NCBI RefSeq assembly: GCF_040932485.1
Contig: NZ_JBFRBH010000001.1
Coordinates: forward strand, 2,418,001-2,482,000
Source of the DNA: Gymnodinialimonas sp. 202GB13-11
Lineage (GTDB): Bacteria > Pseudomonadota > Alphaproteobacteria > Rhodobacterales > Rhodobacteraceae
DNA length: 64,000 nucleotides
Direction of reading: 5' to 3'
Position numbers and translations under genes: made by a program. Each line of letters starts with the position of its first letter. Position 1 is the stretch's first letter. Under the pieces are notes generated by a model. The model saw only the letters and a program-made list of their open reading frames with translations. It ran no database searches and was not told the DNA's origin. Positions 1-64,000 of the stretch are shown here, in pieces.

Positions 1-1
1 T

Positions 2-1069
2 TGGACGCTTCAGGTGATCCACAACATCGACGATCAGCAGGGCAATCCGGTTCCCTTCGCTCCACGCAATGTGCTCAAGCGGGTCTGCGACCTTTACGCC
101 GCGCGGGGCTGGCAGCCGATCGTGGCACCCGAGATGGAATTCTACCTCGTCGCCCCCAACACCGATCCCGCGCGCGAGATCGAGCCGCCGATGGGCCGCT
201 CGGGCCGCCGCGCCGCAGCCCGGCAGGCCTATTCCATGAGTGCCGTGGACGAATACGGGCAGGTCATCGATGACATTTACGATTTCGCCGAAGCCATGGG
301 GCTTGAGATCGACGGCATCCTGCAAGAAGGCGGCGCGGGCCAGATCGAATTGAACCTGCGCCACGGCGATCCGGTGCGGCTGGCGGATGAGATGTTCTAC
401 TTCAAACGCATGATCCGTGAGGCAGCGTTGCGCCACGATTGCTACGCGACGTTCATGGCCAAACCCATCGCCGGAGAGCCCGGAAGCGCCATGCACATCC
501 ATCACTCGGTGGTCGATGCCGCAACGGGGCAGAACATCTTCAGCAGTGCGGATGGCGGTGAGACGCCCGCCTTTGCGCATTTCATTGGCGGCATGCAGAA
601 GAACCTGCCCGCCGTGATCGCCCTACTTGCACCTTACGTGAACAGTTATCGCCGCTACGTCCCCGACTTCGCCGCGCCGATTAACCTCGAATGGGGCCGC
701 GATAACCGCACCACGGGCATTCGCGTTCCCGTCTCAGGTCCCGACGCACGGCGTGTCGAGAACCGCCTGCCGGGGATGGACTGCAACCCGTATCTGGGCA
801 TCGCGGCCAGCCTCGCGTGCGGCTATATCGGGCTGGTGGACGAGAGCACTCCGTCTGATGAATTCAGCGGAGACGCCTATGCAAGCGAGTCCGGCGTGCC
901 GCGCGGGCTCGGCGATGCCCTTGGCCTGCTGGAATCCAATCCAGCCGTGCAACAGGTCCTCGGCGAGGAGTTCTGCCGGGTCTACGCCGCCGTTAAGCAG
1001 TTGGAATACAGCGAATTCCTGCACGTCATCTCACCGTGGGAGCGGGAGCATCTGCTCCTGAACGTGTAG
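2..1069 (+). CDS. Glutamine synthetase family protein, partial (probable gamma-glutamylpolyamine/amine ligase)
   Basis: The 5' end lies outside the window, so the N-terminal beta-grasp domain is missing and 355 codons remain. The catalytic domain shows the family landmarks: PEMEFYL and GGAGQIELN (metal-binding Glu), GSAMHIHHS (ATP/metal His loop) and NRTTGIRVP (the phosphate/glutamate-binding Arg loop). Such enzymes join an amine to the gamma-carboxyl of glutamate using ATP. The PuuB-like oxidase three genes downstream and the class III aminotransferase after it suggest a PuuA-type role in putrescine or other amine breakdown rather than ammonia assimilation; that is inference. The TAG stop overlaps the GTG start of the next gene, so the genes are probably cotranslated. 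Confidence 0.9.
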   Translation, partial: WTLQVIHNIDDQQGNPVPFAPRNVLKRVCDLYAARGWQPIVAPEMEFYLVAPNTDPAREIEPPMGRSGRRAAARQAYSMSAVDEYGQVIDDIYDFAEAMGLEIDGILQEGGAGQIELNLRHGDPVRLADEMFYFKRMIREAALRHDCYATFMAKPIAGEPGSAMHIHHSVVDAATGQNIFSSADGGETPAFAHFIGGMQKNLPAVIALLAPYVNSYRRYVPDFAAPINLEWGRDNRTTGIRVPVSGPDARRVENRLPGMDCNPYLGIAASLACGYIGLVDESTPSDEFSGDAYASESGVPRGLGDALGLLESNPAVQQVLGEEFCRVYAAVKQLEYSEFLHVISPWEREHLLLNV

Positions 1070-2250
1070 TGCCGGTCTGGCTGAAAGTGGCGCTCATCAC
1101 GCTCGGCACGTTGGCGGTGCTGATGGCCTTGGCCATCTACATTTTCGCCCGGATGATTGGCGGGATCTTCGACGGATTTGTCGAAGGGTTCACCAACCCC
1201 ACAGGGTCTGCCCCCGCAGCGGAAACCGGCCCGCAAGAAGTGCGCTTTCTTCAAACGGAGGGGTTTGATCCCACAGCCCCCGGGGCCGCCATTATACTGC
1301 ATCCAGCCTTTACCGGCCTTGCCAATCCGGTCGCCGTCACCGACCCGGCCCTTCTTGCAGAAGCCGCGGATACGGCCTTCTTCACCGACAACCGAAGCGC
1401 GGAGACCAGAATGGTCCTGCTATCGATCCTGTTCCTCAGCCCGCCCGGCAATGGCACGCGCTCCGCGATGGTCAGCCTGTTTCAGGATGGGCGTGAAGTG
1501 GGGACGCTGACCTGTTTCACGGGCCAATGCCCAAGGGGCGGCCCGCCGACCGCGCCCTACGATCTTGCGGGGCTGGAGGCGTCCGCGCAGCCCGTGACGC
1601 TGGAGGACGAGACCGTCATGGGCCTTCCCGCCGCCCGCGCGTTTCAGGCCGAACTGCTTGAGCAACCGGGCACGCTACTGACCAACGATGTGCAAGACCT
1701 GCCAGAGGCCGCGACGCGCTTCGACGGATATATGCGCGTGCGCCTGCCCTCTACCTTCGGCCCGTGGGAGGAATTCTCATCTTACCGGGGGGATGCCGAA
1801 CAGGCCGCGTTCGAAACAGGGTTGCGCCAGATCGGGCAAGGCACAGAGATCCCGTTTGAGATCACATACTCATTCTCGCGTACGTCGTGGACGCAATACG
1901 TGATCCATGATGCTGCGACGGAGCGAGCCGTGGTCGATGCAAATGGCTATGAGATTGTGGATGGGTGGCTGCCCCACATCATCCCGCAGGCCGATCTTTG
2001 GGTGGCCGCAGAAGATGCAGACGCGCTGCGTGCAGCGCTTTTGGCTTACGATTGGGCGGACCCGCGCGACCCGCCTGCCGATGACGTCCTTGCCGCTCGT
2101 ATCCCGCAGGTCATGGCCGCACATGATCTGCCCGGCGCGGCGGAGGACTACATGCACCGGGCCACCGTTTTCGACATGGAGGATGACGTCATCGTTGGCC
2201 CGTTCCGCGAGCCGGAGGTCTACTTTTCCTACTACAGGCTTGTCGAATGA
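1069..2250 (+). CDS. Unknown membrane-anchored protein (393 aa)
   Basis: Not recognised. I start it at the GTG at 1069, which overlaps the ligase stop (GTAGTG); the frame stays open upstream inside the ligase gene but that is unlikely to be used. Residues about 5-27 form one hydrophobic helix, followed by a roughly 360-residue soluble part likely outside the membrane. It has two close cysteines (TCFTGQC) that could make a disulfide. It overlaps the next gene by four bases (ATGA). Its place between ligase and oxidase genes suggests a link to amine metabolism, but nothing in the protein itself says what it does. Confidence 0.8.
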   Translation: MPVWLKVALITLGTLAVLMALAIYIFARMIGGIFDGFVEGFTNPTGSAPAAETGPQEVRFLQTEGFDPTAPGAAIILHPAFTGLANPVAVTDPALLAEAADTAFFTDNRSAETRMVLLSILFLSPPGNGTRSAMVSLFQDGREVGTLTCFTGQCPRGGPPTAPYDLAGLEASAQPVTLEDETVMGLPAARAFQAELLEQPGTLLTNDVQDLPEAATRFDGYMRVRLPSTFGPWEEFSSYRGDAEQAAFETGLRQIGQGTEIPFEITYSFSRTSWTQYVIHDAATERAVVDANGYEIVDGWLPHIIPQADLWVAAEDADALRAALLAYDWADPRDPPADDVLAARIPQVMAAHDLPGAAEDYMHRATVFDMEDDVIVGPFREPEVYFSYYRLVE

Positions 2251-2561
2251 GCGCGCCGGGCAGCAAGATCTGGTGGGTTGAGACGGCCCTGATCTGCGCC
2301 AGCGGTGTCGCCTTGGCGATCTGGTTGTGGGATGGCCCGGTTTTCGTGACCACCCTTGAACCGGTTTCTGCTGACGCACCGCAAACGGAGATAACCCCAG
2401 CCTCGCCCCGCACCATCGTGGAGATGTTCGAGTACGGCTGCGTCACCTCCGAACATCTGCAAGCCATGCGAGAGGGGCGCACGGCACATGTGTTGTGCCC
2501 CGTCGAAGCGTTCGCGCCGACCGCCCCCAACGCCCCACCAGCAGACCGGCTATTTCCATGA
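2247..2561 (+). CDS. Small unknown membrane protein (104 aa)
   Basis: Not recognised. It has one N-terminal transmembrane helix (around residues 9-28, rich in W, A, L) and a short soluble tail with two cysteines. Its ATG overlaps the stop of the previous gene and its TGA overlaps the ATG of the FAD oxidase gene, so it sits inside a tightly coupled operon and is very likely a real gene. Function unknown. Confidence 0.7.
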   Translation: MSAPGSKIWWVETALICASGVALAIWLWDGPVFVTTLEPVSADAPQTEITPASPRTIVEMFEYGCVTSEHLQAMREGRTAHVLCPVEAFAPTAPNAPPADRLFP

Positions 2562-3853
2562 ACCCGCTCTACCGCAATGACAAACCCGGCCAACATGCGC
2601 CATCTTCCTATGCGGCAGGGCTGACGCCTGTGGACCGCCCGCCGCTGACCGGCCAGATCAAGGCGGATGTCGCCGTGATCGGTGCGGGCTATTGCGGGTT
2701 GTGGGCGGCGAAAACGCTGGCTGCTGCGGGCCGGGATGTCGTGGTGTTGGACGCGCACCGTGTGGGGTTCGGGGCATCGGGCCGTAACGGGGGGCAGATC
2801 CATTCCGGCTTCAACAAGACCCAGCCCGAATTGGAAGCCAAACTCGGCGATACCCGCGCGAGCGCCTTGTGGGATTTGGCGGAGGCCGCGAAGGCGCAGG
2901 TCCAGGCATTCTGTGCACAGCATCCGGAAACCGCCTTGCGCGAAGGTTTGGGGTACGGCGTCTACGACAAGCTTGAATTGGCGGAATTCCGGCTTCTCGC
3001 CGATCACATGTCCCGCCACTACAGCCTCGACATGGACGTGCTCGACAAGGAAGCATTCGCCGATGTGGTGAAATCCCCGCTTTACTGCGGCGGTGTGCTC
3101 GACCCGTCAGGTGGGCATCTGCAACCGCTGCAATACGCACTGGCCCTTGGGAACGCGGCAGAGCGTGCGGGCGCCACGATCTATGAGCGCACCGAGGTTG
3201 AGAGCGTCACGGAAGGCGCGCGCGTCACCCTGCGCACACCGCGCGGACAGGTTGAGGCAGGCCATGTGATCGTGGCCGGCAATGGCTACCTGCCCAACAT
3301 CCTTCCGGCGGTGAACCGCAAGGTCATGCCGATCAATTCGTTCATCGCCGCAACCGAGCCTTTACCCGACCGCTGGCAGGAGGTGTTGGCCCAGGACATC
3401 GCCGTGGCCGACAGCAAATTCGTGGTGAATTACTACCGCTTCGATCCAGAAAAACGGTTTCTTTTCGGTGGGCGGGAAAGCTATTCCATTGGCTTCCCCT
3501 CTGACATCCAGACCGCTTTGATCGCCCGGATGGAAGGGCTGTTCCCGCAACTCAAGGGCGTGAAGATTGAACATGTCTGGGGCGGCTCCCTTGGGATCAC
3601 GCCCACCCGTGTGCCCCACGTGGCACGTGTTGCCCCTAACATCCTGTCCGGCGCGGGTTTTTCCGGTCAGGGCGTTGCGTTGTCTGGCATGGCGGGGCGT
3701 GTGATGGCCGAGGCCGTGTTGGGCCAGGAAGACGGATTGACGACCTTCGAGGCTCTGAATGTGCCCGCATTTCCCGGTGGAACAGCCCTCCGCACCCCGA
3801 TCCTGACGCTGGCCATGACCTGGTTCGCGCTGCGCGATCGCCTCGGCCTTTAG
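2558..3853 (+). CDS. FAD-dependent amine oxidoreductase, PuuB-like
   Basis: A 431-residue DAO-family flavoprotein. The N-terminal dinucleotide-binding motif GAGYCGLWAAKTLA, then the acidic end of strand two (VLDAHRVGFGASGRNGGQ), are typical of gamma-glutamylputrescine oxidoreductases, as is the opening LYRNDKPGQHAPSSY. C-terminal GAGFSGQGVALS is the second FAD contact. The usual reaction oxidises the gamma-glutamylated amine to an aldehyde, releasing ammonia and hydrogen peroxide. Start chosen at the ATG that overlaps the upstream stop. With the upstream ligase this makes a PuuA/PuuB pair, though no aldehyde dehydrogenase or gamma-glutamyl hydrolase is visible here, so the substrate remains inferred. 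Confidence 0.88.
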   Translation: MNPLYRNDKPGQHAPSSYAAGLTPVDRPPLTGQIKADVAVIGAGYCGLWAAKTLAAAGRDVVVLDAHRVGFGASGRNGGQIHSGFNKTQPELEAKLGDTRASALWDLAEAAKAQVQAFCAQHPETALREGLGYGVYDKLELAEFRLLADHMSRHYSLDMDVLDKEAFADVVKSPLYCGGVLDPSGGHLQPLQYALALGNAAERAGATIYERTEVESVTEGARVTLRTPRGQVEAGHVIVAGNGYLPNILPAVNRKVMPINSFIAATEPLPDRWQEVLAQDIAVADSKFVVNYYRFDPEKRFLFGGRESYSIGFPSDIQTALIARMEGLFPQLKGVKIEHVWGGSLGITPTRVPHVARVAPNILSGAGFSGQGVALSGMAGRVMAEAVLGQEDGLTTFEALNVPAFPGGTALRTPILTLAMTWFALRDRLGL

Positions 3854-3892
3854 AGCATTTCGGCGGATTGACGCCATGTCACACCCGCAGGG

Positions 3893-3930
3893 GATTCCCT
3901 TGGCTGCCCGGATCATAGTATAAGGGAATC
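3893..3930. promoter_or_regulatory. Inverted repeat in front of the DegT-type gene
   Basis: GATTCCCTT at 3893-3901 and AAGGGAATC at 3922-3930 are exact inverted arms of 9 bp with a 20-bp spacer. They sit 30 bp before the start of the DegT-type gene in an otherwise A+T-richer gap. They could be a terminator for the oxidase operon or an operator; there is no T-run after the second arm, which slightly favours the operator reading. Confidence 0.4.
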
Positions 3931-3959
3931 GAAATTATACATTTCAAAAAGGTGAATGT

Positions 3960-5168
3960 ATGTCCCTCGATCACGTCCCCGCCCCGAATGTCTACGATGC
4001 GGAACCGATCCCGCCCGCCGCCCGCGCTGAGATTGACCGGCTTCTGCTCTCCGGCGATCTGTTCCGCTACACCGCGCCATCCGATGCGCCGGTGGCGCTT
4101 TTGGAGCGCGAGTTTGCTGCGCTGATGGGCACGAAGTACGCGCTGGCGGTATCGAGCTGCTCGGCGGCTCTGTTCCTGTCGCTGGAAGCGCTTGGCCTGC
4201 CCGAAGGGGCCAAGGTCATGATCCCGGCCTTTACATTTGCGGCTGTCCCCTCCTCCATCGTGCATGCCGGGATGCAGCCGGTGCTGTGCGAAGTGGGCGA
4301 AAACTACCGCATCGACATGGACGATTTCCGTGCCAAGCTGCCTGACGTAGATGCCGTCATCATCAGCCACATGCGCGGCCATACCTCAGACATGGACGCC
4401 ATAATGAAGGCCTGTGATGCGGCGGGTATTCCAGTGATCGAAGACGCCGCGCACTCGCTTGGCACCACGTGGCACGGGCGCAAGATCGGCACGATTGGCC
4501 GCGTCGGTTGCTTCAGCTTCCAGTCCTATAAGCTGGTGAATGCAGGCGAAGGCGGCATTCTGGTCACAGACGATGCCGATCTGGTGGCCCGCGCAGTGAT
4601 CATGTCCGGCGCTTATGAGCACAACTGGAAAAAGCATGGCGAAGATGCCGATCTGGCCGAGGCCTTTGCCCGCTGGCAGAACAAGCTGCCGCTCTACAAT
4701 TTGCGCATGCAGAACCTGAGTGCCGCCGTGATCCGCCCACAACTGCCTGAAGTGGCCCGCCGTGTCCGGGATGGGCGGGCGAACCACGACTACGTGGCAG
4801 AGCTATTGAACGCTTCGTCTTGGCTGCACGTGCCCGATGCCCTTTCACCGGAAGATCGCGCGCCGGATTCCATTCAATTCAATCTGGTTGGATTTGAGAG
4901 TGACGCGAAGGCGCGCGCTTTCGCGGATGCCGCCGCAGCGCGCGGCGTGAAGGTGCAAGTATTCGGGCTCAGCACAGACAATGCACGCGCCTTCTGGAAT
5001 TGGCAGTTCATCCCCGGCGACGTGCCGGACCTTCCGCAAACCCGCGCCATGCTGATGCGCGCCTGCGACGTGCGCTTACCCGCGCGGCTGCAAAAGCCGG
5101 ACCTCGATTTCATCGCGAACGTACTGGTGTCTGCCGCCGAAGAGGTGAAAGGCGCAAAAGCCGCCTGA
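3960..5168 (+). CDS. DegT/DnrJ/EryC1/StrS family aminotransferase
   Basis: A 402-residue fold-type-I PLP enzyme. Landmarks are SSCSAALFLSLEAL (PLP phosphate loop), IPVIEDAAHSLG (the Asp contacting the PLP ring nitrogen) and FSFQSYKLVNAGEGG with Lys191 as the likely Schiff-base residue. Most relatives aminate keto-sugars for polysaccharides, but there are no sugar genes next to it; it is followed by two more aminotransferase genes. The role is therefore open: amine catabolism is as possible as nucleotide-sugar chemistry. AAGGTG lies 5 bases before the chosen ATG; an out-of-frame ATG four bases earlier is ignored. Confidence 0.85.
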   Translation: MSLDHVPAPNVYDAEPIPPAARAEIDRLLLSGDLFRYTAPSDAPVALLEREFAALMGTKYALAVSSCSAALFLSLEALGLPEGAKVMIPAFTFAAVPSSIVHAGMQPVLCEVGENYRIDMDDFRAKLPDVDAVIISHMRGHTSDMDAIMKACDAAGIPVIEDAAHSLGTTWHGRKIGTIGRVGCFSFQSYKLVNAGEGGILVTDDADLVARAVIMSGAYEHNWKKHGEDADLAEAFARWQNKLPLYNLRMQNLSAAVIRPQLPEVARRVRDGRANHDYVAELLNASSWLHVPDALSPEDRAPDSIQFNLVGFESDAKARAFADAAAARGVKVQVFGLSTDNARAFWNWQFIPGDVPDLPQTRAMLMRACDVRLPARLQKPDLDFIANVLVSAAEEVKGAKAA

Positions 5169-5205
5169 TCTTGCGCATAGGGGCGAGCCTAGGCAGGCTG
5201 CCCCC

Positions 5206-6105
5206 ATGACAGATCTTTCCAAAGGCGCGGCCCATTGGCAGGGCCGTATCGTTCCCATTGCAGAGGCCGCCCTGCCCGTCACCGACTGGGGCGTCACCCA
5301 TTCCGATATCGCCTATGATGTGGTCCCTGTCTGGAAAGGCGGGTTTTTCCGGCTCGATGACTACGTGGCGCGGTTCATGGCGTCGCTGGCCGCTTTGCGG
5401 ATGGAAATCGGGCGAGATGCTGACGAGGTGAAAGCGGCGCTGACGGAAATGGTCGCCGCCTCTTGCCTGCGCGACAGCTACGTCGCCATGGTTGCCGCCC
5501 GCGGACGCAATCCTGTTCCCGGGTCCCGCGATCCACGTGACTGCGAGAACCACTTCTACGCCTGGTGCGTGCCTTACGTGCATATCGTAAAGCCTGACGC
5601 CGCCATGCAGGGCACCTCTGTCTGGATCGCCAAACGCATCCGCCGCATTCCGGCCGACAGCGTCGATCCGACCGTGAAGAACTACCATTGGGGCGATTTC
5701 ACTGGCGGGTTGTTCGAGGCCAAGGACAATGGCTTCGAGACGGTGCTGTTGCTGGACCACGAAGGCAATGTCACCGAAGGCCCTGGGTTCAACGCTTTCG
5801 CTGTGTTCGACGACCGACTGGTGACATCGGACCACGGAGTCCTGCACGGGATCAGCCGCCGAACGGTGCTTGAGATGGCAGCAGAGGCCGGGCTGCGCGT
5901 TGAGACGCGTCCGCTTCCGTTGGATGAATTTCTTGAGGCGGACGAAGTCTTTCTCAGCTCCTCCGGCGGCGGCGTGATCCCTGTGGCGCAGGTGGATGAG
6001 CTGCATTTCTCGAACGGCGCTGCCGGTCCGGTCGCGTTGGACATGCGGCGGCGGTATTTCGACTGGATCGAACGCCCGAGCCACCGCACCGAAATCACAT
6101 ATTGA
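5206..6105 (+). CDS. Aminotransferase class IV (branched-chain/D-amino-acid type fold)
   Basis: A 299-residue fold-type-IV PLP enzyme. Lys158 in DPTVKNYHWGD is the expected PLP lysine and VTEGPGFNAFAV is the phosphate-binding region (the EGxxxN pattern). The family includes branched-chain aminotransferase, D-alanine aminotransferase and aminodeoxychorismate lyase; the divergent sequence does not fit any one of these clearly. It begins 37 bases after the DegT-type gene and runs toward the class III aminotransferase on the same strand, so it may share an operon with them. Substrate unknown. Confidence 0.85.
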   Translation: MTDLSKGAAHWQGRIVPIAEAALPVTDWGVTHSDIAYDVVPVWKGGFFRLDDYVARFMASLAALRMEIGRDADEVKAALTEMVAASCLRDSYVAMVAARGRNPVPGSRDPRDCENHFYAWCVPYVHIVKPDAAMQGTSVWIAKRIRRIPADSVDPTVKNYHWGDFTGGLFEAKDNGFETVLLLDHEGNVTEGPGFNAFAVFDDRLVTSDHGVLHGISRRTVLEMAAEAGLRVETRPLPLDEFLEADEVFLSSSGGGVIPVAQVDELHFSNGAAGPVALDMRRRYFDWIERPSHRTEITY

Positions 6106-6151
6106 GCGTGTCCAGCGGCGGGCGTAGCGTGACCGCAAAGGGAGGCCCGTC

Positions 6152-7519
6152 ATGAACACTCACGCCCCGAATTCCTGGGAAGCCCGCGCTGAGGCGCATT
6201 CGCTCTACGGCTTCACCGATCTGCCCTCGATCCGCGAGCGCGGCACGGTTGTGATCACCCACGGTGAGGGGCCGTATGTGTTCGACACCAACGGGAAAAA
6301 ATACCTCGATAGCAATTCGGGGCTTTGGAACATGGTGGCGGGGTTTGACCACAAGGGCCTGATCGAGGCGGCAAAGGCGCAATACGACCGCTTCCCCGGC
6401 TATCACGCCTTTTTCGGGCGGATGAGTGACCAGACCGTCGCCCTGTCGGAGCGCTTGATCGACGTCTCGCCGTGGGATCGGGGCAAGGTGTTCTACACAA
6501 ACTCAGGGTCCGAGGCGAATGACACCATGGTCAAGATGCTGTGGTTCATGGGCCAGCAGGAGGGCACGCCACAAAAGCGCAAGATCCTGACGCGGGGCAA
6601 TGCCTATCACGGGGTGACGGCGGTGGCGGCCTCGATGACCGCGAAGCCCTATAACGAACTGTTCGGTCTGCCGATGGAGGGCTTCGTCCACCTCACCTGC
6701 CCGCATTACTGGCGAGAGGGGCGCGACGGAGAGAGCGAGGCGGACTTTACCGCACGTTTGGCAGCCGAGCTTGAGGACGTCATCGCGCGCGAAGGGGCGG
6801 ACACGATTGCGGGCTTCTTTGCCGAGCCGGTTCTGGGCGCGGGCGGAGTGATCCCGCCGCCTGAGGGCTATTTCCAGGCGATGCAGGCGGTGCTGAAGCG
6901 TCATGGCGTCCCGCTGATCTCGGACGAGGTAATCTGCGGGTTCGGGCGGACGGGTGAGGTCTGGGGCTGTGAGACGTATGATTTCGTGCCGGATGTCATC
7001 ATCTCCTCCAAGGCGCTGACCGCCGGGTATTTCCCGATGGGCGCGGTGATGCTGGGGCCGGAGATGACAGACCGGTTGCAGGCCGCGATTGATCCGGTGG
7101 AGGAGTTCCCGCATGGCTTCACCGCCTCGGGTCATCCGGTTGGGTGTGCCGTGGCGCTGAAGGCCATCGACGTGGTGATCGAGGAAGGGTTGCTCGACAT
7201 GGTCCGCGCGGGCGCGTCGCGAATGGAGGCGGGGCTGCGCGAGGTGGCCAGCCATCCCAATATCGGAGAGCTGCGCGGTGTGGGCTACATGTGGGCGCTG
7301 GAGGCGGTGCGCGACCGCGACGGAAAGGTGCCGTTCGAGGGGCATCTGAGCGTGTCGGAGCGGATTGCCAATACCTGTACCGATCACGGGCTGATCTGCC
7401 GCCCGCTGGGGCAATCTGTGGTGCTTTGCCCGGCCTTCACGCTGACCGACGGGCAGATGGATGAGATGTGCGAGAAGCTGGATGCAGCGTTGAAACAGGT
7501 CTTCGCGGAGGTGGCGTGA
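6152..7519 (+). CDS. Aminotransferase class III (omega-amine:pyruvate type)
   Basis: A 455-residue fold-type-I enzyme of the omega-transaminase group. NSGSEANDTMVKMLW is the PLP phosphate-binding loop, ISDEVICGFGRTG holds the ring-nitrogen Asp, and ISSKALTAGYFPMGAV holds the Schiff-base lysine. Relatives move an amino group from putrescine, taurine, beta-alanine or similar terminal amines to pyruvate or 2-oxoglutarate. The ligase and oxidase upstream make a polyamine or related amine the most likely substrate (inference). A strong GGAGG lies before the ATG. A repeated 16-bp palindrome follows the stop codon. Confidence 0.9.
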   Translation: MNTHAPNSWEARAEAHSLYGFTDLPSIRERGTVVITHGEGPYVFDTNGKKYLDSNSGLWNMVAGFDHKGLIEAAKAQYDRFPGYHAFFGRMSDQTVALSERLIDVSPWDRGKVFYTNSGSEANDTMVKMLWFMGQQEGTPQKRKILTRGNAYHGVTAVAASMTAKPYNELFGLPMEGFVHLTCPHYWREGRDGESEADFTARLAAELEDVIAREGADTIAGFFAEPVLGAGGVIPPPEGYFQAMQAVLKRHGVPLISDEVICGFGRTGEVWGCETYDFVPDVIISSKALTAGYFPMGAVMLGPEMTDRLQAAIDPVEEFPHGFTASGHPVGCAVALKAIDVVIEEGLLDMVRAGASRMEAGLREVASHPNIGELRGVGYMWALEAVRDRDGKVPFEGHLSVSERIANTCTDHGLICRPLGQSVVLCPAFTLTDGQMDEMCEKLDAALKQVFAEVA

Positions 7520-7526
7520 GGCTGGA

Positions 7527-7542
7527 TGCTCACGCGTGAGCA
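7527..7542. repeat. TGCTCACGCGTGAGCA palindrome, copy 1
   Basis: A perfect 16-bp palindrome that begins 7 bases after the stop codon of the class III aminotransferase. A second copy (18 bp, same core) follows the thyX stop codon at 41251-41268, in the same orientation relative to the gene, with matching flanks on both sides (TGAGGCTG before, GCAGA-GGGTTAAG after). It can form a hairpin in RNA, but there is no following T-run. Confidence 0.85.
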
Positions 7543-7617
7543 GATGGGTTAAGCTACTGACAAAAAAAGACTATCCTGTTTCTGTTTACCAAAAATTAAG
7601 GATTTCAGACCGGATCA

Positions 7618-8193
7618 ATGGATGTGCGCCCCTTGCCAACGGACTTCGACGCTGAGGCCCCGTTACAGTCTGACCTGCTAACCCTGCGCCCCATGACGGA
7701 GGCGGATCGCACGGACCTGAGCAAGGCTGCCAGTGATCCGGGAATCTGGGCCGGACACCCCGCATCGGACCGGTGGAAACCAGCGGCGTTCAAGCCGTAT
7801 TTCGACTTTCTGCTGGAAGCCGGCGGGACAATGACGGCGCGGGACACCAAGGGCCGGGCCATTGGGATATCGCGCTTCTACCACAGCGCCGATGCGCCGG
7901 ACGGGATCGGGATTGGGTTCACATTCCTCGTGCGTGACCATTGGGGCGGAGCCACGAATTTCGCAATGAAACAGCTGATGGTGGACCATATATTCGCCCA
8001 CCGCCCGGAGGTCTGGTTTCACATCGCGCCGACGAATATCCGCTCTCAAAAGGCAACGACGAAACTGGGGGCGGGGCGGATTGCGGATGCGGTGCTGGAT
8101 CTTGGGACCGGCCCTGCCGATTGGGTGCGGATGGTGCTGCGGCCTGATGCATGGAAGGCGGTCCATGCAGCCCGGTCCGAGATGAAGACCTAA
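7618..8193 (+). CDS. GNAT family N-acetyltransferase (RimJ/RimL type)
   Basis: A 191-residue protein with the layout of the RimJ/RimL-like acetyltransferases: LTLRPMTEADRTDL at the N-terminus, the acceptor strand IGIGFTFLVRDHWGGATNFAMKQLM in the acetyl-CoA region (split here around the VRDHWGG turn), and a C-terminal NIRSQKATTKLGA, the usual asparagine-containing alpha-4 motif. Acetylates an amino group on an unknown protein or small molecule. It stands alone between the amine cluster and the PHA cluster, with its own gap upstream that contains TTAAGGA before the start. Confidence 0.8.
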   Translation: MDVRPLPTDFDAEAPLQSDLLTLRPMTEADRTDLSKAASDPGIWAGHPASDRWKPAAFKPYFDFLLEAGGTMTARDTKGRAIGISRFYHSADAPDGIGIGFTFLVRDHWGGATNFAMKQLMVDHIFAHRPEVWFHIAPTNIRSQKATTKLGAGRIADAVLDLGTGPADWVRMVLRPDAWKAVHAARSEMKT

Positions 8194-8277
8194 GCGGGCT
8201 CGCACGACACAGCCGCACCGTTTTTGCATTTTCGTGGAACAAAGATGGGAAGGACGCGGGAAGCGAGTGAGCGCGGC

Positions 8278-8583
8278 CTATTGGGCAAGCGTCAATTGGC
8301 AGCGCTCAGAGGCGGCGACGACGCGATCCAACTCATAGAAATGCCCGGCATTGGCCGGGTCGGTCACGGCCTGCATCTGGGCTGCGGCCTGAACGAGGCG
8401 CGCGGCGGCAGCTTGGCGCGCTGACGGGTCGGGCGCGGTTTCGCACAGTGAGAAATCCGCCATCGCAGCGAGGTAGGGGCTTTCATAATCGTCGGCCCGG
8501 TCGCCAAAAAGCGCGGAGAAAACAGCGCAACCAGATACGGAGAGGGCCGCACCACTGAGGATCAGAAGCCGAAAGGGTCGCAC
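8278..8583 (-). CDS. Small predicted lipoprotein (101 aa), unknown function
   Basis: Starts with GTG directly after the phaR stop codon, with no gap. The N-terminus is a signal peptide ending in a lipobox (LSVSGC), so the mature protein would carry a lipid on Cys19. The remaining 80 residues are mostly Ala-rich helices with a second Cys pair. No family recognised. Its position makes it the last gene of a phaR transcript, but a role in PHA metabolism is not shown. Confidence 0.65.
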   Translation of the reverse strand: MRPFRLLILSGAALSVSGCAVFSALFGDRADDYESPYLAAMADFSLCETAPDPSARQAAAARLVQAAAQMQAVTDPANAGHFYELDRVVAASERCQLTLAQ

Positions 8584-9132
8584 TTACATCTTGCTCAGTT
8601 TGGATTGCAGATCAGCGAGCTGGCGCTTGATTTCGTCCAGCTCTTCCGCAGGGGCGGTGTCGTCTGCGGTAGCTTCGGCCTCTGGCGCGTCGCCGGCCGC
8701 CATCCCGCCGGTCATGGCTTTGAAGAATGCCTCTTGCTGCGCGCGCATCGCTTCGAACCCGGGCATGGAGGCCATAGGATTAATGGCGGCCATATTGTCC
8801 ATCATTTTGGATTGGCCTTGCTGCAGCATCTCGAAGCTCATGGCGAGGAAATCTGGGACGACGGATTGCGCCGCGCCGGTATAGCTGCGCACCAGATCCG
8901 TGAGCACGGCGATGGGCAAAACGCTTTCGCCCCGGCTTTCATGTTCTGCAATGATTTGAAGGAGATACTGGCGGGTCAGGTCGTCTCCGGACTTCAGATC
9001 AACGATTTTCACTTCGCGGCCAGCGCGGATGAACCCGGCAATATCTTCCAGCGTCACGTAGTCGGACGTCTCGGTATTGTAGAGCCTGCGCGAGGCGTAG
9101 CGTTTGATCAGCAGGTGGTCATCGGCGGCCAT
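8584..9132 (-). CDS. phaR: Polyhydroxyalkanoate synthesis regulator PhaR
   Basis: 182 residues. The N-terminal DNA-binding domain is clear: KRYASRRLYNTETSDYVTLEDIA followed by LKSGDDLTRQYLLQIIAEHE is the PHB/PHA accumulation regulator signature (quoted here as its two halves). A PHB_acc region follows, then a Met- and Gln-rich helix and a charged coiled coil at the C-terminus (DEIKRQLADLQSKLSKM). PhaR binds DNA and PHA granules: polymer titrates it away so phasin is made. A TGCTGCAGCGCA motif lies 29-41 bases upstream of its start, fitting autoregulation as known in Rhodobacter and Paracoccus. Confidence 0.95.
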   Translation of the reverse strand: MAADDHLLIKRYASRRLYNTETSDYVTLEDIAGFIRAGREVKIVDLKSGDDLTRQYLLQIIAEHESRGESVLPIAVLTDLVRSYTGAAQSVVPDFLAMSFEMLQQGQSKMMDNMAAINPMASMPGFEAMRAQQEAFFKAMTGGMAAGDAPEAEATADDTAPAEELDEIKRQLADLQSKLSKM

Positions 9133-9160
9133 GTCTGTTGCCCTCCCCTAAAGCGCACGT

Positions 9161-9173
9161 TGCGCTGCAGCAT
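9161..9173 (-). promoter_or_regulatory. Candidate PhaR-binding site upstream of phaR
   Basis: On the minus strand this reads ATGCTGCAGCGCA, identical over 13 bases to a site upstream of the phasin gene (10374-10386). It follows the CTGC-N3-GCA pattern of PhaR sites in Rhodobacter (family knowledge, from memory). A second TGC-rich stretch, CTGCACTTGC, lies next to it at about 9188-9197. Confidence 0.6.
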
Positions 9174-9253
9174 ATTTGGAGCGTACGCTGCACTTGCGAG
9201 ACAATGCAATCGGCGTTTTGCAAACTTCTTATAGATGAATTGGAGGCGGAGGG

Positions 9254-9739
9254 ATGTGGAGCTTTGATACGGACCGCCTTTCGGTGCGTCCGCTGAGCGA
9301 CGCAAGTCGCGCGCGCGGGCTCGCAGCAGAATTTGTCTCGCTTTTGACACCCGCAGTGCTGGCACCGCTACCTGCGTCCCTGCAGCTTGGTGAGGGGCCA
9401 GATGCCGTTGCCAATTGGATCGCAGAGCGCCTTGCGGAAAGCGATGTGAGCCTTGTGCGCATGCGCGGAGACGAAACGTTGGTTGGTGCATTGATCTGTG
9501 TGCAGCCCGAACCCGGCGGTCCCGTGCATCTGGGCTACCTGTTCGGCGAGGCAGCTTGGGGCCGGGGTTATGCGACCGAAATGCTAAGCGGATTAGTGAC
9601 CATTGCGGGGCCGCAGCCCCTACGCGCGGGCGTGGCGCGCGACAACCCCGCATCTGCGCGGGTGTTGGAGAAGGTGGGCTTCCATGTGGATCACGAAGCC
9701 TCAACCGAGCGGGTGCTGAACTACCGGCACCCGGAATAG
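9254..9739 (+). CDS. GNAT family N-acetyltransferase
   Basis: A 161-residue RimJ/RimL-like acetyltransferase. It opens with FDTDRLSVRPLSDASR; the acetyl-CoA motif is GYLFGEAAWGRGYATEML and the C-terminal DNPASARVLEKVGF is the conserved asparagine helix. It is read against the direction of the pha genes and sits between phaR and phaP, which are usually adjacent in this order of bacteria. GGAGG precedes the ATG. A strong terminator follows at once. No evidence ties it to PHA. Confidence 0.82.
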   Translation: MWSFDTDRLSVRPLSDASRARGLAAEFVSLLTPAVLAPLPASLQLGEGPDAVANWIAERLAESDVSLVRMRGDETLVGALICVQPEPGGPVHLGYLFGEAAWGRGYATEMLSGLVTIAGPQPLRAGVARDNPASARVLEKVGFHVDHEASTERVLNYRHPE

Positions 9740-9741
9740 GA

Positions 9742-9773
9742 AAAGGCGGGCCGCGATGTGCGGGCCCGCCTTT
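9742..9773 (+). terminator. Rho-independent terminator after the GNAT gene
   Basis: AAAGGCGGGCC (9742-9752) pairs perfectly with GGCCCGCCTTT (9763-9773) around a 10-base loop, followed by CTGT. Because the stem begins with A residues, the minus strand reads into TTTTCC, so it may also end phasin transcripts coming from the other side. Confidence 0.8.
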
Positions 9774-9837
9774 CTGTCAGCGACGTTTCGGGGGGAGGAC
9801 CCGATCCGCGCCTATCCTTTTGCCTGAAAGGCCGCGC

Positions 9838-10290
9838 TTACTTGGCGGTTGCTTTCTTGGCTGCGGTCGTCACTTCGGCAGTTGCCTTCTTGACGGCTGC
9901 GGTGGCTTCTTCGGTGGCTTCTTTGCCAGCGGCCATCATCAGCTCAACCGTTTCCATCTGAACCTTCTTGGCGACTTCAGCGAAGGCGGCCATCGTTTCA
10001 GCGGCCATTTCTGCCTGAGCCGATGCAAAGTCGGTCATGGATTTGGTGTAGTCGGCAGGCTCGTCCTTGACGGCGGCGACGTCGCCCATCTTGGCGATGG
10101 TGTCTTTGGTCCACTTCGAGGAGATCTCGGTGGATTTCTCAGCTGCGTCGAGGGCAACTTTGGCCATTTTCTCGCCAGTTGCGGCCTGCGATTTGAACGC
10201 GTCGGTGTAAGCGGACATGTCCATCGGGAATGATGCCATCATTTCCGACATGTATTTGGTGAAGTCGGGGGTCTGTGCGGCTTTAGCCAT
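9838..10290 (-). CDS. phaP: Phasin (PHA granule-associated protein)
   Basis: 150 residues, starting at the ATG preceded by GGAGAATTATT; an in-frame ATG farther upstream lacks such a site. The protein is almost wholly helical, lacks cysteine, and has amphipathic segments (FTKYMSEMMASFPMDMSAY, FASAQAEMAAETMAAFAEV) that coat the polymer surface, followed by an Ala/Lys-rich tail (AAVKKATAEVTTAAKKATAK) resembling that of other alphaproteobacterial phasins. Lies between phaC and phaR, as in many Rhodobacterales. Two CTGC-N3-GCAG sites upstream point to repression by PhaR. Confidence 0.92.
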   Translation of the reverse strand: MAKAAQTPDFTKYMSEMMASFPMDMSAYTDAFKSQAATGEKMAKVALDAAEKSTEISSKWTKDTIAKMGDVAAVKDEPADYTKSMTDFASAQAEMAAETMAAFAEVAKKVQMETVELMMAAGKEATEEATAAVKKATAEVTTAAKKATAK

Positions 10291-10376
10291 AATAATTCTC
10301 CAGTCTATTCCAGCCCGTGTGGGGCAGTGTGTTACCCTAGGGCGGGCGATTGCTGCGTGTGCACATAATATGGATG

Positions 10377-10387
10377 CTGCAGCGCAG
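10377..10387 (+). promoter_or_regulatory. Candidate PhaR-binding site 1 upstream of phaP
   Basis: CTGCAGCGCAG, a CTGC-N3-GCAG match to the PhaR consensus, 87 bases upstream of the phasin start. The surrounding 15 bases (10376-10390) occur again, identically, at 28225-28239 near the glycoside LacI gene. Confidence 0.65.
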
Positions 10388-10403
10388 AAAGTCAAGGTTT
10401 ATT

Positions 10404-10414
10404 CTGCACTGCAG
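10404..10414 (+). promoter_or_regulatory. Candidate PhaR-binding site 2 upstream of phaP
   Basis: CTGCACTGCAG, again CTGC-N3-GCAG, centred 27 bp from site 1. Paired sites of this kind fit cooperative binding of a PhaR oligomer in front of the phasin promoter. Confidence 0.65.
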
Positions 10415-10437
10415 CATAGAGAAAGAATCTAATGAAA

Positions 10438-12264
10438 TCAGGCGGCTTTGCTCTCTTTCACGTAAGTTCCAGGGGCTGGAGCCAGAATCTCATGGCCGTC
10501 CGCACCCGGTTCGCGCGCCTTGATCATCGCGCCTGATCGCTTGGCCAGCCATGCCTCCCAACGTGGCCACCAGGAGCCTTCGTTGTAGTCGGCTGCTTCC
10601 AACCAATCTTCAGCCGCGCCCGAGACATCTGGGTTGGTATAGTGTCCGTATTTCTTCTTCGAGGGCGGGTTCACGATGCCTGCGATATGGCCAGATTCGG
10701 ACAAGATGAAGGTCTTGTCCTTGGACGCCATCTTGGTCACGCCACGGAAACTGTCGGCCCATGCGGCGATGTGGTCGGTCATGCAGCCAACCGCGCACAG
10801 CGGGACGGTCACGTCCTTCAGCGAAAGTGTCTCTCCACACAATTCGAACCCGTCGGTTGCAAGCCCGTTCCCTTGGCACAGGCCGCGCAGGTACTGCATC
10901 GTCATCTTGCCGGGCAGGTTCGTGCTGTCGCCATTCCAGAACAGCAGATCGAAGGCGGGCGGGGCCTCTCCCATCATGTAGCTGCGCACAGCCGGGCCGT
11001 AGATCAGATCCTTGGAGCGGAGGAACGACATGGTCTTGGACATGAAGTAGCTGCTCAGCACGCCGTCCTGATCAATCTGCCGCTCGATCGCTTCGACGAA
11101 ATCGTCCTGCAGGAAGGGCGTGAATTCCCCCTGCTCCGAGAAATCGGTGAGCGTGGTGAAGAAAGTGGCGGATTTGATCGACTTGTCCTTGCGCTTCTTC
11201 ATCAGCGCCAGTGTCAGGTTCAGGGTGGTCCCGGCAATGCAATAGCCGACGGTGTTGACCTGCTTTTCGCCGGTGATCTCTTTCACCTGTTCAATGGCGG
11301 TCAGATAGCCGTCCTCGACGTAGTCTTCCAAGCCGACATCGGAATAGCTTTCGTCGGGGTTCTTCCAACTAACGACAAACAGGGTATAGCCCTGCTCCAC
11401 GATCCATTTGATCAGGCTGTTCTGCGGCTTGAGGTCGAGGATGTAGAACTTATTGATCCAGGGCGGGAAGATGATCAGGGGCGTTTTGTGTACCTTTTCG
11501 GTTTTCGGCGCGTATTGGATCAGCTCCATCATGCGGTTGCGGTAAACCACGCTGCCCTCAGACGTGCCGATATTGCCGCCCACTTCGAACGCATCGGGGT
11601 CGGCGAGAGTTGGCAGGATCTCACCATGGTGGGTTTCGATGTCGCGGACGAGGTTCTCCAACCCGTGGACAAGGCTTTCGCCATCCGTCTCAACCGCCTT
11701 TTCCAGCGCATCGGGGTTGGTTGCGAAGTAGTTGGTCGGTGAGAAGAGCTCAATCACCTGGCTGGCGAAGAATTCGACGCGATGCTTGTCCTTCGGCTCC
11801 AGCCCTTCAAGGTCTGCCACGGCCTGACGGATCGCCTCGGATCCCATAACGTATTGGTGGCGGACGAAGTTGAAATAGGGATGCGTGCGCCAGAGCGGAT
11901 TGGCGAAGCGTTTGTCGGACGGCAGATCATCATCGGGCAAAAGGGGCATCTTGCCCTCGGCCAGCGCATTCTGCATTTCCATGAAATGCGCCATCGCCTG
12001 GCCCCAATACTGGGCCTGCGTTTCCAGCATTTTGCTGGGGTTCGACATCATGTCGGCCCAGTAGGCCAGACCCGCCTTCATGTAGAGATCCTGGCCCGGG
12101 CCCTGTAGGCCGACATCCGCTGGCGTGCGCTGCCCCATGGCCGCGACGAGGCGCTTGGAAAGCTCCTCCACCTTTGCCAGATTCGCGTTCAACTTTGCCA
12201 GATGTTCGCCGTCCTCCGATGCAACCTCTTGGTCTGCATCGCTTTCCGTTTCGTCGTGTGCCAC
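10438..12264 (-). CDS. phaC: Class I poly(3-hydroxyalkanoate) synthase
   Basis: 608 residues, full length for class I. Polymerises 3-hydroxyacyl-CoA into PHA on the granule surface. The lipase-like box GYCIAG places the nucleophile at Cys342; Asp497 (GCMTDH) and His526 (SGHIAG) complete the triad, matching Cys-Asp-His of the family. The N-terminal PhaC_N region is intact (NPLWRTHPYFNFVRHQYV). The start is GTG at 12264 with GGGAAA upstream. It is divergent from the depolymerase gene across a 109-bp gap with a TGC-rich motif, and phaP lies 147 bp downstream behind its own regulatory region. Confidence 0.97.
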   Translation of the reverse strand: MAHDETESDADQEVASEDGEHLAKLNANLAKVEELSKRLVAAMGQRTPADVGLQGPGQDLYMKAGLAYWADMMSNPSKMLETQAQYWGQAMAHFMEMQNALAEGKMPLLPDDDLPSDKRFANPLWRTHPYFNFVRHQYVMGSEAIRQAVADLEGLEPKDKHRVEFFASQVIELFSPTNYFATNPDALEKAVETDGESLVHGLENLVRDIETHHGEILPTLADPDAFEVGGNIGTSEGSVVYRNRMMELIQYAPKTEKVHKTPLIIFPPWINKFYILDLKPQNSLIKWIVEQGYTLFVVSWKNPDESYSDVGLEDYVEDGYLTAIEQVKEITGEKQVNTVGYCIAGTTLNLTLALMKKRKDKSIKSATFFTTLTDFSEQGEFTPFLQDDFVEAIERQIDQDGVLSSYFMSKTMSFLRSKDLIYGPAVRSYMMGEAPPAFDLLFWNGDSTNLPGKMTMQYLRGLCQGNGLATDGFELCGETLSLKDVTVPLCAVGCMTDHIAAWADSFRGVTKMASKDKTFILSESGHIAGIVNPPSKKKYGHYTNPDVSGAAEDWLEAADYNEGSWWPRWEAWLAKRSGAMIKAREPGADGHEILAPAPGTYVKESKAA

Positions 12265-12284
12265 TTGATTTCCCGTGCCTTATG

Positions 12285-12295
12285 CTGCATCTGCA
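12285..12295 (+). promoter_or_regulatory. TGC-rich motif in the phaC-phaZ divergent promoter region
   Basis: CTGCATCTGCA, a weaker match to CTGC-N3/4-GCAG (last base off), 21 bases upstream of the phaC start on its strand. It may let PhaR act on phaC or phaZ. Confidence 0.4.
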
Positions 12296-12373
12296 TAGTA
12301 GCGGGACCAAGGTGAGGGGGTCCACGCGACGAAATGATCCGGGTCTTCCCGGTCTCGGCGCTTGGAGTAGCTC

Positions 12374-13672
12374 ATGCGGTACATGCTTACCTACGATCTG
12401 ATGGAATCAATGCGGGTCACGAACCAGTGGATGGGCGCATCGGCGCGCGCCATGTGCTCGTATCCTGCCTTTGGACTGGTTGCGAACCCGCTCATCCAGA
12501 TGACAGCCGCGTGGGGCGAAGTGACCGAACGCAGCTTTGCGCGCATGGTCGCAAAGCCTGACTGGCACATCGACAGTGTCCCCGGCGATGATGGGCGCGA
12601 TCATGTTGTAACCGTGGAAACGGTGGTGGAGCGCCCCTTCGGCGATCTGATCCGGTTCGACGTTCAAGGCCGCGCGCCCACAGGCCGCAAGGTTCTGCTG
12701 GTGGCACCGATGTCGGGCCACTACGCAACGCTTCTACGGAAAACGGTTCTGTCACTGCTGCCCGATGCCGATGTCTACATCACCGACTGGCACAATGCGC
12801 GCGACATTCCAGTCAGTGTCGGCAAGTTCGATATCGAGGATTACACGCATTACCTCGTTGATTTCATGCGCGAAATGGGGCCGGACACGAATGTAATCGC
12901 GGTCTGTCAGCCCGCGCCTCTTGCGCTTGCTGCGACCGCCTATCTGGCCGAAGAAGATCCGAGCGCGCAGCCCCGCACGCTGACCCTGATCGGTGGGCCG
13001 ATTGACCCCGACGCCGCCGCGACAGATGTGACCGATTTCGGACGCCGTGTGACGATGGGCCAGTTGGAGAAGTTCGTGATCCAGCGCGTCGGCTTCAAAT
13101 ATGAAGGCGCAGGCCGGATGGTTTATCCGGGCCTGCAACAGCTGTCGTCGTTCATGGCAATGAACGGGGAAAAGCACGCCAAGGCCTTCTCGGACCAGAT
13201 CGTACGCGTTTCCAAAGGTGAAGCCAGCGATCACGACAAGCACAACACCTTCTACGACGAATACCTCGCCGTGATGGATATGACGGCGGAATTTTACCTG
13301 TCGACGGTCGAGCGCATCTTCAAAAAACGCGAAATTGCGAAAAACATCTTCGTCGTGGACGGCAAGCAGGTGGATATCGGCAAAATCACCACCGTTGCTG
13401 TGAAAACCGTCGAGGGCGGGAAGGATGACATTTCAGCACCCGGCCAATGTGTTGCGGCGCTGGACCTGCTGACTGGGTTGCCTGAGGACAAGAAGGCCTC
13501 TTACCTTGAACCCGATGCAGGCCATTACGGGATTTTTGCGGGCAAAAGCTGGCGCGACAATATCCGCCCGCTGGTTCTCGATTTCATCGATACGAATGCG
13601 GGCAAAACGGCAAAGCGCCGCCCGAAGCCGAAATTGGTTCAGGAACCGCCAGTCGACAACGTCGCGGTGTGA
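12374..13672 (+). CDS. phaZ: Intracellular polyhydroxyalkanoate depolymerase
   Basis: 432 residues, the usual length of the PhaZ1-type enzyme that breaks down native granules. VCQPAPL places the nucleophilic Cys in the position of the lipase box, as in the Cys-type intracellular depolymerases; GHYATLLRKTVLSLLPDADVY and ITDWHNARDIP are the conserved N-terminal half, and the C-terminal GHYGIFAGKSWRDNI contains the catalytic His. Divergent from phaC. GGAG lies 7 bases before the ATG. Confidence 0.95.
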   Translation: MRYMLTYDLMESMRVTNQWMGASARAMCSYPAFGLVANPLIQMTAAWGEVTERSFARMVAKPDWHIDSVPGDDGRDHVVTVETVVERPFGDLIRFDVQGRAPTGRKVLLVAPMSGHYATLLRKTVLSLLPDADVYITDWHNARDIPVSVGKFDIEDYTHYLVDFMREMGPDTNVIAVCQPAPLALAATAYLAEEDPSAQPRTLTLIGGPIDPDAAATDVTDFGRRVTMGQLEKFVIQRVGFKYEGAGRMVYPGLQQLSSFMAMNGEKHAKAFSDQIVRVSKGEASDHDKHNTFYDEYLAVMDMTAEFYLSTVERIFKKREIAKNIFVVDGKQVDIGKITTVAVKTVEGGKDDISAPGQCVAALDLLTGLPEDKKASYLEPDAGHYGIFAGKSWRDNIRPLVLDFIDTNAGKTAKRRPKPKLVQEPPVDNVAV

Positions 13673-13677
13673 CCTGA

Positions 13678-14256
13678 ATGGGCGAAGTGTCTTTATCTTG
13701 CCAATGCGGCGCCCTGCGGGGCACGCTGACGGAGAAGACACTGAAATCCGGCACGCACCTGACCTGCCATTGCAAGGATTGCCGCGCCTTTCAGGTGGCC
13801 GTCGGGCGTGACGATCCTGGCGCGATCGACGGTGTGCGCATTGTGCAGATCGGACCGGGGGGAATGGCGATTACGCAAGGTGTCGAGCATCTGGCTGCTC
13901 TGCGATTGTCGCCGCGCGGTCCGCTTCGCTTCTACGCCGCCTGCTGCGGGACGCCGATTGCGACAACCCCGTCGAAATTGAGCATCCCCTTTGCTGGCTT
14001 GCTGGCCGATATGGTCGAGCATCAGGATGCCTTGGGCCGGGTCCGCGCGCAGGTGAACATTACGCAGCCCGACGGCAAGGTCACGCACAAGCGCATGGGC
14101 CGCGTGGTTATGGCGCTCTTTTCAAATGCGGGTGCCGCCATCCTAAAAGGTGAACGGAAAAAGACTCCGTTCTTTGACGCTGAAACGGGGCGTCCGGTGG
14201 TTGATCCCGTGGTGATCGACAAGGTGCGGAAGGCCGAGATTTACGCACGCCTGTGA
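13678..14256 (+). CDS. DUF6151-like zinc protein related to GFA enzymes
   Basis: 192 residues. CQCGALRG, CHCKDCRAF and AACCGTPI give the cysteine spacing of the glutathione-dependent formaldehyde-activating (Mss4-like) fold, which binds zinc. The pattern with an extended C-terminal half (KRMGRVVMALFSNAG) resembles the DUF6151 group, whose function is not known to me. Starts five bases after the phaZ stop, so it is likely on the phaZ transcript. Convergent with the MetE-like gene downstream. Confidence 0.72.
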   Translation: MGEVSLSCQCGALRGTLTEKTLKSGTHLTCHCKDCRAFQVAVGRDDPGAIDGVRIVQIGPGGMAITQGVEHLAALRLSPRGPLRFYAACCGTPIATTPSKLSIPFAGLLADMVEHQDALGRVRAQVNITQPDGKVTHKRMGRVVMALFSNAGAAILKGERKKTPFFDAETGRPVVDPVVIDKVRKAEIYARL

Positions 14257-14318
14257 GGTGTGACTTTCACTTTTGCGCACAACTCACAGACTTATCCACA
14301 GATTTGGCACGTACTATT

Positions 14319-15446
14319 TCATAAACGCGAATTCGCCAGCTTGACGCCCTCAGACAGCGCGCCAAGCTTTGCATAGGCAATGGACGGGTCCACAGCGCCG
14401 AAGCCGGCGAAGGTGCCAAAGCCGCAATCGCTGCCCGCAATCACTCGATCCGCGCCTACAATGCCCGTGAATTTAGAAATCCGTTCGGCGACCAATTCAG
14501 GATGCTCGACAAAGTTCGTCGTCGTATCCACGACCCCCGGAACAAGGATTTTGTCGTCCGGTATTTCGCCCGCACGGTCCCGGAACACGGTCCATTCATG
14601 GGCATGGCGGGGGTTCGAGGTTTCGAACAGAAGCTGGTTCGCATTCACCGACATGAAGGTGCTGAAAACTGTTTCCATCGGCACGTCACAGATATGCGGC
14701 CCTTCGTAATTGCCCCAGCAGATATGCACCCGCACGCGCGAAGGGTCGATGCCGCTGAGCGCATGGTTCAGCGCGTCCACATGGGACGCCGCGATCTTCA
14801 CGAACTCCTCATCAGAGAGTTCGGCGAACAGCATATGACGCGACAGGGCGAGGTCCGGACAATCCAACTGCAACAGCAGGCCCGCATCTACGATGGTGCG
14901 ATATTCCTCGGCCATCGCGTCGGCCAGAGCGGCAAGATAAGCCTCTCGCGTCGGATAGAAGTCGTTTTGCAGGAACAGCGAAATCACACCGGGTGACGCG
15001 GCATTCATGAAACCTTCCGCCGCACCATGCTTGGCCATTGCGGCCTTCAGATTGTCGATATCCTTCTGCAACTCCCCCTGCCCTTTCGACCGCACCTCGC
15101 CCGTGCACATGGGTCGCGCATAGGTTGGCGTGCCGCCATCATTGGCCAGCCGCTCGAGGAAAGAGGGGAACATCTTCAGATCCGCGGGCGCATTGCGCGG
15201 GCTGTCGCCGGAAAACCCGGTATAGCGATCTTTCACGTAAGTGGCGTAGCTGATCTTGGAGGTCTCGCCATCGCTGACGATCTCAACACCAGCCTCAACC
15301 TGCTTGCGCACCGTCTCGTCCACGGCGGCCGTCATTGCAGCATCGAACGCGACCTGATCAAACGGCTGATCTTTCTCGCGTGCGAAGATGAAATCCACGA
15401 CTTCCTGCGTGCGTGGAAGCGAGCCTACGTGAGTGGTTTTGATCAT
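14319..15446 (-). CDS. Core MetE-like methyltransferase-fold protein (cobalamin-independent methionine synthase II family)
   Basis: 375 residues, only the C-terminal catalytic TIM-barrel of MetE, as in the short core-MetE family. IKTTHVGSLPR is the usual opening, VSDGE carries a substrate-binding acid, and VHICWGNYEG (His241, Cys243), LLFETSN (Glu) and AGSDCGFGTFA (Cys) supply the zinc ligands. Such proteins move a methyl group to or from a thiol; some act in pathways other than methionine synthesis. A TTG four codons earlier is possible. It is the last gene of the HisD-SnoaL-SDR-LacI unit, 35 bases after a SnoaL-like gene, so a catabolic demethylation role is conceivable but unproved. Confidence 0.82.
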   Translation of the reverse strand: MIKTTHVGSLPRTQEVVDFIFAREKDQPFDQVAFDAAMTAAVDETVRKQVEAGVEIVSDGETSKISYATYVKDRYTGFSGDSPRNAPADLKMFPSFLERLANDGGTPTYARPMCTGEVRSKGQGELQKDIDNLKAAMAKHGAAEGFMNAASPGVISLFLQNDFYPTREAYLAALADAMAEEYRTIVDAGLLLQLDCPDLALSRHMLFAELSDEEFVKIAASHVDALNHALSGIDPSRVRVHICWGNYEGPHICDVPMETVFSTFMSVNANQLLFETSNPRHAHEWTVFRDRAGEIPDDKILVPGVVDTTTNFVEHPELVAERISKFTGIVGADRVIAGSDCGFGTFAGFGAVDPSIAYAKLGALSEGVKLANSRL

Positions 15447-15481
15447 TTTGGTCCCCAATCCTTGTCCCTGTTGTCTCTATA

Positions 15482-16465
15482 TCAGACTTCGGCCAGCAGG
15501 ATCTGCTTCCAAACCGACGTTTCATCGAACAGCGTATATTCGCGGCGCAATTGCGGCTCTGCCCCGCCCAGTTGCCCGAATTCCGCATGGGTGCAGCCAA
15601 GCACATAGACCATGGCACCCGTGGGCACACCAAACATACCCCAGCCCTCATGCTTGCCCCAAAGGCTCCACCTGACGGCGGCACGAGGGGCCATGTTCTC
15701 ATCGTCCATCCCGACCTGGTGGTCGATCTTGAATTCCGCGTTCGGGAAACTGGCACGCAGGCCCATCCAGAAACGATCCGCCTCTGCCGTGCCGTGACCC
15801 GTCACATGGCCCGGATATTCCAGATGGCAGGCGCGGTCGTAAACCTCTGGAATCGCTGCCATATCCGCACCCATGATGCGCGTCAGCGTCTCGGCCAGCT
15901 TCGCACCCCACGGGTTGTCATTGCCGCGCCCCTTGTACGGACCTTTCATGTCATTTTCGGGAGTCAGAGGCCGCACGCACGCATCGCGCCCGCCTTCGCG
16001 CTCAATCAGATCAGCGGCATACGCCTTCGGCTCCCACCCCAGCTGCTTCACGATGGCGGTCTGGTCGCGGATCAGCCATTCATCGTCGATCGCATTGTTC
16101 TTGGCGTGGCAATCCGCAAGAATCCGGTACTGCAACTTCTTGCCCGTCGCGGCACCATAGACGCCGTCACCGCCATGGGTCGCCTGGCTGATGATGCGGT
16201 GAGAGGACAGCATCCCTTCCTCCGGCGTGCCGGACCAGATCACATCTTCACCCAGCAAAACGCGGTCCGGGAACTCGGCCAATGTCGCCATGGTCGCGGC
16301 GATAACCCCCTGATTGCCAACAACAATCGAGGCTGGCGATCGCACCACAATATCCTTGGCATAATACTCATGCAGGGTCGCAATCCCGCGATCCTCCCAA
16401 ATCTCTTTGGTGATCCCGATGATATAGTCGGGAAAATCGCGGAACTTGTTCGAGAAGCCGATCAT
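15482..16465 (-). CDS. Tandem SnoaL-like (NTF2-fold) protein, 327 aa
   Basis: Two alpha+beta-barrel NTF2/SnoaL-like halves: residues about 10-110 (IWEDRGIATLHEYYAKDIVV) and about 190-310 (IPEVYDRACHLEYPG, GLRASFPNAEFKIDHQVG). Single-domain relatives include polyketide cyclases, ketosteroid isomerase and dehydratase-like enzymes. It is a distant paralogue of the protein at 18330-19277 in the same unit. It begins six bases after the LacI stop codon. The chemistry is not predictable; isomerisation, dehydration or binding are all possible. Confidence 0.72.
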   Translation of the reverse strand: MIGFSNKFRDFPDYIIGITKEIWEDRGIATLHEYYAKDIVVRSPASIVVGNQGVIAATMATLAEFPDRVLLGEDVIWSGTPEEGMLSSHRIISQATHGGDGVYGAATGKKLQYRILADCHAKNNAIDDEWLIRDQTAIVKQLGWEPKAYAADLIEREGGRDACVRPLTPENDMKGPYKGRGNDNPWGAKLAETLTRIMGADMAAIPEVYDRACHLEYPGHVTGHGTAEADRFWMGLRASFPNAEFKIDHQVGMDDENMAPRAAVRWSLWGKHEGWGMFGVPTGAMVYVLGCTHAEFGQLGGAEPQLRREYTLFDETSVWKQILLAEV

Positions 16466-16471
16466 TGGGCC

Positions 16472-17485
16472 TTATCCTTTAGTGGTGCGGGCCGAGCCGC
16501 GTACAATCAGCTCTCCCTGGATTTCAGTCACAGTGCCCGGCGGGCGGGCCTGTTCTATTTCATTGAGGAGCGTGTCTACCGTGGCCTCGACCATGCGGTT
16601 CACCGGTTGGCGCAGAGTCGTCAGGTCATAGGCGGGCCAGGCGGCCATCGGCACATCATCGTAGCCGACGACACTGACGTCGCCGGGCACATCCAGCCCC
16701 ATCTCAAAGCGCAGCATGTCCAGCACACCAAGGGCCATGTGGTCATTGCCCACGAAAATCGCGTCGGGCGGTTCGCTTTCCAGCATCATCGCGCGCGCAG
16801 CCTCAGCCGCCTTCTCGCGCCGGAACCTCGCATCATATTCCGCGTGCAGGGCCACACCTGCCGCCTCTAGCGCTTGCACGAAACCTTCCCGCCGATCCTT
16901 GCCGGTCGAGGCCCCAAGCCAGCCTGAAATATGCGCAATTCGCTTATGGCCGGCATCCATCAGGAACTCTGCCACTGCAGCCCCGCCGACCTTGTTGGCC
17001 GAGGTCACAGCACTCAGGCCCGACCCCTCGATCCCCCGGTTGAACAGCATCACCGGAATGCCGGCGGCCCGGCACCGATCCGTCAACTCGCCAGATAGGT
17101 TGATCGAGGCCGTGATGATCCCATCAACCTGATAGTCCATCAGATCATCAATCACGCTTTCCACGTCTCCGTCGCTGTTTCCGGCAAGGAAAACAAGGAT
17201 ATGGTAGCCCCGCGCCTGCAAGGCTGCGCTGAGTTTTTCCAGCGCATCGGGGTAAAACGGATTGTCCAGATAGGCCACAACCAGCCCGATTATCCGCGAT
17301 CTGCCGGTGATCAGCGACCGCGCAAGTACATTGGGCCGATAGCCCAGATCATCCGCCGCCTTGCGTACCCGGTCGGCCATTTTCTTCGACACGCTCGCCC
17401 CGGGCGTAAACACCCGGCTCACTGCCGATTGGCTGACCCCTGCACGTTTGGCCACGTCGACCGAAGTGATCTTCCGATCCGCCAT
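16472..17485 (-). CDS. LacI family transcriptional regulator (second unit)
   Basis: 337 residues. The HTH and hinge are at residues 5-60 (TSVDVAKRAGVSQSAVSRVF, then DDLGYRPNVLARSL), followed by a sugar-binding-protein-like domain (IGLVVAYLDNPFYPDALEKLS; VVGYDDVPMAAWPAYDLTTLRQP). Its start overlaps the SDR stop (TGATG), so it is expressed with the genes it probably controls. The likely operator is the TTTTGCA-N6-TGCAAAA palindrome ahead of the HisD-like gene. The effector is unknown. Confidence 0.9.
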   Translation of the reverse strand: MADRKITSVDVAKRAGVSQSAVSRVFTPGASVSKKMADRVRKAADDLGYRPNVLARSLITGRSRIIGLVVAYLDNPFYPDALEKLSAALQARGYHILVFLAGNSDGDVESVIDDLMDYQVDGIITASINLSGELTDRCRAAGIPVMLFNRGIEGSGLSAVTSANKVGGAAVAEFLMDAGHKRIAHISGWLGASTGKDRREGFVQALEAAGVALHAEYDARFRREKAAEAARAMMLESEPPDAIFVGNDHMALGVLDMLRFEMGLDVPGDVSVVGYDDVPMAAWPAYDLTTLRQPVNRMVEATVDTLLNEIEQARPPGTVTEIQGELIVRGSARTTKG

Positions 17486-18240
17486 CAGCCCGCCGTCCAG
17501 CCGCCGTCAACGAGAATGGAGGTGCCCGTGACCATAGCGGAGGCATCTGAGGCCAGAAACAGAACCGCGCCCATCAGGTCTTCGACTTCTGCAACGCGCG
17601 GCAGTTTGATCTTCGACTCGATCCACGCGCGCTTTTCAGGATCGGCAAAGGTGGGTGCGGTCAGCTCAGTCCGCACGAAGGTTGGGCAGATCGTATTGAC
17701 CCGGATATTGCGCGGCCCCCATTCGATTGCCATCGATTTGGTCATGCCTTCGACCGCGTGCTTCGTGCCGCAATAAACGGCGCGATCCTGTCCGCCGACA
17801 TGCCCCATCTGGCTTGAGATCTGGATGATCGAGCCGCCGTTTTCCATCCCACGCGCCGCGAATTGCGCCATGAAGTACGCCGCGCGGACGTTGATATTTG
17901 TGACGGCATCAAAGTCTGACGGATCCGTTTCCAGCGCCGGGGAATGCCGCGCCAGCCCGGCGGAGTTGCACAGAATGTCGAGCGGGCCAAGCGCCGCGAT
18001 GGCGGCCTCCATCGCGTTCAGATCCGTGACATCGAGTGAGATTCCATCCGCCTGATACCCCGCATCACGCAGGCTTTGCGCAGCACCCTCCACCTGATCC
18101 GCATTACGCGCAGCCAAGGTCACATGCGCCCCGGCCTCAGCCAAAGCAGCCGCACATCCCAGCCCGATCCCGCGCGACCCGCCGGGCACAAAGGCACGCT
18201 TTCCAGTCAACGAAAAGGAAGGGGTGCGGGGCAGTGTCAT
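17485..18240 (-). CDS. Short-chain dehydrogenase/reductase
   Basis: 251 residues, a classical SDR. The cofactor motif is VPGGSRGIGLGCAAAL (T replaced by P in TGxxxGxG), NSAG is the NAG-equivalent, the catalytic Ser is in IQISSQMG, and YCGTK gives Tyr and Lys. The C-terminus (GTSILVDGGWTAG) is standard. It oxidises or reduces an alcohol/ketone with NAD(P). Together with the HisD-like dehydrogenase it suggests a multi-step polyol or hydroxyacid oxidation in this unit. One-base overlap with the LacI gene. Confidence 0.9.
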   Translation of the reverse strand: MTLPRTPSFSLTGKRAFVPGGSRGIGLGCAAALAEAGAHVTLAARNADQVEGAAQSLRDAGYQADGISLDVTDLNAMEAAIAALGPLDILCNSAGLARHSPALETDPSDFDAVTNINVRAAYFMAQFAARGMENGGSIIQISSQMGHVGGQDRAVYCGTKHAVEGMTKSMAIEWGPRNIRVNTICPTFVRTELTAPTFADPEKRAWIESKIKLPRVAEVEDLMGAVLFLASDASAMVTGTSILVDGGWTAG

Positions 18241-18329
18241 ATCAGGTCCTCGATCAAGTCTTGTTCGAAATAGTCAAAAATTTCCGGCATATCTGTGGAT
18301 AAGTCTACATCCGCTACGTGAATTTGATA

Positions 18330-19277
18330 TCAAACAGACAGCTCCCGCATGCGCGCCAGAACATCCACACCCAGTTGCGCGTAAACATGCAGCAGGTCCA
18401 CCAACACCCAATTCTCCGCAATCTTTCCCTCTTCGATACGCCAGAAATCAAGGCTGCGCATCTCCAACTTTTGCCCAGCGCCCGGCAGGCCAAGCCAGGA
18501 TCCGCCGGTCAAACTCACATCCATGCCGGGCCACCCCGTGAACCCCACGTAATTGCCCTCGGCAAACAAATGCCCCTCATCCATCCGGGCGAAGCGATCT
18601 GGCATTCCGCCCAAGAACGGCGCTTGATGGTGTTTGCGAAAGCCGTCGATCCCGCGCGCAGTTCCAATACCGGATGGACCGTACCAGGACATATGCTCAT
18701 GCCAGTACTGCGCCATCGTCGCGCGCGGCGTGCCGGCAGGGTCATTTCCCAAACCGTTCAGCATATCCTCGACCGTCTTCAAGGCCGCTGCCCCATCCCC
18801 CGCCACGCGCAGGCCGTCCTGCGTGGCCGGACCCGGCACATGGAATTCGCGCCCCAAAGAGGGTGAGAGCGGCCAAACCCCCGCCTGCAACATCAGCTCC
18901 GGCAGGTCCCAAAGCGACTGCATCTCAACTACCGCGCCGTCTTCCACGCGGAAAAAGTCGTGAAACCGCATAACGGCCATCCGCTGCGTTGGCGGGATGT
19001 CCATGAAGGGGGCCACGAAAAGCCCGCACCAATATCCGCCCTGCCCGACCCAAAGCTGACCGTTTCCATCACGCCCCGCCATTTCGATGGTCACACGGCG
19101 TTCCAGATCGGGAAAGGCGGCCGCTAAATCATCCAGCACCGCGCCATAAGCGGCCAGATCCAGCGTCTCGAACGGATGCGCCAGATGCACCGGACATCCA
19201 GCCTTGGCGACGTCTTCCAACCGTCCGCTCTTCCGAACCCCGCTCAATAGCTCTTTCGCCTGCAGCTCTTCGCTCAT
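18330..19277 (-). CDS. SnoaL-like / ester cyclase family protein, 315 aa
   Basis: Start at the ATG preceded by GGAACAAAG. Two NTF2-fold halves again: an N-terminal one (AFPDLERRVTIEMAG, MRFHDFFRVEDGAVVEM) and a C-terminal one (MAQYWHEHMSWYGPSGIG, LDFWRIEEGKIAENWVLVD). The latter is typical of the SnoaL-like ester cyclase group. Paralogue of the protein at 15482-16465, though similarity is low. Sits between the HisD-like and SDR genes; the 80-bp gap before it contains a G-rich hairpin element. Function unknown. Confidence 0.75.
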   Translation of the reverse strand: MSEELQAKELLSGVRKSGRLEDVAKAGCPVHLAHPFETLDLAAYGAVLDDLAAAFPDLERRVTIEMAGRDGNGQLWVGQGGYWCGLFVAPFMDIPPTQRMAVMRFHDFFRVEDGAVVEMQSLWDLPELMLQAGVWPLSPSLGREFHVPGPATQDGLRVAGDGAAALKTVEDMLNGLGNDPAGTPRATMAQYWHEHMSWYGPSGIGTARGIDGFRKHHQAPFLGGMPDRFARMDEGHLFAEGNYVGFTGWPGMDVSLTGGSWLGLPGAGQKLEMRSLDFWRIEEGKIAENWVLVDLLHVYAQLGVDVLARMRELSV

Positions 19278-19324
19278 CTTTGTTCCAAAAATATGCCGGG
19301 GGTTAGGGGGCAGCGCCCCCAAAT

Positions 19325-19342
19325 GGGGTGGGCGGGCGGGCC
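19325..19342 (+). repeat. G-rich hairpin element, copy C
   Basis: GGGGTGGGCGGGCGGGCC, four G-runs separated by single bases, inside a self-complementary stretch (19325-19353, arms GGGGTGGGCGGG and CCCGCCCTACCCC). A smaller hairpin (GGGGGCAGCGCCCCC, 19306-19320) lies just before it. The element lies between the HisD-like and SnoaL genes, so on the minus-strand transcript it is the C-rich form. Related copies are at 44435 and 53801. Confidence 0.7.
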
Positions 19343-19357
19343 CGCCCTACCCCAAAC

Positions 19358-20683
19358 TCATTCCGCTGCGTCCCGATAAGGCGCGCCCTCGCCATACGGA
19401 ACATTCAGCCCACCGTACCGGCGTACGCGGACGTTGCACTGCTCGGCATGGCCCACAAAGCCTTCCAACATGCACAGGCGAGAGCCATATTCGCCCACCA
19501 GCGTCGCCGCCTCATCCGTCACAACCCGCTGATACGAATGGGTTTTGATGAACTTTCCGACCCAAAGACCACCGGTATAGCGACCGGCTTTCTTCGTGGG
19601 CAGCGTATGGTTGGTGCCAATCACTTTATCGCCGTTCGCCACATTCGTGCGCGGCCCGAGGAACAGCGCGCCGTAGTTGGTCATGTTGTCGAGGAACCAG
19701 TCATCGCGGTCCGTCATCACCTGAATATGCTCGGACGCGATATCCTCAGACACCTCCAGCATTTCATCATAGCCGTCGCACAGGATGATCTCGCCATATT
19801 CCTCCCAGGACACGCGCGCGGTCTCAGCGGTCGGCAAGATCCCCAAAATCCGCTCGATCTCAGCCATCGTATCGTCGGCCAGTTTCCGCGAGTTGGTGAT
19901 CAGCACCGCAGGCGAATTGTATCCATGCTCCGCCTGCCCCAGCAGGTCAGTCGCGCACATTTCACCATCCACAGTCTCATCCGCGATCACGCAGGTCTCC
20001 GTCGGGCCAGCGAAAAGGTCGATACCAACCCGTCCGAACAACTGCCGCTTGGCCTCCGCCACAAAGGCATTGCCCGGCCCCACCAGCATATCGACCGGCT
20101 TGATCGACTCTGTCCCGATCGCCATCGCGCCCACGGCCTGAACGCCACCCAGCACTAGAATCTCATCTGCGCCGCCTTCATGCATCGCGGCGACAATTGC
20201 AGGATGCGGCTTGCCGTTCACCGGCGGGGCAGAGGCCACCACCCGCTTCACGCCCGCCACCTTGGCCGTCAACACCGACATGTGGGCCGACGCCACCATC
20301 GGGAACTTGCCACCGGGCACGTAGCATCCCACTGAATTCACAGGGATATTCTTATGGCCCAGGATCACGCCCGGGATCGTCTCAACCTCGATATCCGTCA
20401 TCGAGGCCCGCTGCGCCTCGGCGAACCGCCGGATCTGCGCCTGCGCGAAGCGGATATCATCCATCTCGCGGGTTGTGACCTGCTGCATCGCCGCTTCGAT
20501 CTCGGACGGAGTCAGGCGAAACGCCTCGGGCTCATAGCCGTCGAATTTGGCCGAAAGCTCTTTAACCGCCGCATCCCCGCGCGCCTCGATATCGCCCAGA
20601 ATGCCCTCCACGATGCCGCGAACCTTCGCGTCATCCTCCGCACGCTCTTCGGCTGGTTTGCCGCGCTTGAGATATTCAGCCAT
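19358..20683 (-). CDS. Histidinol-dehydrogenase-family NAD-dependent alcohol dehydrogenase (HpsN-like)
   Basis: 441 residues. The HisD fold and metal site are intact: Gln250 and His253 (GQAEHG), Asp352 (NGDKVIG) and His412 (FVGHAEQ) as zinc ligands, and Glu318-His319 (SEHIQV) as the general base pair. Differences from biosynthetic HisD (GPTET for GPSE, AEHG for AEHD, EHIQVMT for EHLEI) resemble the paralogues that oxidise polyols such as sulfopropanediol (HpsN). With no other his gene nearby and an operon full of catabolic genes, a role in oxidising a polyol or hydroxyacid is more likely than histidine synthesis. First gene of its unit; strong GGAGG before the ATG. Confidence 0.85.
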
Positions 20684-20746
20684 CTCTTCCCTCCAGATTC
20701 CTCGTCCGGAGGGAGGATACAGGCCGAAAATTCACCTTCAAGTCAT

Positions 20747-20766
20747 TTTTGCATACGATTGCAAAA
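20747..20766. promoter_or_regulatory. LacI-type operator upstream of the HisD-like unit
   Basis: TTTTGCA (20747-20753), six bases, TGCAAAA (20760-20766): a 20-bp hyphenated palindrome 64 bp before the HisD-like start. The size and symmetry suit a LacI-family dimer. It differs from the AAACCGGTTT sites at 28175 and 28207, so the two units probably answer to different LacI proteins. Confidence 0.6.
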
Positions 20767-20788
20767 TGCTGCGCCGCGGCACTCTCTG

Positions 20789-21811
20789 CTAGCGGATCGC
20801 CAAACCATCCCCGCCGAAGTAATGCCGCTTCTCTTCGGGGAACATCAACCCCACCGCATCACCGGGGCGCAGCGTGCTTTCGCCATCGGTGCGGACGGTC
20901 AATTTGCCCGCTGCACCGCAATCGACAATCAGGAAGATGTCCGCGCCAAGGTATTCGGCCACGTCGACTTTGCCGTCTATCGCGCCTTCGCCCGCAGCAC
21001 CGATCCCAATCGCCTCAGGCCGTACACCCAGATGCGCCGCATTGCCGGGCATACCATCCAGTCGCAATCCATCGGCAGGCAGATTGATCACGTTCATCTT
21101 GGGCGAGCCGATAAACTGCGCCACGAATAGGTTGTCAGGATGATCGTAAAGCTGTTTCGGCGAGCCCACCTGCTCGATCCGGCCCGCGCTCAGCACCACG
21201 ATCCGGTCGGCCAGCGTCATCGCCTCTACCTGATCGTGGGTCACGTAGACCATCGACGCTTTCAACTGCTGGTGCAGCTTCGCAATCTCATACCGCATCT
21301 CGACCCGCAGCGCGGCGTCGAGGTTCGACAGCGGCTCATCAAAAAGAAACGCCGTGGGATCACGCACAATCGACCGGCCAATCGCCACGCGCTGACGCTG
21401 TCCCCCCGACAAATCCTTTGGCCTACGCTCGAGATACTCCTCCAGCCGCAACGCGCGCGCGGCCTCGGCCACCTTCTCTTGCTGTTCGGCCTTGGAGGCC
21501 CCCGCCGTCTTCAGCGAAAAGCCCATATTCTCGGCCACAGACATGTGCGGATACAAAGCGTAGCTCTGGAACACCATCGCCAGCCCGCGCTTACTCGGTG
21601 GCTCCGCCGTCGCATCGCGCCCGTCGATCATCACCTGCCCGCGAGAGGTTTCCTCCAGCCCCGCGATCATCCGCAGAAGCGTGGATTTCCCGCAGCCCGA
21701 CGGCCCCACGAAAATGACAAACTCACCATCGTTGATCGTCAGGTCCACCCCTTTGATGACCTGCACCTCGCCGTACCATTTCTCAACGGCCTTCAGTTCA
21801 ATTGCACCCAT
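20789..21811 (-). CDS. Sugar ABC transporter ATP-binding protein, MalK/UgpC type
   Basis: 340 residues from the ATG two bases after the glycosidase stop. Walker [11 protein letters not shown]-loop [12 protein letters not shown], signature [14 protein letters not shown], Walker [13 protein letters not shown]-loop VTHDQ, and a C-terminal TOBE-type domain ([20 protein letters not shown]). This ATPase drives the two permeases in the same operon; MalK-type subunits can also serve several importers. Last gene of the first LacI unit. Confidence 0.95.
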
Positions 21812-21812
21812 G

Positions 21813-23105
21813 TCAGCTCTCCCGTGCAGAGGGGGAGGCCCAGTCGAGCCACACCGCCGCAGTCCATGTGAAAGTTCCTCCACCCGCCGGCGTGCCATCG
21901 ACGGGTGAGAAGTATTCGGCAAATCCGCGATCCGCGATCAGCTTTGCCGTGTCGCGTCGAATGCGGTCGGCCTGTGCTGCAAGGCCGGCCTCTGCCATGC
22001 CATTTGCGGCCATGTAGTTCATGATCGCCCAGACCGGTCCGCGCCAATAGCGCAGATGGTCGAATTGCGGTCCCGCCGGATCGTAGCTGGGAAGCGCATA
22101 TCGCGCGCGATCCAATACACCATCCAGCGTGGCACGCGCGGCCTCCTTGTCGATCCCCGCCCACCAGCACAGAAAGCCTGCATTGCTCACTGATCCCGTG
22201 AAGTTCCCGGTGCGCAGATTGCGCCCTTCGTAGCTTTGCGTTTCAGGGTTCCACAGCGTCTCGGCGCCCGCTTCCAGCGTGGCGATCCAATCGTCGACCT
22301 GCGTCCGGTCTTCCCCCAGCAGATCAGCCACGTCCCCCAGATCCCGCGAGGACCGCAAGCAAGTGAACGTCATGGTCGGATCGGCCACCCGGAATGGGCT
22401 TTCTTCGGCGATCTTCGCATCGTCCCAATCGCGATCCCGCCCGAATTGCACGAGCCAGATATAGCGGTCGTAATCGGCTTGCGTTGGCCGCATCTTGGCA
22501 TCCACATGGCCCGTGTCTCGGCGCGTATAGGGCTGCACCCCAACCGGGTCGATCCCGGCCATGGCCTCATCCCAATCCGGTGCATTGTCCCGGCCCGCCT
22601 CCCACGGATGGGTAATGCAGACCGCGCCACTTTCCGCGCGCGCTTCCATCATCCAGCGGTGGAAGGCCAGCATCTTGGGATAAAGCGCGCGAAGCCGAGC
22701 CTCCCCCGCGTCCGGGTCGGATCGATAGACCCGCCAAGCGAGGGATGCGGCAACCGGTGGCTGGCTGATCCCCGAGGACGGCACAGTCTGCGCCCCGCGC
22801 CCAACCGCGTTTTGCGTGCCCCAAACGTCCGGCCCGGGGAAATACCCCTCGTCGACCACATGGAACAGGATATGCGGCACCATGCCGTTGTCCCATTGCG
22901 CGGCGAAAAGCGTCTCCAACTCAGTCCAGGCGCGATCCACGTCAAAGGTCGCAAACCCGATGGCCGCAAAGGCGCTGTCCCAGTTCCATTGGTAAGGGTA
23001 CAGCCCCGCCGTCGGCACCGTATACCCGCCTTTGTCATTCAGGCGAAGGATGCGGCGGGCCTCTTCATCCAGCGGCCCGGTGTTCAAATCAGTCATATCC
23101 TTCAT
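21813..23105 (-). CDS. MGH1-type (GH63-like) glycoside hydrolase
   Basis: 430 residues, an (alpha/alpha)6-barrel glycosidase. [26 protein letters not shown] (candidate acid Asp173), [14 protein letters not shown] and a Glu in [11 protein letters not shown] are the landmarks of the mannosylglycerate-hydrolase-like group. No signal peptide is seen, so the substrate would be imported first and cut in the cytoplasm. Relatives cleave mannosylglycerate or glucosylglycerate, common compatible solutes, which would give a sugar plus glycerate; the true glycoside is not known. Start overlaps the permease stop (ATGA). Confidence 0.82.
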
Positions 23106-24310
23106 CCTTTCACACTCCCTGCTGTCAGGCCCTTGGTCATGAATTTCTCAAGCCCGAGGAACAGCACCATCACCGGCACCGTGGCGATCACCGCACCCGC
23201 CATCAGATGCTGGCGCGGAATTTCCGAGGAGTTGAGCGACGCGATCCCCCGCGTCAGCGTGAAGATCTGCGGATCATCCAGCAGCATGAACGCCAGCAGA
23301 AATTCGTTCCATGCGATCATGAAGACATAGAGCGACACCGAGACCATCGCCGGAAGCGACAGCGGCAACGTGATCTTCCAGATCACCTGAAGCCGGTTGA
23401 GACCGTCCATCAGGCCCGCTTCTTCCACCTCTGCGGGGAGGCCGCGGAAGTATCCTTGCAACATGTAGAGCGCCACGGGGATCGTCGTGACCGGATAGAT
23501 CATCACGATACCGATGATCGTGTTACGCAGACCCGTTTGCGAGAAGACGATGTAGATCGGCAGCGCCAGAACGATCATTGGCACCATATAGATCAGAAGG
23601 ATCGACCGGCTGAGCGACTTCTGCCCCTTGAACCGCAACCGCGCGACTGCATAGGCGCCGGGCACGCTGAATAGCAGCGTCACGAAGACGGTGATCACCG
23701 AGATGTAGAAACTCGTCCACATGTAGCGACCAAAGTTGAAGTCGCGGAACAGCTCGTCATAGCTGCGGAACAGGTCCCAGCCTCGGCTGAGGTCGATGGA
23801 ATAATCCAGCGGGTTGGCGATCAGTTCCCCTTGGGTTTTCATCGAGGTCAGCACCATCACGTAGAACGGGATGAACACCGCCGCCGTGAAGAAGATAAAG
23901 CCGAAGCCGGTGAGGAAACGGATCACCGCCTCCTCCCATTCGTGCCGCGTCATCGCGCCGGACGGCGCATCCCGCAGGATCGTGGCCAGCGACAATCCCA
24001 TGGCGAGGCCGAAGAACACAGCCATCGACAGATGCGCACCAAGCCCAAGCGTCTCGCCCACATGTACCGGCGACAACGGCGTATAGCTCAGCGCCAGCGC
24101 CAAGGCTGCCCCACCCGCCGACAACACCCAGCCCGAGCGCACATGGAACGCCGCCGCCCCTAGCCCCGCGCCCAAGATTAGGCAACCGAACAGACCGGGC
24201 CGGAACGCTTCCCCGGTGGAGAAGCTGAGGATCACAGCCACCGTCGTTGCCACGATGAAGGCCCAAAGGATGCCCAGAACCGGGCCCGTCACATATCCCT
24301 GACGTACCAT
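23102..24310 (-). CDS. Carbohydrate ABC transporter permease, MalG type with N-terminal extension
   Basis: 402 residues, about 120 longer than usual MalG-like permeases. The normal core starts near residue 130 (FLTGFGFIFFTAAVFIPFYVM), with the EAA loop EEAGLMDGLNRLQVIWKITLP near residue 300 and the usual C-terminus ([13 protein letters not shown]). Before it lie four additional hydrophobic helices (for example LGILWAFIVATTVAVILS and LSMAVFFGLAMGLSLATI). Their role is unknown. Forms the membrane channel with the MalF-type partner encoded just upstream; it starts one base after that gene's stop codon. Confidence 0.93.
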   Translation of the reverse strand: MVRQGYVTGPVLGILWAFIVATTVAVILSFSTGEAFRPGLFGCLILGAGLGAAAFHVRSGWVLSAGGAALALALSYTPLSPVHVGETLGLGAHLSMAVFFGLAMGLSLATILRDAPSGAMTRHEWEEAVIRFLTGFGFIFFTAAVFIPFYVMVLTSMKTQGELIANPLDYSIDLSRGWDLFRSYDELFRDFNFGRYMWTSFYISVITVFVTLLFSVPGAYAVARLRFKGQKSLSRSILLIYMVPMIVLALPIYIVFSQTGLRNTIIGIVMIYPVTTIPVALYMLQGYFRGLPAEVEEAGLMDGLNRLQVIWKITLPLSLPAMVSVSLYVFMIAWNEFLLAFMLLDDPQIFTLTRGIASLNSSEIPRQHLMAGAVIATVPVMVLFLGLEKFMTKGLTAGSVKG

Positions 24311-24311
24311 C

Positions 24312-25544
24312 TTACAGGCCCTCCTCTTTCGACATGAACTTGAAGAACGCCCACGAGAAGCACAGCAGGCAGCACAGGATCACCACGGCCACCGCCGCGC
24401 CCGCACCGATATTCGAGACCGCGAAGGCCTGCTCATACACATTCACCGTCAGCGTCCGCGTGCCTGCGTTACCGCCCGTCAGCAGGAAGATGTCGTCGAA
24501 CTTGTTGAACGTCCAAATGAAGCGCAGCAGGAACAGGACCGACAGGATGCCCATCAGCATCGGCAGGCTCAGGTAGCGGAACTTCTGGAAGGGCGTGGCC
24601 CCATCCACATCCGCCGCCTCATACATGTCGGTGTCAATCGATTGCATCCGCGCGAGTATGAACAGGAACGAGAGCGGGAAGTACCGCCAGATCTCGAACA
24701 CCGTCACCATGATCAGCGCGTTGGGCCGGACCCCGAAGAAGTTGATTGGGCTGTCCACCACGCCCATTTGCACGAGCAGCGCGTTGATGGAGCCCGAGGT
24801 CGGGTCAAACAGGATCACCCACGAAAACGCCACGGCGATCACCGGGGCCACGTAGGGGAATAGGTAAAGGCCCCGCAAAACGCCCTGCCCAGCGAAACTC
24901 TTGTTCAGCAACAGCGCTGCAAACAGGCCCACAACCAGCGCGCCGATTGTGCCGACAACCGTGTAGAACAAGGTGGCAAAGATCACCGACCAGAATTCAC
25001 GGGCTTCGAAAATGTCGCTGAAATTCTCCAACGTGAATTCACCGCTGGTCAGAACGTTCGTGGCATCGCCCGTGATTTCCACCGGCGTGTCATCCTCAAT
25101 CGCGTCCTCGAGGCTCGCCTCGAAGGTCGCGGGGATTTCCAGCGTCACACGCTCACCCGCGCCCAATTCGTCATAGCTGCAGGTCAGGGTTGCCCCATTA
25201 ACCTCGCAGGCTTCGGGCAAGTCCGTCAGGGCAACACCATCCGGCAACACATCGGTCAGCACCACATTCCCGATTGGGTTGTCCTGACTGGGGTTGCGGA
25301 TGCGGTAGCGGATCAACTGATCCGGGTCGCCCACATTGCGCACATCCTCACGCACCACGGGCGCGGCAGGGCGCAGATCGGCCAGACCCACGGGTTTGAA
25401 GGAAATCCAGATGATCGCCAATAGCGGCAGCAAAACCACCAGCATCACGGCGGTCAGCGTGGGCAGGAGAAGACCCCAGGCCAGCCGCGCCTCGCGTTTG
25501 GCCAGCGGGCCCGTGCCCTTGGGGGGGGTGGCAGTATCAGACAT
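24312..25544 (-). CDS. Sugar ABC transporter permease, MalF type with DUF11-like insert
   Basis: 410 residues from the ATG at 25544. TM1 is at about 22-48 and TM2 at about 185-210; between them is an insert of about 110 residues predicted to lie outside the membrane. Residues 74-140 have the pattern of a DUF11 repeat: IRYRIRNPSQDN, NVVLTDVLPDGV, a Cys113-Cys122 pair flanking VNGATLT, then LGAGERVTLEI. The rest is a normal binding-protein-dependent permease with an EAA-type loop (AADVDGATPFQKFRYLSLP). The insert could contact the solute-binding protein, as the MalF P2 loop does, though it is in a different loop. Confidence 0.92.
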   Translation of the reverse strand: MSDTATPPKGTGPLAKREARLAWGLLLPTLTAVMLVVLLPLLAIIWISFKPVGLADLRPAAPVVREDVRNVGDPDQLIRYRIRNPSQDNPIGNVVLTDVLPDGVALTDLPEACEVNGATLTCSYDELGAGERVTLEIPATFEASLEDAIEDDTPVEITGDATNVLTSGEFTLENFSDIFEAREFWSVIFATLFYTVVGTIGALVVGLFAALLLNKSFAGQGVLRGLYLFPYVAPVIAVAFSWVILFDPTSGSINALLVQMGVVDSPINFFGVRPNALIMVTVFEIWRYFPLSFLFILARMQSIDTDMYEAADVDGATPFQKFRYLSLPMLMGILSVLFLLRFIWTFNKFDDIFLLTGGNAGTRTLTVNVYEQAFAVSNIGAGAAVAVVILCCLLCFSWAFFKFMSKEEGL

Positions 25545-25580
25545 GGGGCGCGTGCTCCCGATGGATAAAAGGGGGGTGTC

Positions 25581-25601
25581 CGGGGGCCGCACTGGCCCCC
25601 G
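25581..25601. other. Hairpin between solute-binding protein and permease genes
   Basis: CGGGGGCC (25581-25588), GCACT, GGCCCCCG (25594-25601): a perfect 8-bp stem in the 130-bp gap. Hairpins here are known in other sugar importer operons to protect the binding-protein mRNA or weaken read-through, so that the binding protein is made in excess over the permeases. There is no T-run, so full termination is unlikely. Confidence 0.6.
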
Positions 25602-25674
25602 AGCGTTCTTGTCGGGCGAGGCATAGGCCCCGCCCAGGATCGTGTCGATTTACGCGGTCACCCGGAACGGGTGC

Positions 25675-27033
25675 TTACTCAATCGCGCCGAGTTCTTCGT
25701 TCATCAGCGCAACGGTTTCTTCGGCCGAGCGCACACCATCCACATATTCGCGGACAAGGCGGTTGATGATCTGGCTGTTGATGATGCGGCTCGACAGGGC
25801 CAACTGGCCTTCGGCCACACCCCAACGCTGTGCCACATCAAGGCCGCCGACGATCTCATCGATCATCGACTGCTCATAAAGCTCACCCAGAGGCGCGCGG
25901 CGATCCACACCCACGTCCAGTGCGGCCCAGGCTTCCACGAACTGCGTCGGGTTCTCTTCCGTGCCGCGGCGGATCGGGAACTTGCCCTCCGGTGCGATGG
26001 CAAGCGTCGCGGTGTAGCCGTCGTTCATCGAATACTCGACAAAGGCCATGGCCGCATCGGTTTCGGCATCTGCCGTGATACCGAAGTAACGCACGTCACC
26101 CCAAGCTGCACCGTCAGGGTTCGACGGGCCGGAGAAGTTGGTCACGATACCCGTAGCCGCCGCGAGATCGCGGGAGGTCGGATCATCGTTGATCGTGGGC
26201 GGGGCGCTGTCGCGCAGACCGGCCAGCTCATCAAGGATGAAGGGCGACCAGATGATCATCGCCGCGTTGCCCGAGAAGTAGAGCGTGCGGGACTGATCCC
26301 AGTACAGCTCACCCTCAGGCGAAGCCTCAACGATGCCACGGTAGAATTCCAGCACCTCAACGGTCGCTGCTTCGTCAAAGCCCGAGAAGCCATTCTCGTC
26401 CACCGGCGACGCGCCATTGGCGAGGAAGACATGCTCCAGCACCTGAGACATGAAGTTTTCATCGACCTTCGTGGGTGCGACGAAGCCATACATCTCTGGC
26501 GGATTGTGCAGCGCTTCCACGGCGGCCATCACGTTGGCGTAGCTGTTGGGCGGCTCAAGGCCCGCTTCCGCGAACAGGTCGGCGCGATAGACCAGCATCT
26601 GTGTCCAGCCATCGACCGGCACAGCGGCATAGCCACCATCGACCGCAGCCATTTCCAGCGCGCCCGAAGCGAAGGTGTCGCCGCCGAGGTTTTCGATCAC
26701 GTCCGTGGCCGCGTCGCTATCCAGAATGCCGGCCTCATACCAAGGCAACGCGTATTGCAGCGTGTGGTAGATCACGTCCGGCAAATCGCCTGCCGCGAAA
26801 GCAGCCGTGGCGCGTGTGCCCAGATCGCTTTCGGTGACCGGGATCACTTCCACTTCGATGCCGGTCTCTTCCGTAAACGCAGCCGCCATGGCCTCCTGAC
26901 GCTCTAGGCGCTCAGGCTGCTCTTCCGTGGTCCAGAAGCGGATCGAGTCCTGCGCCGCCGCGACGCTGGCCATCGCCAGCCCCGAGACCGCCGCCAGAAG
27001 CGCGATACGTCCTGTGGTTTTGAGATTGGTCAT
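25675..27033 (-). CDS. ABC transporter solute-binding protein (family 1, sugar type)
   Basis: 452 residues. A Sec signal peptide (ALLAAVSGLAMASVAAAQD, cleavage after AAA or AQ) sends it to the periplasm. The mature part follows the family 1 pattern: WTTEEQPERLERQEAMAAAF, then DLPDVIYHTLQYALPWYEAG, a hinge at VPVDGWTQMLVYRADLF and MIIWSPFILDEL. It would bring a sugar or glycoside to the MalF/MalG-type pair. Very strong ribosome site AAAGGGAGG. Starts 22 bases after the LacI gene. Confidence 0.95.
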   Translation of the reverse strand: MTNLKTTGRIALLAAVSGLAMASVAAAQDSIRFWTTEEQPERLERQEAMAAAFTEETGIEVEVIPVTESDLGTRATAAFAAGDLPDVIYHTLQYALPWYEAGILDSDAATDVIENLGGDTFASGALEMAAVDGGYAAVPVDGWTQMLVYRADLFAEAGLEPPNSYANVMAAVEALHNPPEMYGFVAPTKVDENFMSQVLEHVFLANGASPVDENGFSGFDEAATVEVLEFYRGIVEASPEGELYWDQSRTLYFSGNAAMIIWSPFILDELAGLRDSAPPTINDDPTSRDLAAATGIVTNFSGPSNPDGAAWGDVRYFGITADAETDAAMAFVEYSMNDGYTATLAIAPEGKFPIRRGTEENPTQFVEAWAALDVGVDRRAPLGELYEQSMIDEIVGGLDVAQRWGVAEGQLALSSRIINSQIINRLVREYVDGVRSAEETVALMNEELGAIE

Positions 27034-27055
27034 GCCTTTCCTCCCTTTGGTTTTA

Positions 27056-28144
27056 TCAGGCGTTCAGCTTCGCCCGGGCCAGTTGGTCCGGGTCGAAATC
27101 AGGTAAAAGATCAGATTGCCGCGCGATCAGATGCGCCGGGGCAAGCTCTCTCAGATGGGTCAGGTCGATGCCGCGAATGCGTGCAATCAGCAGCCGCGCG
27201 AGGCGTTGGCCGGCGGCTTTGTTATCGACCGAGAAGGTGGTCAGCGGTGGGTTTGCGACCGCCGAATCCGGGATGCCGTCATAGGCGATCACTGCGAGGT
27301 CGCGGCCCACTTGCCGCCCCATGCTCTCCGCCGCGCGGTAAAGTCCCAGGGCTGCGAGGTCGAGCGCGCAGACGACTGCCGTTGGCGGCATGTCAGCCGA
27401 CAGAATCTTCCGGCCAGCCGCCTCCCCCGCGGCAATATCCAGCACCCCTTCCGCAATCGTCGCGGGGTCTGCCACCAGCCCAGCTTCTTCCATACCGGAG
27501 AGGAAGCCGTCATAGCGCAGATGTGCGTAGGTGTAGTCGCGTGATCCGTTAATGAACCCGATGCGCTTATGCCCGAAGCCCGCCAGCCGCAGCACGGCCA
27601 ACCGCATCGCATCCTCGCCGGAAATGTCATACCAGGCGCATCCCTCCGGGTCGCCGGTGCGCCCATAAAGGATAAACGGCACCCCGCGCGCCTTGCACAA
27701 GGCCACGCGCGGATCGTCGTACATCGCACGCGGCAGGATGAACCCGTCCGCCTTCCGCTCGTCGATCAGACGCCCCATGGAGGTCACTTCATCATCCACC
27801 CCCGTGGCGGTCGAAACGGTCAGCGTCCAGCTCTCTTCCGAGGCCGCGCGGCTGATCCCGTCGAGGAAATCGGTCAGGAACGGGCGGTGCAGATCGGCGT
27901 TACCGGTATTCAGAACCAGCCCCAGCGACCGGACCCGCCCGGTGCGGATCGCCTGCGCCTGCGCCAGCGGGCGATAGCCCATCCGCTCCGCCGTCCGGGT
28001 GACGCGCGCACGGGTGGATTCCGCGATATCCGGGTAGCCGTTCAGCGCGCGGCTGACCGTCCCTTTCGCCAATCCCAACGCCTCGGCCAGATCATTGATC
28101 GTGACCCTTTGCGTCGTTCCATTGGATGCGCCGTTCGGTTGCAT
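27056..28144 (-). CDS. LacI family transcriptional regulator (glycoside uptake unit)
   Basis: 362 residues. HTH and hinge: TINDLAEALGLAKGTVSRAL then GYPDIAESTRARV and MGYRPLAQAQAIRTGR. The effector domain is ordinary (LGLVLNTGNADLHRPFL; IAYDGIPDSAVANPPLTTF). It is the first gene of the importer operon, so probably autoregulated through the two AAACCGGTTT operators just upstream. Ribosome site GGGGAGGAA. The inducer is presumably the imported glycoside or its hydrolysis product. Confidence 0.92.
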   Translation of the reverse strand: MQPNGASNGTTQRVTINDLAEALGLAKGTVSRALNGYPDIAESTRARVTRTAERMGYRPLAQAQAIRTGRVRSLGLVLNTGNADLHRPFLTDFLDGISRAASEESWTLTVSTATGVDDEVTSMGRLIDERKADGFILPRAMYDDPRVALCKARGVPFILYGRTGDPEGCAWYDISGEDAMRLAVLRLAGFGHKRIGFINGSRDYTYAHLRYDGFLSGMEEAGLVADPATIAEGVLDIAAGEAAGRKILSADMPPTAVVCALDLAALGLYRAAESMGRQVGRDLAVIAYDGIPDSAVANPPLTTFSVDNKAAGQRLARLLIARIRGIDLTHLRELAPAHLIARQSDLLPDFDPDQLARAKLNA

Positions 28145-28174
28145 CGAGTTCCTCCCCGAATCTCAAAATCGAGA

Positions 28175-28190
28175 CCGAAACCGGTTTCGG
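28175..28190. promoter_or_regulatory. LacI-type operator O1 upstream of the importer operon
   Basis: CCGAAACCGGTTTCGG is a perfect 16-bp palindrome with the central CG step typical of LacI-family sites, 31 bp before the LacI start. A second site is centred 32 bp away, close to three helical turns, so both face the same side of the DNA. Confidence 0.8.
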
Positions 28191-28206
28191 CAACGGAAAA
28201 TCGCAA

Positions 28207-28222
28207 TCGAAACCGGTTTTGG
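28207..28222. promoter_or_regulatory. LacI-type operator O2 upstream of the importer operon
   Basis: TCGAAACCGGTTTTGG, two mismatches from O1 and sharing the CGAAACCGGTTT core. Spacing to O1 suggests cooperative binding or promoter occlusion. Confidence 0.75.
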
Positions 28223-28224
28223 TC

Positions 28225-28239
28225 GCTGCAGCGCAGAAA
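28225..28239 (+). promoter_or_regulatory. Third copy of the PhaR-like motif
   Basis: GCTGCAGCGCAGAAA is identical over 15 bases to 10376-10390 in the phasin promoter and directly abuts operator O2. It could bring the importer operon under PhaR control, or be chance or an unrelated repeat. Confidence 0.4.
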
Positions 28240-28249
28240 TCGGAGCGGG

Positions 28250-29221
28250 TTAGTTTAGGGTCTCTCGTAGCCAGTTCGTGATGTCTTCGACGGCCCTATC
28301 AGTCGTTGCAGGGCTTAAGATTTCACCTGCAATTACATGGTGAAACGGGTCGCCGCCCTCTTCCGGAACGGCCACGGGAATGAGGGTCGTATCACCGCCC
28401 CAGCCTTCGGCAAATTCGCGTGCCGCAGGCGCAGAAATCACCTGATCCGTGTCCGCAAACATGAACAAGGCAGGGATCGAAACGCCCGAATAATCCCGTC
28501 CCCGCGTCTCTCGTAGAAGCGTTCCCATCGAAACCGTGGCCACCGTTGGGTACTGAGTCGTCCAGTACGTTTCGTGCCCCTCGTTGATCGGCTCAAAGCT
28601 GCGTTCCGCGCCCGCGATCCACGGAACCCAGACCCTTGCACCGAACAATTCCAGAAGCGGCCCTGCTGGGTTCGCCACCTCGATATTGGGTGAGATCATC
28701 ACCACCGCCTCAACCGCCTCGGCATGTTCCGGCTCAACCAACACGTAAGCCGCCAACGTGGCCCCGGTCGACGTGCCCATGACGATCACCTCGTCGCCCA
28801 CAGACCGCGCGATCTGCAGGAACAACTCGGCATCTGCCACCCAGTCACCCGCCCGCGCGTCACCCAAGGCGGCACCGCTACGGCCATGGCCGGTCAGCCG
28901 TGCGAAAACCAGGTTTGCGCCAAATTGCTCGGCGACACGGTCCGGAACGGGGCGGATTTCCTCTGACGTCGCCGAGAAGCCATGCAGATACAGCACCACG
29001 GTCTCTGTCCGCGCGCCTTCTTCCCCGGCCCAGACGATCCGCGCCTCCGTCCCGGGCGTGATGTCATCGGCATTTTCGCGCGCCGCCAGATAGCCCACCG
29101 GGTCGCTGAATTGCGCTTGCGCCTCCCGCTCGATCCCCTCACCGGGGACAAAGATCACAACGCCCAGCAAAACGCCGAGCGCGATCAGAAGGCGCCCCAA
29201 CCACTTGCCGAACTTACGCAT
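28250..29221 (-). CDS. Alpha/beta hydrolase, membrane-anchored or exported
   Basis: 323 residues. The N-terminus WLGRLLIALGVLLGVVIFVPG is a signal anchor or signal peptide. The fold shows LYLHGFSATSEEI (oxyanion strand), nucleophile Ser in MGTSTGATL, acid Asp in FADTDQVISA and His in DPFHHVIAG. Probably an esterase or lipase of the periplasm or inner-membrane outer face. It overlaps the upstream hydrolase gene by 8 bases; the two are one transcript. Substrate unknown. Confidence 0.85.
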   Translation of the reverse strand: MRKFGKWLGRLLIALGVLLGVVIFVPGEGIEREAQAQFSDPVGYLAARENADDITPGTEARIVWAGEEGARTETVVLYLHGFSATSEEIRPVPDRVAEQFGANLVFARLTGHGRSGAALGDARAGDWVADAELFLQIARSVGDEVIVMGTSTGATLAAYVLVEPEHAEAVEAVVMISPNIEVANPAGPLLELFGARVWVPWIAGAERSFEPINEGHETYWTTQYPTVATVSMGTLLRETRGRDYSGVSIPALFMFADTDQVISAPAAREFAEGWGGDTTLIPVAVPEEGGDPFHHVIAGEILSPATTDRAVEDITNWLRETLN

Positions 29222-29963
29222 TAATCAAAACCTCTTCGACGGCCCGCGTGATCGTATCGAGGCATTCGGGCGTCGAGAACCGATGATCGGCATCCTTGAT
29301 CAGCTCCAGATGAATATCGTCGCCTTCCACATGGTCCAGCAACCGCAAGGCCACGTCCGTCGGCACATCCATATCCGCCGTGCCCTGCAACATCCGCACG
29401 GGCAGGTCGATCTTCAGCGGCTCGCGTAGAACGAAGTGATTGCGCCCATCTTCTATAAGTTTGCGCGTGATGACCATCGCATCCCCGTATTCGGACGGCA
29501 GGGCGATCTCACCCTCCTCCATGACGGTCTTGCGCTCTTCCTCGGTCCAGACCTCCCAATAACCGTCCTCTGTGAAGTCCGGGGCCGCCGCAATCGTCAC
29601 GATCCCGGCCAGCTTCTCGGGCATCCGCTTGGCCAACAACAGTGCCTGCCACCCGCCCATGGAGGAGCCGACGACAACCACCTTCTCTTCGGTCAGTGCG
29701 CTGATCGCCGCCACCGTGTCTTCATGCCAGTCGCCAATACATCCATCGGTGAATTCACCCGAACTCTCGCCGTGGCCCGAATAGTCGAATCGCAGAAATT
29801 CACGGCCCGATCTGCGCGCCCAGGCTTCCAGATGCACCGCCTTCGTGCCGGTCATGTCCGACCGCAACCCACCCAAAAACACCACCGCCGGCATCCGCCC
29901 GGAAAATTTGTGATAGGCCAGTTGCCGCCCCTGCTCGGTCTCCAGAAACTGAGTGTCGCCCAT
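29214..29963 (-). CDS. Alpha/beta hydrolase, cytoplasmic
   Basis: 249 residues. VFLGGLRSDMTGTKA supplies the oxyanion region, VVGSSMGGWQALL the nucleophile Ser, and a C-terminal KDADHRFSTPE the catalytic His. No signal peptide. It resembles the palmitoyl-thioesterase ABHD10-like esterases that are common in alphaproteobacteria; the exact substrate cannot be told. First gene of a two-hydrolase operon, divergent from the ArsR-SRPBCC operon. Confidence 0.85.
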   Translation of the reverse strand: MGDTQFLETEQGRQLAYHKFSGRMPAVVFLGGLRSDMTGTKAVHLEAWARRSGREFLRFDYSGHGESSGEFTDGCIGDWHEDTVAAISALTEEKVVVVGSSMGGWQALLLAKRMPEKLAGIVTIAAAPDFTEDGYWEVWTEEERKTVMEEGEIALPSEYGDAMVITRKLIEDGRNHFVLREPLKIDLPVRMLQGTADMDVPTDVALRLLDHVEGDDIHLELIKDADHRFSTPECLDTITRAVEEVLINA

Positions 29964-30075
29964 TTACCTGCCCCTTATTTCACTGGCCTTTCGCTGCGCG
30001 GCACCCTGCCCCGCCACGCCCGCTACCGCAACACGATCACCACGTCATGGGCGGAGGCTTGCGCAAATCTTATAG

Positions 30076-30107
30076 GTGACCATCTTGTCACGTAACTAAA
30101 TAGTCAC
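30076..30107. promoter_or_regulatory. Candidate ArsR-type operator region
   Basis: GTGAC (30076-30080) and GTCAC (30087-30091) form an inverted repeat, and a further GTCAC lies at 30103-30107, 14 bp before the ArsR-SRPBCC start. The A+T-rich TAACTAAATAGTCACATATA between is a plausible promoter core. Such repeats in front of an ArsR gene usually mark autoregulation. Confidence 0.5.
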
Positions 30108-30120
30108 ATATACTCACCCC

Positions 30121-30885
30121 ATGGATGCGATTTTCAAAGCCCTGGGCGACCCCGCCCGCCGTGCGATCCTCGACAGCCTCAAGGCGCGCGACGGTCAGAC
30201 CCTCTCCGATCTCGAAGAGCAGTTCGAGATGACGCGCTTCGGCGTGATGAAACACCTCAACGTGCTGGAAGACGCCTCCCTCATCGTCACGACCAAGAAG
30301 GGCAGGTTCAAATTCCACTACCTCAACGCGCTTCCCTTGCAGGAGGCGATTGACCGCTGGATCGACCCGCTTCTGGCCAAACCCGCCGCCCGCGCCGTGA
30401 TTGATCTCAAATCCAAGCTGGAGACTGCTCAAATGTTAGATACGTCCAACCACCCCGACTTCGTCCACCAGACGATCATCCAATGCACCGCCGCCGCCCT
30501 TTGGGACGCGTTGATCAATGGCGAGGCCACGCCGCATTACTATTTCGACACCGTACTAGAAGGCGACGCGAACCCCGGCGAAACCCTCATCTACCGCGCC
30601 CCCGACGGGTCAGAGATGCTGAGCTGCGATGTCATCGCCGCCGACCCGCCGAACCGGCTGGAAATGACCTTCGCCCCGCACTTCATCCCCAACGCCGCCC
30701 CCTCCCGCCATGTCTACCTCATCGACGAAATGCCCGGCGCCTGCCGCCTGACGATCGAGCACTACAACCTGCCGCCCGAAATGGCCGGCATCCGCAACGG
30801 CTGGGTACTCATCGCCTCACGCCTAAAGACCTGGCTGGAGACGGGCACCGCCCTGCCTGTCACGCCCGAAATGATGGGACGCTAA
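30121..30885 (+). CDS. ArsR-type HTH regulator fused to an SRPBCC/AHSA1 domain
   Basis: 254 residues. Residues 1-95 are a winged helix of the ArsR family (IFKALGDPARRAILDSLKA, TRFGVMKHLNVLEDASLI) without the metal-binding cysteines of ArsR/SmtB. Residues about 110-245 are an AHSA1-type START-like fold (VHQTIIQCTAAALWDALING, SRLKTWLETG) able to hold a hydrophobic ligand. The fusion suggests a one-component sensor. Leads an operon with a free SRPBCC protein and a MAPEG protein. Confidence 0.88.
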   Translation: MDAIFKALGDPARRAILDSLKARDGQTLSDLEEQFEMTRFGVMKHLNVLEDASLIVTTKKGRFKFHYLNALPLQEAIDRWIDPLLAKPAARAVIDLKSKLETAQMLDTSNHPDFVHQTIIQCTAAALWDALINGEATPHYYFDTVLEGDANPGETLIYRAPDGSEMLSCDVIAADPPNRLEMTFAPHFIPNAAPSRHVYLIDEMPGACRLTIEHYNLPPEMAGIRNGWVLIASRLKTWLETGTALPVTPEMMGR

Positions 30886-30888
30886 GCC

Positions 30889-31332
30889 ATGACCGCAAAA
30901 CCCGATTTCATGATGCAGACCTATATCCGCTGCACCCACGATGCGCTCTGGGACGCGCTACGCGACCCAGAGGCGATCTCGGCCTACCACTTCCTATCGC
31001 CGAAGATCACGCTGGCCGATGGTGTCTATACCTACGAGACGCCCGATGGCCGCACGATGATGCTGGCCCGCACGCTGGTCGAGGATCCGAAATCGCGCCT
31101 TGAACACACGTTCGAGCCGCACTGGGCTCCAGACATCCCGCCCTCGCGCTCCGTCTTCGTGCTGACGCCCGAGGCCAACCACATGAAGCTCGTGATCGAG
31201 CATTACGACCTGCACTTTCCCGTCGTGCCCGGCGAAGGCGTCGCCGACGGGTGGGAGCGCTGGGCCGCAGGCCTGAAAACCTTCCTCGAGACCGGCGAGG
31301 CCCTTCGTTTCAATGAGAAAGGAACCCTCTGA
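30889..31332 (+). CDS. SRPBCC (AHSA1-like) domain protein
   Basis: 147 residues, a stand-alone START-like fold very similar in layout to the C-terminal half of the preceding regulator (TYIRCTHDALWDALRDPEAI, MKLVIEHYDLHFP, GLKTFLETGEALRF). It starts three bases after that gene. Binds a small hydrophobic molecule or acts as a co-chaperone in relatives; the ligand is unknown. Confidence 0.85.
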   Translation: MTAKPDFMMQTYIRCTHDALWDALRDPEAISAYHFLSPKITLADGVYTYETPDGRTMMLARTLVEDPKSRLEHTFEPHWAPDIPPSRSVFVLTPEANHMKLVIEHYDLHFPVVPGEGVADGWERWAAGLKTFLETGEALRFNEKGTL

Positions 31333-31730
31333 TGACACCCGAACTCTTCTGGCTCACCATGACCGCCCTGCTGGCCGCCACCATGTGGATGCCCTTCATC
31401 ATCGGGGTGAACGCCGTCGGCATGCCGATGCCAACCGAGAACCGTCCGCCGGACGTGTCCCAGGCCCCGCCTTGGATCCACCGCGCCTGGCGCGCGCACC
31501 TCAACCTGTTGGAGCAGTTCTTGCCCTTCGCCGTGATTGTCCTGATCGCCCATCTGGCGGGCGTTTCCACCCCGGTCACGGCGGCGGCGGCCATGGCGTT
31601 CTTCATCATCCGCGTGGTCCACGCCATCTGGATGATCGCGGGCCTGCCCGTCCTTCCCGTGCGCCCGATCCTGTTCACCCTCGGTTGGGTCGCGATCTGC
31701 GTGATCGGCGGCGCCGTATTACTGGCCTAG
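31332..31730 (+). CDS. MAPEG family membrane protein
   Basis: 132 residues, four hydrophobic helices. PPWIHRAWRAHLNLLEQFLPF is the MAPEG signature region (R-A-H-x-N-x-x-E), found in membrane glutathione transferase-like proteins; the line is broken here after FLPF. The start overlaps the previous stop (TGATG). The operon pairs ligand-binding START domains with a possible glutathione-linked membrane enzyme, suggesting a response to a hydrophobic compound. Confidence 0.85.
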   Translation: MTPELFWLTMTALLAATMWMPFIIGVNAVGMPMPTENRPPDVSQAPPWIHRAWRAHLNLLEQFLPFAVIVLIAHLAGVSTPVTAAAAMAFFIIRVVHAIWMIAGLPVLPVRPILFTLGWVAICVIGGAVLLA

Positions 31731-32389
31731 GCGTCCAAGGACTGCGCCAAGACCCGGCTGATCTCTTTCAGGCTTCGCTCTGACTGATCCGCCCATTCAT
31801 TGAATGCCCCCTGAACCGCCTGCATCGCCTTTTGCGATGTGGGCGGTTTGTCGATCACCCCTTCGGCAATCAACCGCCCGACCACATCCTTGCCCAGCAC
31901 GTATCCATCTACCCCCATCTTGCGCAGCATGTACTGCGCTGAGGTTCCGCTCATGTGGCTGCCGCCCTTGCCGAGCCACTGCAAGAGACCTGCGAAATCC
32001 TCGCGCGGCCAGCCCGCGATCTTCGCGCCAAAGCCGCCCTCAACACTCTGGATCAGTTGCGCATTCACCTGCACCGCGCGGATTTTCTTCCCGTTCCGCA
32101 CAATTCGCGTATCAGCCGCCAGTTCCTCAAACCAATCCTCCGGCATGAACGCGCAACGGCCCACATCGAACCCCTCAAACGCAGCCTCAAAGCCGGGCCA
32201 CTTCTTCTCGATCACATCCCAGTTGAAGCCCGCCTGAAAAACCGCCCGCTTCATCTCCGCCAGCCAACGATCATCCGGGACCGCCGCCACCTCCGCCTGC
32301 GGCGCGACCGGTGTGACAGCGCCCAGCACAGCCTCAACACTGCCTTTCCGCTCCGCCGCAATCGCCAAAATCTCGTCAAACGTCCGCAT
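31727..32389 (-). CDS. DNA-3-methyladenine glycosylase I-like protein
   Basis: 220 residues of the Tag-like HhH fold: FQAGFNWDVIEKKWPGFEAAF, IVRNGKKIRAVQVNAQLI, and YVLGKDVVGRLIAEGVID match the Tag core. The N-terminal Cys/His and C-terminal His/Cys zinc ligands of E. coli Tag are not present, so this belongs to the divergent, zinc-free branch. It would remove alkylated adenine from DNA if active. Convergent with the MAPEG gene, overlapping its stop by three bases. Confidence 0.8.
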   Translation of the reverse strand: MRTFDEILAIAAERKGSVEAVLGAVTPVAPQAEVAAVPDDRWLAEMKRAVFQAGFNWDVIEKKWPGFEAAFEGFDVGRCAFMPEDWFEELAADTRIVRNGKKIRAVQVNAQLIQSVEGGFGAKIAGWPREDFAGLLQWLGKGGSHMSGTSAQYMLRKMGVDGYVLGKDVVGRLIAEGVIDKPPTSQKAMQAVQGAFNEWADQSERSLKEISRVLAQSLDA

Positions 32390-32501
32390 CGTCCGCTCCT
32401 CCTCGCAGGCCCGAACCCCAGTCTGCGCGCATTTCCCCCGGCCTGCCAGCCCGCTCCTGACAAGCCATTGACGCCCCCGCCCGCCCCTCTAGGGTGGCGC
32501 A

Positions 32502-33653
32502 ATGGCCGACGCTCCCCGCCTTCTGATCCCTACCCTTTCGGCCGTGAATTTCATCGTGGGCATGGGCGCTTTTCTGACCGTCGGCATCATCGAGCCCATC
32601 GCCGATGATTTCGGCGTCACCGACGCGCAATCCGGCGCGCTTCTGACCACTTACGCCATCCTCTACGCGATCTTGTCGCCACTGCTGGTGTCTCTTGCAG
32701 GCCGGATCGGCCGCCGGCGCGTTCTGGCCATGGGCCTCGCCATCTTTGGCCTCTCCGCCCTGATCTCCGCCATCGCGCCGACGCTGTTCACACTCCACGT
32801 GTCACGCGGCATCGCGGCCATGGGCGCAGGCGTCATCACACCCGTCACCGCCGCCGTCGCCGCCATGCTCACTGCGCCCGAGCGCCGCGCCCGAACGCTC
32901 GCCGCCGTCTTCGCGGGCCTGACCATCGCGCAAGCCGTGGGCATCCCCATCGGCGGCTGGGTCGCCTACACCTTCGGCTGGCGCTATGCCTTCGCCATCG
33001 TCGCCATCCTCTCTGTCCCCGCGCTGATCCTGCTCTGGCGCATCGTGCCCGCTGGCCTCTCTTTCGCCCCCGTCTCTCTCAAGGACCTCGGCAAAACCCT
33101 GGCGGACCTGCCCCTGATGGCCGCCGTCTTCTTCACCGCGACGTTCCTCTGCTCCATCTTCGTCCTCTACACCTACTTCGCGCCGCTCTTGGCAGCCGAC
33201 ATGGGCTATGCCCGTGACGGCATTACCGTAGCCCTTTTCATCTTCGGCCTCGGCGCCATTGCGGGCAATTTTACCGGCGGCGCGATGAGCGACCGCATCG
33301 GTGCCTCCCGCACGCTCCTCATCCTGACGCTCCTGCAAATCGCCACCCTACCGCTCTATTCCTACTTGCCCCTGCCCACCTGGCTTCTCATGGCCTACAC
33401 CTTCCTCTGGTCCGTCATCGGCTGGTCCTTCGGCGCAGCCCAGCAAGTCCGCCTCGTCACCCTCGACCCCGCCCGCGCGCCCGTCCTGCTCTCCCTGAAC
33501 GCCGCCTGCATCTACGTGGGCGCCGCCGCCGGGTCCGCCATCGGTGGGGCCGTGATCGAGGCGCGTTCGGAATCAACACTCGGCCTCGCCGCCACCCTTG
33601 TCATGATCGCCGCCCTCGCCCACCTGATCGCATCTGACCGCGCCACCCGTTGA
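32502..33653 (+). CDS. MFS transporter, DHA1-type
   Basis: 383 residues, about 12 hydrophobic helices. LAGRIGRRRVLAMGL is the loop 2-3 signature and GGAMSDRIGASRTLLI its repeat in the second half; RGIAAMGAGVITPVTAAV and FAGLTIAQAVGIPIGGWVA are motif-B/C-like parts of the drug:proton antiporter branch. Probably an inner-membrane exporter of a small molecule (arabinose/drug-efflux type). Alone on its transcript. Confidence 0.88.
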   Translation: MADAPRLLIPTLSAVNFIVGMGAFLTVGIIEPIADDFGVTDAQSGALLTTYAILYAILSPLLVSLAGRIGRRRVLAMGLAIFGLSALISAIAPTLFTLHVSRGIAAMGAGVITPVTAAVAAMLTAPERRARTLAAVFAGLTIAQAVGIPIGGWVAYTFGWRYAFAIVAILSVPALILLWRIVPAGLSFAPVSLKDLGKTLADLPLMAAVFFTATFLCSIFVLYTYFAPLLAADMGYARDGITVALFIFGLGAIAGNFTGGAMSDRIGASRTLLILTLLQIATLPLYSYLPLPTWLLMAYTFLWSVIGWSFGAAQQVRLVTLDPARAPVLLSLNAACIYVGAAAGSAIGGAVIEARSESTLGLAATLVMIAALAHLIASDRATR

Positions 33654-33740
33654 CAAAATACGCCTCCAGCGCGACAAGGCCGCACATCATACCCGCAACC
33701 GGGCGTTCCGTAGGCGCCAAACCGACGAGGAGCCAGAAAG

Positions 33741-35687
33741 ATGGCCCAAATCTCCCTTACCTTCCCCGATGGCAATTCGCGCGACTACGACGCCGGGATC
33801 ACCCCCGCTGACGTCGCCGCCACCATCTCCAATTCGCTCGCGAAAAAGGCCATCTCGGCCACCGTCAATGGCGCTCATCACGACCTGCAATGGCCCATCG
33901 ATGCCGACGCCTCAATCGCGATTCACACGCTCAAGGATGACGATCAGGCGCTGGAACTGATCCGCCACGACTGCGCCCACATCATGGCCCGCGCGGTGCA
34001 AGAGATCTGGCCGGACGTCAAAGTCACCATCGGCCCCGTGCGCGACAATGGCTGGTTCTACGATTTCGACCGGGAAGAGCCGTTTACGCCCGAAGACCTC
34101 GGCGCCATCGAGGCCAAGATGAAAGAAATCATCAACGCCCGCGATGCCGTACGCACCGAGGTTTGGGACCGCGAAAAGGTTCGCGCGCACTACGAAGGCA
34201 CGAATGAACCCTACAAGGTCGAACTCCTCGACCGCATCCCCGGGGATGAACCGATCCGCATGTACTGGCACGGCGAATGGATGGACCTCTGCCGTGGCCC
34301 GCACCTCCAGCACACCGGTCAGGTCCCCGCCGACGCCTTCAAACTAATGTCGGTGGCCGCGGCCTACTGGCTCGGCGACAACACGCGCCCCATGCTCCAA
34401 CGGATCTACGGTGTCGCTTTCAAGAACCGTGACGACCTCAAGAAGCACCTGAATTTCCTGGAAGAAGCCGCCAAGCGCGACCACCGCCGCCTCGGGAAAG
34501 AAATGGGCCTCTTCCACATGCAGGAAGAAGCGCCGGGGCAGGTGTTCTGGCACCCCAATGGCTGGACCGTTTATACCGAACTGCAAGATTACATGCGCCG
34601 GCAGCAACGCGCGGGCGATTATGTGGAGGTCAACACGCCGCAACTGGTGAACCGCAAGCTCTGGGAAGAGTCCGGCCACTGGGAAAAGTATCAGGAAAAC
34701 ATGTTCATCGTCGAAGTGGACGAAGATCATGCCCGCGAAAAGGCCGTCAACGCGCTCAAGCCGATGAACTGCCCCTGCCATGTGCAGATCTTCAACCAGG
34801 GCCTGAAATCCTACCGCGACCTGCCGATGCGCATGGCTGAATTCGGCTCCTGCGCGCGCTATGAACCTTCCGGCGCGCTGCACGGCATCATGCGTGTGCG
34901 CGGCTTCACGCAGGACGATGGCCATATCTTCTGCCGCGAGGATCAGATCGAGGAAGAGACCAAGATCTACATCGATTTCCTCTCGAACATCTATCGCGAT
35001 CTCGGCTTCCCGGAATACGAGGTTCTGCTGTCCACCCGCCCCGACGTGCGCGCCGGATCGGATGAGACTTGGGACAAGGCCGAAGCCGCGCTCTTGTCTG
35101 CGACCCGCGCTGCGGGGATCGAGCCGGAAATCAACCCTGGCGAAGGCGCGTTCTATGGTCCGAAGCTCGAATTCACGCTGACCGATGCCATCGGTCGGAA
35201 ATGGCAATGCGGCACCCATCAGGTCGATTTCGTCCTGCCCGAACGGCTGGACGCGACCTACATCGCCGAAGACGGCGCCAAGCACCGCCCCGTGATGCTC
35301 CACCGCGCCTGCCTTGGCAGTTTCGAGCGGTTTATCGGCATCCTGATTGAGGAGCATTCGGGCAAGCTGCCCTTCTGGCTCGCGCCCCGTCAGGTCGTCG
35401 TGGCCTCCATTGTCTCGGAAGCCGATGATTTCGTGCATGAAACCGTCGCCGCCCTCAAAGCGGCAGGGGTGCGGGCCGAGGCGGATATTCGCAACGAGAA
35501 GATCAACTTCAAGGTCCGCGAGCATTCCGTCGGCAAGGTCCCCGCGATCCTCGCCATCGGGCGGCAAGAGGTCGAAAACCGCACCGTCACCCTGCGCCGT
35601 CTGGGCGAGAAGCAGACCAGTGTCTTGCCGCTGGATGAAGTGGTGCAAGATCTGGCAGCCGAGGCGATCCCGCCCGATCTGCGCTAA
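33741..35687 (+). CDS. thrS: Threonine--tRNA ligase
   Basis: 648 residues, full length. N-terminal TGS domain ([19 protein letters not shown]), editing domain with [17 protein letters not shown] and the H-x-x-x-H/C-H zinc-like site of the second domain, class II core ([20 protein letters not shown] as motif 2; GCYERFIGIL-equivalent [14 protein letters not shown] as motif 3), and a C-terminal anticodon-binding domain ([13 protein letters not shown]). Charges tRNA-Thr. Strong GAGGAG before the ATG. No T-box leader is visible. A hairpin follows the stop codon. Confidence 0.98.
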
Positions 35688-35694
35688 TCTAGCG

Positions 35695-35720
35695 CCATCC
35701 GGGCCCCTCCGCCCGGATGG
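35695..35720 (+). terminator. Hairpin after thrS
   Basis: CCATCCGGGC (35695-35704) and GCCCGGATGG (35711-35720) are perfect 10-bp arms with a 6-base loop, 8 bases after the thrS stop codon. Only weak T content follows, so termination may be partial. Confidence 0.65.
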
Positions 35721-35818
35721 CCACAGTCTTGCCACAATTCAGTCAGCATTCCGCCAATCCGTTCGGTTACCTTCACGTCAACAAGCCGAGTCAGTCGGCG
35801 GTTTTGCAGGTATCGAGT

Positions 35819-36409
35819 ATGTATCAAACTGGCACATTTGCGCCGGCACACGCCGGCACGGAAGGTCTCGAGTGGGACCAAGCGGCGTCAACAAACGCGC
35901 ACGCGGCACCCCCGCTCCTTGGCGTCGCTGCAGCCACGCCTTTCCAAACCACCAAGGGCACCGTCAAAGCGCAAGACCTCTGCAGCGGCGATGAAATCAT
36001 CTGTGCCGACGACAAACCCGTCACAGTGCGCAACATCGAAACAACCCGATTGTCTCGCACCGACCTTTTGCTGAACCGCGCACGTGCGCCGATCCGGTTT
36101 GACCACGGCTCGCTGTCCGAAGACAGCCAGATGGAAACCTTGCTGATCGCACCCGAAATGCCTGTTCACGTTGACCCAGTTGGCGAGATAACGGTTCTGG
36201 CCGAACAGTTGGCCAATGGCGGCACAGTTCGCACGGTCATCCCCGACGATGGCGTGACCTACGTCACCCTGCATCTCAGCAGGCCCGTCTCAGTAACCGT
36301 GCAAGGCCTGCGCCTGTGCTTCGATGCGGTATCCTGTAAGGCGAACTCGGCCACGGCCGCGTTGACGTTTCATCGGGAAGAAAAGCGCGTCTTCCGTCCT
36401 ATGCGGTAG
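35819..36409 (+). CDS. Hint-domain-like protein lacking the nucleophile (196 aa)
   Basis: The segment from about residue 35 (ATPFQTTKGTVKAQDLCSGD, then TVRNIETTRLSRTDLL, ARAPIRFDHGSL, LLIAPEMPVHV) follows the Hint_2 fold seen in many Rhodobacteraceae exoproteins. The usual Cys at the start of the Hint domain is replaced (GVAAAT), so self-splicing or autoprocessing is not expected. I start at the ATG at 35819; the alternative at 35717 lies inside the thrS hairpin. Function unknown; convergent with the next gene. Confidence 0.6.
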   Translation: MYQTGTFAPAHAGTEGLEWDQAASTNAHAAPPLLGVAAATPFQTTKGTVKAQDLCSGDEIICADDKPVTVRNIETTRLSRTDLLLNRARAPIRFDHGSLSEDSQMETLLIAPEMPVHVDPVGEITVLAEQLANGGTVRTVIPDDGVTYVTLHLSRPVSVTVQGLRLCFDAVSCKANSATAALTFHREEKRVFRPMR

Positions 36410-36415
36410 ACGGCG

Positions 36416-36784
36416 CTAGAAATGGGCGTGCTCTTCGTCGGGCCGCCCCGCGGCCAAAGCGAGAACGCCACCAAGGCCGCAAAAGGCAATTGGGAACATG
36501 GTGAAGACGCCAAAGCCAAAGGCGTAAAGAATGCCCGCCGCCGCCAGCAGCATCAAAACTCCGCCCCACAAAGCCCGTGACTTTGCCATCGCGCCCCCGG
36601 CAATCGCCAGGATCGGCGAGAGGAAAGCCATGGTCCGGTAAAATTCGGGGTTGTCCACTTGGCTGGCGAGGTCCGGGATCTCTCCGAACCAATCAATGAA
36701 CACCGTGTAGCCGTAGACGAAAAAGCCCACGATCATGGCGAGGACTCCACCGATTAGGCCAAGGACAAGAGCTGCGTTGCGCAT
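36416..36784 (-). CDS. Small multi-helix membrane protein (122 aa)
   Basis: Start chosen at the ATG with GGAGTCC upstream. About four hydrophobic segments (LVLGLIGGVLAMIVGFFVYGY, split here by family layout; LSPILAIAGGAMA; GVLMLLAAAGILYAFGFG; AFCGLGGVLALAAG) and a short soluble loop. It looks like the DUF4064-type family of small membrane proteins, but I am not sure. Role unknown. Confidence 0.65.
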   Translation of the reverse strand: MRNAALVLGLIGGVLAMIVGFFVYGYTVFIDWFGEIPDLASQVDNPEFYRTMAFLSPILAIAGGAMAKSRALWGGVLMLLAAAGILYAFGFGVFTMFPIAFCGLGGVLALAAGRPDEEHAHF

Positions 36785-36877
36785 TGAGGACTCCGTAATT
36801 TGCCGTCCTACTGCACATGGGGGGCGGTTGCGCACCACCCAAGCCCTCCTACGGGGAAAACCGGCGGCGCTTTCCCC

Positions 36878-37195
36878 TCAGCCCAGCAAGGCCGCCTGCA
36901 CGTCCTTCCCCCAGCCCAGATGAAGTGTGCCGTCATCCGTCTCGATCACCGGGCGCTTCATCAACGCGGGATGTGCGGTCAGCAGAGCCTCAGGCGCTTT
37001 GGCCCGCTCCGACTCATCCAGGCCGCGCCAGGTGGTGGAGCGTGTGTTCACCAACGCATCCCCAAACGCCTCCAGAAACCGTGCAATCTGGTCCGGGCCC
37101 AACGGATCAGCCCGCACATCCACCAGCTCCGCCCCGTCCAAAGCCTTCACCGCCTTGCGGCACGTATCGCACGCTTTCAGCCCGTAAATGCGCAT
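36878..37195 (-). CDS. ArsC/Spx-like thioredoxin-fold protein
   Basis: 105 residues from ATG at 37195. MRIYGLKACDTCRKAVKAL opens a thioredoxin fold with a CxxC pair at residues 9 and 12; LMKRPVIETDDG is the conserved cis-proline region of the ArsC/Spx family. Relatives without a known arsenate role (YffB-like) are widespread, and no ars genes are nearby, so arsenate reduction should not be assumed. Confidence 0.85.
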   Translation of the reverse strand: MRIYGLKACDTCRKAVKALDGAELVDVRADPLGPDQIARFLEAFGDALVNTRSTTWRGLDESERAKAPEALLTAHPALMKRPVIETDDGTLHLGWGKDVQAALLG

Positions 37196-37409
37196 ATTTT
37201 CATCCTCCGCTCGCTTCGTAGGCAATCTCATGCCACCGGCGAGATACATGTACACCCGCCCTTGTTTTCAGCCGGAAAACCGCCAACATTTTCAGTGTGG
37301 GGAAGGTTAACGACGTCCTTTCAGCTTCGGAAGGGGTCTTTACCTGTCCGCACCGCACCGCCGCACCGCTTGTGGGCGGGACTTAAAGCTATAGAAAGAC
37401 ACGGGAAAA

Positions 37410-37616
37410 ATGCCTACCGGCACTGTTAAATGGTTCAACACCACCAAGGGCTTCGGCTTCATCGCACCTGACGACGGCGGCAAGGATGTGTTCGTGCACA
37501 TCTCGGCCGTGGAACGCGCAGGCATGACCGATCTGCCTGACAACACCAAACTCAGCTTCGAATTGCGCGAGGGCCGCGATGGCCGTTCGTCTGCGGTGGA
37601 GCTGCAAAAGATCTGA
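37410..37616 (+). CDS. Cold-shock-domain protein
   Basis: 68 residues, a single CSD. TGTVKWFNTTKGFGFI contains RNP1-like KGFGFI and VFVHISAVE is RNP2-like. Binds single-stranded RNA/DNA as a chaperone. The 214-bp gap upstream is long for this window and may hold a regulated 5' leader; no clear fold was seen in it. A GC-rich hairpin follows. Confidence 0.95.
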   Translation: MPTGTVKWFNTTKGFGFIAPDDGGKDVFVHISAVERAGMTDLPDNTKLSFELREGRDGRSSAVELQKI

Positions 37617-37644
37617 TCCACGCACCCGCGTGACGTACCAATTT

Positions 37645-37666
37645 CCCGCGCCCTGCCCGGCGCGGG
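37645..37666 (+). terminator. GC-rich hairpin after the cold-shock gene
   Basis: CCCGCGCC (37645-37652), six-base loop, GGCGCGGG (37659-37666). No T-run follows, so it may rely on Rho or be a stability element. Confidence 0.55.
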
Positions 37667-37826
37667 CCACCCTCTCTCGCCCTCATTAACCGCCTCTTCA
37701 CCCTGTGCTGCTACCCTCAATCGGCATTGGGAGGTGACTATTCGTGCGTTTGCGCGCCAGCCCCCTCCCGGCCAGCGCCCTCTCTCCCCTGTCGCCTCCG
37801 CCCTTTGATCGAAAGGAGGCGCCCCC

Positions 37827-38120
37827 ATGGCCGAATTCCTCGACCTGCTCGCGCTCTACTACCTCTGCGATGCGACCGCCCTGCTCCGCCCCATGGCCGG
37901 GGCAGAGGTGCAGGACTGCATGGCCACCTACGACGCCGTCAAAGCCTGGTTCGCCCCCTTCGACCTCGCCGACCCCGGCACTCTCGAACGCCACGCCCAG
38001 ATGCTCGACGGTTATCGCGGCTTCCTGGCCTGGCAGGAGGCCAATCCGGATCTCGTCACCCACCTCCGGGCCGAGGCGATGGCCCAGGCCCGCGGCCTCA
38101 CCACCCACGCCATCCGCTAA
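37827..38120 (+). CDS. Small unknown protein, paralogue 1 (97 aa)
   Basis: Not recognised. MAEFLDLLALYYLCDATA, then VKAWFAPFDLADPGT and WQEANPDLVTHLRAEA align well with the protein at 39345-39614 (MGEFLALLLSYYTCDAAA, VKSFFAPLDEAPHGT, WEAENPTLVADLRAQA). All-helical, soluble, one conserved Cys. GAAAGGAGG lies before the ATG. The pair brackets a glycosyltransferase gene, hinting at a common module. Confidence 0.75.
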   Translation: MAEFLDLLALYYLCDATALLRPMAGAEVQDCMATYDAVKAWFAPFDLADPGTLERHAQMLDGYRGFLAWQEANPDLVTHLRAEAMAQARGLTTHAIR

Positions 38121-38271
38121 CCCCAAGTGCCGAAACGCCACACCTCCAACCCCCGCCACTTCCACGCAGGATTCACAACACGCCCCCCAGCAGACTAGAC
38201 TGCCCGCAATAACCAAAAGACGACCCCACCCAAAACAAAAACGGGGCGTCACCAGAGGCAGAGGCAGTCAT

Positions 38272-39258
38272 ATGAAAACCGCAGCCATGGCGTGCATGCG
38301 CAATGAAGCCATGTTCGTACTCGAATGGATCGCCTATCACCGCGTGATCGGCTTTGATGAAATCCTCGTTTGCACCAACGAATGCAACGATGGCACGGAC
38401 GAATTGCTCGACCGCCTCTCGGCGCTGGGCGCAGTCCACCACATCCGCAACGACGACCACGGCGATACCGCCCCGCAGCCCGCTGGCGTTACCAAGGTGC
38501 TTGCCCACGATGCGGTGAAAGATTGTCGTTGGCTCCTGCACATCGACGCCGACGAATTCCTCAACATCCACGACGGCAATGGCAAGCTCGACGCCTGGCT
38601 CCCCCGGCTTAACGATTTCGACGCCGTCGCCATCCGCTGGCGCATCTTCGGCGATAGCGGCCTCGACAGCTGGCCCGAATTCGGCCTCCAGCTGGAAGAG
38701 CTGACGATGGCCAACGACATCGCCCGCGAACACACCGCCATGCAGAAGACCATGTTCGACCCCTCAGCCTTTGCCGCCGGGATCGACCATATGCCCAAAC
38801 AGCCCCTGCGCGACGTGACGCTGTGCAATGCCGAAGGCGGCCGCCGCGACCCGGAGGCGATGTATCACCCCACCCTCTCCGACCACCGCCACGTCGCCAA
38901 CCGCAACGCCAACAAAAAGCGCCACTTCCCATGGCGCGGCGCGTCGATCAACCACTACGCCGTGCGCACGCCCGACCTGTTCGTGATGAAGAACTATCGC
39001 GGCGATGCCATGCAATCGCGCCACAACAAGCGCTACATGCTGAACTCGCGCTGGCACCGCGCCATCAACGTCAACGATGTGGAAGAAACGTCGATCCAGC
39101 ACCACATCCCGGCCGTCAAAGCGCTGATGTCCGAATGGCGCACCCAAGACCGCCAGATCGCCGAGATTGAGGCCGAGGCCTATGAATGGTTCGAGACCAC
39201 GAAAGCCAATTGGCTGACCGAGGAACGGCTGGAGGCGCTGACCAACAAGGCCGCCTGA
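38272..39258 (+). CDS. Glycosyltransferase family 2-like protein
   Basis: 328 residues. MACMRNEAMFVLEWIAYHRV is the opening of the Glyco_tranf_2_4 group, FDEILVCTNECNDGTDELLD the nucleotide-sugar site, and LLHIDADEFLNI the metal-binding acidic motif (DAD). Conserved HFPWRGASINHYAVR lies farther on. Such proteins often modify surface polysaccharide or glycoproteins in roseobacters. The frame stays open upstream of the chosen ATG but without a good start. Confidence 0.85.
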   Translation: MKTAAMACMRNEAMFVLEWIAYHRVIGFDEILVCTNECNDGTDELLDRLSALGAVHHIRNDDHGDTAPQPAGVTKVLAHDAVKDCRWLLHIDADEFLNIHDGNGKLDAWLPRLNDFDAVAIRWRIFGDSGLDSWPEFGLQLEELTMANDIAREHTAMQKTMFDPSAFAAGIDHMPKQPLRDVTLCNAEGGRRDPEAMYHPTLSDHRHVANRNANKKRHFPWRGASINHYAVRTPDLFVMKNYRGDAMQSRHNKRYMLNSRWHRAINVNDVEETSIQHHIPAVKALMSEWRTQDRQIAEIEAEAYEWFETTKANWLTEERLEALTNKAA

Positions 39259-39344
39259 CCCGCGCGCGCCTCGCCCGAATGTGAGCGCGCCTGCGCTTGC
39301 CAGCCCACCGCCCCCGGCCTTTACTGGGGGCGAAAGGGGCCGAT

Positions 39345-39614
39345 ATGGGCGAATTCCTCGCACTCCTGCTGAGCTACTACACCTGCGATGCCGCAGCCCA
39401 GACGCAGCAACCTCTCGGCGGCGACCGCCTCGCCTGCGTGGAGCTGTATGAGGAGGTCAAATCCTTCTTCGCCCCCCTCGATGAGGCGCCCCACGGCACC
39501 CCCGAATGGGCCGCCCAGCGAATCGAAGCCTACGTGGCGTTCAGCGCATGGGAGGCCGAAAACCCCACCCTCGTCGCAGACCTCCGGGCGCAGGCAGAGG
39601 CTGCGGCGCAGTAG
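39345..39614 (+). CDS. Small unknown protein, paralogue 2 (89 aa)
   Basis: Not recognised; paralogue of 37827-38120, including the stretch before the start (CGAAAGGGGCC here, CGAAAGGAGG there) and the first residues (GEFLALL / AEFLDLL). Shared positions: the Cys near residue 13, Tyr pair, FAPxD, and EANP/EAENP followed by LRA. Probably arose by duplication of the gene around the glycosyltransferase. Confidence 0.72.
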   Translation: MGEFLALLLSYYTCDAAAQTQQPLGGDRLACVELYEEVKSFFAPLDEAPHGTPEWAAQRIEAYVAFSAWEAENPTLVADLRAQAEAAAQ

Positions 39615-39690
39615 ACCGGGCCTCGGCCCGGGACCGCAGGGCCGGACGTGTCCCACCAAGCATCCACCGCTCAGAGCACAAGCCGTGCCA

Positions 39691-39744
39691 TCGCCCATTG
39701 CCCGACAGGCTCTTTTTCATGGAAAAAGATGCCGAAAGGGGACC
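39691..39744 (+). repeat. Intergenic repeat, copy 1
   Basis: Starts TCGCCCATTGCCCGACAGG and ends GATGCCGAAAGGGGACCG. In the middle CTTTTTC-ATG-GAAAAAG forms a 7-bp hairpin. About 45 positions match copy 2. Confidence 0.65.
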
Positions 39745-39832
39745 GGGGTTTGGAGAGCCGACAGGACCGGATTGGCAGTTTATTCCAGCCAAACAATCGA
39801 ACCTAACAACCGGAGCGCCCAGCCTAACCAAA

Positions 39833-39889
39833 TCGCCCCTCGCCCGGCAGGCTTTTTTTGCCAGGCAAAAGATGCCGAGAGGGAGACCG
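39833..39889 (+). repeat. Intergenic repeat, copy 2
   Basis: Starts TCGCCCCTCGCCCGGCAGG and ends GATGCCGAGAGGGAGACCG. The middle differs from copy 1 but stays self-complementary (TTTTGCC-A-GGCAAAA), which suggests that the hairpin, not the exact bases, is kept. Confidence 0.65.
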
Positions 39890-39981
39890 CGGGATGGTCC
39901 GGCGATGGTCGCCATTGAGGTGCGCCATTGGTTCGAGCACCCAATGACGACGCGGCCTGCGGCCTTGTTCCGTGCTTGGCG

Positions 39982-41133
39982 TCACACTTTGAATCGGCGC
40001 CTAACGCTGAACACTGAGAGAGAGATTAAGCCAAGAGCTGAAAAGCCGTAGAAAACTTGAAACCCAGCAGCAAAGTTGTTGCTTGGAATGACTAGCCGAC
40101 GCCCAGAGACCACTCCGAGTGGTGATGTAAGCCCCTCGAAAGATGATACAATTGCTCTTTCTAGGCTGTCAGCGTGAGAGCCATCATTCAAGTTCGTACG
40201 CCAACCTGCCAATTGGTCGTTTGAAAGCCCAAGTTCCGAGCCGCTTAAGCAGATCATCAAGGTATTCAGAAGAAAAAGGCCCAACAACCATGCCAAAGGT
40301 TTGCCAGGAGATAGTCCGTGATCCGAAGTCAAACCCCATAGTCTAAGCCATAACCCATACAATCCACGCGTCGTTGATTGCTCGATGGCTAACTCATGGC
40401 CTCGCGCCAGATGGGCAATCTCTGAGCTTCCGGTTTTTCGTGCCCACTCTCCGAGATACCCAAAAGATGCTCGGTCAAGTTGCGGAACGGGCGCACGAAA
40501 CTCCTGCTGGCTTAACCGTTCGCCCAGTTTCTCAGTACTCGTGGATAGGCTGACCCGATCGACGACAAGACTTCTCAGGGCAAGACTGCGATCTACACGG
40601 ACTTGAAGAATTTGACAGTCCCTTAGCTCGATCTCTAGCTGCGAGCTCTTTTCCAACGAGGTCAGATCCAGTACTCCAATGACCCCTCCGTTGATCGCAA
40701 GACTATCAACAGTATCATTCTGCAGATACAAACGTCCGATTTCGCAATTCTCATAAAGAGTGTTTTTGTATTGAGTAGACGACTCACCGGCGCGGATACC
40801 GATCGCATGAGCCGAACTTGCTCCCGAATTCCCTTTCAGAAGGTTGAATGCCACGAGTGGCGGTGCTTCATCGCGTTCGCGCGTAATCACTACATCACTG
40901 TAGCCCCCAACCGATTTGACCACCAACGTGCTTCCATAGGATTCACCGCCCATCGCGGCCTCCAAGAGGCCTTCGAGGTTGTTGGACACAATGATGTCTT
41001 TGCTTCCGGATTTTTCGCCCTTGTTCGCCAGAACATAGCTGGTGAATTCTTTTGGGCGCGCCTGAAAAAGATCGGCGATTGAATTAAATCCCTTCGGAAC
41101 GAGCATCCCGGGGCGATACTTCACTGGTTGCAC
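39982..41133 (-). CDS. Unknown protein with C-terminal membrane helices (383 aa), possibly acquired
   Basis: Not recognised. Residues about 45-185 form a beta-rich region with pentapeptide-like turns (YENCEIGRLYLQNDTVDSLA, LRDCQILQVRVDRSLALRSL) that may be a beta-helix; then a helical part, and two hydrophobic segments near the C-terminus (PLAWLLGLFLLNTLMICLSG, FYGFSALGLISLSVFSV). Base composition is visibly poorer in G+C than the neighbours, which suggests horizontal transfer. It resembles pentapeptide-repeat plus ion-channel-like proteins in layout only. Alone on its strand here. Confidence 0.65.
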   Translation of the reverse strand: MQPVKYRPGMLVPKGFNSIADLFQARPKEFTSYVLANKGEKSGSKDIIVSNNLEGLLEAAMGGESYGSTLVVKSVGGYSDVVITRERDEAPPLVAFNLLKGNSGASSAHAIGIRAGESSTQYKNTLYENCEIGRLYLQNDTVDSLAINGGVIGVLDLTSLEKSSQLEIELRDCQILQVRVDRSLALRSLVVDRVSLSTSTEKLGERLSQQEFRAPVPQLDRASFGYLGEWARKTGSSEIAHLARGHELAIEQSTTRGLYGLWLRLWGLTSDHGLSPGKPLAWLLGLFLLNTLMICLSGSELGLSNDQLAGWRTNLNDGSHADSLERAIVSSFEGLTSPLGVVSGRRLVIPSNNFAAGFQVFYGFSALGLISLSVFSVRRRFKV

Positions 41134-41250
41134 TCCACAGCTTTGAAGAGGGAATTTCTCGATTTCAGGCAGCCGCTTTAATCGACATGCCTCCTTAACG
41201 AACCCTTAACGCCACACTCTTTCCTCAACAAAACCAATCCCTTAACCCCT

Positions 41251-41268
41251 CTGCTCACGCGTGAGCAG
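41251..41268. repeat. TGCTCACGCGTGAGCA palindrome, copy 2
   Basis: CTGCTCACGCGTGAGCAG is a perfect 18-bp palindrome starting three bases beyond the thyX stop. Read on the thyX strand it is TGAGGCTGCTCACGCG..., the same arrangement as copy 1 after the aminotransferase stop, and both are followed by a GGGTTAAG. Confidence 0.85.
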
Positions 41269-41270
41269 CC

Positions 41271-42176
41271 TCACCCGAACACCGCCTCGAACTCCCGCCA
41301 TTCGCCCATCGACATGCCCGAGCTCTCCTGCGTCACGGCCTCCCCTGCGAGCCGCCGTTTGAGCACCTCAACGCCCTTGCCCGACAGCTGCACGCCGCCC
41401 ATCCGGTAGTCCTCGAACGCGCCGTAGGCCGCAGGCACCCAGTCCTTCACCATCTCGCAAATCGCGTCCGCATAGACCCGGATTTCATACTGCGCGTGCG
41501 CATCCGCCCGCAGCCGCAGGAAGTGGAACAGGTTGTGCAGATCCACCTTCCAATACCATTGCGTGTAGACATTCGCAGGCAGGTTCATCCGCGCCAATTC
41601 GCGGGCGAGGCCCTTCTGGCCGTCCTGGCTCAGCATCTCCTCGTAATGGTCGTAAGCCCGCCCCGCATCGTCCTTCAGAACCCGCAAAACCCGCTCGGCC
41701 TCTTCGCCCTCCAGCGTCTCGCCACGTCCCTGATTGTTCACCACCGACTGCGCCGCCAGATGCTCGGGCTGAGGGATGTAGAATTCCCGGTCGAGGATCG
41801 AATACCGCGCCGAATATTCGTTCACATTCGCCGTCCGGTGCCGGATCCACTGCCGCGCCACGAAGACAGGCAGTTTCACATGCAGCTTGATCTCGCACAT
41901 CTCGAACGGCGTCGAATGCCAGTGCCGCATCAGGTAGCGAATAAGCCCGCTATCATCCCGCGCCTTTTTCGTGCCCGCGCCATACGACACCCGCGCCGCC
42001 TGCACGATTGCCGCGTCATCGCCCATGTAATCCACGACCCGCACGAACCCGTGGTCTAGTACCGGCTTCGCCTCATAGAGGTGCTTCTCCATCCCCGGCG
42101 CCACGGCGCGCAGAGTCGGTTGCGGGTTGGAGCGGGCAGACTGGATATCCTCCAGTTGTTCAGGCGTCAGCGGCAT
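41271..42176 (-). CDS. thyX: Flavin-dependent thymidylate synthase
   Basis: 301 residues. The ThyX motif [14 protein letters not shown] (RHRxxSxxxxSxR type, with A for the first S) is clear, as are [20 protein letters not shown] and the C-terminal NLFHFLRLR. Uses NADPH, FAD and methylene-tetrahydrofolate to make dTMP from dUMP. No thyA is in the window. Divergent from the DUF817 gene. Confidence 0.96.
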
Positions 42177-42263
42177 GGCATGTCCTCAGGGAATCGGTGG
42201 ATCGGCGGCGTGAGGCCACATATTGCCCCACGCGCTGCACCGACCGCAAGAAGTTGAGGGATC

Positions 42264-43106
42264 ATGACAGGCTTGAGCGTGGCCAATCTGGAACGGCGGC
42301 AGGCAAAAAGCCCCTCAGCCCTCGGCCTGACCGCCCTGATCCTCGCCAAGATCGCCTACGCCGCGCTGTTCGGCATCCTGATCCTGTCGGCCCTCATCCT
42401 GACCCGCCTGATCTGGCAAGACGACTGGCCGCTGGCCCGCTACGACGCACTGGTGATCTTCGCCGTCACGACTCAAATCGTCTTCATCTGGCGTGGGCTT
42501 GAGACGTGGGAGGAGGCGAAAGTCATCCTCATCTTCCACATCACAGGCACGGTGATGGAGATCTTCAAACTCGCCCAAGGTTCATGGGATTATCCGGACC
42601 AGGGCATACTTGAGATCGGCGGCGTCCCCCTTTTCTCAGGCTTCATGTACGCCTCTGTGGGCAGCTTCATCGCGCGCGCCATCCGCATCTTCCACATTCA
42701 GTTCGCGCCCTACCCGGCGTTCTGGATGACATTCCTCCTCGCGCTCGCGATCTATGTGAACTTCTACACCCACCATTACACCTACGACATCCGCTGGGCG
42801 CTGTTCGCCGCCACGTTCATCCTCTTCTGGCGCACCCGCATCTGGTTCTACCCAGCCACCAATCCCCTCGCCATCCGCCTGCCCGTCGGCGCGTTCCTCT
42901 CGGCCTTCCTGCTCTGGATCGCCGAAAACATCGGCACCTTCACCCGGACATGGACCTACGAGACGCAAGGCGACACCGGCATCGTCGACATCGGCAAGTT
43001 CGGCTCCTGGTATCTGCTGCTGTTCGTGGCCTTCGTCACCGTCACTCTCGTGGTCCGCGACGCCATGCACCCCAAGCCGATCCAGCCGACCCCACGCGAA
43101 ATTTAA
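42264..43106 (+). CDS. DUF817 family membrane protein
   Basis: 280 residues with about eight hydrophobic helices. LILAKIAYAALFGILIL, FKLAQGSWDYPDQGIL and WIAENIGTFTRTWTYETQG, with conserved WxYP and NIGT motifs, are typical of DUF817. The family is uncharacterised. Asp, Glu and His residues within the helices hint at transport or an enzyme of lipids, but nothing definite can be said. Confidence 0.85.
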   Translation: MTGLSVANLERRQAKSPSALGLTALILAKIAYAALFGILILSALILTRLIWQDDWPLARYDALVIFAVTTQIVFIWRGLETWEEAKVILIFHITGTVMEIFKLAQGSWDYPDQGILEIGGVPLFSGFMYASVGSFIARAIRIFHIQFAPYPAFWMTFLLALAIYVNFYTHHYTYDIRWALFAATFILFWRTRIWFYPATNPLAIRLPVGAFLSAFLLWIAENIGTFTRTWTYETQGDTGIVDIGKFGSWYLLLFVAFVTVTLVVRDAMHPKPIQPTPREI

Positions 43107-43181
43107 CGCGCCCCCGGGCTGTTCAACCGCCATTCCCGCGTTAAGCTACCCTGAACACCAAACACGGGGAGCATGTGCCAC

Positions 43182-43610
43182 ATGGGCATCCAATATCTTC
43201 ACACGATGGTCCGGGTGAAAGACCTCGACGCCTCCATCGCCTTCTACAAGCTGCTGGGTCTGGAAGAGACGCGACGCATCGACAATGACGGCGGACGCTT
43301 TTCGCTGATCTTCCTTTCGCCTCCCGGGCAGGAGAATGCCGCGGTCGAATTGACCTACAATTGGGATGGCGACGAAGGCCTGCCCTCGGACAGCCGCCAT
43401 TTCGGCCATCTCGCCTACCGCGTCGATAATATCTACGAGATGTGCCAACACCTGATGGACAACGGCGTCACCATCAACCGCCCGCCCCGCGACGGGCACA
43501 TGGCCTTCGTCCGCTCGCCCGACAATGTCTCCATCGAACTGCTTCAAGCGGGCGACAGCCTGGACCCGGCGGAACCTTGGGCGTCGATGGAGAATACGGG
43601 CCATTGGTAA
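43182..43610 (+). CDS. gloA: Lactoylglutathione lyase (glyoxalase I), VOC family
   Basis: 142 residues from the ATG at 43182, which has GGGGAG ten bases before it (an ATG nine bases earlier sits too close to that site). Two VOC modules carry the four metal ligands: His in LHTMVRVKDL, Glu in AAVELTYNW, His in FGHLAYRVDN and Glu in VSIELLQ. Converts methylglyoxal-glutathione hemithioacetal to lactoylglutathione. The DUF1194 gene starts inside its last codons. Confidence 0.92.
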   Translation: MGIQYLHTMVRVKDLDASIAFYKLLGLEETRRIDNDGGRFSLIFLSPPGQENAAVELTYNWDGDEGLPSDSRHFGHLAYRVDNIYEMCQHLMDNGVTINRPPRDGHMAFVRSPDNVSIELLQAGDSLDPAEPWASMENTGHW

Positions 43611-44317
43611 GGGCCGCCGCCCTCCTCGCGGCTTTGGCCGCCACACCCGCCGCCGCGCAGGACCAATGCCGCCTCGCCCTGCAACTGGGCATGGATGTCT
43701 CTGCCTCTGTCGATCAGGCGGAATACCGCATCCAGGTCGAAGGGCTGGCTGCGGCCCTGGTCGACCCCATCGTGACCGAGGCCTTCCTGAACGGCCCCGG
43801 CCCGGTCGCCTTGTCGATCTTCGAATGGTCGGGCCGCTTCCAGCAGGACATCATCGTCGATTGGGTGATGATCGAGACGGAGGCTGATCTGCTGGCCGTC
43901 GCCGAACGGGTCAATCAGGCGATCCGGGGCAATCAGGATTTCCCGACCGCGCTTGGTTATGCGTTGGGCTTCGCGTCCACCCGATTCCGCGAAGCCCCGG
44001 CCTGTCTTTTCCAGACGCTCGATATCTCTGGCGACGGCCAGAACAACGATGGCTTCCCCCCCTCCGCCGCATTCGAGCATTTTGATTTCGACGGCGTCAC
44101 GGTGAACGGATTGGCCATCGGCGGCGCCTCGCGTGAGATCGAGGAATACTACCTCGAACAGGTGATCCACGGCCCCGGCGCATTCGTGGAATATGCGCTG
44201 AACCACGACGATTTCGCCGAGACCATGCGCAGAAAACTAGAACGGGAATTGCGCGCCATGATCCTTGGCGATGCGTTGACGAACGGACGCGACCTGCCCC
44301 CGATCACCACGTTCTGA
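43604..44317 (+). CDS. DUF1194 (VWA-like) exported protein
   Basis: 237 residues. The likely start is TTG at 43604, overlapping the gloA stop by seven bases, because no ATG or GTG exists in frame before the signal peptide (AALLAALAATPAAAQ). The mature part has LGMDVSASVDQAEY, a MIDAS-like DxSxS, and DISGDGQNNDG, the typical DUF1194 pair. Such proteins are periplasmic von Willebrand factor A-like domains that may bind metal and partner proteins; role unknown. Confidence 0.8.
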   Translation: MVRAAALLAALAATPAAAQDQCRLALQLGMDVSASVDQAEYRIQVEGLAAALVDPIVTEAFLNGPGPVALSIFEWSGRFQQDIIVDWVMIETEADLLAVAERVNQAIRGNQDFPTALGYALGFASTRFREAPACLFQTLDISGDGQNNDGFPPSAAFEHFDFDGVTVNGLAIGGASREIEEYYLEQVIHGPGAFVEYALNHDDFAETMRRKLERELRAMILGDALTNGRDLPPITTF

Positions 44318-44333
44318 CCGGCCCACGCTCTAT

Positions 44334-44368
44334 TGACGCGACCCTGTCTTCCACTGGTTTCAAATACT
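44334..44368 (+). repeat. Dispersed repeat upstream of G-rich hairpin, copy A
   Basis: TGACGCGACCCTGTCTTCC followed by ACTGGTTTCAAATACT. It matches 53702-53738 at nearly every base. In both places it lies just after a stop codon and is followed after about 65 bases by the G-rich hairpin. Confidence 0.75.
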
Positions 44369-44417
44369 CAAACCTGCGCCGCTCTCAACCACAAACGCCG
44401 CGCCCGCAGTTGAAGCA

Positions 44418-44470
44418 CCGGGCAGGGCGTCGTCGGGGGTGGGCGGGTGGGCCGACGTCGCCCTGCCCGG
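44418..44470. terminator. Large hairpin with G-rich loop (element copy A)
   Basis: Arms 44418-44436 and 44452-44470 (CCGGGCAGGGCG... against ...CGCCCTGCCCGG) pair at 18 of 19 positions. The loop region GGGGGTGGGCGGGTGGG (44435-44451) has four G-runs with single-base gaps, a canonical G-quadruplex pattern. It lies between two convergent genes, so it probably ends transcription from both. Confidence 0.75.
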
Positions 44471-44477
44471 CCGGTCG

Positions 44478-44831
44478 TCAGACCGGCAACATCGCCGCCC
44501 CTACGCGCCGCCCTTCTGCCAATAGCACGTTATAGGTCCGGCACGCGGCGGGGGAGGCCATGACCTCCAGCCCGATCCCGGCCACTTCCAGCGTCTGCCG
44601 AAACGCCGCCGGAGGGTGCGCAATCTCGGCCCCCGTGCCGATCAGCAGGAAATCGACCTCACCGGCCTTGGCCGTGATCGTCGCCGCATCCTCAAACCCG
44701 GCCCATCCCGCCACACCCGATGGCGTGAGCAAAACCGCGCCCTGCACCACTTCACCGCCGACGCGGAAAAAGCCCGGCCCGTAGCCGTCCACCGGGCGGC
44801 TGTCATCAAAGCTGACTTCATTCATACGCAT
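44478..44831 (-). CDS. Mth938-like domain protein
   Basis: 117 residues. VNEVSFDDSR-type opening (NEVSFDDSRPVDGYGPGFF), then LLIGTGAEIAHPP and a C-terminal ACRTYNVLLAEGRRVGAAM give the Mth938/NDUFAF3-like fold. In many alphaproteobacteria it follows secF, as it does here with the TauE gene between. The human relative assists complex I assembly; the bacterial role is unclear. Confidence 0.88.
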   Translation of the reverse strand: MRMNEVSFDDSRPVDGYGPGFFRVGGEVVQGAVLLTPSGVAGWAGFEDAATITAKAGEVDFLLIGTGAEIAHPPAAFRQTLEVAGIGLEVMASPAACRTYNVLLAEGRRVGAAMLPV

Positions 44832-44835
44832 CGTA

Positions 44836-45591
44836 TCACCCTTCCCAGATCGGCAGGCCCATCACGCCCGCAGCCCCGATCAGCACATAGGCCGCAGTTT
44901 TGTAGACGCCAGCGGCCTCCGGCCGGAACAGGCGCGCGCCGCTCCACGTGCCCACGGCATAGGGCAGCAGCAGGATCACGCCCAGCCAGATCGCGGGGCC
45001 GTCGATCAACCCCTGCAGCCACATCATCGGCATCATCAGAAGCGAGTTGAAGGTCAGGAAGCAGGCCAGATTGCCGCGCGTGACTTCCACCGATTGATCG
45101 CTGCCAAGGTTGAACAGGATAACGGGTGGCCCGTTCAGGCCAGTCGACCCGCCGGTTATCCCGCTGAGCGCGCCCACACCAGCGCGGAGGGGCGTGCCGC
45201 CCTTCAAGGGCACCTTCCAGCCCGCCAACAACGCGGCCAGTGTCACCAGTGTCAGGATACAAACCACCGTGCGGATCGTGACCTCAGGTGCCAGGCGCAA
45301 CAGGGCAATCCCAAGCGGCATCGTAATCAATGACATCCCCACCATCAGCAGGGTTTGCGGACGGTTCGCAACCTTCCACGCCTTCGGGATGACCGTGACA
45401 AGTGAAGCCAACGCCGACAGCGAGAACGCTGCAATCGCCAGAGGCGGCGGCAGGAAAATCACGGCGAGCGGCATGAACACAAGCGCGGAGCCGAAGCCCG
45501 CGAACCCGTAAACCAATCCAGCAAGGAGGGAGGCCGCGCAGACCCAGACGAGGCCCGGCGTCGCCAGGGCCTCGACCAACGCCTCAGGCAT
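44836..45591 (-). CDS. Sulfite exporter TauE/SafE family permease
   Basis: 251 residues, about eight hydrophobic helices in two similar halves (GLVYGFAGFGSALVFMPL and GALSGITGGSTGLNGPPVI). The start overlaps the secF stop by eight bases. The family exports sulfite, sulfoacetate or related anions, or imports some; the substrate is unknown. Its place behind secF looks like operon convenience. Confidence 0.88.
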   Translation of the reverse strand: MPEALVEALATPGLVWVCAASLLAGLVYGFAGFGSALVFMPLAVIFLPPPLAIAAFSLSALASLVTVIPKAWKVANRPQTLLMVGMSLITMPLGIALLRLAPEVTIRTVVCILTLVTLAALLAGWKVPLKGGTPLRAGVGALSGITGGSTGLNGPPVILFNLGSDQSVEVTRGNLACFLTFNSLLMMPMMWLQGLIDGPAIWLGVILLLPYAVGTWSGARLFRPEAAGVYKTAAYVLIGAAGVMGLPIWEG

Positions 45592-46564
45592 CGACGTTCG
45601 CGAATTGCGTGCCGGACGCGCCGCCCCCATCGGACGGTTTGGACCAGTCGCGTTTCACGCCCAACATCAGAACCACGTTCTTGGCCACGTAGATCGACGA
45701 ATAGGTGCCCACGATCACGCCCCAGAGGATCGCGAAGACGAAGCCGCGGATCACGTCGCCGCCCAGAACCAGCAGCGCAATCAGCGCCAAGGCCGTCGTG
45801 CCCGAGGTCATCAAGGTCCGGCTGAGCGTCTCGTTGGCAGAAAGGTTCATCACATCCCGCAAGGCGCGTTGCTTGTACTTGATCAAGTTCTCGCGCAGGC
45901 GGTCGAAGATCACCACGGTGTCGTTGATCGAATAGCCCACGATGGTCAGAAGTGCTGCGATGGTGGCCAGATCGAAGCGGATCTGGAACAGGCTGAAGAC
46001 GCCGATAGTCAGGATCACGTCATGGATCAGGGCAGCCACAGCGCCGACCGAGAACTGCCATTCAAAGCGCAGCCAGATATAGACAAGGATCGCCCCGAGA
46101 GAGGCCAGAACCGCGATGATCGCGGTCTGGATCAGCTCACCCGAGACCTTGGGGCCAACGGATTCAACGGACGGAAACGTCATTTCGCTGTCCACGTTGG
46201 CCAGAAGAGCCGCCTCGATCGCTTCGATGGTTTCCGGCGTGACCGCCTCAACCCCCTCCTGCGCCTGAATGCGAACAGTGACGACGTATTGGTCTTCATC
46301 GAAATTCGGGTCGAACACGCGGGAGATCACCACATCGCCCAAATCCAGATCTTCCAACGCCGCACGGTAGTCGGCCACGTCGACCTCAACCGTGGCGTCC
46401 GTACGGATCGTCGTACCGCCCAGAAAGTCGATGCCGAAGTTCAGGCCAACCATCAGCCAGATCGCAATCGACGCGATCATGGCCACGATGGACGCGCCAA
46501 ACGTGACCTTCGCATATTTGAAGAAATCGAAGTTGGTTTCCTGCGGAACAAGTCTCAGGCGCAT
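45584..46564 (-). CDS. secF: Protein translocase subunit SecF
   Basis: 326 residues from the ATG one base after the secD stop. N-terminal RLVPQETNFDFFKYAK, first helix, GLNFGIDFLGGTTIRT (the conserved FGIDFxGG), then five helices with IAALLTIVGYSINDTVVIFDR. With SecD and YajC it uses the proton gradient to pull proteins through SecYEG. Confidence 0.97.
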   Translation of the reverse strand: MRLRLVPQETNFDFFKYAKVTFGASIVAMIASIAIWLMVGLNFGIDFLGGTTIRTDATVEVDVADYRAALEDLDLGDVVISRVFDPNFDEDQYVVTVRIQAQEGVEAVTPETIEAIEAALLANVDSEMTFPSVESVGPKVSGELIQTAIIAVLASLGAILVYIWLRFEWQFSVGAVAALIHDVILTIGVFSLFQIRFDLATIAALLTIVGYSINDTVVIFDRLRENLIKYKQRALRDVMNLSANETLSRTLMTSGTTALALIALLVLGGDVIRGFVFAILWGVIVGTYSSIYVAKNVVLMLGVKRDWSKPSDGGGASGTQFANVDA

Positions 46565-46565
46565 A

Positions 46566-48242
46566 TCAAACCTCGATTGTCTTGGGGCGGCGGCGCTCAA
46601 ACCAGAAGATGATCAGAAGCCGTGTGACATAAATGGCCGTGAAGACCGACGTGACGATCCCGATCCCCAACGTGACGGAGAAGCCCCGCACGGGGCCGGA
46701 GCCGAGGACGAACAGGATCGTCGCAATGATGAAGGTCGTGATGTTGGCATCGATAATGGCGCTCAGCGCCCGCTCGTACCCCAACTCGATGGCCCGCGCA
46801 GGCCCGCGCGCCGTTTTCAGTTCTTCCCGGATGCGTTCAAACACCAGCACGTTGGCGTCCACTGCCATACCGATCGTCAGCACGATCCCCGCGATCCCCG
46901 GCAAGGTCAGCGTCGCCCCGATCAGCGACAGGACGCCAAAGATCATGCCCACGTTCAGGATCAACGCGATGGAGGCGAAGATACCGAACGTCCCGTAACT
47001 GAGGATCATGAACACAAGCACCGCCGCAAACGCCACCAAAGCCGCGATCTGTCCCGCCTCGATGCTGTCCGCGCCCAATTCCGGCCCGATGGTTCGCTCT
47101 TCCAGGAACGTCATCTCCGCCGGCAAGGCCCCGGCGCGCAGCAAGATCGCCAGCTCCGTCGAGGACTCCACCGTGAAGTTGCCGCTGATCTGGCCCGCAC
47201 CGCCCGTGATCGCCTGCCGGATTACCGGGGCGCTGATCACCTCTTCATCCAGCACAATCGCAAACGGCGCGCCCACATTGGCCGCCGTATATTCGCCAAA
47301 CGCCCGCGCACCGGACGGGTTGAACCGGAACGTCACCACGGGCAGCCCGCTTTGCTGGTCAAACGAGGGCTGGCTGTCCACCAGATCATCGCCCGTCACC
47401 ACCGGCGTCTGCTCAAGAATGTAGAATGTTCCCTGCTCATCGGGGTCAATCGACGGCAGCACCATCTGACGGCTTTCAACCTGCTCGTCGGCGGATCCCG
47501 CACGCCCCACAACCGGGTGGAACGTCAGCCGCGCGGTTGTCCCGATCAGGTCCTTCAATTCCTGGGCCGAGCCGATCCCCGGCACCTGGATCAGAATACG
47601 GTCCTGCCCCTGCCGCTGAATGGTCGGCTCCCGCGTGCCCGCCTCATCCACACGACGCCGCACAATCTCGATCGATTGCTGCATCGTCCGGTCATTCGTG
47701 GCCTGCTGTTCCGCATCGCTCAGACGCACCGTCAGGATATTGCCCGACCCGCTCACATCCAGCGTGCTTTCACCGATCCCACCCGTCAGGCTGACCACCG
47801 GCTGGCCCAACTCGCGCACCGCGGCAACCGCCGCAGGCATGCCTTCGACATTGCGGATCAAGACCTGCAACTGGCCGGGATCTGTATCCTGTCGCTGGAT
47901 GCCGCCCGTTTCAGCCTGCAACTCACGCAGCGCGTTGCGGACCTCGGGCCAAAGCCCATCCATCCGCGCCTCGTACACATCTTCAACCTGCACCTCGGCC
48001 AGCAGATGCGCACCGCCCCGCAGGTCGAGGCCGAGGTTCACCAACGTCGCCGGAAGCACGTCGGGCCACAAAGCCTGCTCGGCCAAAAGCTCTTCGGTCT
48101 CAACGCCTTCCCGCTCCATCTCGGCCACGGCATCATTGTGCCGCTCCACTCGCTCATAGAAGAAATTCGGGAAGGCGAATGTCAGCCCCGCCAGCAGCAC
48201 GAGCAGGATGAACAGCCGGTTCCAGAGCGGGATCTGAAGCAT
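46566..48242 (-). CDS. secD: Protein translocase subunit SecD
   Basis: 558 residues. First helix FILLVLLAGLTFAFPNFFY, LGLDLRGGAHLL (the conserved D1 motif), a large periplasmic region with VPGIGSAQELKDLIGTTARL, then SIEAGQIAALVAF and ILTIGMAVDANVLVFERIRE in the membrane part. Partner of SecF. 87 bases after yajC. Confidence 0.97.
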   Translation of the reverse strand: MLQIPLWNRLFILLVLLAGLTFAFPNFFYERVERHNDAVAEMEREGVETEELLAEQALWPDVLPATLVNLGLDLRGGAHLLAEVQVEDVYEARMDGLWPEVRNALRELQAETGGIQRQDTDPGQLQVLIRNVEGMPAAVAAVRELGQPVVSLTGGIGESTLDVSGSGNILTVRLSDAEQQATNDRTMQQSIEIVRRRVDEAGTREPTIQRQGQDRILIQVPGIGSAQELKDLIGTTARLTFHPVVGRAGSADEQVESRQMVLPSIDPDEQGTFYILEQTPVVTGDDLVDSQPSFDQQSGLPVVTFRFNPSGARAFGEYTAANVGAPFAIVLDEEVISAPVIRQAITGGAGQISGNFTVESSTELAILLRAGALPAEMTFLEERTIGPELGADSIEAGQIAALVAFAAVLVFMILSYGTFGIFASIALILNVGMIFGVLSLIGATLTLPGIAGIVLTIGMAVDANVLVFERIREELKTARGPARAIELGYERALSAIIDANITTFIIATILFVLGSGPVRGFSVTLGIGIVTSVFTAIYVTRLLIIFWFERRRPKTIEV

Positions 48243-48329
48243 GTGTGGTCCTCGCAGGGAGGGGCGTGAACCGCCCGCTTAATCGTTCTCGCCAGCAGCG
48301 CGCCCGAATTTGCGCGCCGTCAGCAGGGA

Positions 48330-48611
48330 TCAGTCGTTTGCAGGCTCGGTCTTGGAGCGGACCTGCGCAATCGTCGGCCGCAGCACCCGGATGCGCACAT
48401 CCTTGGCGATCTCGACCTCAACCTCGGTGTCGTCCTTCACCTTGGTGATCTTGCCAATGAGGCCACCTTGCGTGACAACCTCATCCCCCCGGCGCAGCGC
48501 CTCGACCATCGCCTGATGCTCTTTCACCTTCTTCTGCTGAGGGCGGATCAGGAAGAAATACATGATCACGAGGATCAGGATCAGCGGGATCACCTGGCCG
48601 AAGGCTTCCAT
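48330..48611 (-). CDS. yajC: Preprotein translocase subunit YajC
   Basis: 93 residues: one N-terminal helix (IPLILILVIMYFFLIRPQQK) followed by a soluble domain with RRGDEVVTQGGLIGKITKV, the family signature. First gene of the yajC-secD-secF-tauE-Mth938 operon; the 228-bp gap upstream faces the divergent pentapeptide-repeat gene. Confidence 0.95.
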   Translation of the reverse strand: MEAFGQVIPLILILVIMYFFLIRPQQKKVKEHQAMVEALRRGDEVVTQGGLIGKITKVKDDTEVEVEIAKDVRIRVLRPTIAQVRSKTEPAND

Positions 48612-48839
48612 GGGCGGGGTCCTTTGTTTGTTGGTCTTGGCGCGGCTTTGCGCGCCGGTGTCAAAATTTGCGGCACCCTAGTTGGGAGGCGGGCAGAGTG
48701 CAACGGGTCCTAAAGGGCCAGATGGGCGCGGGAACGGAGGGGTGCAAGGCGTGAGGGAGGATAAGGTGCGGCTGTCGCTTGGTGGCGACACTGGTGCGTC
48801 TGGTTGCAGGTCGCCGCGATTACCGCAAAAGTGAGTGAG

Positions 48840-50699
48840 ATGGCAGAACCTGACCCGATCCACCGCGTCCAAATCGAAGACGACCATGTCGATGCGCAAA
48901 TCAACCGCATCAATGAGCTGACGAGGGTCGGGCGCACGAACTGGTTCGGGCTACTGGCGTATCTCGCGTTTGCGACGGTCACCGTTCTCGGCGTCGAGGA
49001 CGCGGATTTCTTTCTTGATACACGACAGACGACACTTCCGCTGATCGGTGTTTCGATCCCTACTTTGTCATTCTTCATCTTTGCACCAATTCTTGGCGCA
49101 GCCCTTTACGTTTATCTACACCTCCATATTCGAAAAATGGGCGCGGCAATTCATGCCCCGAACCCTTTCCCGAAAAGAGATGATGTCCGATTGGAGCACT
49201 ATCTTAATTCATGGCTCCTCGTGGATCTCCTATTGAAGATGCGCGGCGACGGCGCGATCGAGGACCGCCCATTGGACTGGGGCGTGAAATGGCTGACGCT
49301 GGGGCTCGTCTGGTGGGCGGCACCGCTTGTGCTGGTCCTCTTCTGGTACCACAGCTGGGTCGCGCACCAATGGGTACTCACGTTGGGGATTGTCGGACTG
49401 ACGACACTTTCTGGTCTGGCAGGGATCGTCTCTTGGATCTCAGTACGTTCCGCACTGGGGTCCCAATTACGCGCTGAAAGAGATAGTTTAGTCTACGCGG
49501 TCGGCTTCGCACCAATCATGATTGCTTGTGCCTTGTTGGGCATGGTCAAGACCCATTGGGGAATGGTGCGCGATTTCAGCAATCCCGTCGTATTGCCAAG
49601 TGACGCGACAGCACAGATCTGGCTGGATTCAACATTCTCAAGTTTTCTGTTCCTTGAAACAGCAAACCTACAAAACCTTCAAACGATTGATTTGCCCGCC
49701 AATCAGCGCGACTACGCTGTGGCGCGACGGCAGTACAGAATAGAATGGTGTGGCCGTGTGAACCTGGAAATGAGCGAATGTGGCCCCGACGTCGAATGGG
49801 CCGGTGCGCGCCCAAGTAGCGTGGTAAGCGCAAGAGAAGATTGGTGCAGCACGCATCGTGCCGATTTACAAGGTCTCGATTGTGAACAGCATTTCGCGAA
49901 CCTCGAAGCTGAATTCTTCACGCTTTGGGAAAGTTACCGAGCTGACCAAATCCTCTCGCTGGGACCGCCAAACTTGGCAAACCGTGATTTGCGCAATGCA
50001 GACTTGCGCGGGGCTCAGTTGTTCGGTGCGGTTCTGACCAACGCAAACCTGCAGGGGGCAGACCTCTCAGAAGCACAACTGCAAACGGCACAGATGAATT
50101 CCGTCCAGCTGCAAGGCGCCCGATTGTCCGGAGCAAATCTCCAGGAAGCGAACATGGTTCTTGCAAATCTAAGCGGCGCGAACCTCAATGACGCATCACT
50201 TCAAAGGGCTAATCTTGGTGCGGCTCAAGGCGCGGGCGGGACAACTTTTCGCAACGCAAACTTTCAAGGCGCAAGAATGTTTGGGGCGCGCTTTCTGGGC
50301 CAAGACTTTATTGATGCGGAATTTCAGGGAGCGCGATTGCACGAAAGCGACTTGCGTTATGCGAACCTATCCAATTCGCAATTTCAAGACACGCAACTGT
50401 TCGGAGTACGGCTACACGGAGCACAGTTGACCCGCATCTCACTCTCCCAAGGCACAAGAATTGCCGATGCCGAACTTCAAGGAGCCGCAATCTCCGAGAT
50501 TTCAGAGGCTGAGATTGAATGGATCGACGATCACTGGAACGATGTGATCGTGTTCAACGAGGTTCTGGCGGAGCGAGCACCTGACCATTGGATTGTTATG
50601 GAGGGCAGGTTCACAAACGAAGACTTCATAACCCAATGGCGCGACTGGGCCGCCACCCTCGATCCACCCGTCACCATCGCCCCCGATTACCGCCCGTAG
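48840..50699 (+). CDS. Pentapeptide-repeat membrane protein (619 aa)
   Basis: Start at ATG 48840; a TTG 36 bases earlier is less likely. About five hydrophobic helices lie between residues 30 and 240 (FGLLAYLAFATVTVLGV, LVWWAAPLVLVLFWYH, VYAVGFAPIMIACALLGMV). Residues about 380-555 are A(D/N)LxX repeats (NRDLRNADLRGAQLFGAVL, NANLQGADLSEAQLQTAQM), which fold as a right-handed beta-helix. The base composition is poorer in G+C than in adjacent genes, suggesting transfer. No known enzyme domain. The family is often part of uncharacterised membrane assemblies. Confidence 0.85.
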   Translation: MAEPDPIHRVQIEDDHVDAQINRINELTRVGRTNWFGLLAYLAFATVTVLGVEDADFFLDTRQTTLPLIGVSIPTLSFFIFAPILGAALYVYLHLHIRKMGAAIHAPNPFPKRDDVRLEHYLNSWLLVDLLLKMRGDGAIEDRPLDWGVKWLTLGLVWWAAPLVLVLFWYHSWVAHQWVLTLGIVGLTTLSGLAGIVSWISVRSALGSQLRAERDSLVYAVGFAPIMIACALLGMVKTHWGMVRDFSNPVVLPSDATAQIWLDSTFSSFLFLETANLQNLQTIDLPANQRDYAVARRQYRIEWCGRVNLEMSECGPDVEWAGARPSSVVSAREDWCSTHRADLQGLDCEQHFANLEAEFFTLWESYRADQILSLGPPNLANRDLRNADLRGAQLFGAVLTNANLQGADLSEAQLQTAQMNSVQLQGARLSGANLQEANMVLANLSGANLNDASLQRANLGAAQGAGGTTFRNANFQGARMFGARFLGQDFIDAEFQGARLHESDLRYANLSNSQFQDTQLFGVRLHGAQLTRISLSQGTRIADAELQGAAISEISEAEIEWIDDHWNDVIVFNEVLAERAPDHWIVMEGRFTNEDFITQWRDWAATLDPPVTIAPDYRP

Positions 50700-50716
50700 G
50701 GTGGGTGCAACCCACC
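50700..50716 (+). terminator. Small hairpin after the pentapeptide-repeat gene
   Basis: GGTGGGT (50700-50706), GCA, ACCCACC (50710-50716), directly after the stop codon. Sequences of this GGTGGGT-ACCCACC type recur as intergenic hairpins in many bacteria; it may act as a terminator or mRNA end. Confidence 0.5.
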
Positions 50717-50884
50717 ATTCCTCCGCACAAAACCCACCCCAAACCCCAAAATCCGTGCGCAGATCTGTAACTACAGAATAACTACAGGTTCACTACACAA
50801 TCACTCACCCCCAAACCGCCCCCTTCCCCCCTTCGCGCCCCTCTGGCATACCCCCGCCAAACTACACCCACCGGAGGCCACCCC

Positions 50885-52177
50885 ATGCACGACATCCGCA
50901 TGATCCGCGACAATCCCGCAGCGTTCGACGCCGCCCTCTCGCGCCGTGGTTTGTCGCCCATGTCCTCCGATATCCTCGCGATTGACGAGGCCCGCCGCGC
51001 CGCGATCACGGCCGCCGAAGCAGCGCAAGCCGACCGCAACGCCGCCTCCAAGGAAGTCGGCAAAGCCAAGGCCAGCGGGGACGAGGCCGAATTCGAGCGT
51101 CTCCGCGCGTTAGTTGCTGAAAAGAAAGATGAAATCGCCCGTCTGGAGGATGAGGCGAAGGCCAAGGATGCCGAGCTGACGGCCATTCTGGAGGCCATTC
51201 CCAACCTCCCTGCCGACGACATTCCCGACGGGGATGACGAGGAGGATAACGTCGAACTCCACCGCCGCGGCACTCCGCGCACGTTCGATTTCCAGCCGGT
51301 TGAGCACTTCGACATCCCCGCCGTCAAACCGAGCATGGATTTCGAGACCGCCGCCAAACTCTCCGGCAGCCGTTTCGTCCTGCTCAGCGGCGCCATCGCC
51401 CGCCTCCACCGCGCTCTGGCGCAATTTATGCTGGATATTCATACCGTTGAGAACGGCCTCACCGAAGTCAACGCGCCGGTTTTGGTCCGCAATGAGACGA
51501 TGTACGGCACCGGCCAACTGCCCAAATTCGGCGAGGACAGCTACCAGACAACCAATGGCTGGTGGCTCATCCCCACGTCCGAGGTCAGCCTCACCAACAT
51601 TGTCGCAAACGCCACGATCGACGAGGATTACCTCCCCCGTCGCTACACCGCTCACAGCCTCTGTTTCCGGTCTGAGGCAGGCTCCGCCGGCCGCGACACA
51701 GCGGGCATGCTCCGCCAGCACCAATTCGAAAAGGTGGAGATGGTCTCCGTCACGCATCCTGAAAAAAGTGACGAAGAACAACAGCGTATGCTGGGATGCG
51801 CCGAGGGCATCCTCGACCGCCTGAACATCCCCTACCGCACGGTTGTCCTCTGCACCGGCGATATGGGCTTCGGCGCCGTGCGCACCTACGATATCGAAGC
51901 GTGGCTCCCCGGCCAGAACACATACCGTGAGATCAGTTCCGTCTCCACCTGTGGTGCCTTCCAGGCCCGACGCATGAATGCCCGCTTCAAGCCGTCCGAA
52001 GGCGGCAAGCCCGAGTTCGTCCACACCCTCAACGGCTCCGGCCTCGCCGTGGGCCGCTGCCTGATCGCGGTGCTGGAGAATGGGCAGGAAGCGGACGGGT
52101 CGGTCTCGCTGCCCGAGGCGCTCCACCCCTATCTGGGCGGCAAAACGCGCGTCGACAGCGACGGCACACTCGTCTGA
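50885..52177 (+). CDS. serS: Serine--tRNA ligase
   Basis: 430 residues. N-terminal coiled coil arms ([40 protein letters not shown]), then the class II core: motif 2 [21 protein letters not shown] (only the first part quoted by family), Thr/Glu substrate contacts in [10 protein letters not shown], and motif 3 [17 protein letters not shown]. Charges tRNA-Ser. GGAGG precedes the ATG. Confidence 0.98.
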
Positions 52178-52219
52178 GCCGCCCGACGGAACCATCGCAT
52201 AAGTAACGCGTTAGTTCGC

Positions 52220-52951
52220 ATGACTTATATGCATGTTCCCGCGCAAACGGATCGCGCCCGCCTCTGGGCCATCCTTTGCCTGACCGCCTCAATCGCCTTT
52301 GCGATGGTCCCTTTCTTTGCCACGCCATTCGGCGGGTTCGAGGCAGATCGCTTCCCCGTTCCGGTCACGGATTTACCGATCCAACCGGCTGGATGGGCCT
52401 TTTCCATCTGGGGTGTGATTTACCTCTGGCTGATCCTCAGCACTGGCTACGGCTTGTTCAAGCGTGACGACGATGCACGCTGGACCGGCCATCGGCCATG
52501 GCTGTTCGTCTCGCTCTCTGTTGGGGCCGCGTGGATCCCTGTCGCTAATGTGAGCCCAATTTGGGCCACCGTGCTGATCCTAGTCATGTTGGTCACGGCC
52601 CTGGTCGCACTCGCGAAAGCTCCGATTATCGAGCGGGCATGGGCGCGCTGGCCCATCGGGCTCTACGCCGGTTGGCTAACGGCCGCCAGCTTCGTCTCCC
52701 TCGCAACCATTACCGCAGGTTACGGCATTGCATCGCCGGAGCTGGCGAGCTGGGTCGCCTTACCAATCGCCATCATAGTGGCCGCCGCAATCACCTGGCG
52801 TGTTTGGACATGGACGTACCCGCTCGCGGTGATGTGGGCCGCAGTCGGAATTGCGATCGCCGCCTGGCCCTCAGGGTTCGCATGGGGTGCGGCGGGCGGC
52901 GCTTGCCTCATGATGGCTTTTGCAAGCATGGCCGTCGCCCGCAGGATGTGA
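52220..52951 (+). CDS. TspO-like membrane protein, paralogue 1 (243 aa)
   Basis: About seven hydrophobic helices. IQPAGWAFSIWGVIYLWLIL resembles the Pro/Trp-rich core of TspO (PxWxF...WxxLY), but the protein is about 90 residues longer than classical TspO, so it belongs to an extended group. A very similar gene follows 39 bases on. The ATG at 52229 is an alternative start. TspO proteins bind porphyrins and other ligands in the outer or inner membrane; the role of this form is unknown. Confidence 0.7.
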   Translation: MTYMHVPAQTDRARLWAILCLTASIAFAMVPFFATPFGGFEADRFPVPVTDLPIQPAGWAFSIWGVIYLWLILSTGYGLFKRDDDARWTGHRPWLFVSLSVGAAWIPVANVSPIWATVLILVMLVTALVALAKAPIIERAWARWPIGLYAGWLTAASFVSLATITAGYGIASPELASWVALPIAIIVAAAITWRVWTWTYPLAVMWAAVGIAIAAWPSGFAWGAAGGACLMMAFASMAVARRM

Positions 52952-52990
52952 CCGCCAACTGGGCTGGCCGTTGCGCAAGCACTGTTCTAC

Positions 52991-53704
52991 ATGCCACGCA
53001 TGCATACACTTATCGCCGCCCTCACATTCGCGACAGCCATTGCCTTCGCGGTTGTGCCGGTCTTCACGCAGCCCTTTACCGGCTTCGATCCGGCGCAGCT
53101 TCCCATCCCGGTCGAACGTCTGCCGATCCAGCCCGCAGGCTATGCCTTCGCGCTTTGGGGCTTGATCTATCTGGGCCTCATCGCGTCCGCCGCCTACGGC
53201 CTGTTCAAGCACGCCATTGATCCGGACTGGGCCCCATTTCGACCATGGCTGATCATCTCCATGGTTCTGGGGGCCGCGTGGATCCCCGTGGCGTTAGCTG
53301 CACCCGTCCCGGCAACTGTGATGATCATTGCCATGTGGGCCAGCGCGCTTGCGGCGCTTCTTAGATCCCCCGCCACGCCATATGCACGCGCGCCGATTGG
53401 CCTTTACACAGGCTGGCTCACCGCCGCGTCTTGCGTGGCGGCCAGCACGGTGGCAGCAGGCTATGGCCTTGCCTCGCAAAACACAGCCAGCTGGATCGCA
53501 CTGGCTATCGCCCTCATCGCGACCATCACGATCACCCGCAAAACAGACACACTCGCCTATCCCGGCGCGGTCGTCTGGGCATTGATCGGCACCATGATCG
53601 CGAACTGGAACATCTTTCCTGCTTTCGCAACCGCCGCCGCCCTCGGCGCGCTTTTGCTGATCGCCATCGCACTGGGTCGCCGCATAGAGGCGCAGTCAAC
53701 CTGA
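52991..53704 (+). CDS. TspO-like membrane protein, paralogue 2 (237 aa)
   Basis: Tandem copy of the preceding gene: IQPAGYAFALWGLIYLGLIA, PIGLYTGWLTAASCVAASTV and AAGYGLASQNTASWIALAIA line up with IQPAGWAFSIWGVIYL, PIGLYAGWLTAASFVSLATI and TAGYGIASPELASWVALPIA in paralogue 1. About seven helices. Start at ATG 52991; ATG 53000 also possible. Its stop codon lies within a dispersed repeat. Confidence 0.7.
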   Translation: MPRMHTLIAALTFATAIAFAVVPVFTQPFTGFDPAQLPIPVERLPIQPAGYAFALWGLIYLGLIASAAYGLFKHAIDPDWAPFRPWLIISMVLGAAWIPVALAAPVPATVMIIAMWASALAALLRSPATPYARAPIGLYTGWLTAASCVAASTVAAGYGLASQNTASWIALAIALIATITITRKTDTLAYPGAVVWALIGTMIANWNIFPAFATAAALGALLLIAIALGRRIEAQST

Positions 53705-53738
53705 CGCGAAACCCGGTCTTCCACTGGTTCCAAATACT
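53702..53738 (+). repeat. Dispersed repeat upstream of G-rich hairpin, copy B
   Basis: TGACGCGAAACCCGGTCTTC then CACTGGTTCCAAATACT, nearly identical to 44334-44368. The first TGA is the stop codon of the TspO-like gene. Confidence 0.75.
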
Positions 53739-53782
53739 TTAAATTCTTGTACCGCGAGCCACATGCACCGGCGCCTGCAGAC

Positions 53783-53838
53783 TGGCCCGGGTGGACGAGA
53801 GGGGGTGGGCGGGCGGGCCTTTCGCCCAACCGGGCCAC
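53783..53838. repeat. Hairpin with G-rich loop (element copy B)
   Basis: TGGCCCGGGTGGACGA (53783-53798) pairs with TCGCCCAACCGGGCCA (53822-53837) at 14 of 16 positions. The loop has GGGGGTGGGCGGGCGGG (53801-53817), four G-runs with single-base gaps as in copies A and C. It lies between the TspO-like pair and surE on the same strand, so here it may tune read-through. Confidence 0.7.
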
Positions 53839-53882
53839 GCCACCGCTGGACGCCCCCCGCGCCACCGGATACACCCGCGCCC

Positions 53883-54671
53883 ATGCGTATTCTCATCACC
53901 AACGACGACGGCATCAATGCCCCCGGCCTCAAGGTCCTGCACGCCATCGCAGCCGAGCTTGCGGGTGCGGACAATGTCTGGACCGTCGCACCTGCGTTCG
54001 AGCAATCGGGCGTCGGCCATTGCATCTCTTACGTGCACCCCACCCTGATCTCGGAATTTGGGCCGCAGCGCTTCGCCGCCGAAGGCTCACCCGCCGATTG
54101 CGTTATCGCCGGCCTGCATGAGGTGATGAAAGACAGCCCCCCCGACCTGATCCTGTCGGGCGTGAACAAGGGTAACAACTCGGCTGAGAACACGCTTTAT
54201 TCCGGCACCATCGGTGCGGCGATTGAAGCGGCTATTCAAGGCGTACCTGCCATCGCGCTCTCGCAATACTATGGCCCTGCTAATATCAGCCTCGACAACA
54301 GTTTTGAGGCCGCAGCGACCCACGGTGCCGACGTGATCCGCAAGATCCTCGCAGCACCCGGTGCGTTCGACAGCGTGCCCTACAAGCTTTTCTACAACGT
54401 CAATTTCCCGCCCTGCCCCGCGGCGGATGTCAAAGGCACCCGCGTGGTGGCCCAAGGCTTCCGCGAGGGGCAGTCGGGCATGGGCATGAAGGCCGACATC
54501 GCCCCCAACGGTCGCAAGTTCCTGTGGATCACAGGCAACCCGCAAAACGTCTCCTCCGGCGCGGACACGGACGCTACGGTCAACATCGAAGGCTATATCT
54601 CGGTCACGCCCATGCGCGCTGATCTAACCGCGCGCGACCGTCTCGAAGACCTGAAAGCCGCCGTCGAATGA
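53883..54671 (+). CDS. surE: 5'/3'-nucleotidase SurE
   Basis: 262 residues from the ATG at 53883. [19 protein letters not shown] carries the metal-binding Asp pair, [11 protein letters not shown] and [20 protein letters not shown] the conserved Asn and Ser-rich loop. Hydrolyses nucleoside monophosphates and polyphosphate in stationary phase. Overlaps pcm by four bases (ATGA), the classical surE-pcm pair. Confidence 0.96.
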
Positions 54672-55321
54672 GCGACACGCGGGGCTATGACGCGGAACGC
54701 AAGATGCAGTTCCTGTTCCAGCTCCGCCAGAAGGGGATAACCGACAAGCGCGTACTGGAAGCGATGGAGAAAGTGGATCGCGGTGCCTATGTGCGCGGCC
54801 ATTTCGCTACCCGCGCGTACGAGGATATGCCGCTTCCCATCGCCTCGGGCCAGACGATCAGCCAGCCCTCGGTTGTGGGTCTGATGACCCAGGCGCTTGA
54901 GGTGCAGCCGCGCGATACTGTGCTCGAAGTGGGCACTGGCTCTGGCTATCAGGCCGCGATCCTGAGCCATCTGGCCCGCCGCATCTACACGGTCGACCGC
55001 CATCGCAACCTGACCCGCGACGCGGAGCTCGCCTTTACCCGCGAGGGCCTAGTGAACATCACGGTCATCACCGGCGATGGCTCTTTCGGGTTACCGGATC
55101 AGGGCCCATTTGACCGCATCCTTGTGACCGCCGCCGCAGAGGATCCGCCCGGCCCCCTGATGCAGCAGCTTAAGCCCGGTGGTGTCATGGTCGTGCCCGT
55201 GGGCCAATCAGATGCCGTGCAAAGCCTAATCAAAGTCACCCGCATCGACGACGGCTTCGACTATGAAGAGATCATGCCGGTGCGCTTCGTGCCCTTGATG
55301 GAAGGCGTTGCGCGGGAGTGA
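54668..55321 (+). CDS. pcm: Protein-L-isoaspartate O-methyltransferase
   Basis: 217 residues. [40 protein letters not shown] and the SAM motif [16 protein letters not shown] are diagnostic; [10 protein letters not shown] follows. Repairs isoaspartyl damage in proteins. In many relatives nlpD follows directly; here two minus-strand genes (WD40 protein and histidine kinase) lie between. Confidence 0.96.
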
Positions 55322-55324
55322 TCC

Positions 55325-56422
55325 TTACTGCGCAGGAATGTCGAACACGCAAATCTGATCGTCCGACCCAAGGCTCAACACCGCATCATCCCCCGGCAGT
55401 ACCCTCGCGTCCGACACCACACCCTCATGAGCAAGGAAACGAGCCAATTCCTCGCCGGTTTCCGAGTCCCACAGACGCACGGTTGCATCCTGACCCGCAC
55501 TGACCAGTCGAGCGCCTGTTGCATCCATCCGCAACCGTTGCACTGAGTCCTCGTGGTCGAGCCGATGCAGAACCTCTCCGGTTGCAAGGTTGTGCACATA
55601 GACCGATGACGTGTCATCGTAGGCAAGATAGGCATGGTTCAGCGAGGCTACGACATTGACCAACGCAAACTCTGGCTCCGCAGCCCAACTGCGCAGCAGA
55701 CGCCCCTCACTATGGTTGATGATCCGCACCTCGCCCCGGCTGAACACGAGGATCGAGTGGTCAGCGTCGAAAAACTGCACGTGGACAATGTGATCGGCGA
55801 TCTCAGCAAATTCGTAGCTGTGCAGACGTTCGCCCGCCCCAGCATCGTAATAGAGAACACCATTGCCTACACCCACGACCGCCATCGTTCCATCCTCGGA
55901 AAACGCGAAGGCCGAGACCGGGTTTTGGGGTGGGACGAACGTCACGATCTCTGTCCCGGCTGCCACATCCCAAAGGGCCCCGACCAGGTTTGCGTCCCGC
56001 GACATGGCGCGTGAGCCATCGGCGTTGATGATCGTCTCGCGCAGATAGCCGCGATGCGGACCCATCGCAGACATCAACGTGCCGGTCGCCAGATCATGGG
56101 CCTGGAACGAGCGGTCTTCAAATCGCACCAACACCACGCTTTCGTCGGCGCTGACGCTCAGGTTGAAAACCTCGTCACTCAAGCCCTCAAGGACCGGGGT
56201 TGCCGTGCCATCCTCAAGCGACAGCGTGTACAAGGTTCGGGTCCAGTCCGAGAACATTATTCCGTTGCCCAATGGCAAGGCACGTGGCGCACGGGCGTTG
56301 TCGAGCTCGGTATCGAAACACAGCCGCGCTGTGACCTCTACCTCTCCGGATTGCGCCCCAGCAGCAAGGCCAGAGAAACACATCACGGCGGCCGAAATCA
56401 CCGCACCAAAACAAAATCGCAT
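55325..56422 (-). CDS. Exported WD40-type beta-propeller protein
   Basis: 365 residues with a signal peptide (VISAAVMCFSGLAAGAQS). Repeats ending in aromatic/acidic pairs occur through the mature part (LWDVAAGTEIVTFVPP; VHNLATGEVLHRLDHEDSV; VRLWDSETGEELARFLAHEG; SDDQICVFD), fitting a seven-bladed propeller. Probably a periplasmic or lipid-free scaffold. It lies 21 bases downstream of the histidine kinase gene on the same strand and may be its sensing partner (inference). Confidence 0.78.
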   Translation of the reverse strand: MRFCFGAVISAAVMCFSGLAAGAQSGEVEVTARLCFDTELDNARAPRALPLGNGIMFSDWTRTLYTLSLEDGTATPVLEGLSDEVFNLSVSADESVVLVRFEDRSFQAHDLATGTLMSAMGPHRGYLRETIINADGSRAMSRDANLVGALWDVAAGTEIVTFVPPQNPVSAFAFSEDGTMAVVGVGNGVLYYDAGAGERLHSYEFAEIADHIVHVQFFDADHSILVFSRGEVRIINHSEGRLLRSWAAEPEFALVNVVASLNHAYLAYDDTSSVYVHNLATGEVLHRLDHEDSVQRLRMDATGARLVSAGQDATVRLWDSETGEELARFLAHEGVVSDARVLPGDDAVLSLGSDDQICVFDIPAQ

Positions 56423-56443
56423 GTCAGGAATACCTCAATGAAA

Positions 56444-58429
56444 TCAGGTGTCGTCAGAGCTATCGGCGGATTTCAACGCAGTGGCGATCACGCGCCCCAA
56501 CTCCTCCGCCGGGGCCGGCTTTTGCAACAACGGGGCCCGCACGGCTCCCATCTCAGTGTCGGTAAACCCGGTATAGCCCGACATGTAGACCACCGGCAGA
56601 TCGGGCTGAATTTCACGGGAAAGGCGCGCCAGTTCAAACCCGCCCAACTTGCCCGGCATGACCACGTCCGTCAGCAAAAGGTCGATGTGCTCTCCAGCCT
56701 CGATCTTTTCCAACGCCTCTTGGCCGGACGATGCTGTGACCACGTCGTAATCGAGCTTCTCCAGCAGATCGGTCATCATGCTCAGCAGCATGAATTCATC
56801 CTCGACCACCAGGATCGTCTCACCATTGCCTTGCGCGACCGGGGCGGTCTGGACGGCGGCTTCCCGTGTGCCAAGCGCTGTGCCACGCGGCAGGGTCATC
56901 TGCACTGTTGTGCCAATCCCCTCTTCGGAATAGATGCGCAGATCACCGTTGGACTGGGTGATGAACCCGTAGACAATCGCCAAGCCCAGGCCGGTGCCGG
57001 AATTGCTCTCCTTTGTGGTGAAAAACGGATCGGTGCAGCGCTTCAGTGTTTCCTCATCCATGCCCGGTCCGTTGTCAGACACGCTAATTTCTACATACCG
57101 CAAGGCGGCGCCATCTTCAGCCGCTTCCTCGGTGTGTTGGGTATCGTCGAGGCTCTCACTCGTTGCGAGAACCGGACGTGCCTTGATCTGAATACGGCTA
57201 CCTTCACCCGACCGCATCATGGCATCCCGGGCATTCAACACCAGGTTCATCAACGCAGTTTCAAGCTGAGTCTGATCACATCGGTGGCGCAGATCCGGAT
57301 CGCTTACCGACAGTTCAAGCTCAAAATGCTCTTCGATCATGGGGCGGACCAGCAATTTGAACTCTTCAAAGACGTCGGCAGTTGACCGGACGGAGGCAAG
57401 CCCCGGTTGACGGCGCGCAAACGCCAACAGTCGCGCCGTCAAGGCCGAGCCGCGCTTGACCGATTGCGCCGCCGTCTCAAGATAGCTTGCACGCTGATCC
57501 GGTCTTTCGGCCTTGCCAGCAAGATCGATGGCATACAGCAGAGACGCCAACAGGTTGTTGAAATCATGGGCAATTCCGCCCGTCAGCTGACCAAGGGCAT
57601 CCAGCCTGCTCTTGCGTTCAATGACCTGTCGATTGCGTTCTTCGCTCGACACATCGTCCAGAACCAGCACCATGTCTATGCCACTGGCCCTATGTTCCAC
57701 CGCAGCATTGCCCACCCGAACGTACCGAGCGGTCTCAGGGCCGGCATGACGCCGCAGCAAATGGGTTTCGCCTTGGAGGGAATGGCCCGCCAAAGCGCGG
57801 CGCAACGGATCGGCACTCGCGATCAAGGGCTGCATGGTTTCAGGGTCCAGAAACTGGATTGTCTCCGGCCACTCAAAGGGCACTTCCTTCACGATCCCAC
57901 CCAGCATGTGGCGCGCGGTCGAATTGATGCGGACGATCACCCCTTTTTCATCCATGGCGACGATACCGCTTGAGGCCGCGTTGAAGATCGTCTCCAACTC
58001 ATCTCGCGTTGCGGCGGCGGCGGCTTCGCTGCTCTTTTGGGCCGTAATATCCGTGGCCACACCGATATGGCGCGCAACGGACCCATCTTCGTCGCGATCA
58101 AAGACCGTGTCGTATGACAGCAGCCAGACCCAATAATCGCTTTTGTGGCGCATTCGGTATTCGATCGACGCCGTCTCACCGTCCTTCAGTTGCTGGAGAG
58201 AGGCAAAGTACTCGCCGATCCGAGGCAGATCATCAGGGTGGCACAATGTCGGAAACAGCGCATCGCCCATCTCAACCAATTCTGGGCTGGAATAACCTAG
58301 AATTTCGGCAAGCGTTGAATTGGTGTATTCGTTGGATTGGGTCTTCTGATTGAAAACATATACAATCCCGGGAACCACATTGGTTATCTTTGCCAAAAAG
58401 GCATCCGCTTCCCATTGCGACGTCGGCAT
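56444..58429 (-). CDS. PAS-domain hybrid histidine kinase
   Basis: 661 residues, no membrane helices. PAS 1 at about 10-130 (YTNSTLAEILGYSSPELVEM), PAS 2 at about 140-260, HisKA with His288 in GGIAHDFNNLL, HATPase with SDNGPGMDEETL and GTGLGLAIVYGF, and a receiver domain with acceptor Asp588 (LLLTDVVMPG). A cytosolic sensor; the H-D-F-N-N-L box is typical of hybrid kinases with attached receivers. No output regulator is adjacent, so phosphate probably flows elsewhere. The WD40 gene follows. Confidence 0.93.
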   Translation of the reverse strand: MPTSQWEADAFLAKITNVVPGIVYVFNQKTQSNEYTNSTLAEILGYSSPELVEMGDALFPTLCHPDDLPRIGEYFASLQQLKDGETASIEYRMRHKSDYWVWLLSYDTVFDRDEDGSVARHIGVATDITAQKSSEAAAAATRDELETIFNAASSGIVAMDEKGVIVRINSTARHMLGGIVKEVPFEWPETIQFLDPETMQPLIASADPLRRALAGHSLQGETHLLRRHAGPETARYVRVGNAAVEHRASGIDMVLVLDDVSSEERNRQVIERKSRLDALGQLTGGIAHDFNNLLASLLYAIDLAGKAERPDQRASYLETAAQSVKRGSALTARLLAFARRQPGLASVRSTADVFEEFKLLVRPMIEEHFELELSVSDPDLRHRCDQTQLETALMNLVLNARDAMMRSGEGSRIQIKARPVLATSESLDDTQHTEEAAEDGAALRYVEISVSDNGPGMDEETLKRCTDPFFTTKESNSGTGLGLAIVYGFITQSNGDLRIYSEEGIGTTVQMTLPRGTALGTREAAVQTAPVAQGNGETILVVEDEFMLLSMMTDLLEKLDYDVVTASSGQEALEKIEAGEHIDLLLTDVVMPGKLGGFELARLSREIQPDLPVVYMSGYTGFTDTEMGAVRAPLLQKPAPAEELGRVIATALKSADSSDDT

Positions 58430-58655
58430 TCAAAGGTCCCCATATCGGTAGTTTGATCTGATGTAGCACAGCTTTAGCTGCGAACACATGACCTGCCTTG
58501 GCACATCGCACGACCAGCTTTGCCAGCAATCCCCCGCCCATCGCGCCCCCGCGGGGCAAGACCCTTCCGATTTCCCCTTGGGTCATGCTATACTTGCATG
58601 CAATTAAAGGCCAAAGGCCCGTTACGAGGCCGACATTGAGGAAGGTTCGAGCGCC

Positions 58656-59789
58656 ATGCGCCTGCCCATGACACGTTTTGCCCGCCGCAGCCTGACGCTG
58701 CTGGCGCCTGCCTTGTTGGCCGCCTGTGTTGGCGCGCCCTCCGAGTGGGATTTCGATTTCCGCCCCAACGCGCCGCGCGGCGAAGCGGTGACAGCCGATC
58801 GCCCTGACCCCGATAGTCGCGGGCTGATTTCCTATGACAGCTACCAAGTCGCCGTCGCGCGCCGCGGTGATACGGTCGCCGATGTGGCCACACGCATCGG
58901 CCTAGGTGCCGAGGAACTCGCCACCTTCAACGGCCGCTCCGCAGGCGACGCGCTGCGTGATGGTGAGGTCTTGGCCCTGCCCCGCCGCGTCACCGGCGGC
59001 ACGACGCCCGGCACCGGAAACGACATTGCATCCATTGCACGCGGCGCAATTGATGCCGCTGACGCCGCAAACCCGACGGCCTCCGGCCCACAGCTTCCCG
59101 ATGGACAGGAGCCTGTTCGGCACCGCATCGCACGCGGCGAGACCGCCTATTCGGTCGCCCGTCTTTATGGCGTTTCGGTGCGCAGCTTGGCCGAATGGAA
59201 CGGCCTCGGCCCGGACCTCGCCGTACGCGAGGGGCAGTTCCTCTTGATCCCCATCGTGATCGAAAACGCAGCCGCAGCAGATGCGACCGAGCCCGGCACT
59301 TCCGTGGCCCCGCTGCCGCCCTCTGCCTCTGACCCGCTGCCCGGCCAAATCGAGACGGCAACCTTGCCCGACCTTCAAGGCACCGGTACCGGCGCGCCCG
59401 AAGCAGCCCCGGCGCCCGCCCCTGCAGCGCCCCAGCAATCCAGTGCCCGGCTAATCCGGCCTGTCGAAGGCTCCGTCCTGCGCGGCTATGGCTCGGGCAA
59501 TGAGGGCATCGACATTGGGGCCGCTGCCGGCACTCCGGTGCGCGCCGCCGCAGACGGAACTGTGGCTGCGATTACGCAAGACACCGATCAGGTGCCGATC
59601 CTCGTGGTGCGCCACAGCGGTGGATTGCTGACGGTGTACGCCAATATCCAGAACATTCGTGTCAGCCGGGGTGACAGCGTCAGCCGGGGCGCAACCGTGG
59701 CGGAAGTAGGTGGCGGAGACCCGTCATTCCTGCACTTCGAGGTCCGGCGCGGGTTTGAGGCTGTAGATCCTTCTGATTACCTGCCTTAA
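58656..59789 (+). CDS. LysM/M23 lipoprotein, NlpD-like amidase activator
   Basis: 377 residues. Signal peptide with lipobox (ALLAAC). Two LysM domains at about 65-110 (YQVAVARRGDTVADVATRIG) and 150-200 (RHRIARGETAYSVARLYGVS), a Pro/Ala-rich linker, then a LytM/M23 domain. In the latter the HxGxD zinc site reads NEGIDIG and only one His remains of HxH (FLHFEVR), so it is a degenerate, probably non-catalytic domain like E. coli NlpD, which activates cell-wall amidases. Confidence 0.9.
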   Translation: MRLPMTRFARRSLTLLAPALLAACVGAPSEWDFDFRPNAPRGEAVTADRPDPDSRGLISYDSYQVAVARRGDTVADVATRIGLGAEELATFNGRSAGDALRDGEVLALPRRVTGGTTPGTGNDIASIARGAIDAADAANPTASGPQLPDGQEPVRHRIARGETAYSVARLYGVSVRSLAEWNGLGPDLAVREGQFLLIPIVIENAAAADATEPGTSVAPLPPSASDPLPGQIETATLPDLQGTGTGAPEAAPAPAPAAPQQSSARLIRPVEGSVLRGYGSGNEGIDIGAAAGTPVRAAADGTVAAITQDTDQVPILVVRHSGGLLTVYANIQNIRVSRGDSVSRGATVAEVGGGDPSFLHFEVRRGFEAVDPSDYLP

Positions 59790-59962
59790 CGCGTTAGAGC
59801 GTTGGAGGGATTGCGCCGACTTCGCCATCGTCGCACGCGCGCTGTAGGCGCGCGGCAGCGCTGAATCCTGCCGATCCGGTGCCCATTCGGTTGGAGGCGT
59901 TTTGATTTTCGCCGCAAACTCGGGCAAAATCCCTGTGGTTCAACAGAATTAGGAGGCTGCCC

Positions 59963-61189
59963 ATGTGGGATCGCATCCTGGACCGCATGATGCGCGATTT
60001 CATTCAGCGCCGTGCCCTTGCTTTGACCTACCCAGACGGCACCCGGCGCGTTTATGGCGAGGAGGATGCCGCGCCGATTGAGGTTACGCTGCACGACCCC
60101 GGCCTGCCCCGCCGCCTTGTCCTGAATACCGATCTTGCCGTGGGCGAGGCCTATATGGATGGCCGCCTGACCATCGGACAGGATGATCTGGAGGGGTTTC
60201 TGGCCTGCGCCACCGAAAATGCGGGCGTCGGGGACGATGTCTGGTGGCGCCGCGCGACGGCGGCCATTTTCAAGGCGCGCCGCCGCTTTGATCAGTGGAA
60301 CCCGGCCCGGCGCGCGCGCGAAAACGTGGCCCATCACTATGATCTGAGCTCGGAGCTCTATGACCTCTTCCTCGATGCCGACCGGCAATACTCCTGCGGC
60401 TACTTCCCCGATCCTTCCATGTCGCTCGACGCAGCGCAGGAGGCCAAAAAGCACCACATTGCCGGCAAGCTCTTGTTGCAGCCGGATATGGAGGTGTTGG
60501 AGATCGGCTGCGGCTGGGGCGGCATGGCGCTGACACTTGCGCGCGATTATGGCGTGCGCGTGCTTGGCGTGACCCTCAGCGAAGAACAGCATCGCACCGC
60601 CTGTCAGCGCGCGGCAGATGCCGGTTTGCAAGATCGTGTCCGGTTCGAGTTGCGCGATTACCGTGAGGTCACGGGCGAATTCGACCGCGTCGTCTCAATC
60701 GGCATGTTCGAACATGTTGGCGTGCCTCATTATGTCGAATACTTCCGAAACGTCCGCGACCGGTTGAAGGAGGGTGGGGTGGCCCTGATCCACACGATCG
60801 GGCGGGCCTATGTGCCCGGCCACACCTCCCCCTGGATCCAGAAATACATCTTCCCCGGCGGCTATTGCCCGGCCCTTTCGGAGATGTCGGCGGCGGTCGA
60901 GAAATCCGGCCTCTACTCCTGCGATGTAGAGGTCTGGCGCCTCCACTACGCCGAAACCCTGCGCCACTGGCACGATCGTTTCGTGGCGAACGAGGATAAG
61001 GCCCGCGCGCTCTATGATGATCGTTTCTGCCGCATGTGGCGCTACTATCTGAAGGCTTGCGAAGTCACCTTCCGCCACAACCGCCAGTGCGTGTTCCAAT
61101 ACCAGATGACCAAGCGGCAGGAAGCGGTGCCGCTCAGCCGCGATTACCTCTACCGCGAACCCAACCGCAAAATGGAGGCAGCAGAATGA
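59963..61189 (+). CDS. cfa: Cyclopropane-fatty-acyl-phospholipid synthase
   Basis: 408 residues. The SAM motif LEIGCGWGGMALTLA, YSCGYFPDPSMSLDAAQEAK and SIGMFEHVGVPHYVEYF are typical of Cfa. Adds a methylene bridge to unsaturated acyl chains of membrane phospholipids. GAGG before the ATG. The last codon overlaps the start of a tiny bactofilin-like gene (ATGA). Confidence 0.95.
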   Translation: MWDRILDRMMRDFIQRRALALTYPDGTRRVYGEEDAAPIEVTLHDPGLPRRLVLNTDLAVGEAYMDGRLTIGQDDLEGFLACATENAGVGDDVWWRRATAAIFKARRRFDQWNPARRARENVAHHYDLSSELYDLFLDADRQYSCGYFPDPSMSLDAAQEAKKHHIAGKLLLQPDMEVLEIGCGWGGMALTLARDYGVRVLGVTLSEEQHRTACQRAADAGLQDRVRFELRDYREVTGEFDRVVSIGMFEHVGVPHYVEYFRNVRDRLKEGGVALIHTIGRAYVPGHTSPWIQKYIFPGGYCPALSEMSAAVEKSGLYSCDVEVWRLHYAETLRHWHDRFVANEDKARALYDDRFCRMWRYYLKACEVTFRHNRQCVFQYQMTKRQEAVPLSRDYLYREPNRKMEAAE

Positions 61190-61410
61190 ACCCATCTAAA
61201 CCGATCATAGGGGGCAATCACACCTTCCATACATCTGGCCAGTTCAATGGGATGGTGGGCGGCACCGCCACTGTCGCCGCCGGGGTGAACCTGAAACTGA
61301 ACGGGATGGTCGGCGGCGACCTTGTGATTGAACGCGGGGCCACGGTGACGCTTGCAGGGATGGTGGGGGGCCGCATCGACAATCGCGGCGGCCACCTGTC
61401 CGACGGTTAG
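61186..61410 (+). CDS. Small bactofilin-like (polymer-forming) protein (74 aa)
   Basis: Three repeats ending in GMVGG (QFNGMVGGTATV, KLNGMVGGDLVI, TLAGMVGGRIDN) give a short right-handed beta-helix pattern as in bactofilins and polymer-forming cytoskeletal proteins, but with only three turns. Start overlaps the cfa stop (ATGA). Its stop overlaps the end of the HAD gene on the other strand by four bases. Could self-assemble or modify membrane-bound enzyme; unproved. Confidence 0.65.
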   Translation: MNPSKPIIGGNHTFHTSGQFNGMVGGTATVAAGVNLKLNGMVGGDLVIERGATVTLAGMVGGRIDNRGGHLSDG

Positions 61411-62084
61411 GCCGCCGACAGACCCAGCCCACAGAAACTGGGCTCCAACCGATCCAGAACATGCGTGATGCCGGACGGAAAGGACCGACCCCGTGCCGCC
61501 TCACCGGGAAAGGCCAGCGTCTCAATCCCGGCGGCGAGCGACGATTGCGCGCTTTCGGGTGTGTCCTCGATCGCCACGGCTTGGCCTGCACTGATCCCAA
61601 AATGGGCCAGTCCCAACCGGTAGATTTCCGGCGATGGCTTGCTGGCCGAGACGAAATCGCGATCCCCGACAAAGCCGAACATGTCGCGTGTGATCACGCC
61701 CTTCAGCCCTTCGAAAATCAGATCGACGGTCTGCGTCCCCGTGGTGGTCGCAAATCCCAGAGCCACGCCTTTGGATTGCGCCCGTTCGATCACGTCGAGC
61801 ACACCTGGCCGCGGCTCCAACCCGTCGCGCGCGAATTCCCGGAAATAGGCGACCTTGGCGCGATAGATCTCATCCACGTCCACATCCTGCCCCTGCGCCT
61901 CGGCATAGGCCTCGATCCGGGATTTGCCGCCGGGGGCGTGCAGCATCTCTCGGTAGGCCTCGCGCCCCCAGCTCCAGCCAAGACTGAGATGGTTAAAGGC
62001 CGCGTTGAACGCGCGGCGCTGCATGTCCGAGGTTTCGACGAGCGTGCCAATGGCACCGAAAAACAAGGCTTTAGGCTGGGGCAT
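61407..62084 (-). CDS. HAD-superfamily protein lacking the catalytic aspartates
   Basis: 225 residues from ATG 62084. The usual FDxDGTL motif reads FFGAIGTL: position 10 is Gly instead of the nucleophilic Asp and position 12 Ile instead of the acid Asp. The other motifs remain (ATTTGTQ, SKPSPEIYRLGL, AIEDTPES), and the cap domain is of the CbbY/phosphoglycolate-phosphatase kind. Phosphatase activity by the normal route is not expected. Function unknown. Confidence 0.8.
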   Translation of the reverse strand: MPQPKALFFGAIGTLVETSDMQRRAFNAAFNHLSLGWSWGREAYREMLHAPGGKSRIEAYAEAQGQDVDVDEIYRAKVAYFREFARDGLEPRPGVLDVIERAQSKGVALGFATTTGTQTVDLIFEGLKGVITRDMFGFVGDRDFVSASKPSPEIYRLGLAHFGISAGQAVAIEDTPESAQSSLAAGIETLAFPGEAARGRSFPSGITHVLDRLEPSFCGLGLSAA

Positions 62085-62266
62085 GGAGATCTCTCCGTGA
62101 AGGGTGACGCAGACGTTCAGAGCCGAAACATAGGGCGCGCCCGAAAAGTTCCCCTTCTTTGCAGAAAATAGACTCAGGACGCCGACGCATTTGACCACGA
62201 TCAGGGCGGCCTGGCGCTGGGGATGGCATGATTGAACATCCCCTCAGATCATTTCCGGAGACAGCC

Positions 62267-62797
62267 ATGAAATACCTGATCGCCTATGCAAGCACCCACG
62301 GCCAAACCCGCAGGATTGCACGTCATGCGATGGACCGGCTTCACGACATCGGGCATTCGGTCGAGCTTTTGCCGTTGATCGAGGCTGAGGGGCTCGACCC
62401 GCGTCGCTTTGACGGCGTGATCCTCGCAGGCTCCCTCCACGCCGGGCACTACCAGCCCGCGATGACCGAGTTCGCCTCTCTCCACGCGGATCGGCTGAAC
62501 ACCATGCCAACCCTGTTTCTGGCTGTCTCCTTGGCGGCAGCAGGCCACGACACCGACGATTGGCGCGGCCTCGACACCGCCCTGCATGACCTGACCGAGG
62601 CCACCAGCTGGCACCCTGGCCATGTCACCCATGTGGCGGGCGCTTACAAACCCAGCGCCTACGACATCGTCACCCGCCTCATCATGCGTCGGATCATCGC
62701 CAAGAAGGACCCGGGCACCGACCTGTCCGCCGATCACGACTTCACCGATTGGCCCGCGCTGGACGCGGCGCTGGAAGGCTGGCTGGAGCAGGCCTGA
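62267..62797 (+). CDS. Flavodoxin-domain protein, HemG-like
   Basis: 176 residues from ATG 62267, which has CCGGAGA upstream. YASTHGQTRRIARHAMDRL is the FMN phosphate loop and VILAGSLHAGHYQP the isoalloxazine-side loop of the long-chain HemG-like flavodoxins; TRLIMRRIIAKKDPGTDL is the amphipathic C-terminal part. HemG oxidises protoporphyrinogen; many relatives are of unknown role. Divergent from the HAD-like gene. Confidence 0.82.
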   Translation: MKYLIAYASTHGQTRRIARHAMDRLHDIGHSVELLPLIEAEGLDPRRFDGVILAGSLHAGHYQPAMTEFASLHADRLNTMPTLFLAVSLAAAGHDTDDWRGLDTALHDLTEATSWHPGHVTHVAGAYKPSAYDIVTRLIMRRIIAKKDPGTDLSADHDFTDWPALDAALEGWLEQA

Positions 62798-62911
62798 CGT
62801 CGTGATGATTGCGCAACGTCCCGCAAATTTCTGGAGTAAAAAGGGCAGTTTTGTTTTGCTTTGGCGGCTCAGAGCGCGTCCCAAGTAACCTTGGGGCGAA
62901 AGGATGTCGTC

Positions 62912-63589
62912 ATGATCAAACACGCTATTTTTACCGCAGGCATTGTTGCGGGCCTTATCACCACGTCCGCCCAAGCGCAGGACTGGGCCGGCGCATATGG
63001 CGGCGGCGCACTGTCTTATGGTGTTGGGACAAATCAGGGATTCTTCACCTTCTTCGGACTTTTGTCCTCGCAATACGATGCTGAGGTGACTGGCGCACAC
63101 GTCCGTGGCTTCGCCGGGCATAATTGGTACCTGAGCGATACTGTTGTTACCGGTGTCGAATTGTCTGCCGGATTTGGTGAAATCTCCGGCTCTGGTGTGG
63201 GCGGCAACCCCGGACAATCCGCCAACATGACCTACGGGACATCGGCCACCTTAGCAGTTCGGTTTGCCTATGATGCTGGCCGCGCCTTGCCGTTCATCTC
63301 TTTTGGCGTGACAACAACCGAGGTGTCCAGCAGCTATACGATCCCCGCCCTTGGCCCAATTGAACGGGACGCGACCTTCCGCACCGGAACGACCGTCGGC
63401 GCCGGAGTGGACTACCAAATATCCGACCGCTCTTTTTTGCGCATTCAGGTTTCGCACACACAGATGGACGACATCCAGTATGGTCTTACTGCATTTCCGC
63501 CGCCGAACACCGGGGTTTCTCTCATACCCCAGGTAATCACAAACCCCTCCTATTCAGATGTCACAGTCGGCTACGCGTTCCGCTTCTGA
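62912..63589 (+). CDS. Outer-membrane beta-barrel protein (Omp25/porin-like)
   Basis: 225 residues. Signal peptide (IFTAGIVAGLITTSAQAQ), then alternating beta strands (GVGTNQGFFTFFGLL, GVELSAGFGEISG, RSFLRIQVSHTQMDD) and a C-terminal aromatic residue (VGYAFRF), the usual BAM signal. AAGGATG before the start. Probably an eight-stranded barrel of the alphaproteobacterial surface antigen family. A terminator follows. Confidence 0.85.
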   Translation: MIKHAIFTAGIVAGLITTSAQAQDWAGAYGGGALSYGVGTNQGFFTFFGLLSSQYDAEVTGAHVRGFAGHNWYLSDTVVTGVELSAGFGEISGSGVGGNPGQSANMTYGTSATLAVRFAYDAGRALPFISFGVTTTEVSSSYTIPALGPIERDATFRTGTTVGAGVDYQISDRSFLRIQVSHTQMDDIQYGLTAFPPPNTGVSLIPQVITNPSYSDVTVGYAFRF

Positions 63590-63614
63590 GAAGGCCCGTC
63601 CCGGAAAACAGCGC

Positions 63615-63643
63615 CGCGCCGGCCCCGGCGTGCCCTTTTCTTT
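63615..63643 (+). terminator. Rho-independent-like terminator after the barrel gene
   Basis: CGCGCCGG (63615-63622) against CCGGCGTG (63625-63632), with the innermost pairs open, then CCCTTTTCTTT. Confidence 0.6.
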
Positions 63644-63737
63644 GAGTCTCTCCCTTGCACCCCACGCCCCCACCACTATAACGCCGACAGTTTGCCCGGC
63701 ACTCAGGCGGGCCAGGTCATTGCGTCGGGGGACACCA

Positions 63738-64000
63738 TGCCGAAAAGAACCGATATCAACTCCATCATGATTATCGGCGCGGGCCCCATTGTTATCGGGC
63801 AGGCCTGCGAGTTCGACTATTCCGGCGCCCAGGCTTGCAAGGCGCTGCGCGAGGAAGGCTACCGCGTCATCCTCGTCAACTCGAACCCCGCCACGATCAT
63901 GACGGACCCGGAGCTTGCCGACGCCACCTATATCGAGCCGATCACGCCCGAGGTCGTCGCCAAGATAATTGAAAAAGAACGCCCCGATGCGCTTCTTCCG
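63738..64000 (+). CDS. carB: Carbamoyl-phosphate synthase large subunit, partial
   Basis: The first 87 codons only; the gene runs off the window. [20 protein letters not shown] (start of the protein, short form), then [20 protein letters not shown] and [15 protein letters not shown] are the unmistakable N-terminal grasp-fold motifs. With CarA it makes carbamoyl phosphate for arginine and pyrimidines. GGGGGACACC precedes the start. Confidence 0.95.

Follow-up and report, generated by a model that had tools for sequence, protein, structure and literature searches.

Do the two adjoining catabolic operons in this window (the whole 64,000-nucleotide stretch that was analysed, from the marine bacterium Gymnodinialimonas sp. 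202GB13-11) encode one pathway or two? The first-pass annotation had favoured a single pathway, in which an importer operon (unit 1) takes up and cleaves a glycoside and a second operon (unit 2) processes the aglycone. Its account of gene content was borne out by an open reading frame and profile check, with all twelve genes present at the positions, in the order and on the strand given. Pfam and NCBIfam models identified two LacI regulators, a CUT1-type solute-binding protein (SBP) and permeases, a UgpC-type ATPase, an MGH1-like glycoside hydrolase (GH), a Histidinol_dh protein, two tandem SnoaL proteins, an SDR and a Meth_synt_2 protein. The gene order is LacI1-SBP-PermF-PermG-MGH-UgpC in unit 1 and HisD-SnoB-SDR-LacI2-SnoC-MetE-like in unit 2. 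By our reading, the likely starts of SnoB (19277), UgpC (21811), PermF (25544) and the MetE-like protein (15446) differ from those of the longest open reading frames. We consider it likely that two catabolic systems lie side by side here, each under its own regulation: unit 1 for glycosylglycerate uptake and hydrolysis, and unit 2 as part of a dispersed LacI2 regulon. The separate operators, the separate importers and the conserved unit 2 operon are the computationally supported part of this reading; we infer the binding of LacI1 and LacI2 to their predicted sites, every reaction and both substrates. The features of unit 1 are as follows:

28176 to 28219, no strand: two predicted LacI1-type operators (AAACCGGTTTCG), from a genome-wide pattern search
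27056 to 28144, minus strand: LacI1, regulator of unit 1 (NCBIfam LacI-family matches; 51–66% identity to LacI1 in relatives' MGH operons)
25675 to 27033, minus strand: solute-binding protein (nearest solved chain YcjN 8vqk, 91 bits)
24312 to 25544, minus strand: permease PermF, which contains an additional segment (BPD_transp_1; DUF11 matched below threshold)
23102 to 24310, minus strand: permease PermG (BPD_transp_1)
21813 to 23105, minus strand: MGH-type GH63 glycosidase, no signal peptide (PF22422, MGH1-like GH)
20789 to 21811, minus strand: UgpC-type ATPase (ABC_tran and TOBE_2)

Unit 1 appears to be a self-contained operon under local control. Searched against the whole genome, AAACCGGTTTCG gave three matches, all at unit 1; a palindrome accounts for two of them, one per strand (backwards control, 1). 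Exact copies of GAAACCGGTTTC lay upstream in 29/44 of the relatives' unit 1 loci, rising to 32/44 with up to 2 mismatches, and no LacI1-type site was found in 12/44; in these counts, two loci (L122 and L244) come from one genome. LacI1 would thus act at GAAACCGGTTTC as the local regulator of unit 1. Among the 56 stretches fetched from relatives, 51 carried unit 1 without unit 2 homologues.

As to what unit 1 handles, the glycosidase is the most informative protein. It matched PF22422 at 374 bits against a 27-bit cut-off; it scored 355 bits against T. thermophilus MgH and 217–225 bits against mycobacterial GgH. Because its N-terminus has no hydrophobic leader, it is predicted from sequence to be cytoplasmic, in agreement with the first-pass annotation, which had placed cleavage there. 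It resembles T. thermophilus MgH (4wva-c) and M. hassiacum GgH, both GH63, in length, Pfam domain and catalytic Asp/Glu, and all 13 catalytic and substrate-binding residues listed for MhGgH in the available part of PMC6608630 are conserved in an alignment inspected by eye. It differs from both in its place in a CUT1 importer operon, and as it does not reach the NCBIfam cut-off for glucosylglycerate hydrolase (NF047898, 351.7 vs 550 bits) it is not classed as a GgH sensu stricto. In the same 56 loci, a gene of the D-lyxose/D-mannose isomerase family lies near MGH in three and one of the glycerate 2-kinase family in two (L082 and L233, where it adjoins the operon); either occurs in only 4/56, and the L082 copies score above the Pfam cut-offs and under the NCBIfam ones. 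Together, the active-site residues and these neighbours in a few relatives suggest that unit 1 handles mannosyl- or glucosylglycerate.

Glucosylglycerol or another neutral glycoside would be an alternative cargo. Neutral glycosides are frequent cargo of CUT1 importers, which counts for this alternative, as does the missed cut-off of the glucosylglycerate hydrolase model. However, the residues that contact glycerate in MhGgH (Tyr36, Trp40, Tyr88, Arg216 and Tyr375) are conserved here, the glycerate 2-kinase family genes adjoin the operon in two relatives, and MhGgH is inactive on glucosylglycerol, which it does not cleave (PMC6608630, available part); we judge a neutral substrate to be unlikely. 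In our preferred reading, unit 1 (20789 to 28144) is probably an uptake and cleavage system for a small sugar-acid solute. Its cargo would be an alpha-glycosylglycerate, with mannosylglycerate (digeneaside) and/or glucosylglycerate as the most probable forms, and the glycosidase would act on this cargo in the cytoplasm, releasing hexose and glycerate. The first-pass proposal, in which a small glycoside of this kind is imported and then split in the cytoplasm, is supported at the same inferential level, and unit 1 would provide a concrete route for mannosyl- or glucosylglycerate turnover.

Unit 2 comprises the following features:

20747 to 20766, minus strand: predicted LacI2 operator, TTTTGCAATCGTATGCAAAA (one of three sites in the genome when up to 1 mismatch is allowed)
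19358 to 20683, minus strand: HisD/HpsN-like dehydrogenase (Pfam Histidinol_dh, 446 bits)
18330 to 19277, minus strand: SnoB, a tandem SnoaL/NTF2 protein (Pfam; AlphaFold2 pLDDT 89; Foldseek)
17485 to 18240, minus strand: SDR oxidoreductase (PF13561, 207 bits)
16472 to 17485, minus strand: LacI2, regulator of the dispersed regulon (LacI/Peripla_BP_3; 57% identity to the LacI of a Ruegeria operon)
15482 to 16465, minus strand: SnoC, a tandem SnoaL protein (Pfam; 76% identity to the Ruegeria copy)
14319 to 15446, minus strand: MetE-like protein of the cobalamin-independent synthase II family (Meth_synt_2, 47 bits)

The second operon had been described as directly following the importer. The distance between UgpC and HisD is indeed short (105 bp), but the gap holds HisD's own LacI2-type operator and a promoter-like sequence (TTGAAG...TATCCT, found by eye and also present in L046 and L102). 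Read-through from unit 1 into HisD may occur. Genome-wide, the LacI2 operator TTTGCAnnCnTATGCAAA has three sites with at most 1 mismatch, namely unit 2 and two importer loci (backwards control, 0), and its core TTGCAnnCGTATGCA is invariant in 6/6 aligned upstream regions. A search of 149 genomes gave 10 exact sites in nine of them (backwards control, 0); nine of the 10 have a SnoB gene less than 10 kb away, and the remaining one immediately precedes UgpC in the same type of operon. At unit 1 loci, the operator (up to 2 mismatches) was found in 1/44, the one joined to HisD. The importer locus near 1.05 Mb encodes SnoA', UgpC' and SnoS, and that near 0.14 Mb SnoA'', SBP' (contig C1, 142392 to 143612), PermF' and PermG'; the proteins of these loci are 73% (UgpC), 86% (SnoS), 61% (SBP), 69% (PermF) and 73% (PermG) identical to their cognate counterparts. 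Unit 2 (14319 to 20683) would accordingly belong to a LacI2 regulon dispersed over three loci, with the other two supplying its CUT1 importer and more SnoaL proteins. LacI sugar regulons described by comparative genomics reportedly have palindromic operators and sugar-transport targets, and the LacI2 regulon is alike in this. It differs in its SnoaL content: the word "SnoaL" is absent from the main text of a LacI-regulon reconstruction, as far as that text was available (PMC4052901).

Relatives carry what is most likely the complete system. Unit 2 is orthologous to a 16-gene Ruegeria cluster (51–81% identity), whose permeases and SBP are only 24–27% identical to those of unit 1 over parts of their length (ATPase, 45%). 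Likewise, the SBPs of unit 1 and of the unit 2-type importer are not orthologous (27% over 127 aa). In a search for conserved neighbourhoods, as the first-pass annotation had suggested, across 80 named unit 2 loci, SnoC is present in 74, HisD in 67 and an adjacent cognate-type SBP in 66, with a unit 1-type SBP and MGH in one. A cognate-type SBP is encoded in all 14 genomes checked (43–68% identity). Most likely, unit 2 represents only part of a longer conserved operon, which includes a CUT1 importer unrelated to that of unit 1.

Could the two units nevertheless form a single pathway, with unit 2 degrading the aglycone released by unit 1? Their linkage is not confined to the window, and the case that the first-pass annotation had named as telling against it, unlinked units in all relatives, is not what we found: five of the 56 unit 1 stretches (raw counts) carry unit 2 homologues, compared to 0/54 for genes of the xsc, soe, pta and tauE kinds. 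L081 has the same junction as the window, and L244 (the same genome as L122) has SDR and SnoC directly after unit 1; no LacI2 operator (up to 2 mismatches) was found at that junction. In L218 a SnoA homologue lies 2.4 kb from MGH, in L220 HisD and a cupin lie ~2.8 kb before LacI1, and in L097 SnoB is ~17 kb away, with MGH beside another importer type. Across 394 genomes, 85 have both SnoB and MGH, 78 SnoB only, 41 MGH only and 190 neither, an odds ratio of 5.05 vs 1.22 for MGH and Xsc (no phylogeny correction). The two units thus co-occur in genomes above chance, and given the L122/L244 arrangement some products may be common to both systems. All of this would fit a single pathway, but the 78 and 41 genomes with one partner alone do not, and in a congener (G378) unit 2 occupies the same slot without unit 1, both units being present in that genome yet unlinked. 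In addition, the unit 2 operator is common to its cognate importer at two other loci and not to unit 1, and the cognate-type SBP accompanies unit 2 as described above. Apart from the LacI2 operator at the one HisD-joined locus, no importer or operator common to units 1 and 2 was found in the own genome, the 14 genomes or the 44 unit 1 loci. A single pathway is therefore improbable in our view, and the claim that unit 2 processes the aglycone of unit 1 was not upheld.

Under the two-system reading, the enzymes of unit 2 must be considered on their own. The HisD-like enzyme matched HpsN (398 bits) ahead of HisD (247 bits) among solved structures. It shares its Pfam family with HpsN (sulfopropanediol 3-dehydrogenase) and HisD, and the catalytic Glu/His and Zn-ligand residues align. 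However, it has the motif GKFPM, as do 66/68 orthologues, and lacks both the sulfonate-recognition motif of HpsN (GRY[AS]H) and the HisD motif (GSAPL), the latter despite scoring above the TIGR00069 hisD cut-off (432 vs 244 bits); by this motif it represents a third group beside the two (motifs from the available part of PMC11382572). The missing HpsN motif also counts against the first-pass proposal for unit 2.

SnoaL domains are present in SnoB and SnoC (Pfam), and an NTF2-like fold was modelled for SnoB only. Among the best 50 of 812 Foldseek matches to the AlphaFold2 model, most are generic SnoaL/NTF2-type proteins, and the best are IdmH, AclR and a Jannaschia SnoaL-like protein. The fold is that of SnoaL-type cyclases and hydroxylases such as IdmH, AclR and SnoaL2 (probability 1.00, target TM-score 0.59–0.73 in the ten best rows), from which the unit 2 proteins differ in their tandem double-domain form, their number (several per regulon) and their catabolic operon. 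The Zn ligands of MetE are His-Cys-Glu-Cys, a pattern kept in the MetE-like protein (H245, C247, E279 and C345, invariant in 12/12 aligned rows) as in the core MetE/cobalamin-independent methionine synthase II family. It differs from core MetE in its catabolic context and in its score, at best 93.3 vs 406 bits for the NCBIfam methionine synthase equivalogs. In the pathway we propose, a sugar- or polyol-like compound would enter through the LacI2-regulon CUT1 importer and the HisD-like enzyme would carry out a four-electron oxidation of CH2OH to carboxylate. The SDR would oxidise or reduce a second position, several SnoaL enzymes would perform acid/base or C–C chemistry (dehydration, isomerisation, retro-aldol), and the MetE-like Zn protein would transfer a methyl or alkyl substituent onto a thiol.

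As to the substrate itself, a sugar-like solute from algae that is sulfonated or methylated is one weakly supported possibility. One version holds that the LacI2 regulon breaks down an algal metabolite that is sugar- or polyol-like and sulfonated, with the sulfur leaving as sulfite or sulfoacetaldehyde. The closeness of the HisD-like enzyme to HpsN, the DHPS dehydrogenase, would fit this, as would a SnoB–Xsc odds ratio of 2.8 and soeABC-like and/or xsc/tauE genes beside the regulon in 6/123 core loci, compared to 0/54 MGH control loci, where no xsc, soe, pta or tauE gene was found. The neighbouring Xsc is above its NCBIfam cut-off and TauE above its Pfam cut-off; the remaining genes we take to be SoeABC, a name that no model gives. 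On the other hand, GKFPM replaces the sulfonate motif in nearly all orthologues, 117/123 loci have no such neighbour, and xsc (247/394) and a soeA-like gene (287/394) are common in these genomes anyway. Five of the six loci were among second loci fetched and may go back to one ancestral island, and the own-genome xsc and soeA-like gene lie >200 kb from all three regulon loci. We regard this version as rather doubtful. A slightly more doubtful extension sees the regulon as a pathway widespread in marine environments, acting on a sugar- or polyol-like algal solute with sulfonate and/or methyl groups. In it, the GKFPM HisD would oxidise CH2OH to carboxylate, the SnoaL set would dismantle the carbon skeleton, the MetE-like Zn protein would take a methyl or alkyl group and the sulfur would pass to SoeABC/Xsc. 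A common algal source would then account for the co-occurrence of this pathway with glycosylglycerate uptake.

Several other leads were set aside. DHPS was dropped as the HpsN motif is absent, and mycosporine-like amino acids were a guess for which a literature search gave nothing relevant. Clues to demethylation came from a DmdA-like gene in L177 (368 vs a cut-off of 410 bits) and from L042, where MtoX-like and AcuI-like genes and genes annotated as DmdA lie close to the operon; L042 resembles an ordinary DMSP island, and the demethylation clues were given no weight. Extra genes that recur at unit 2-type loci (galactonate-dehydratase-like, 12 loci; GMC oxidoreductase, 6; GST-like, 4 by eye) did not decide between substrates, and the solved SBPs nearest to the cognate SBP are sugar/polyol binders too distant to indicate a ligand (≤63.5 bits).

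In line with the first-pass annotation, which knew of no described pathway with the combined gene set, we found no paper in literature searches that describes an operon with the enzyme set of unit 2. A SnoB relative is present in 163/394 sampled genomes of the family (E ≤ 1e-20, paralogues included), and a pathway this common suggests that its target metabolite is abundant. Besides an importer, a regulator and an operator, it has roughly a dozen more genes, and the literature searches gave no substrate for it. With the LacI2 regulon and a likely binding protein defined, the substrate of unit 2 is directly testable. Beyond the family, Vibrio and haloarchaeal plasmids (the latter from one haloarchaeon) carry SnoaL-rich clusters with importers, and a Halomonas has a similar operon.

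The twelve genes that the first-pass annotation had placed at this locus of a 4.0 Mb genome are present and belong to the families it named, as judged from the window sequence and family models. All lie on the minus strand, in the following order:

20789-28144, minus strand, unit 1 (CUT1 importer and GH63 glycosidase operon): LacI1, SBP, PermF, PermG, MGH, UgpC
14319-20683, minus strand, unit 2: HisD, SnoB, SDR, LacI2, SnoC, MetE-like

Two further features were also seen. The HisD–SnoB intergenic region (19278-19357) holds a GC-rich, hairpin-forming, REP-like repeat, and 12 other sites in the genome contain parts of it. PermF (24312-25544) includes an additional segment, unexpected in a CUT1 permease, that matches DUF11 weakly (21.9 bits against a cut-off of 24.6).

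Unit 2 belongs to a larger system. Its orthologues in Ruegeria sp. THAF33 (HisD 78%, SnoB 51%, SDR 62%, LacI2 57%, SnoC 76% and MetE-like 81% identity) lie in a longer operon:

THAF33, first part: SnoA (divergent), UgpC, SBP, PermF, PermG, SnoS, HisD, SnoB, SDR
THAF33, rest: LacI, SnoC, cupin, methyltransferase, MetE-like, alpha/beta hydrolase, RraA

The importer in this operon is distinct from that of unit 1 (permeases 24% and SBP 27% identical, over partial-length matches), and comparable operons occur on plasmids of Paracoccus, Marinovum and Octadecabacter. Scanning the SnoC alignment against named genomes gave at least 570 relatives, and the top 80 were carried forward; by our gene calls, SnoC was present in 74/80 of these and HisD in 67/80, and the cognate-type SBP was found in 66/80, with the unit 1-type SBP and MGH in one (L122).

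In the window's own genome, the importer of unit 2 is located elsewhere, at two loci (identities to the cognate proteins in brackets):

near 1.05 Mb: SnoA', UgpC' (73%), SnoS (86%)
near 0.14 Mb: SnoA'', SBP' (61%), PermF' (69%), PermG' (73%)

A predicted LacI2 operator, a TTTTGCAnnCGTATGCAAAA-like palindrome, lies 5' of HisD in four relatives as well as in the window, 5' of the cognate importer's UgpC gene in three plasmids, and at both of these loci. Allowing at most one mismatch, TTTGCANNCNTATGCAAA has three sites in the genome, namely unit 2 and the two importer loci, and the reversed pattern, searched in the same DNA as a control, has none. In 149 genomes of the family, a search with the strict pattern gave 10 sites in 9 genomes (reversed control, 0). 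For 9/10 of these, a SnoB gene lies no more than 10 kb away, and the tenth is just upstream of UgpC in the same operon type; the operator core was invariant in all six aligned upstream regions. The cognate SBP was found in 14/14 genomes with unit 2 genes (E <= 1e-30; 43–68% identity). We found no description of this regulon in the literature; it is widespread and compactly defined here, and its binding protein is worth testing.

Unit 1 has its own predicted operator. Two GAAACCGGTTTC-type sites lie upstream of LacI1 (28176-28219), and all three genome matches to AAACCGGTTTCG are also upstream of LacI1, with one match for the reversed control. Among 44 relatives' loci with the unit 1 SBP (L122 and L244 being one genome), the exact GAAACCGGTTTC was found upstream in 29 and a version with at most two mismatches in 32, while a GAAACCGGTTTC-type site was absent from 12; the LacI2 operator (at most two mismatches) occurred in 1/44, L081, with HisD downstream. 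In the congener, unit 2 is flanked by homologues of window 10438-14256 and 28250-29963 without unit 1, which is on a different contig, and unit 1 is likewise missing from this slot in a Roseicyclus locus. In L047 and L055 the slot is occupied by an MFS-type gene, a homologue of which is near unit 2 in L050 and L059; in L047 its product resembles GPH symporters but scores below the NCBIfam cut-off for that family. Between SnoB and SDR, L047 also encodes a 210-aa protein (10329-10961) that had no match in Pfam; 7 loci of relatives have a homologue of it close to unit 2.

Other observations speak for an association between the units. Among 394 genomes, 85 have both SnoB and MGH, 78 SnoB alone, 41 MGH alone and 190 neither, an odds ratio of 5.05 that ignores kinship and takes in SnoB paralogues, compared with 2.79 for SnoB–Xsc and a non-significant 1.22 for MGH–Xsc (kinship again ignored). 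Unit 2 homologues were found in 5/56 fetched MGH-containing stretches, each roughly 5–20 kb long:

L081: HisD, SDR and LacI2 beside unit 1, in the slot seen in the window
L244 (same genome as L122): SDR and SnoC immediately 3' of unit 1
L218: SnoA homologue 2.4 kb from MGH
L220: HisD (3.7 kb from LacI1) and cupin (2.8 kb), three molybdate-importer-like genes (by eye), then unit 1
L097: SnoB about 17 kb off; MGH with a different importer

The L218 gene (12797-13801), beside unit 1 in another genus, is 51% identical to the Ruegeria copy. In L122 (2669-10960), unit 1 adjoins SDR and SnoC as well as a remnant of LacI2, and no LacI2 operator was found at this locus, which may be a case of recruitment. 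The two-operon anatomy reported earlier is real, and its reading as one pathway is unlikely. We prefer a shared source of substrates as the link, with partial sharing of enzymes between the units a conceivable alternative.

For unit 2, two things point to a sugar- or polyol-like substrate: the importer type (CUT1, or GPH-like at the L047 slot) and the closest SBPs of solved structure. By score against the nearest solved structures, its HisD-like enzyme is closer to HpsN (398 bits) than to HisD (247 bits). One motif distinguishes the two (PMC11382572), but 66/68 orthologues of the window enzyme have a third form, GKFPM. The MetE-like protein retains H245, C247, E279 and C345 in 12/12 alignment rows, and the predicted structure of SnoB (pLDDT 89) resembles SnoaL-type proteins. 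A sulfonate substrate is a minority reading. It draws on xsc, tauE and/or soeABC-like genes (the last of which we take to be SoeABC) that adjoin the cognate-importer loci of G081, G105, G123, G140 and G173 and the operon of G015, the Xsc name being model-supported and TauE coming from Pfam. Such neighbors were found at 6/123 core loci (some sharing genomes; five of the six from the second-locus set) versus 0/54 MGH control loci, but the reading stays in the minority because xsc (247/394 genomes) and a soeA-like gene (287/394) are common in the family anyway.

For unit 1, mannosylglycerate is the favored substrate, since its products are mannose and glycerate: downstream of the L082 operon lie genes of the D-lyxose/D-mannose isomerase and glycerate 2-kinase families (above the Pfam and below the NCBIfam cut-offs). 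Isomerase homologues occur in 3/56 fetched MGH loci (L082, L089, L092) and kinase homologues in 2/56 (L082, L233); in the window's own genome, a relative of the isomerase (71%) is present at 0.53 Mb, with no linkage to this locus. Red algae produce mannosylglycerate (digeneaside). Glucosylglycerate could be the substrate instead. Of the characterized enzymes compared, Thermus thermophilus MgH is closer to the glycosidase (355 bits) than mycobacterial GgH is (217–225 bits). The MhGgH residues named in PMC6608630 (Tyr36, Trp40, Trp42, Asp43, Tyr88, Gln115, Gly180, Asp182, Arg216, Tyr222, Tyr375, Trp376 and Glu419) are, by eye, all kept in the glycosidase alignment.

SnoaL-rich clusters were also seen elsewhere. 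On a Vibrio pelagius plasmid (L040:1265-10903), a CUT1 importer is flanked by four SnoaL-type genes, with sarcosine oxidase genes adjoining, and a Halobellus limi plasmid (L043:8479-14872) carries five consecutive SnoaL-type ("ester cyclase") genes followed by a MetE-like gene, with an ABC importer upstream.
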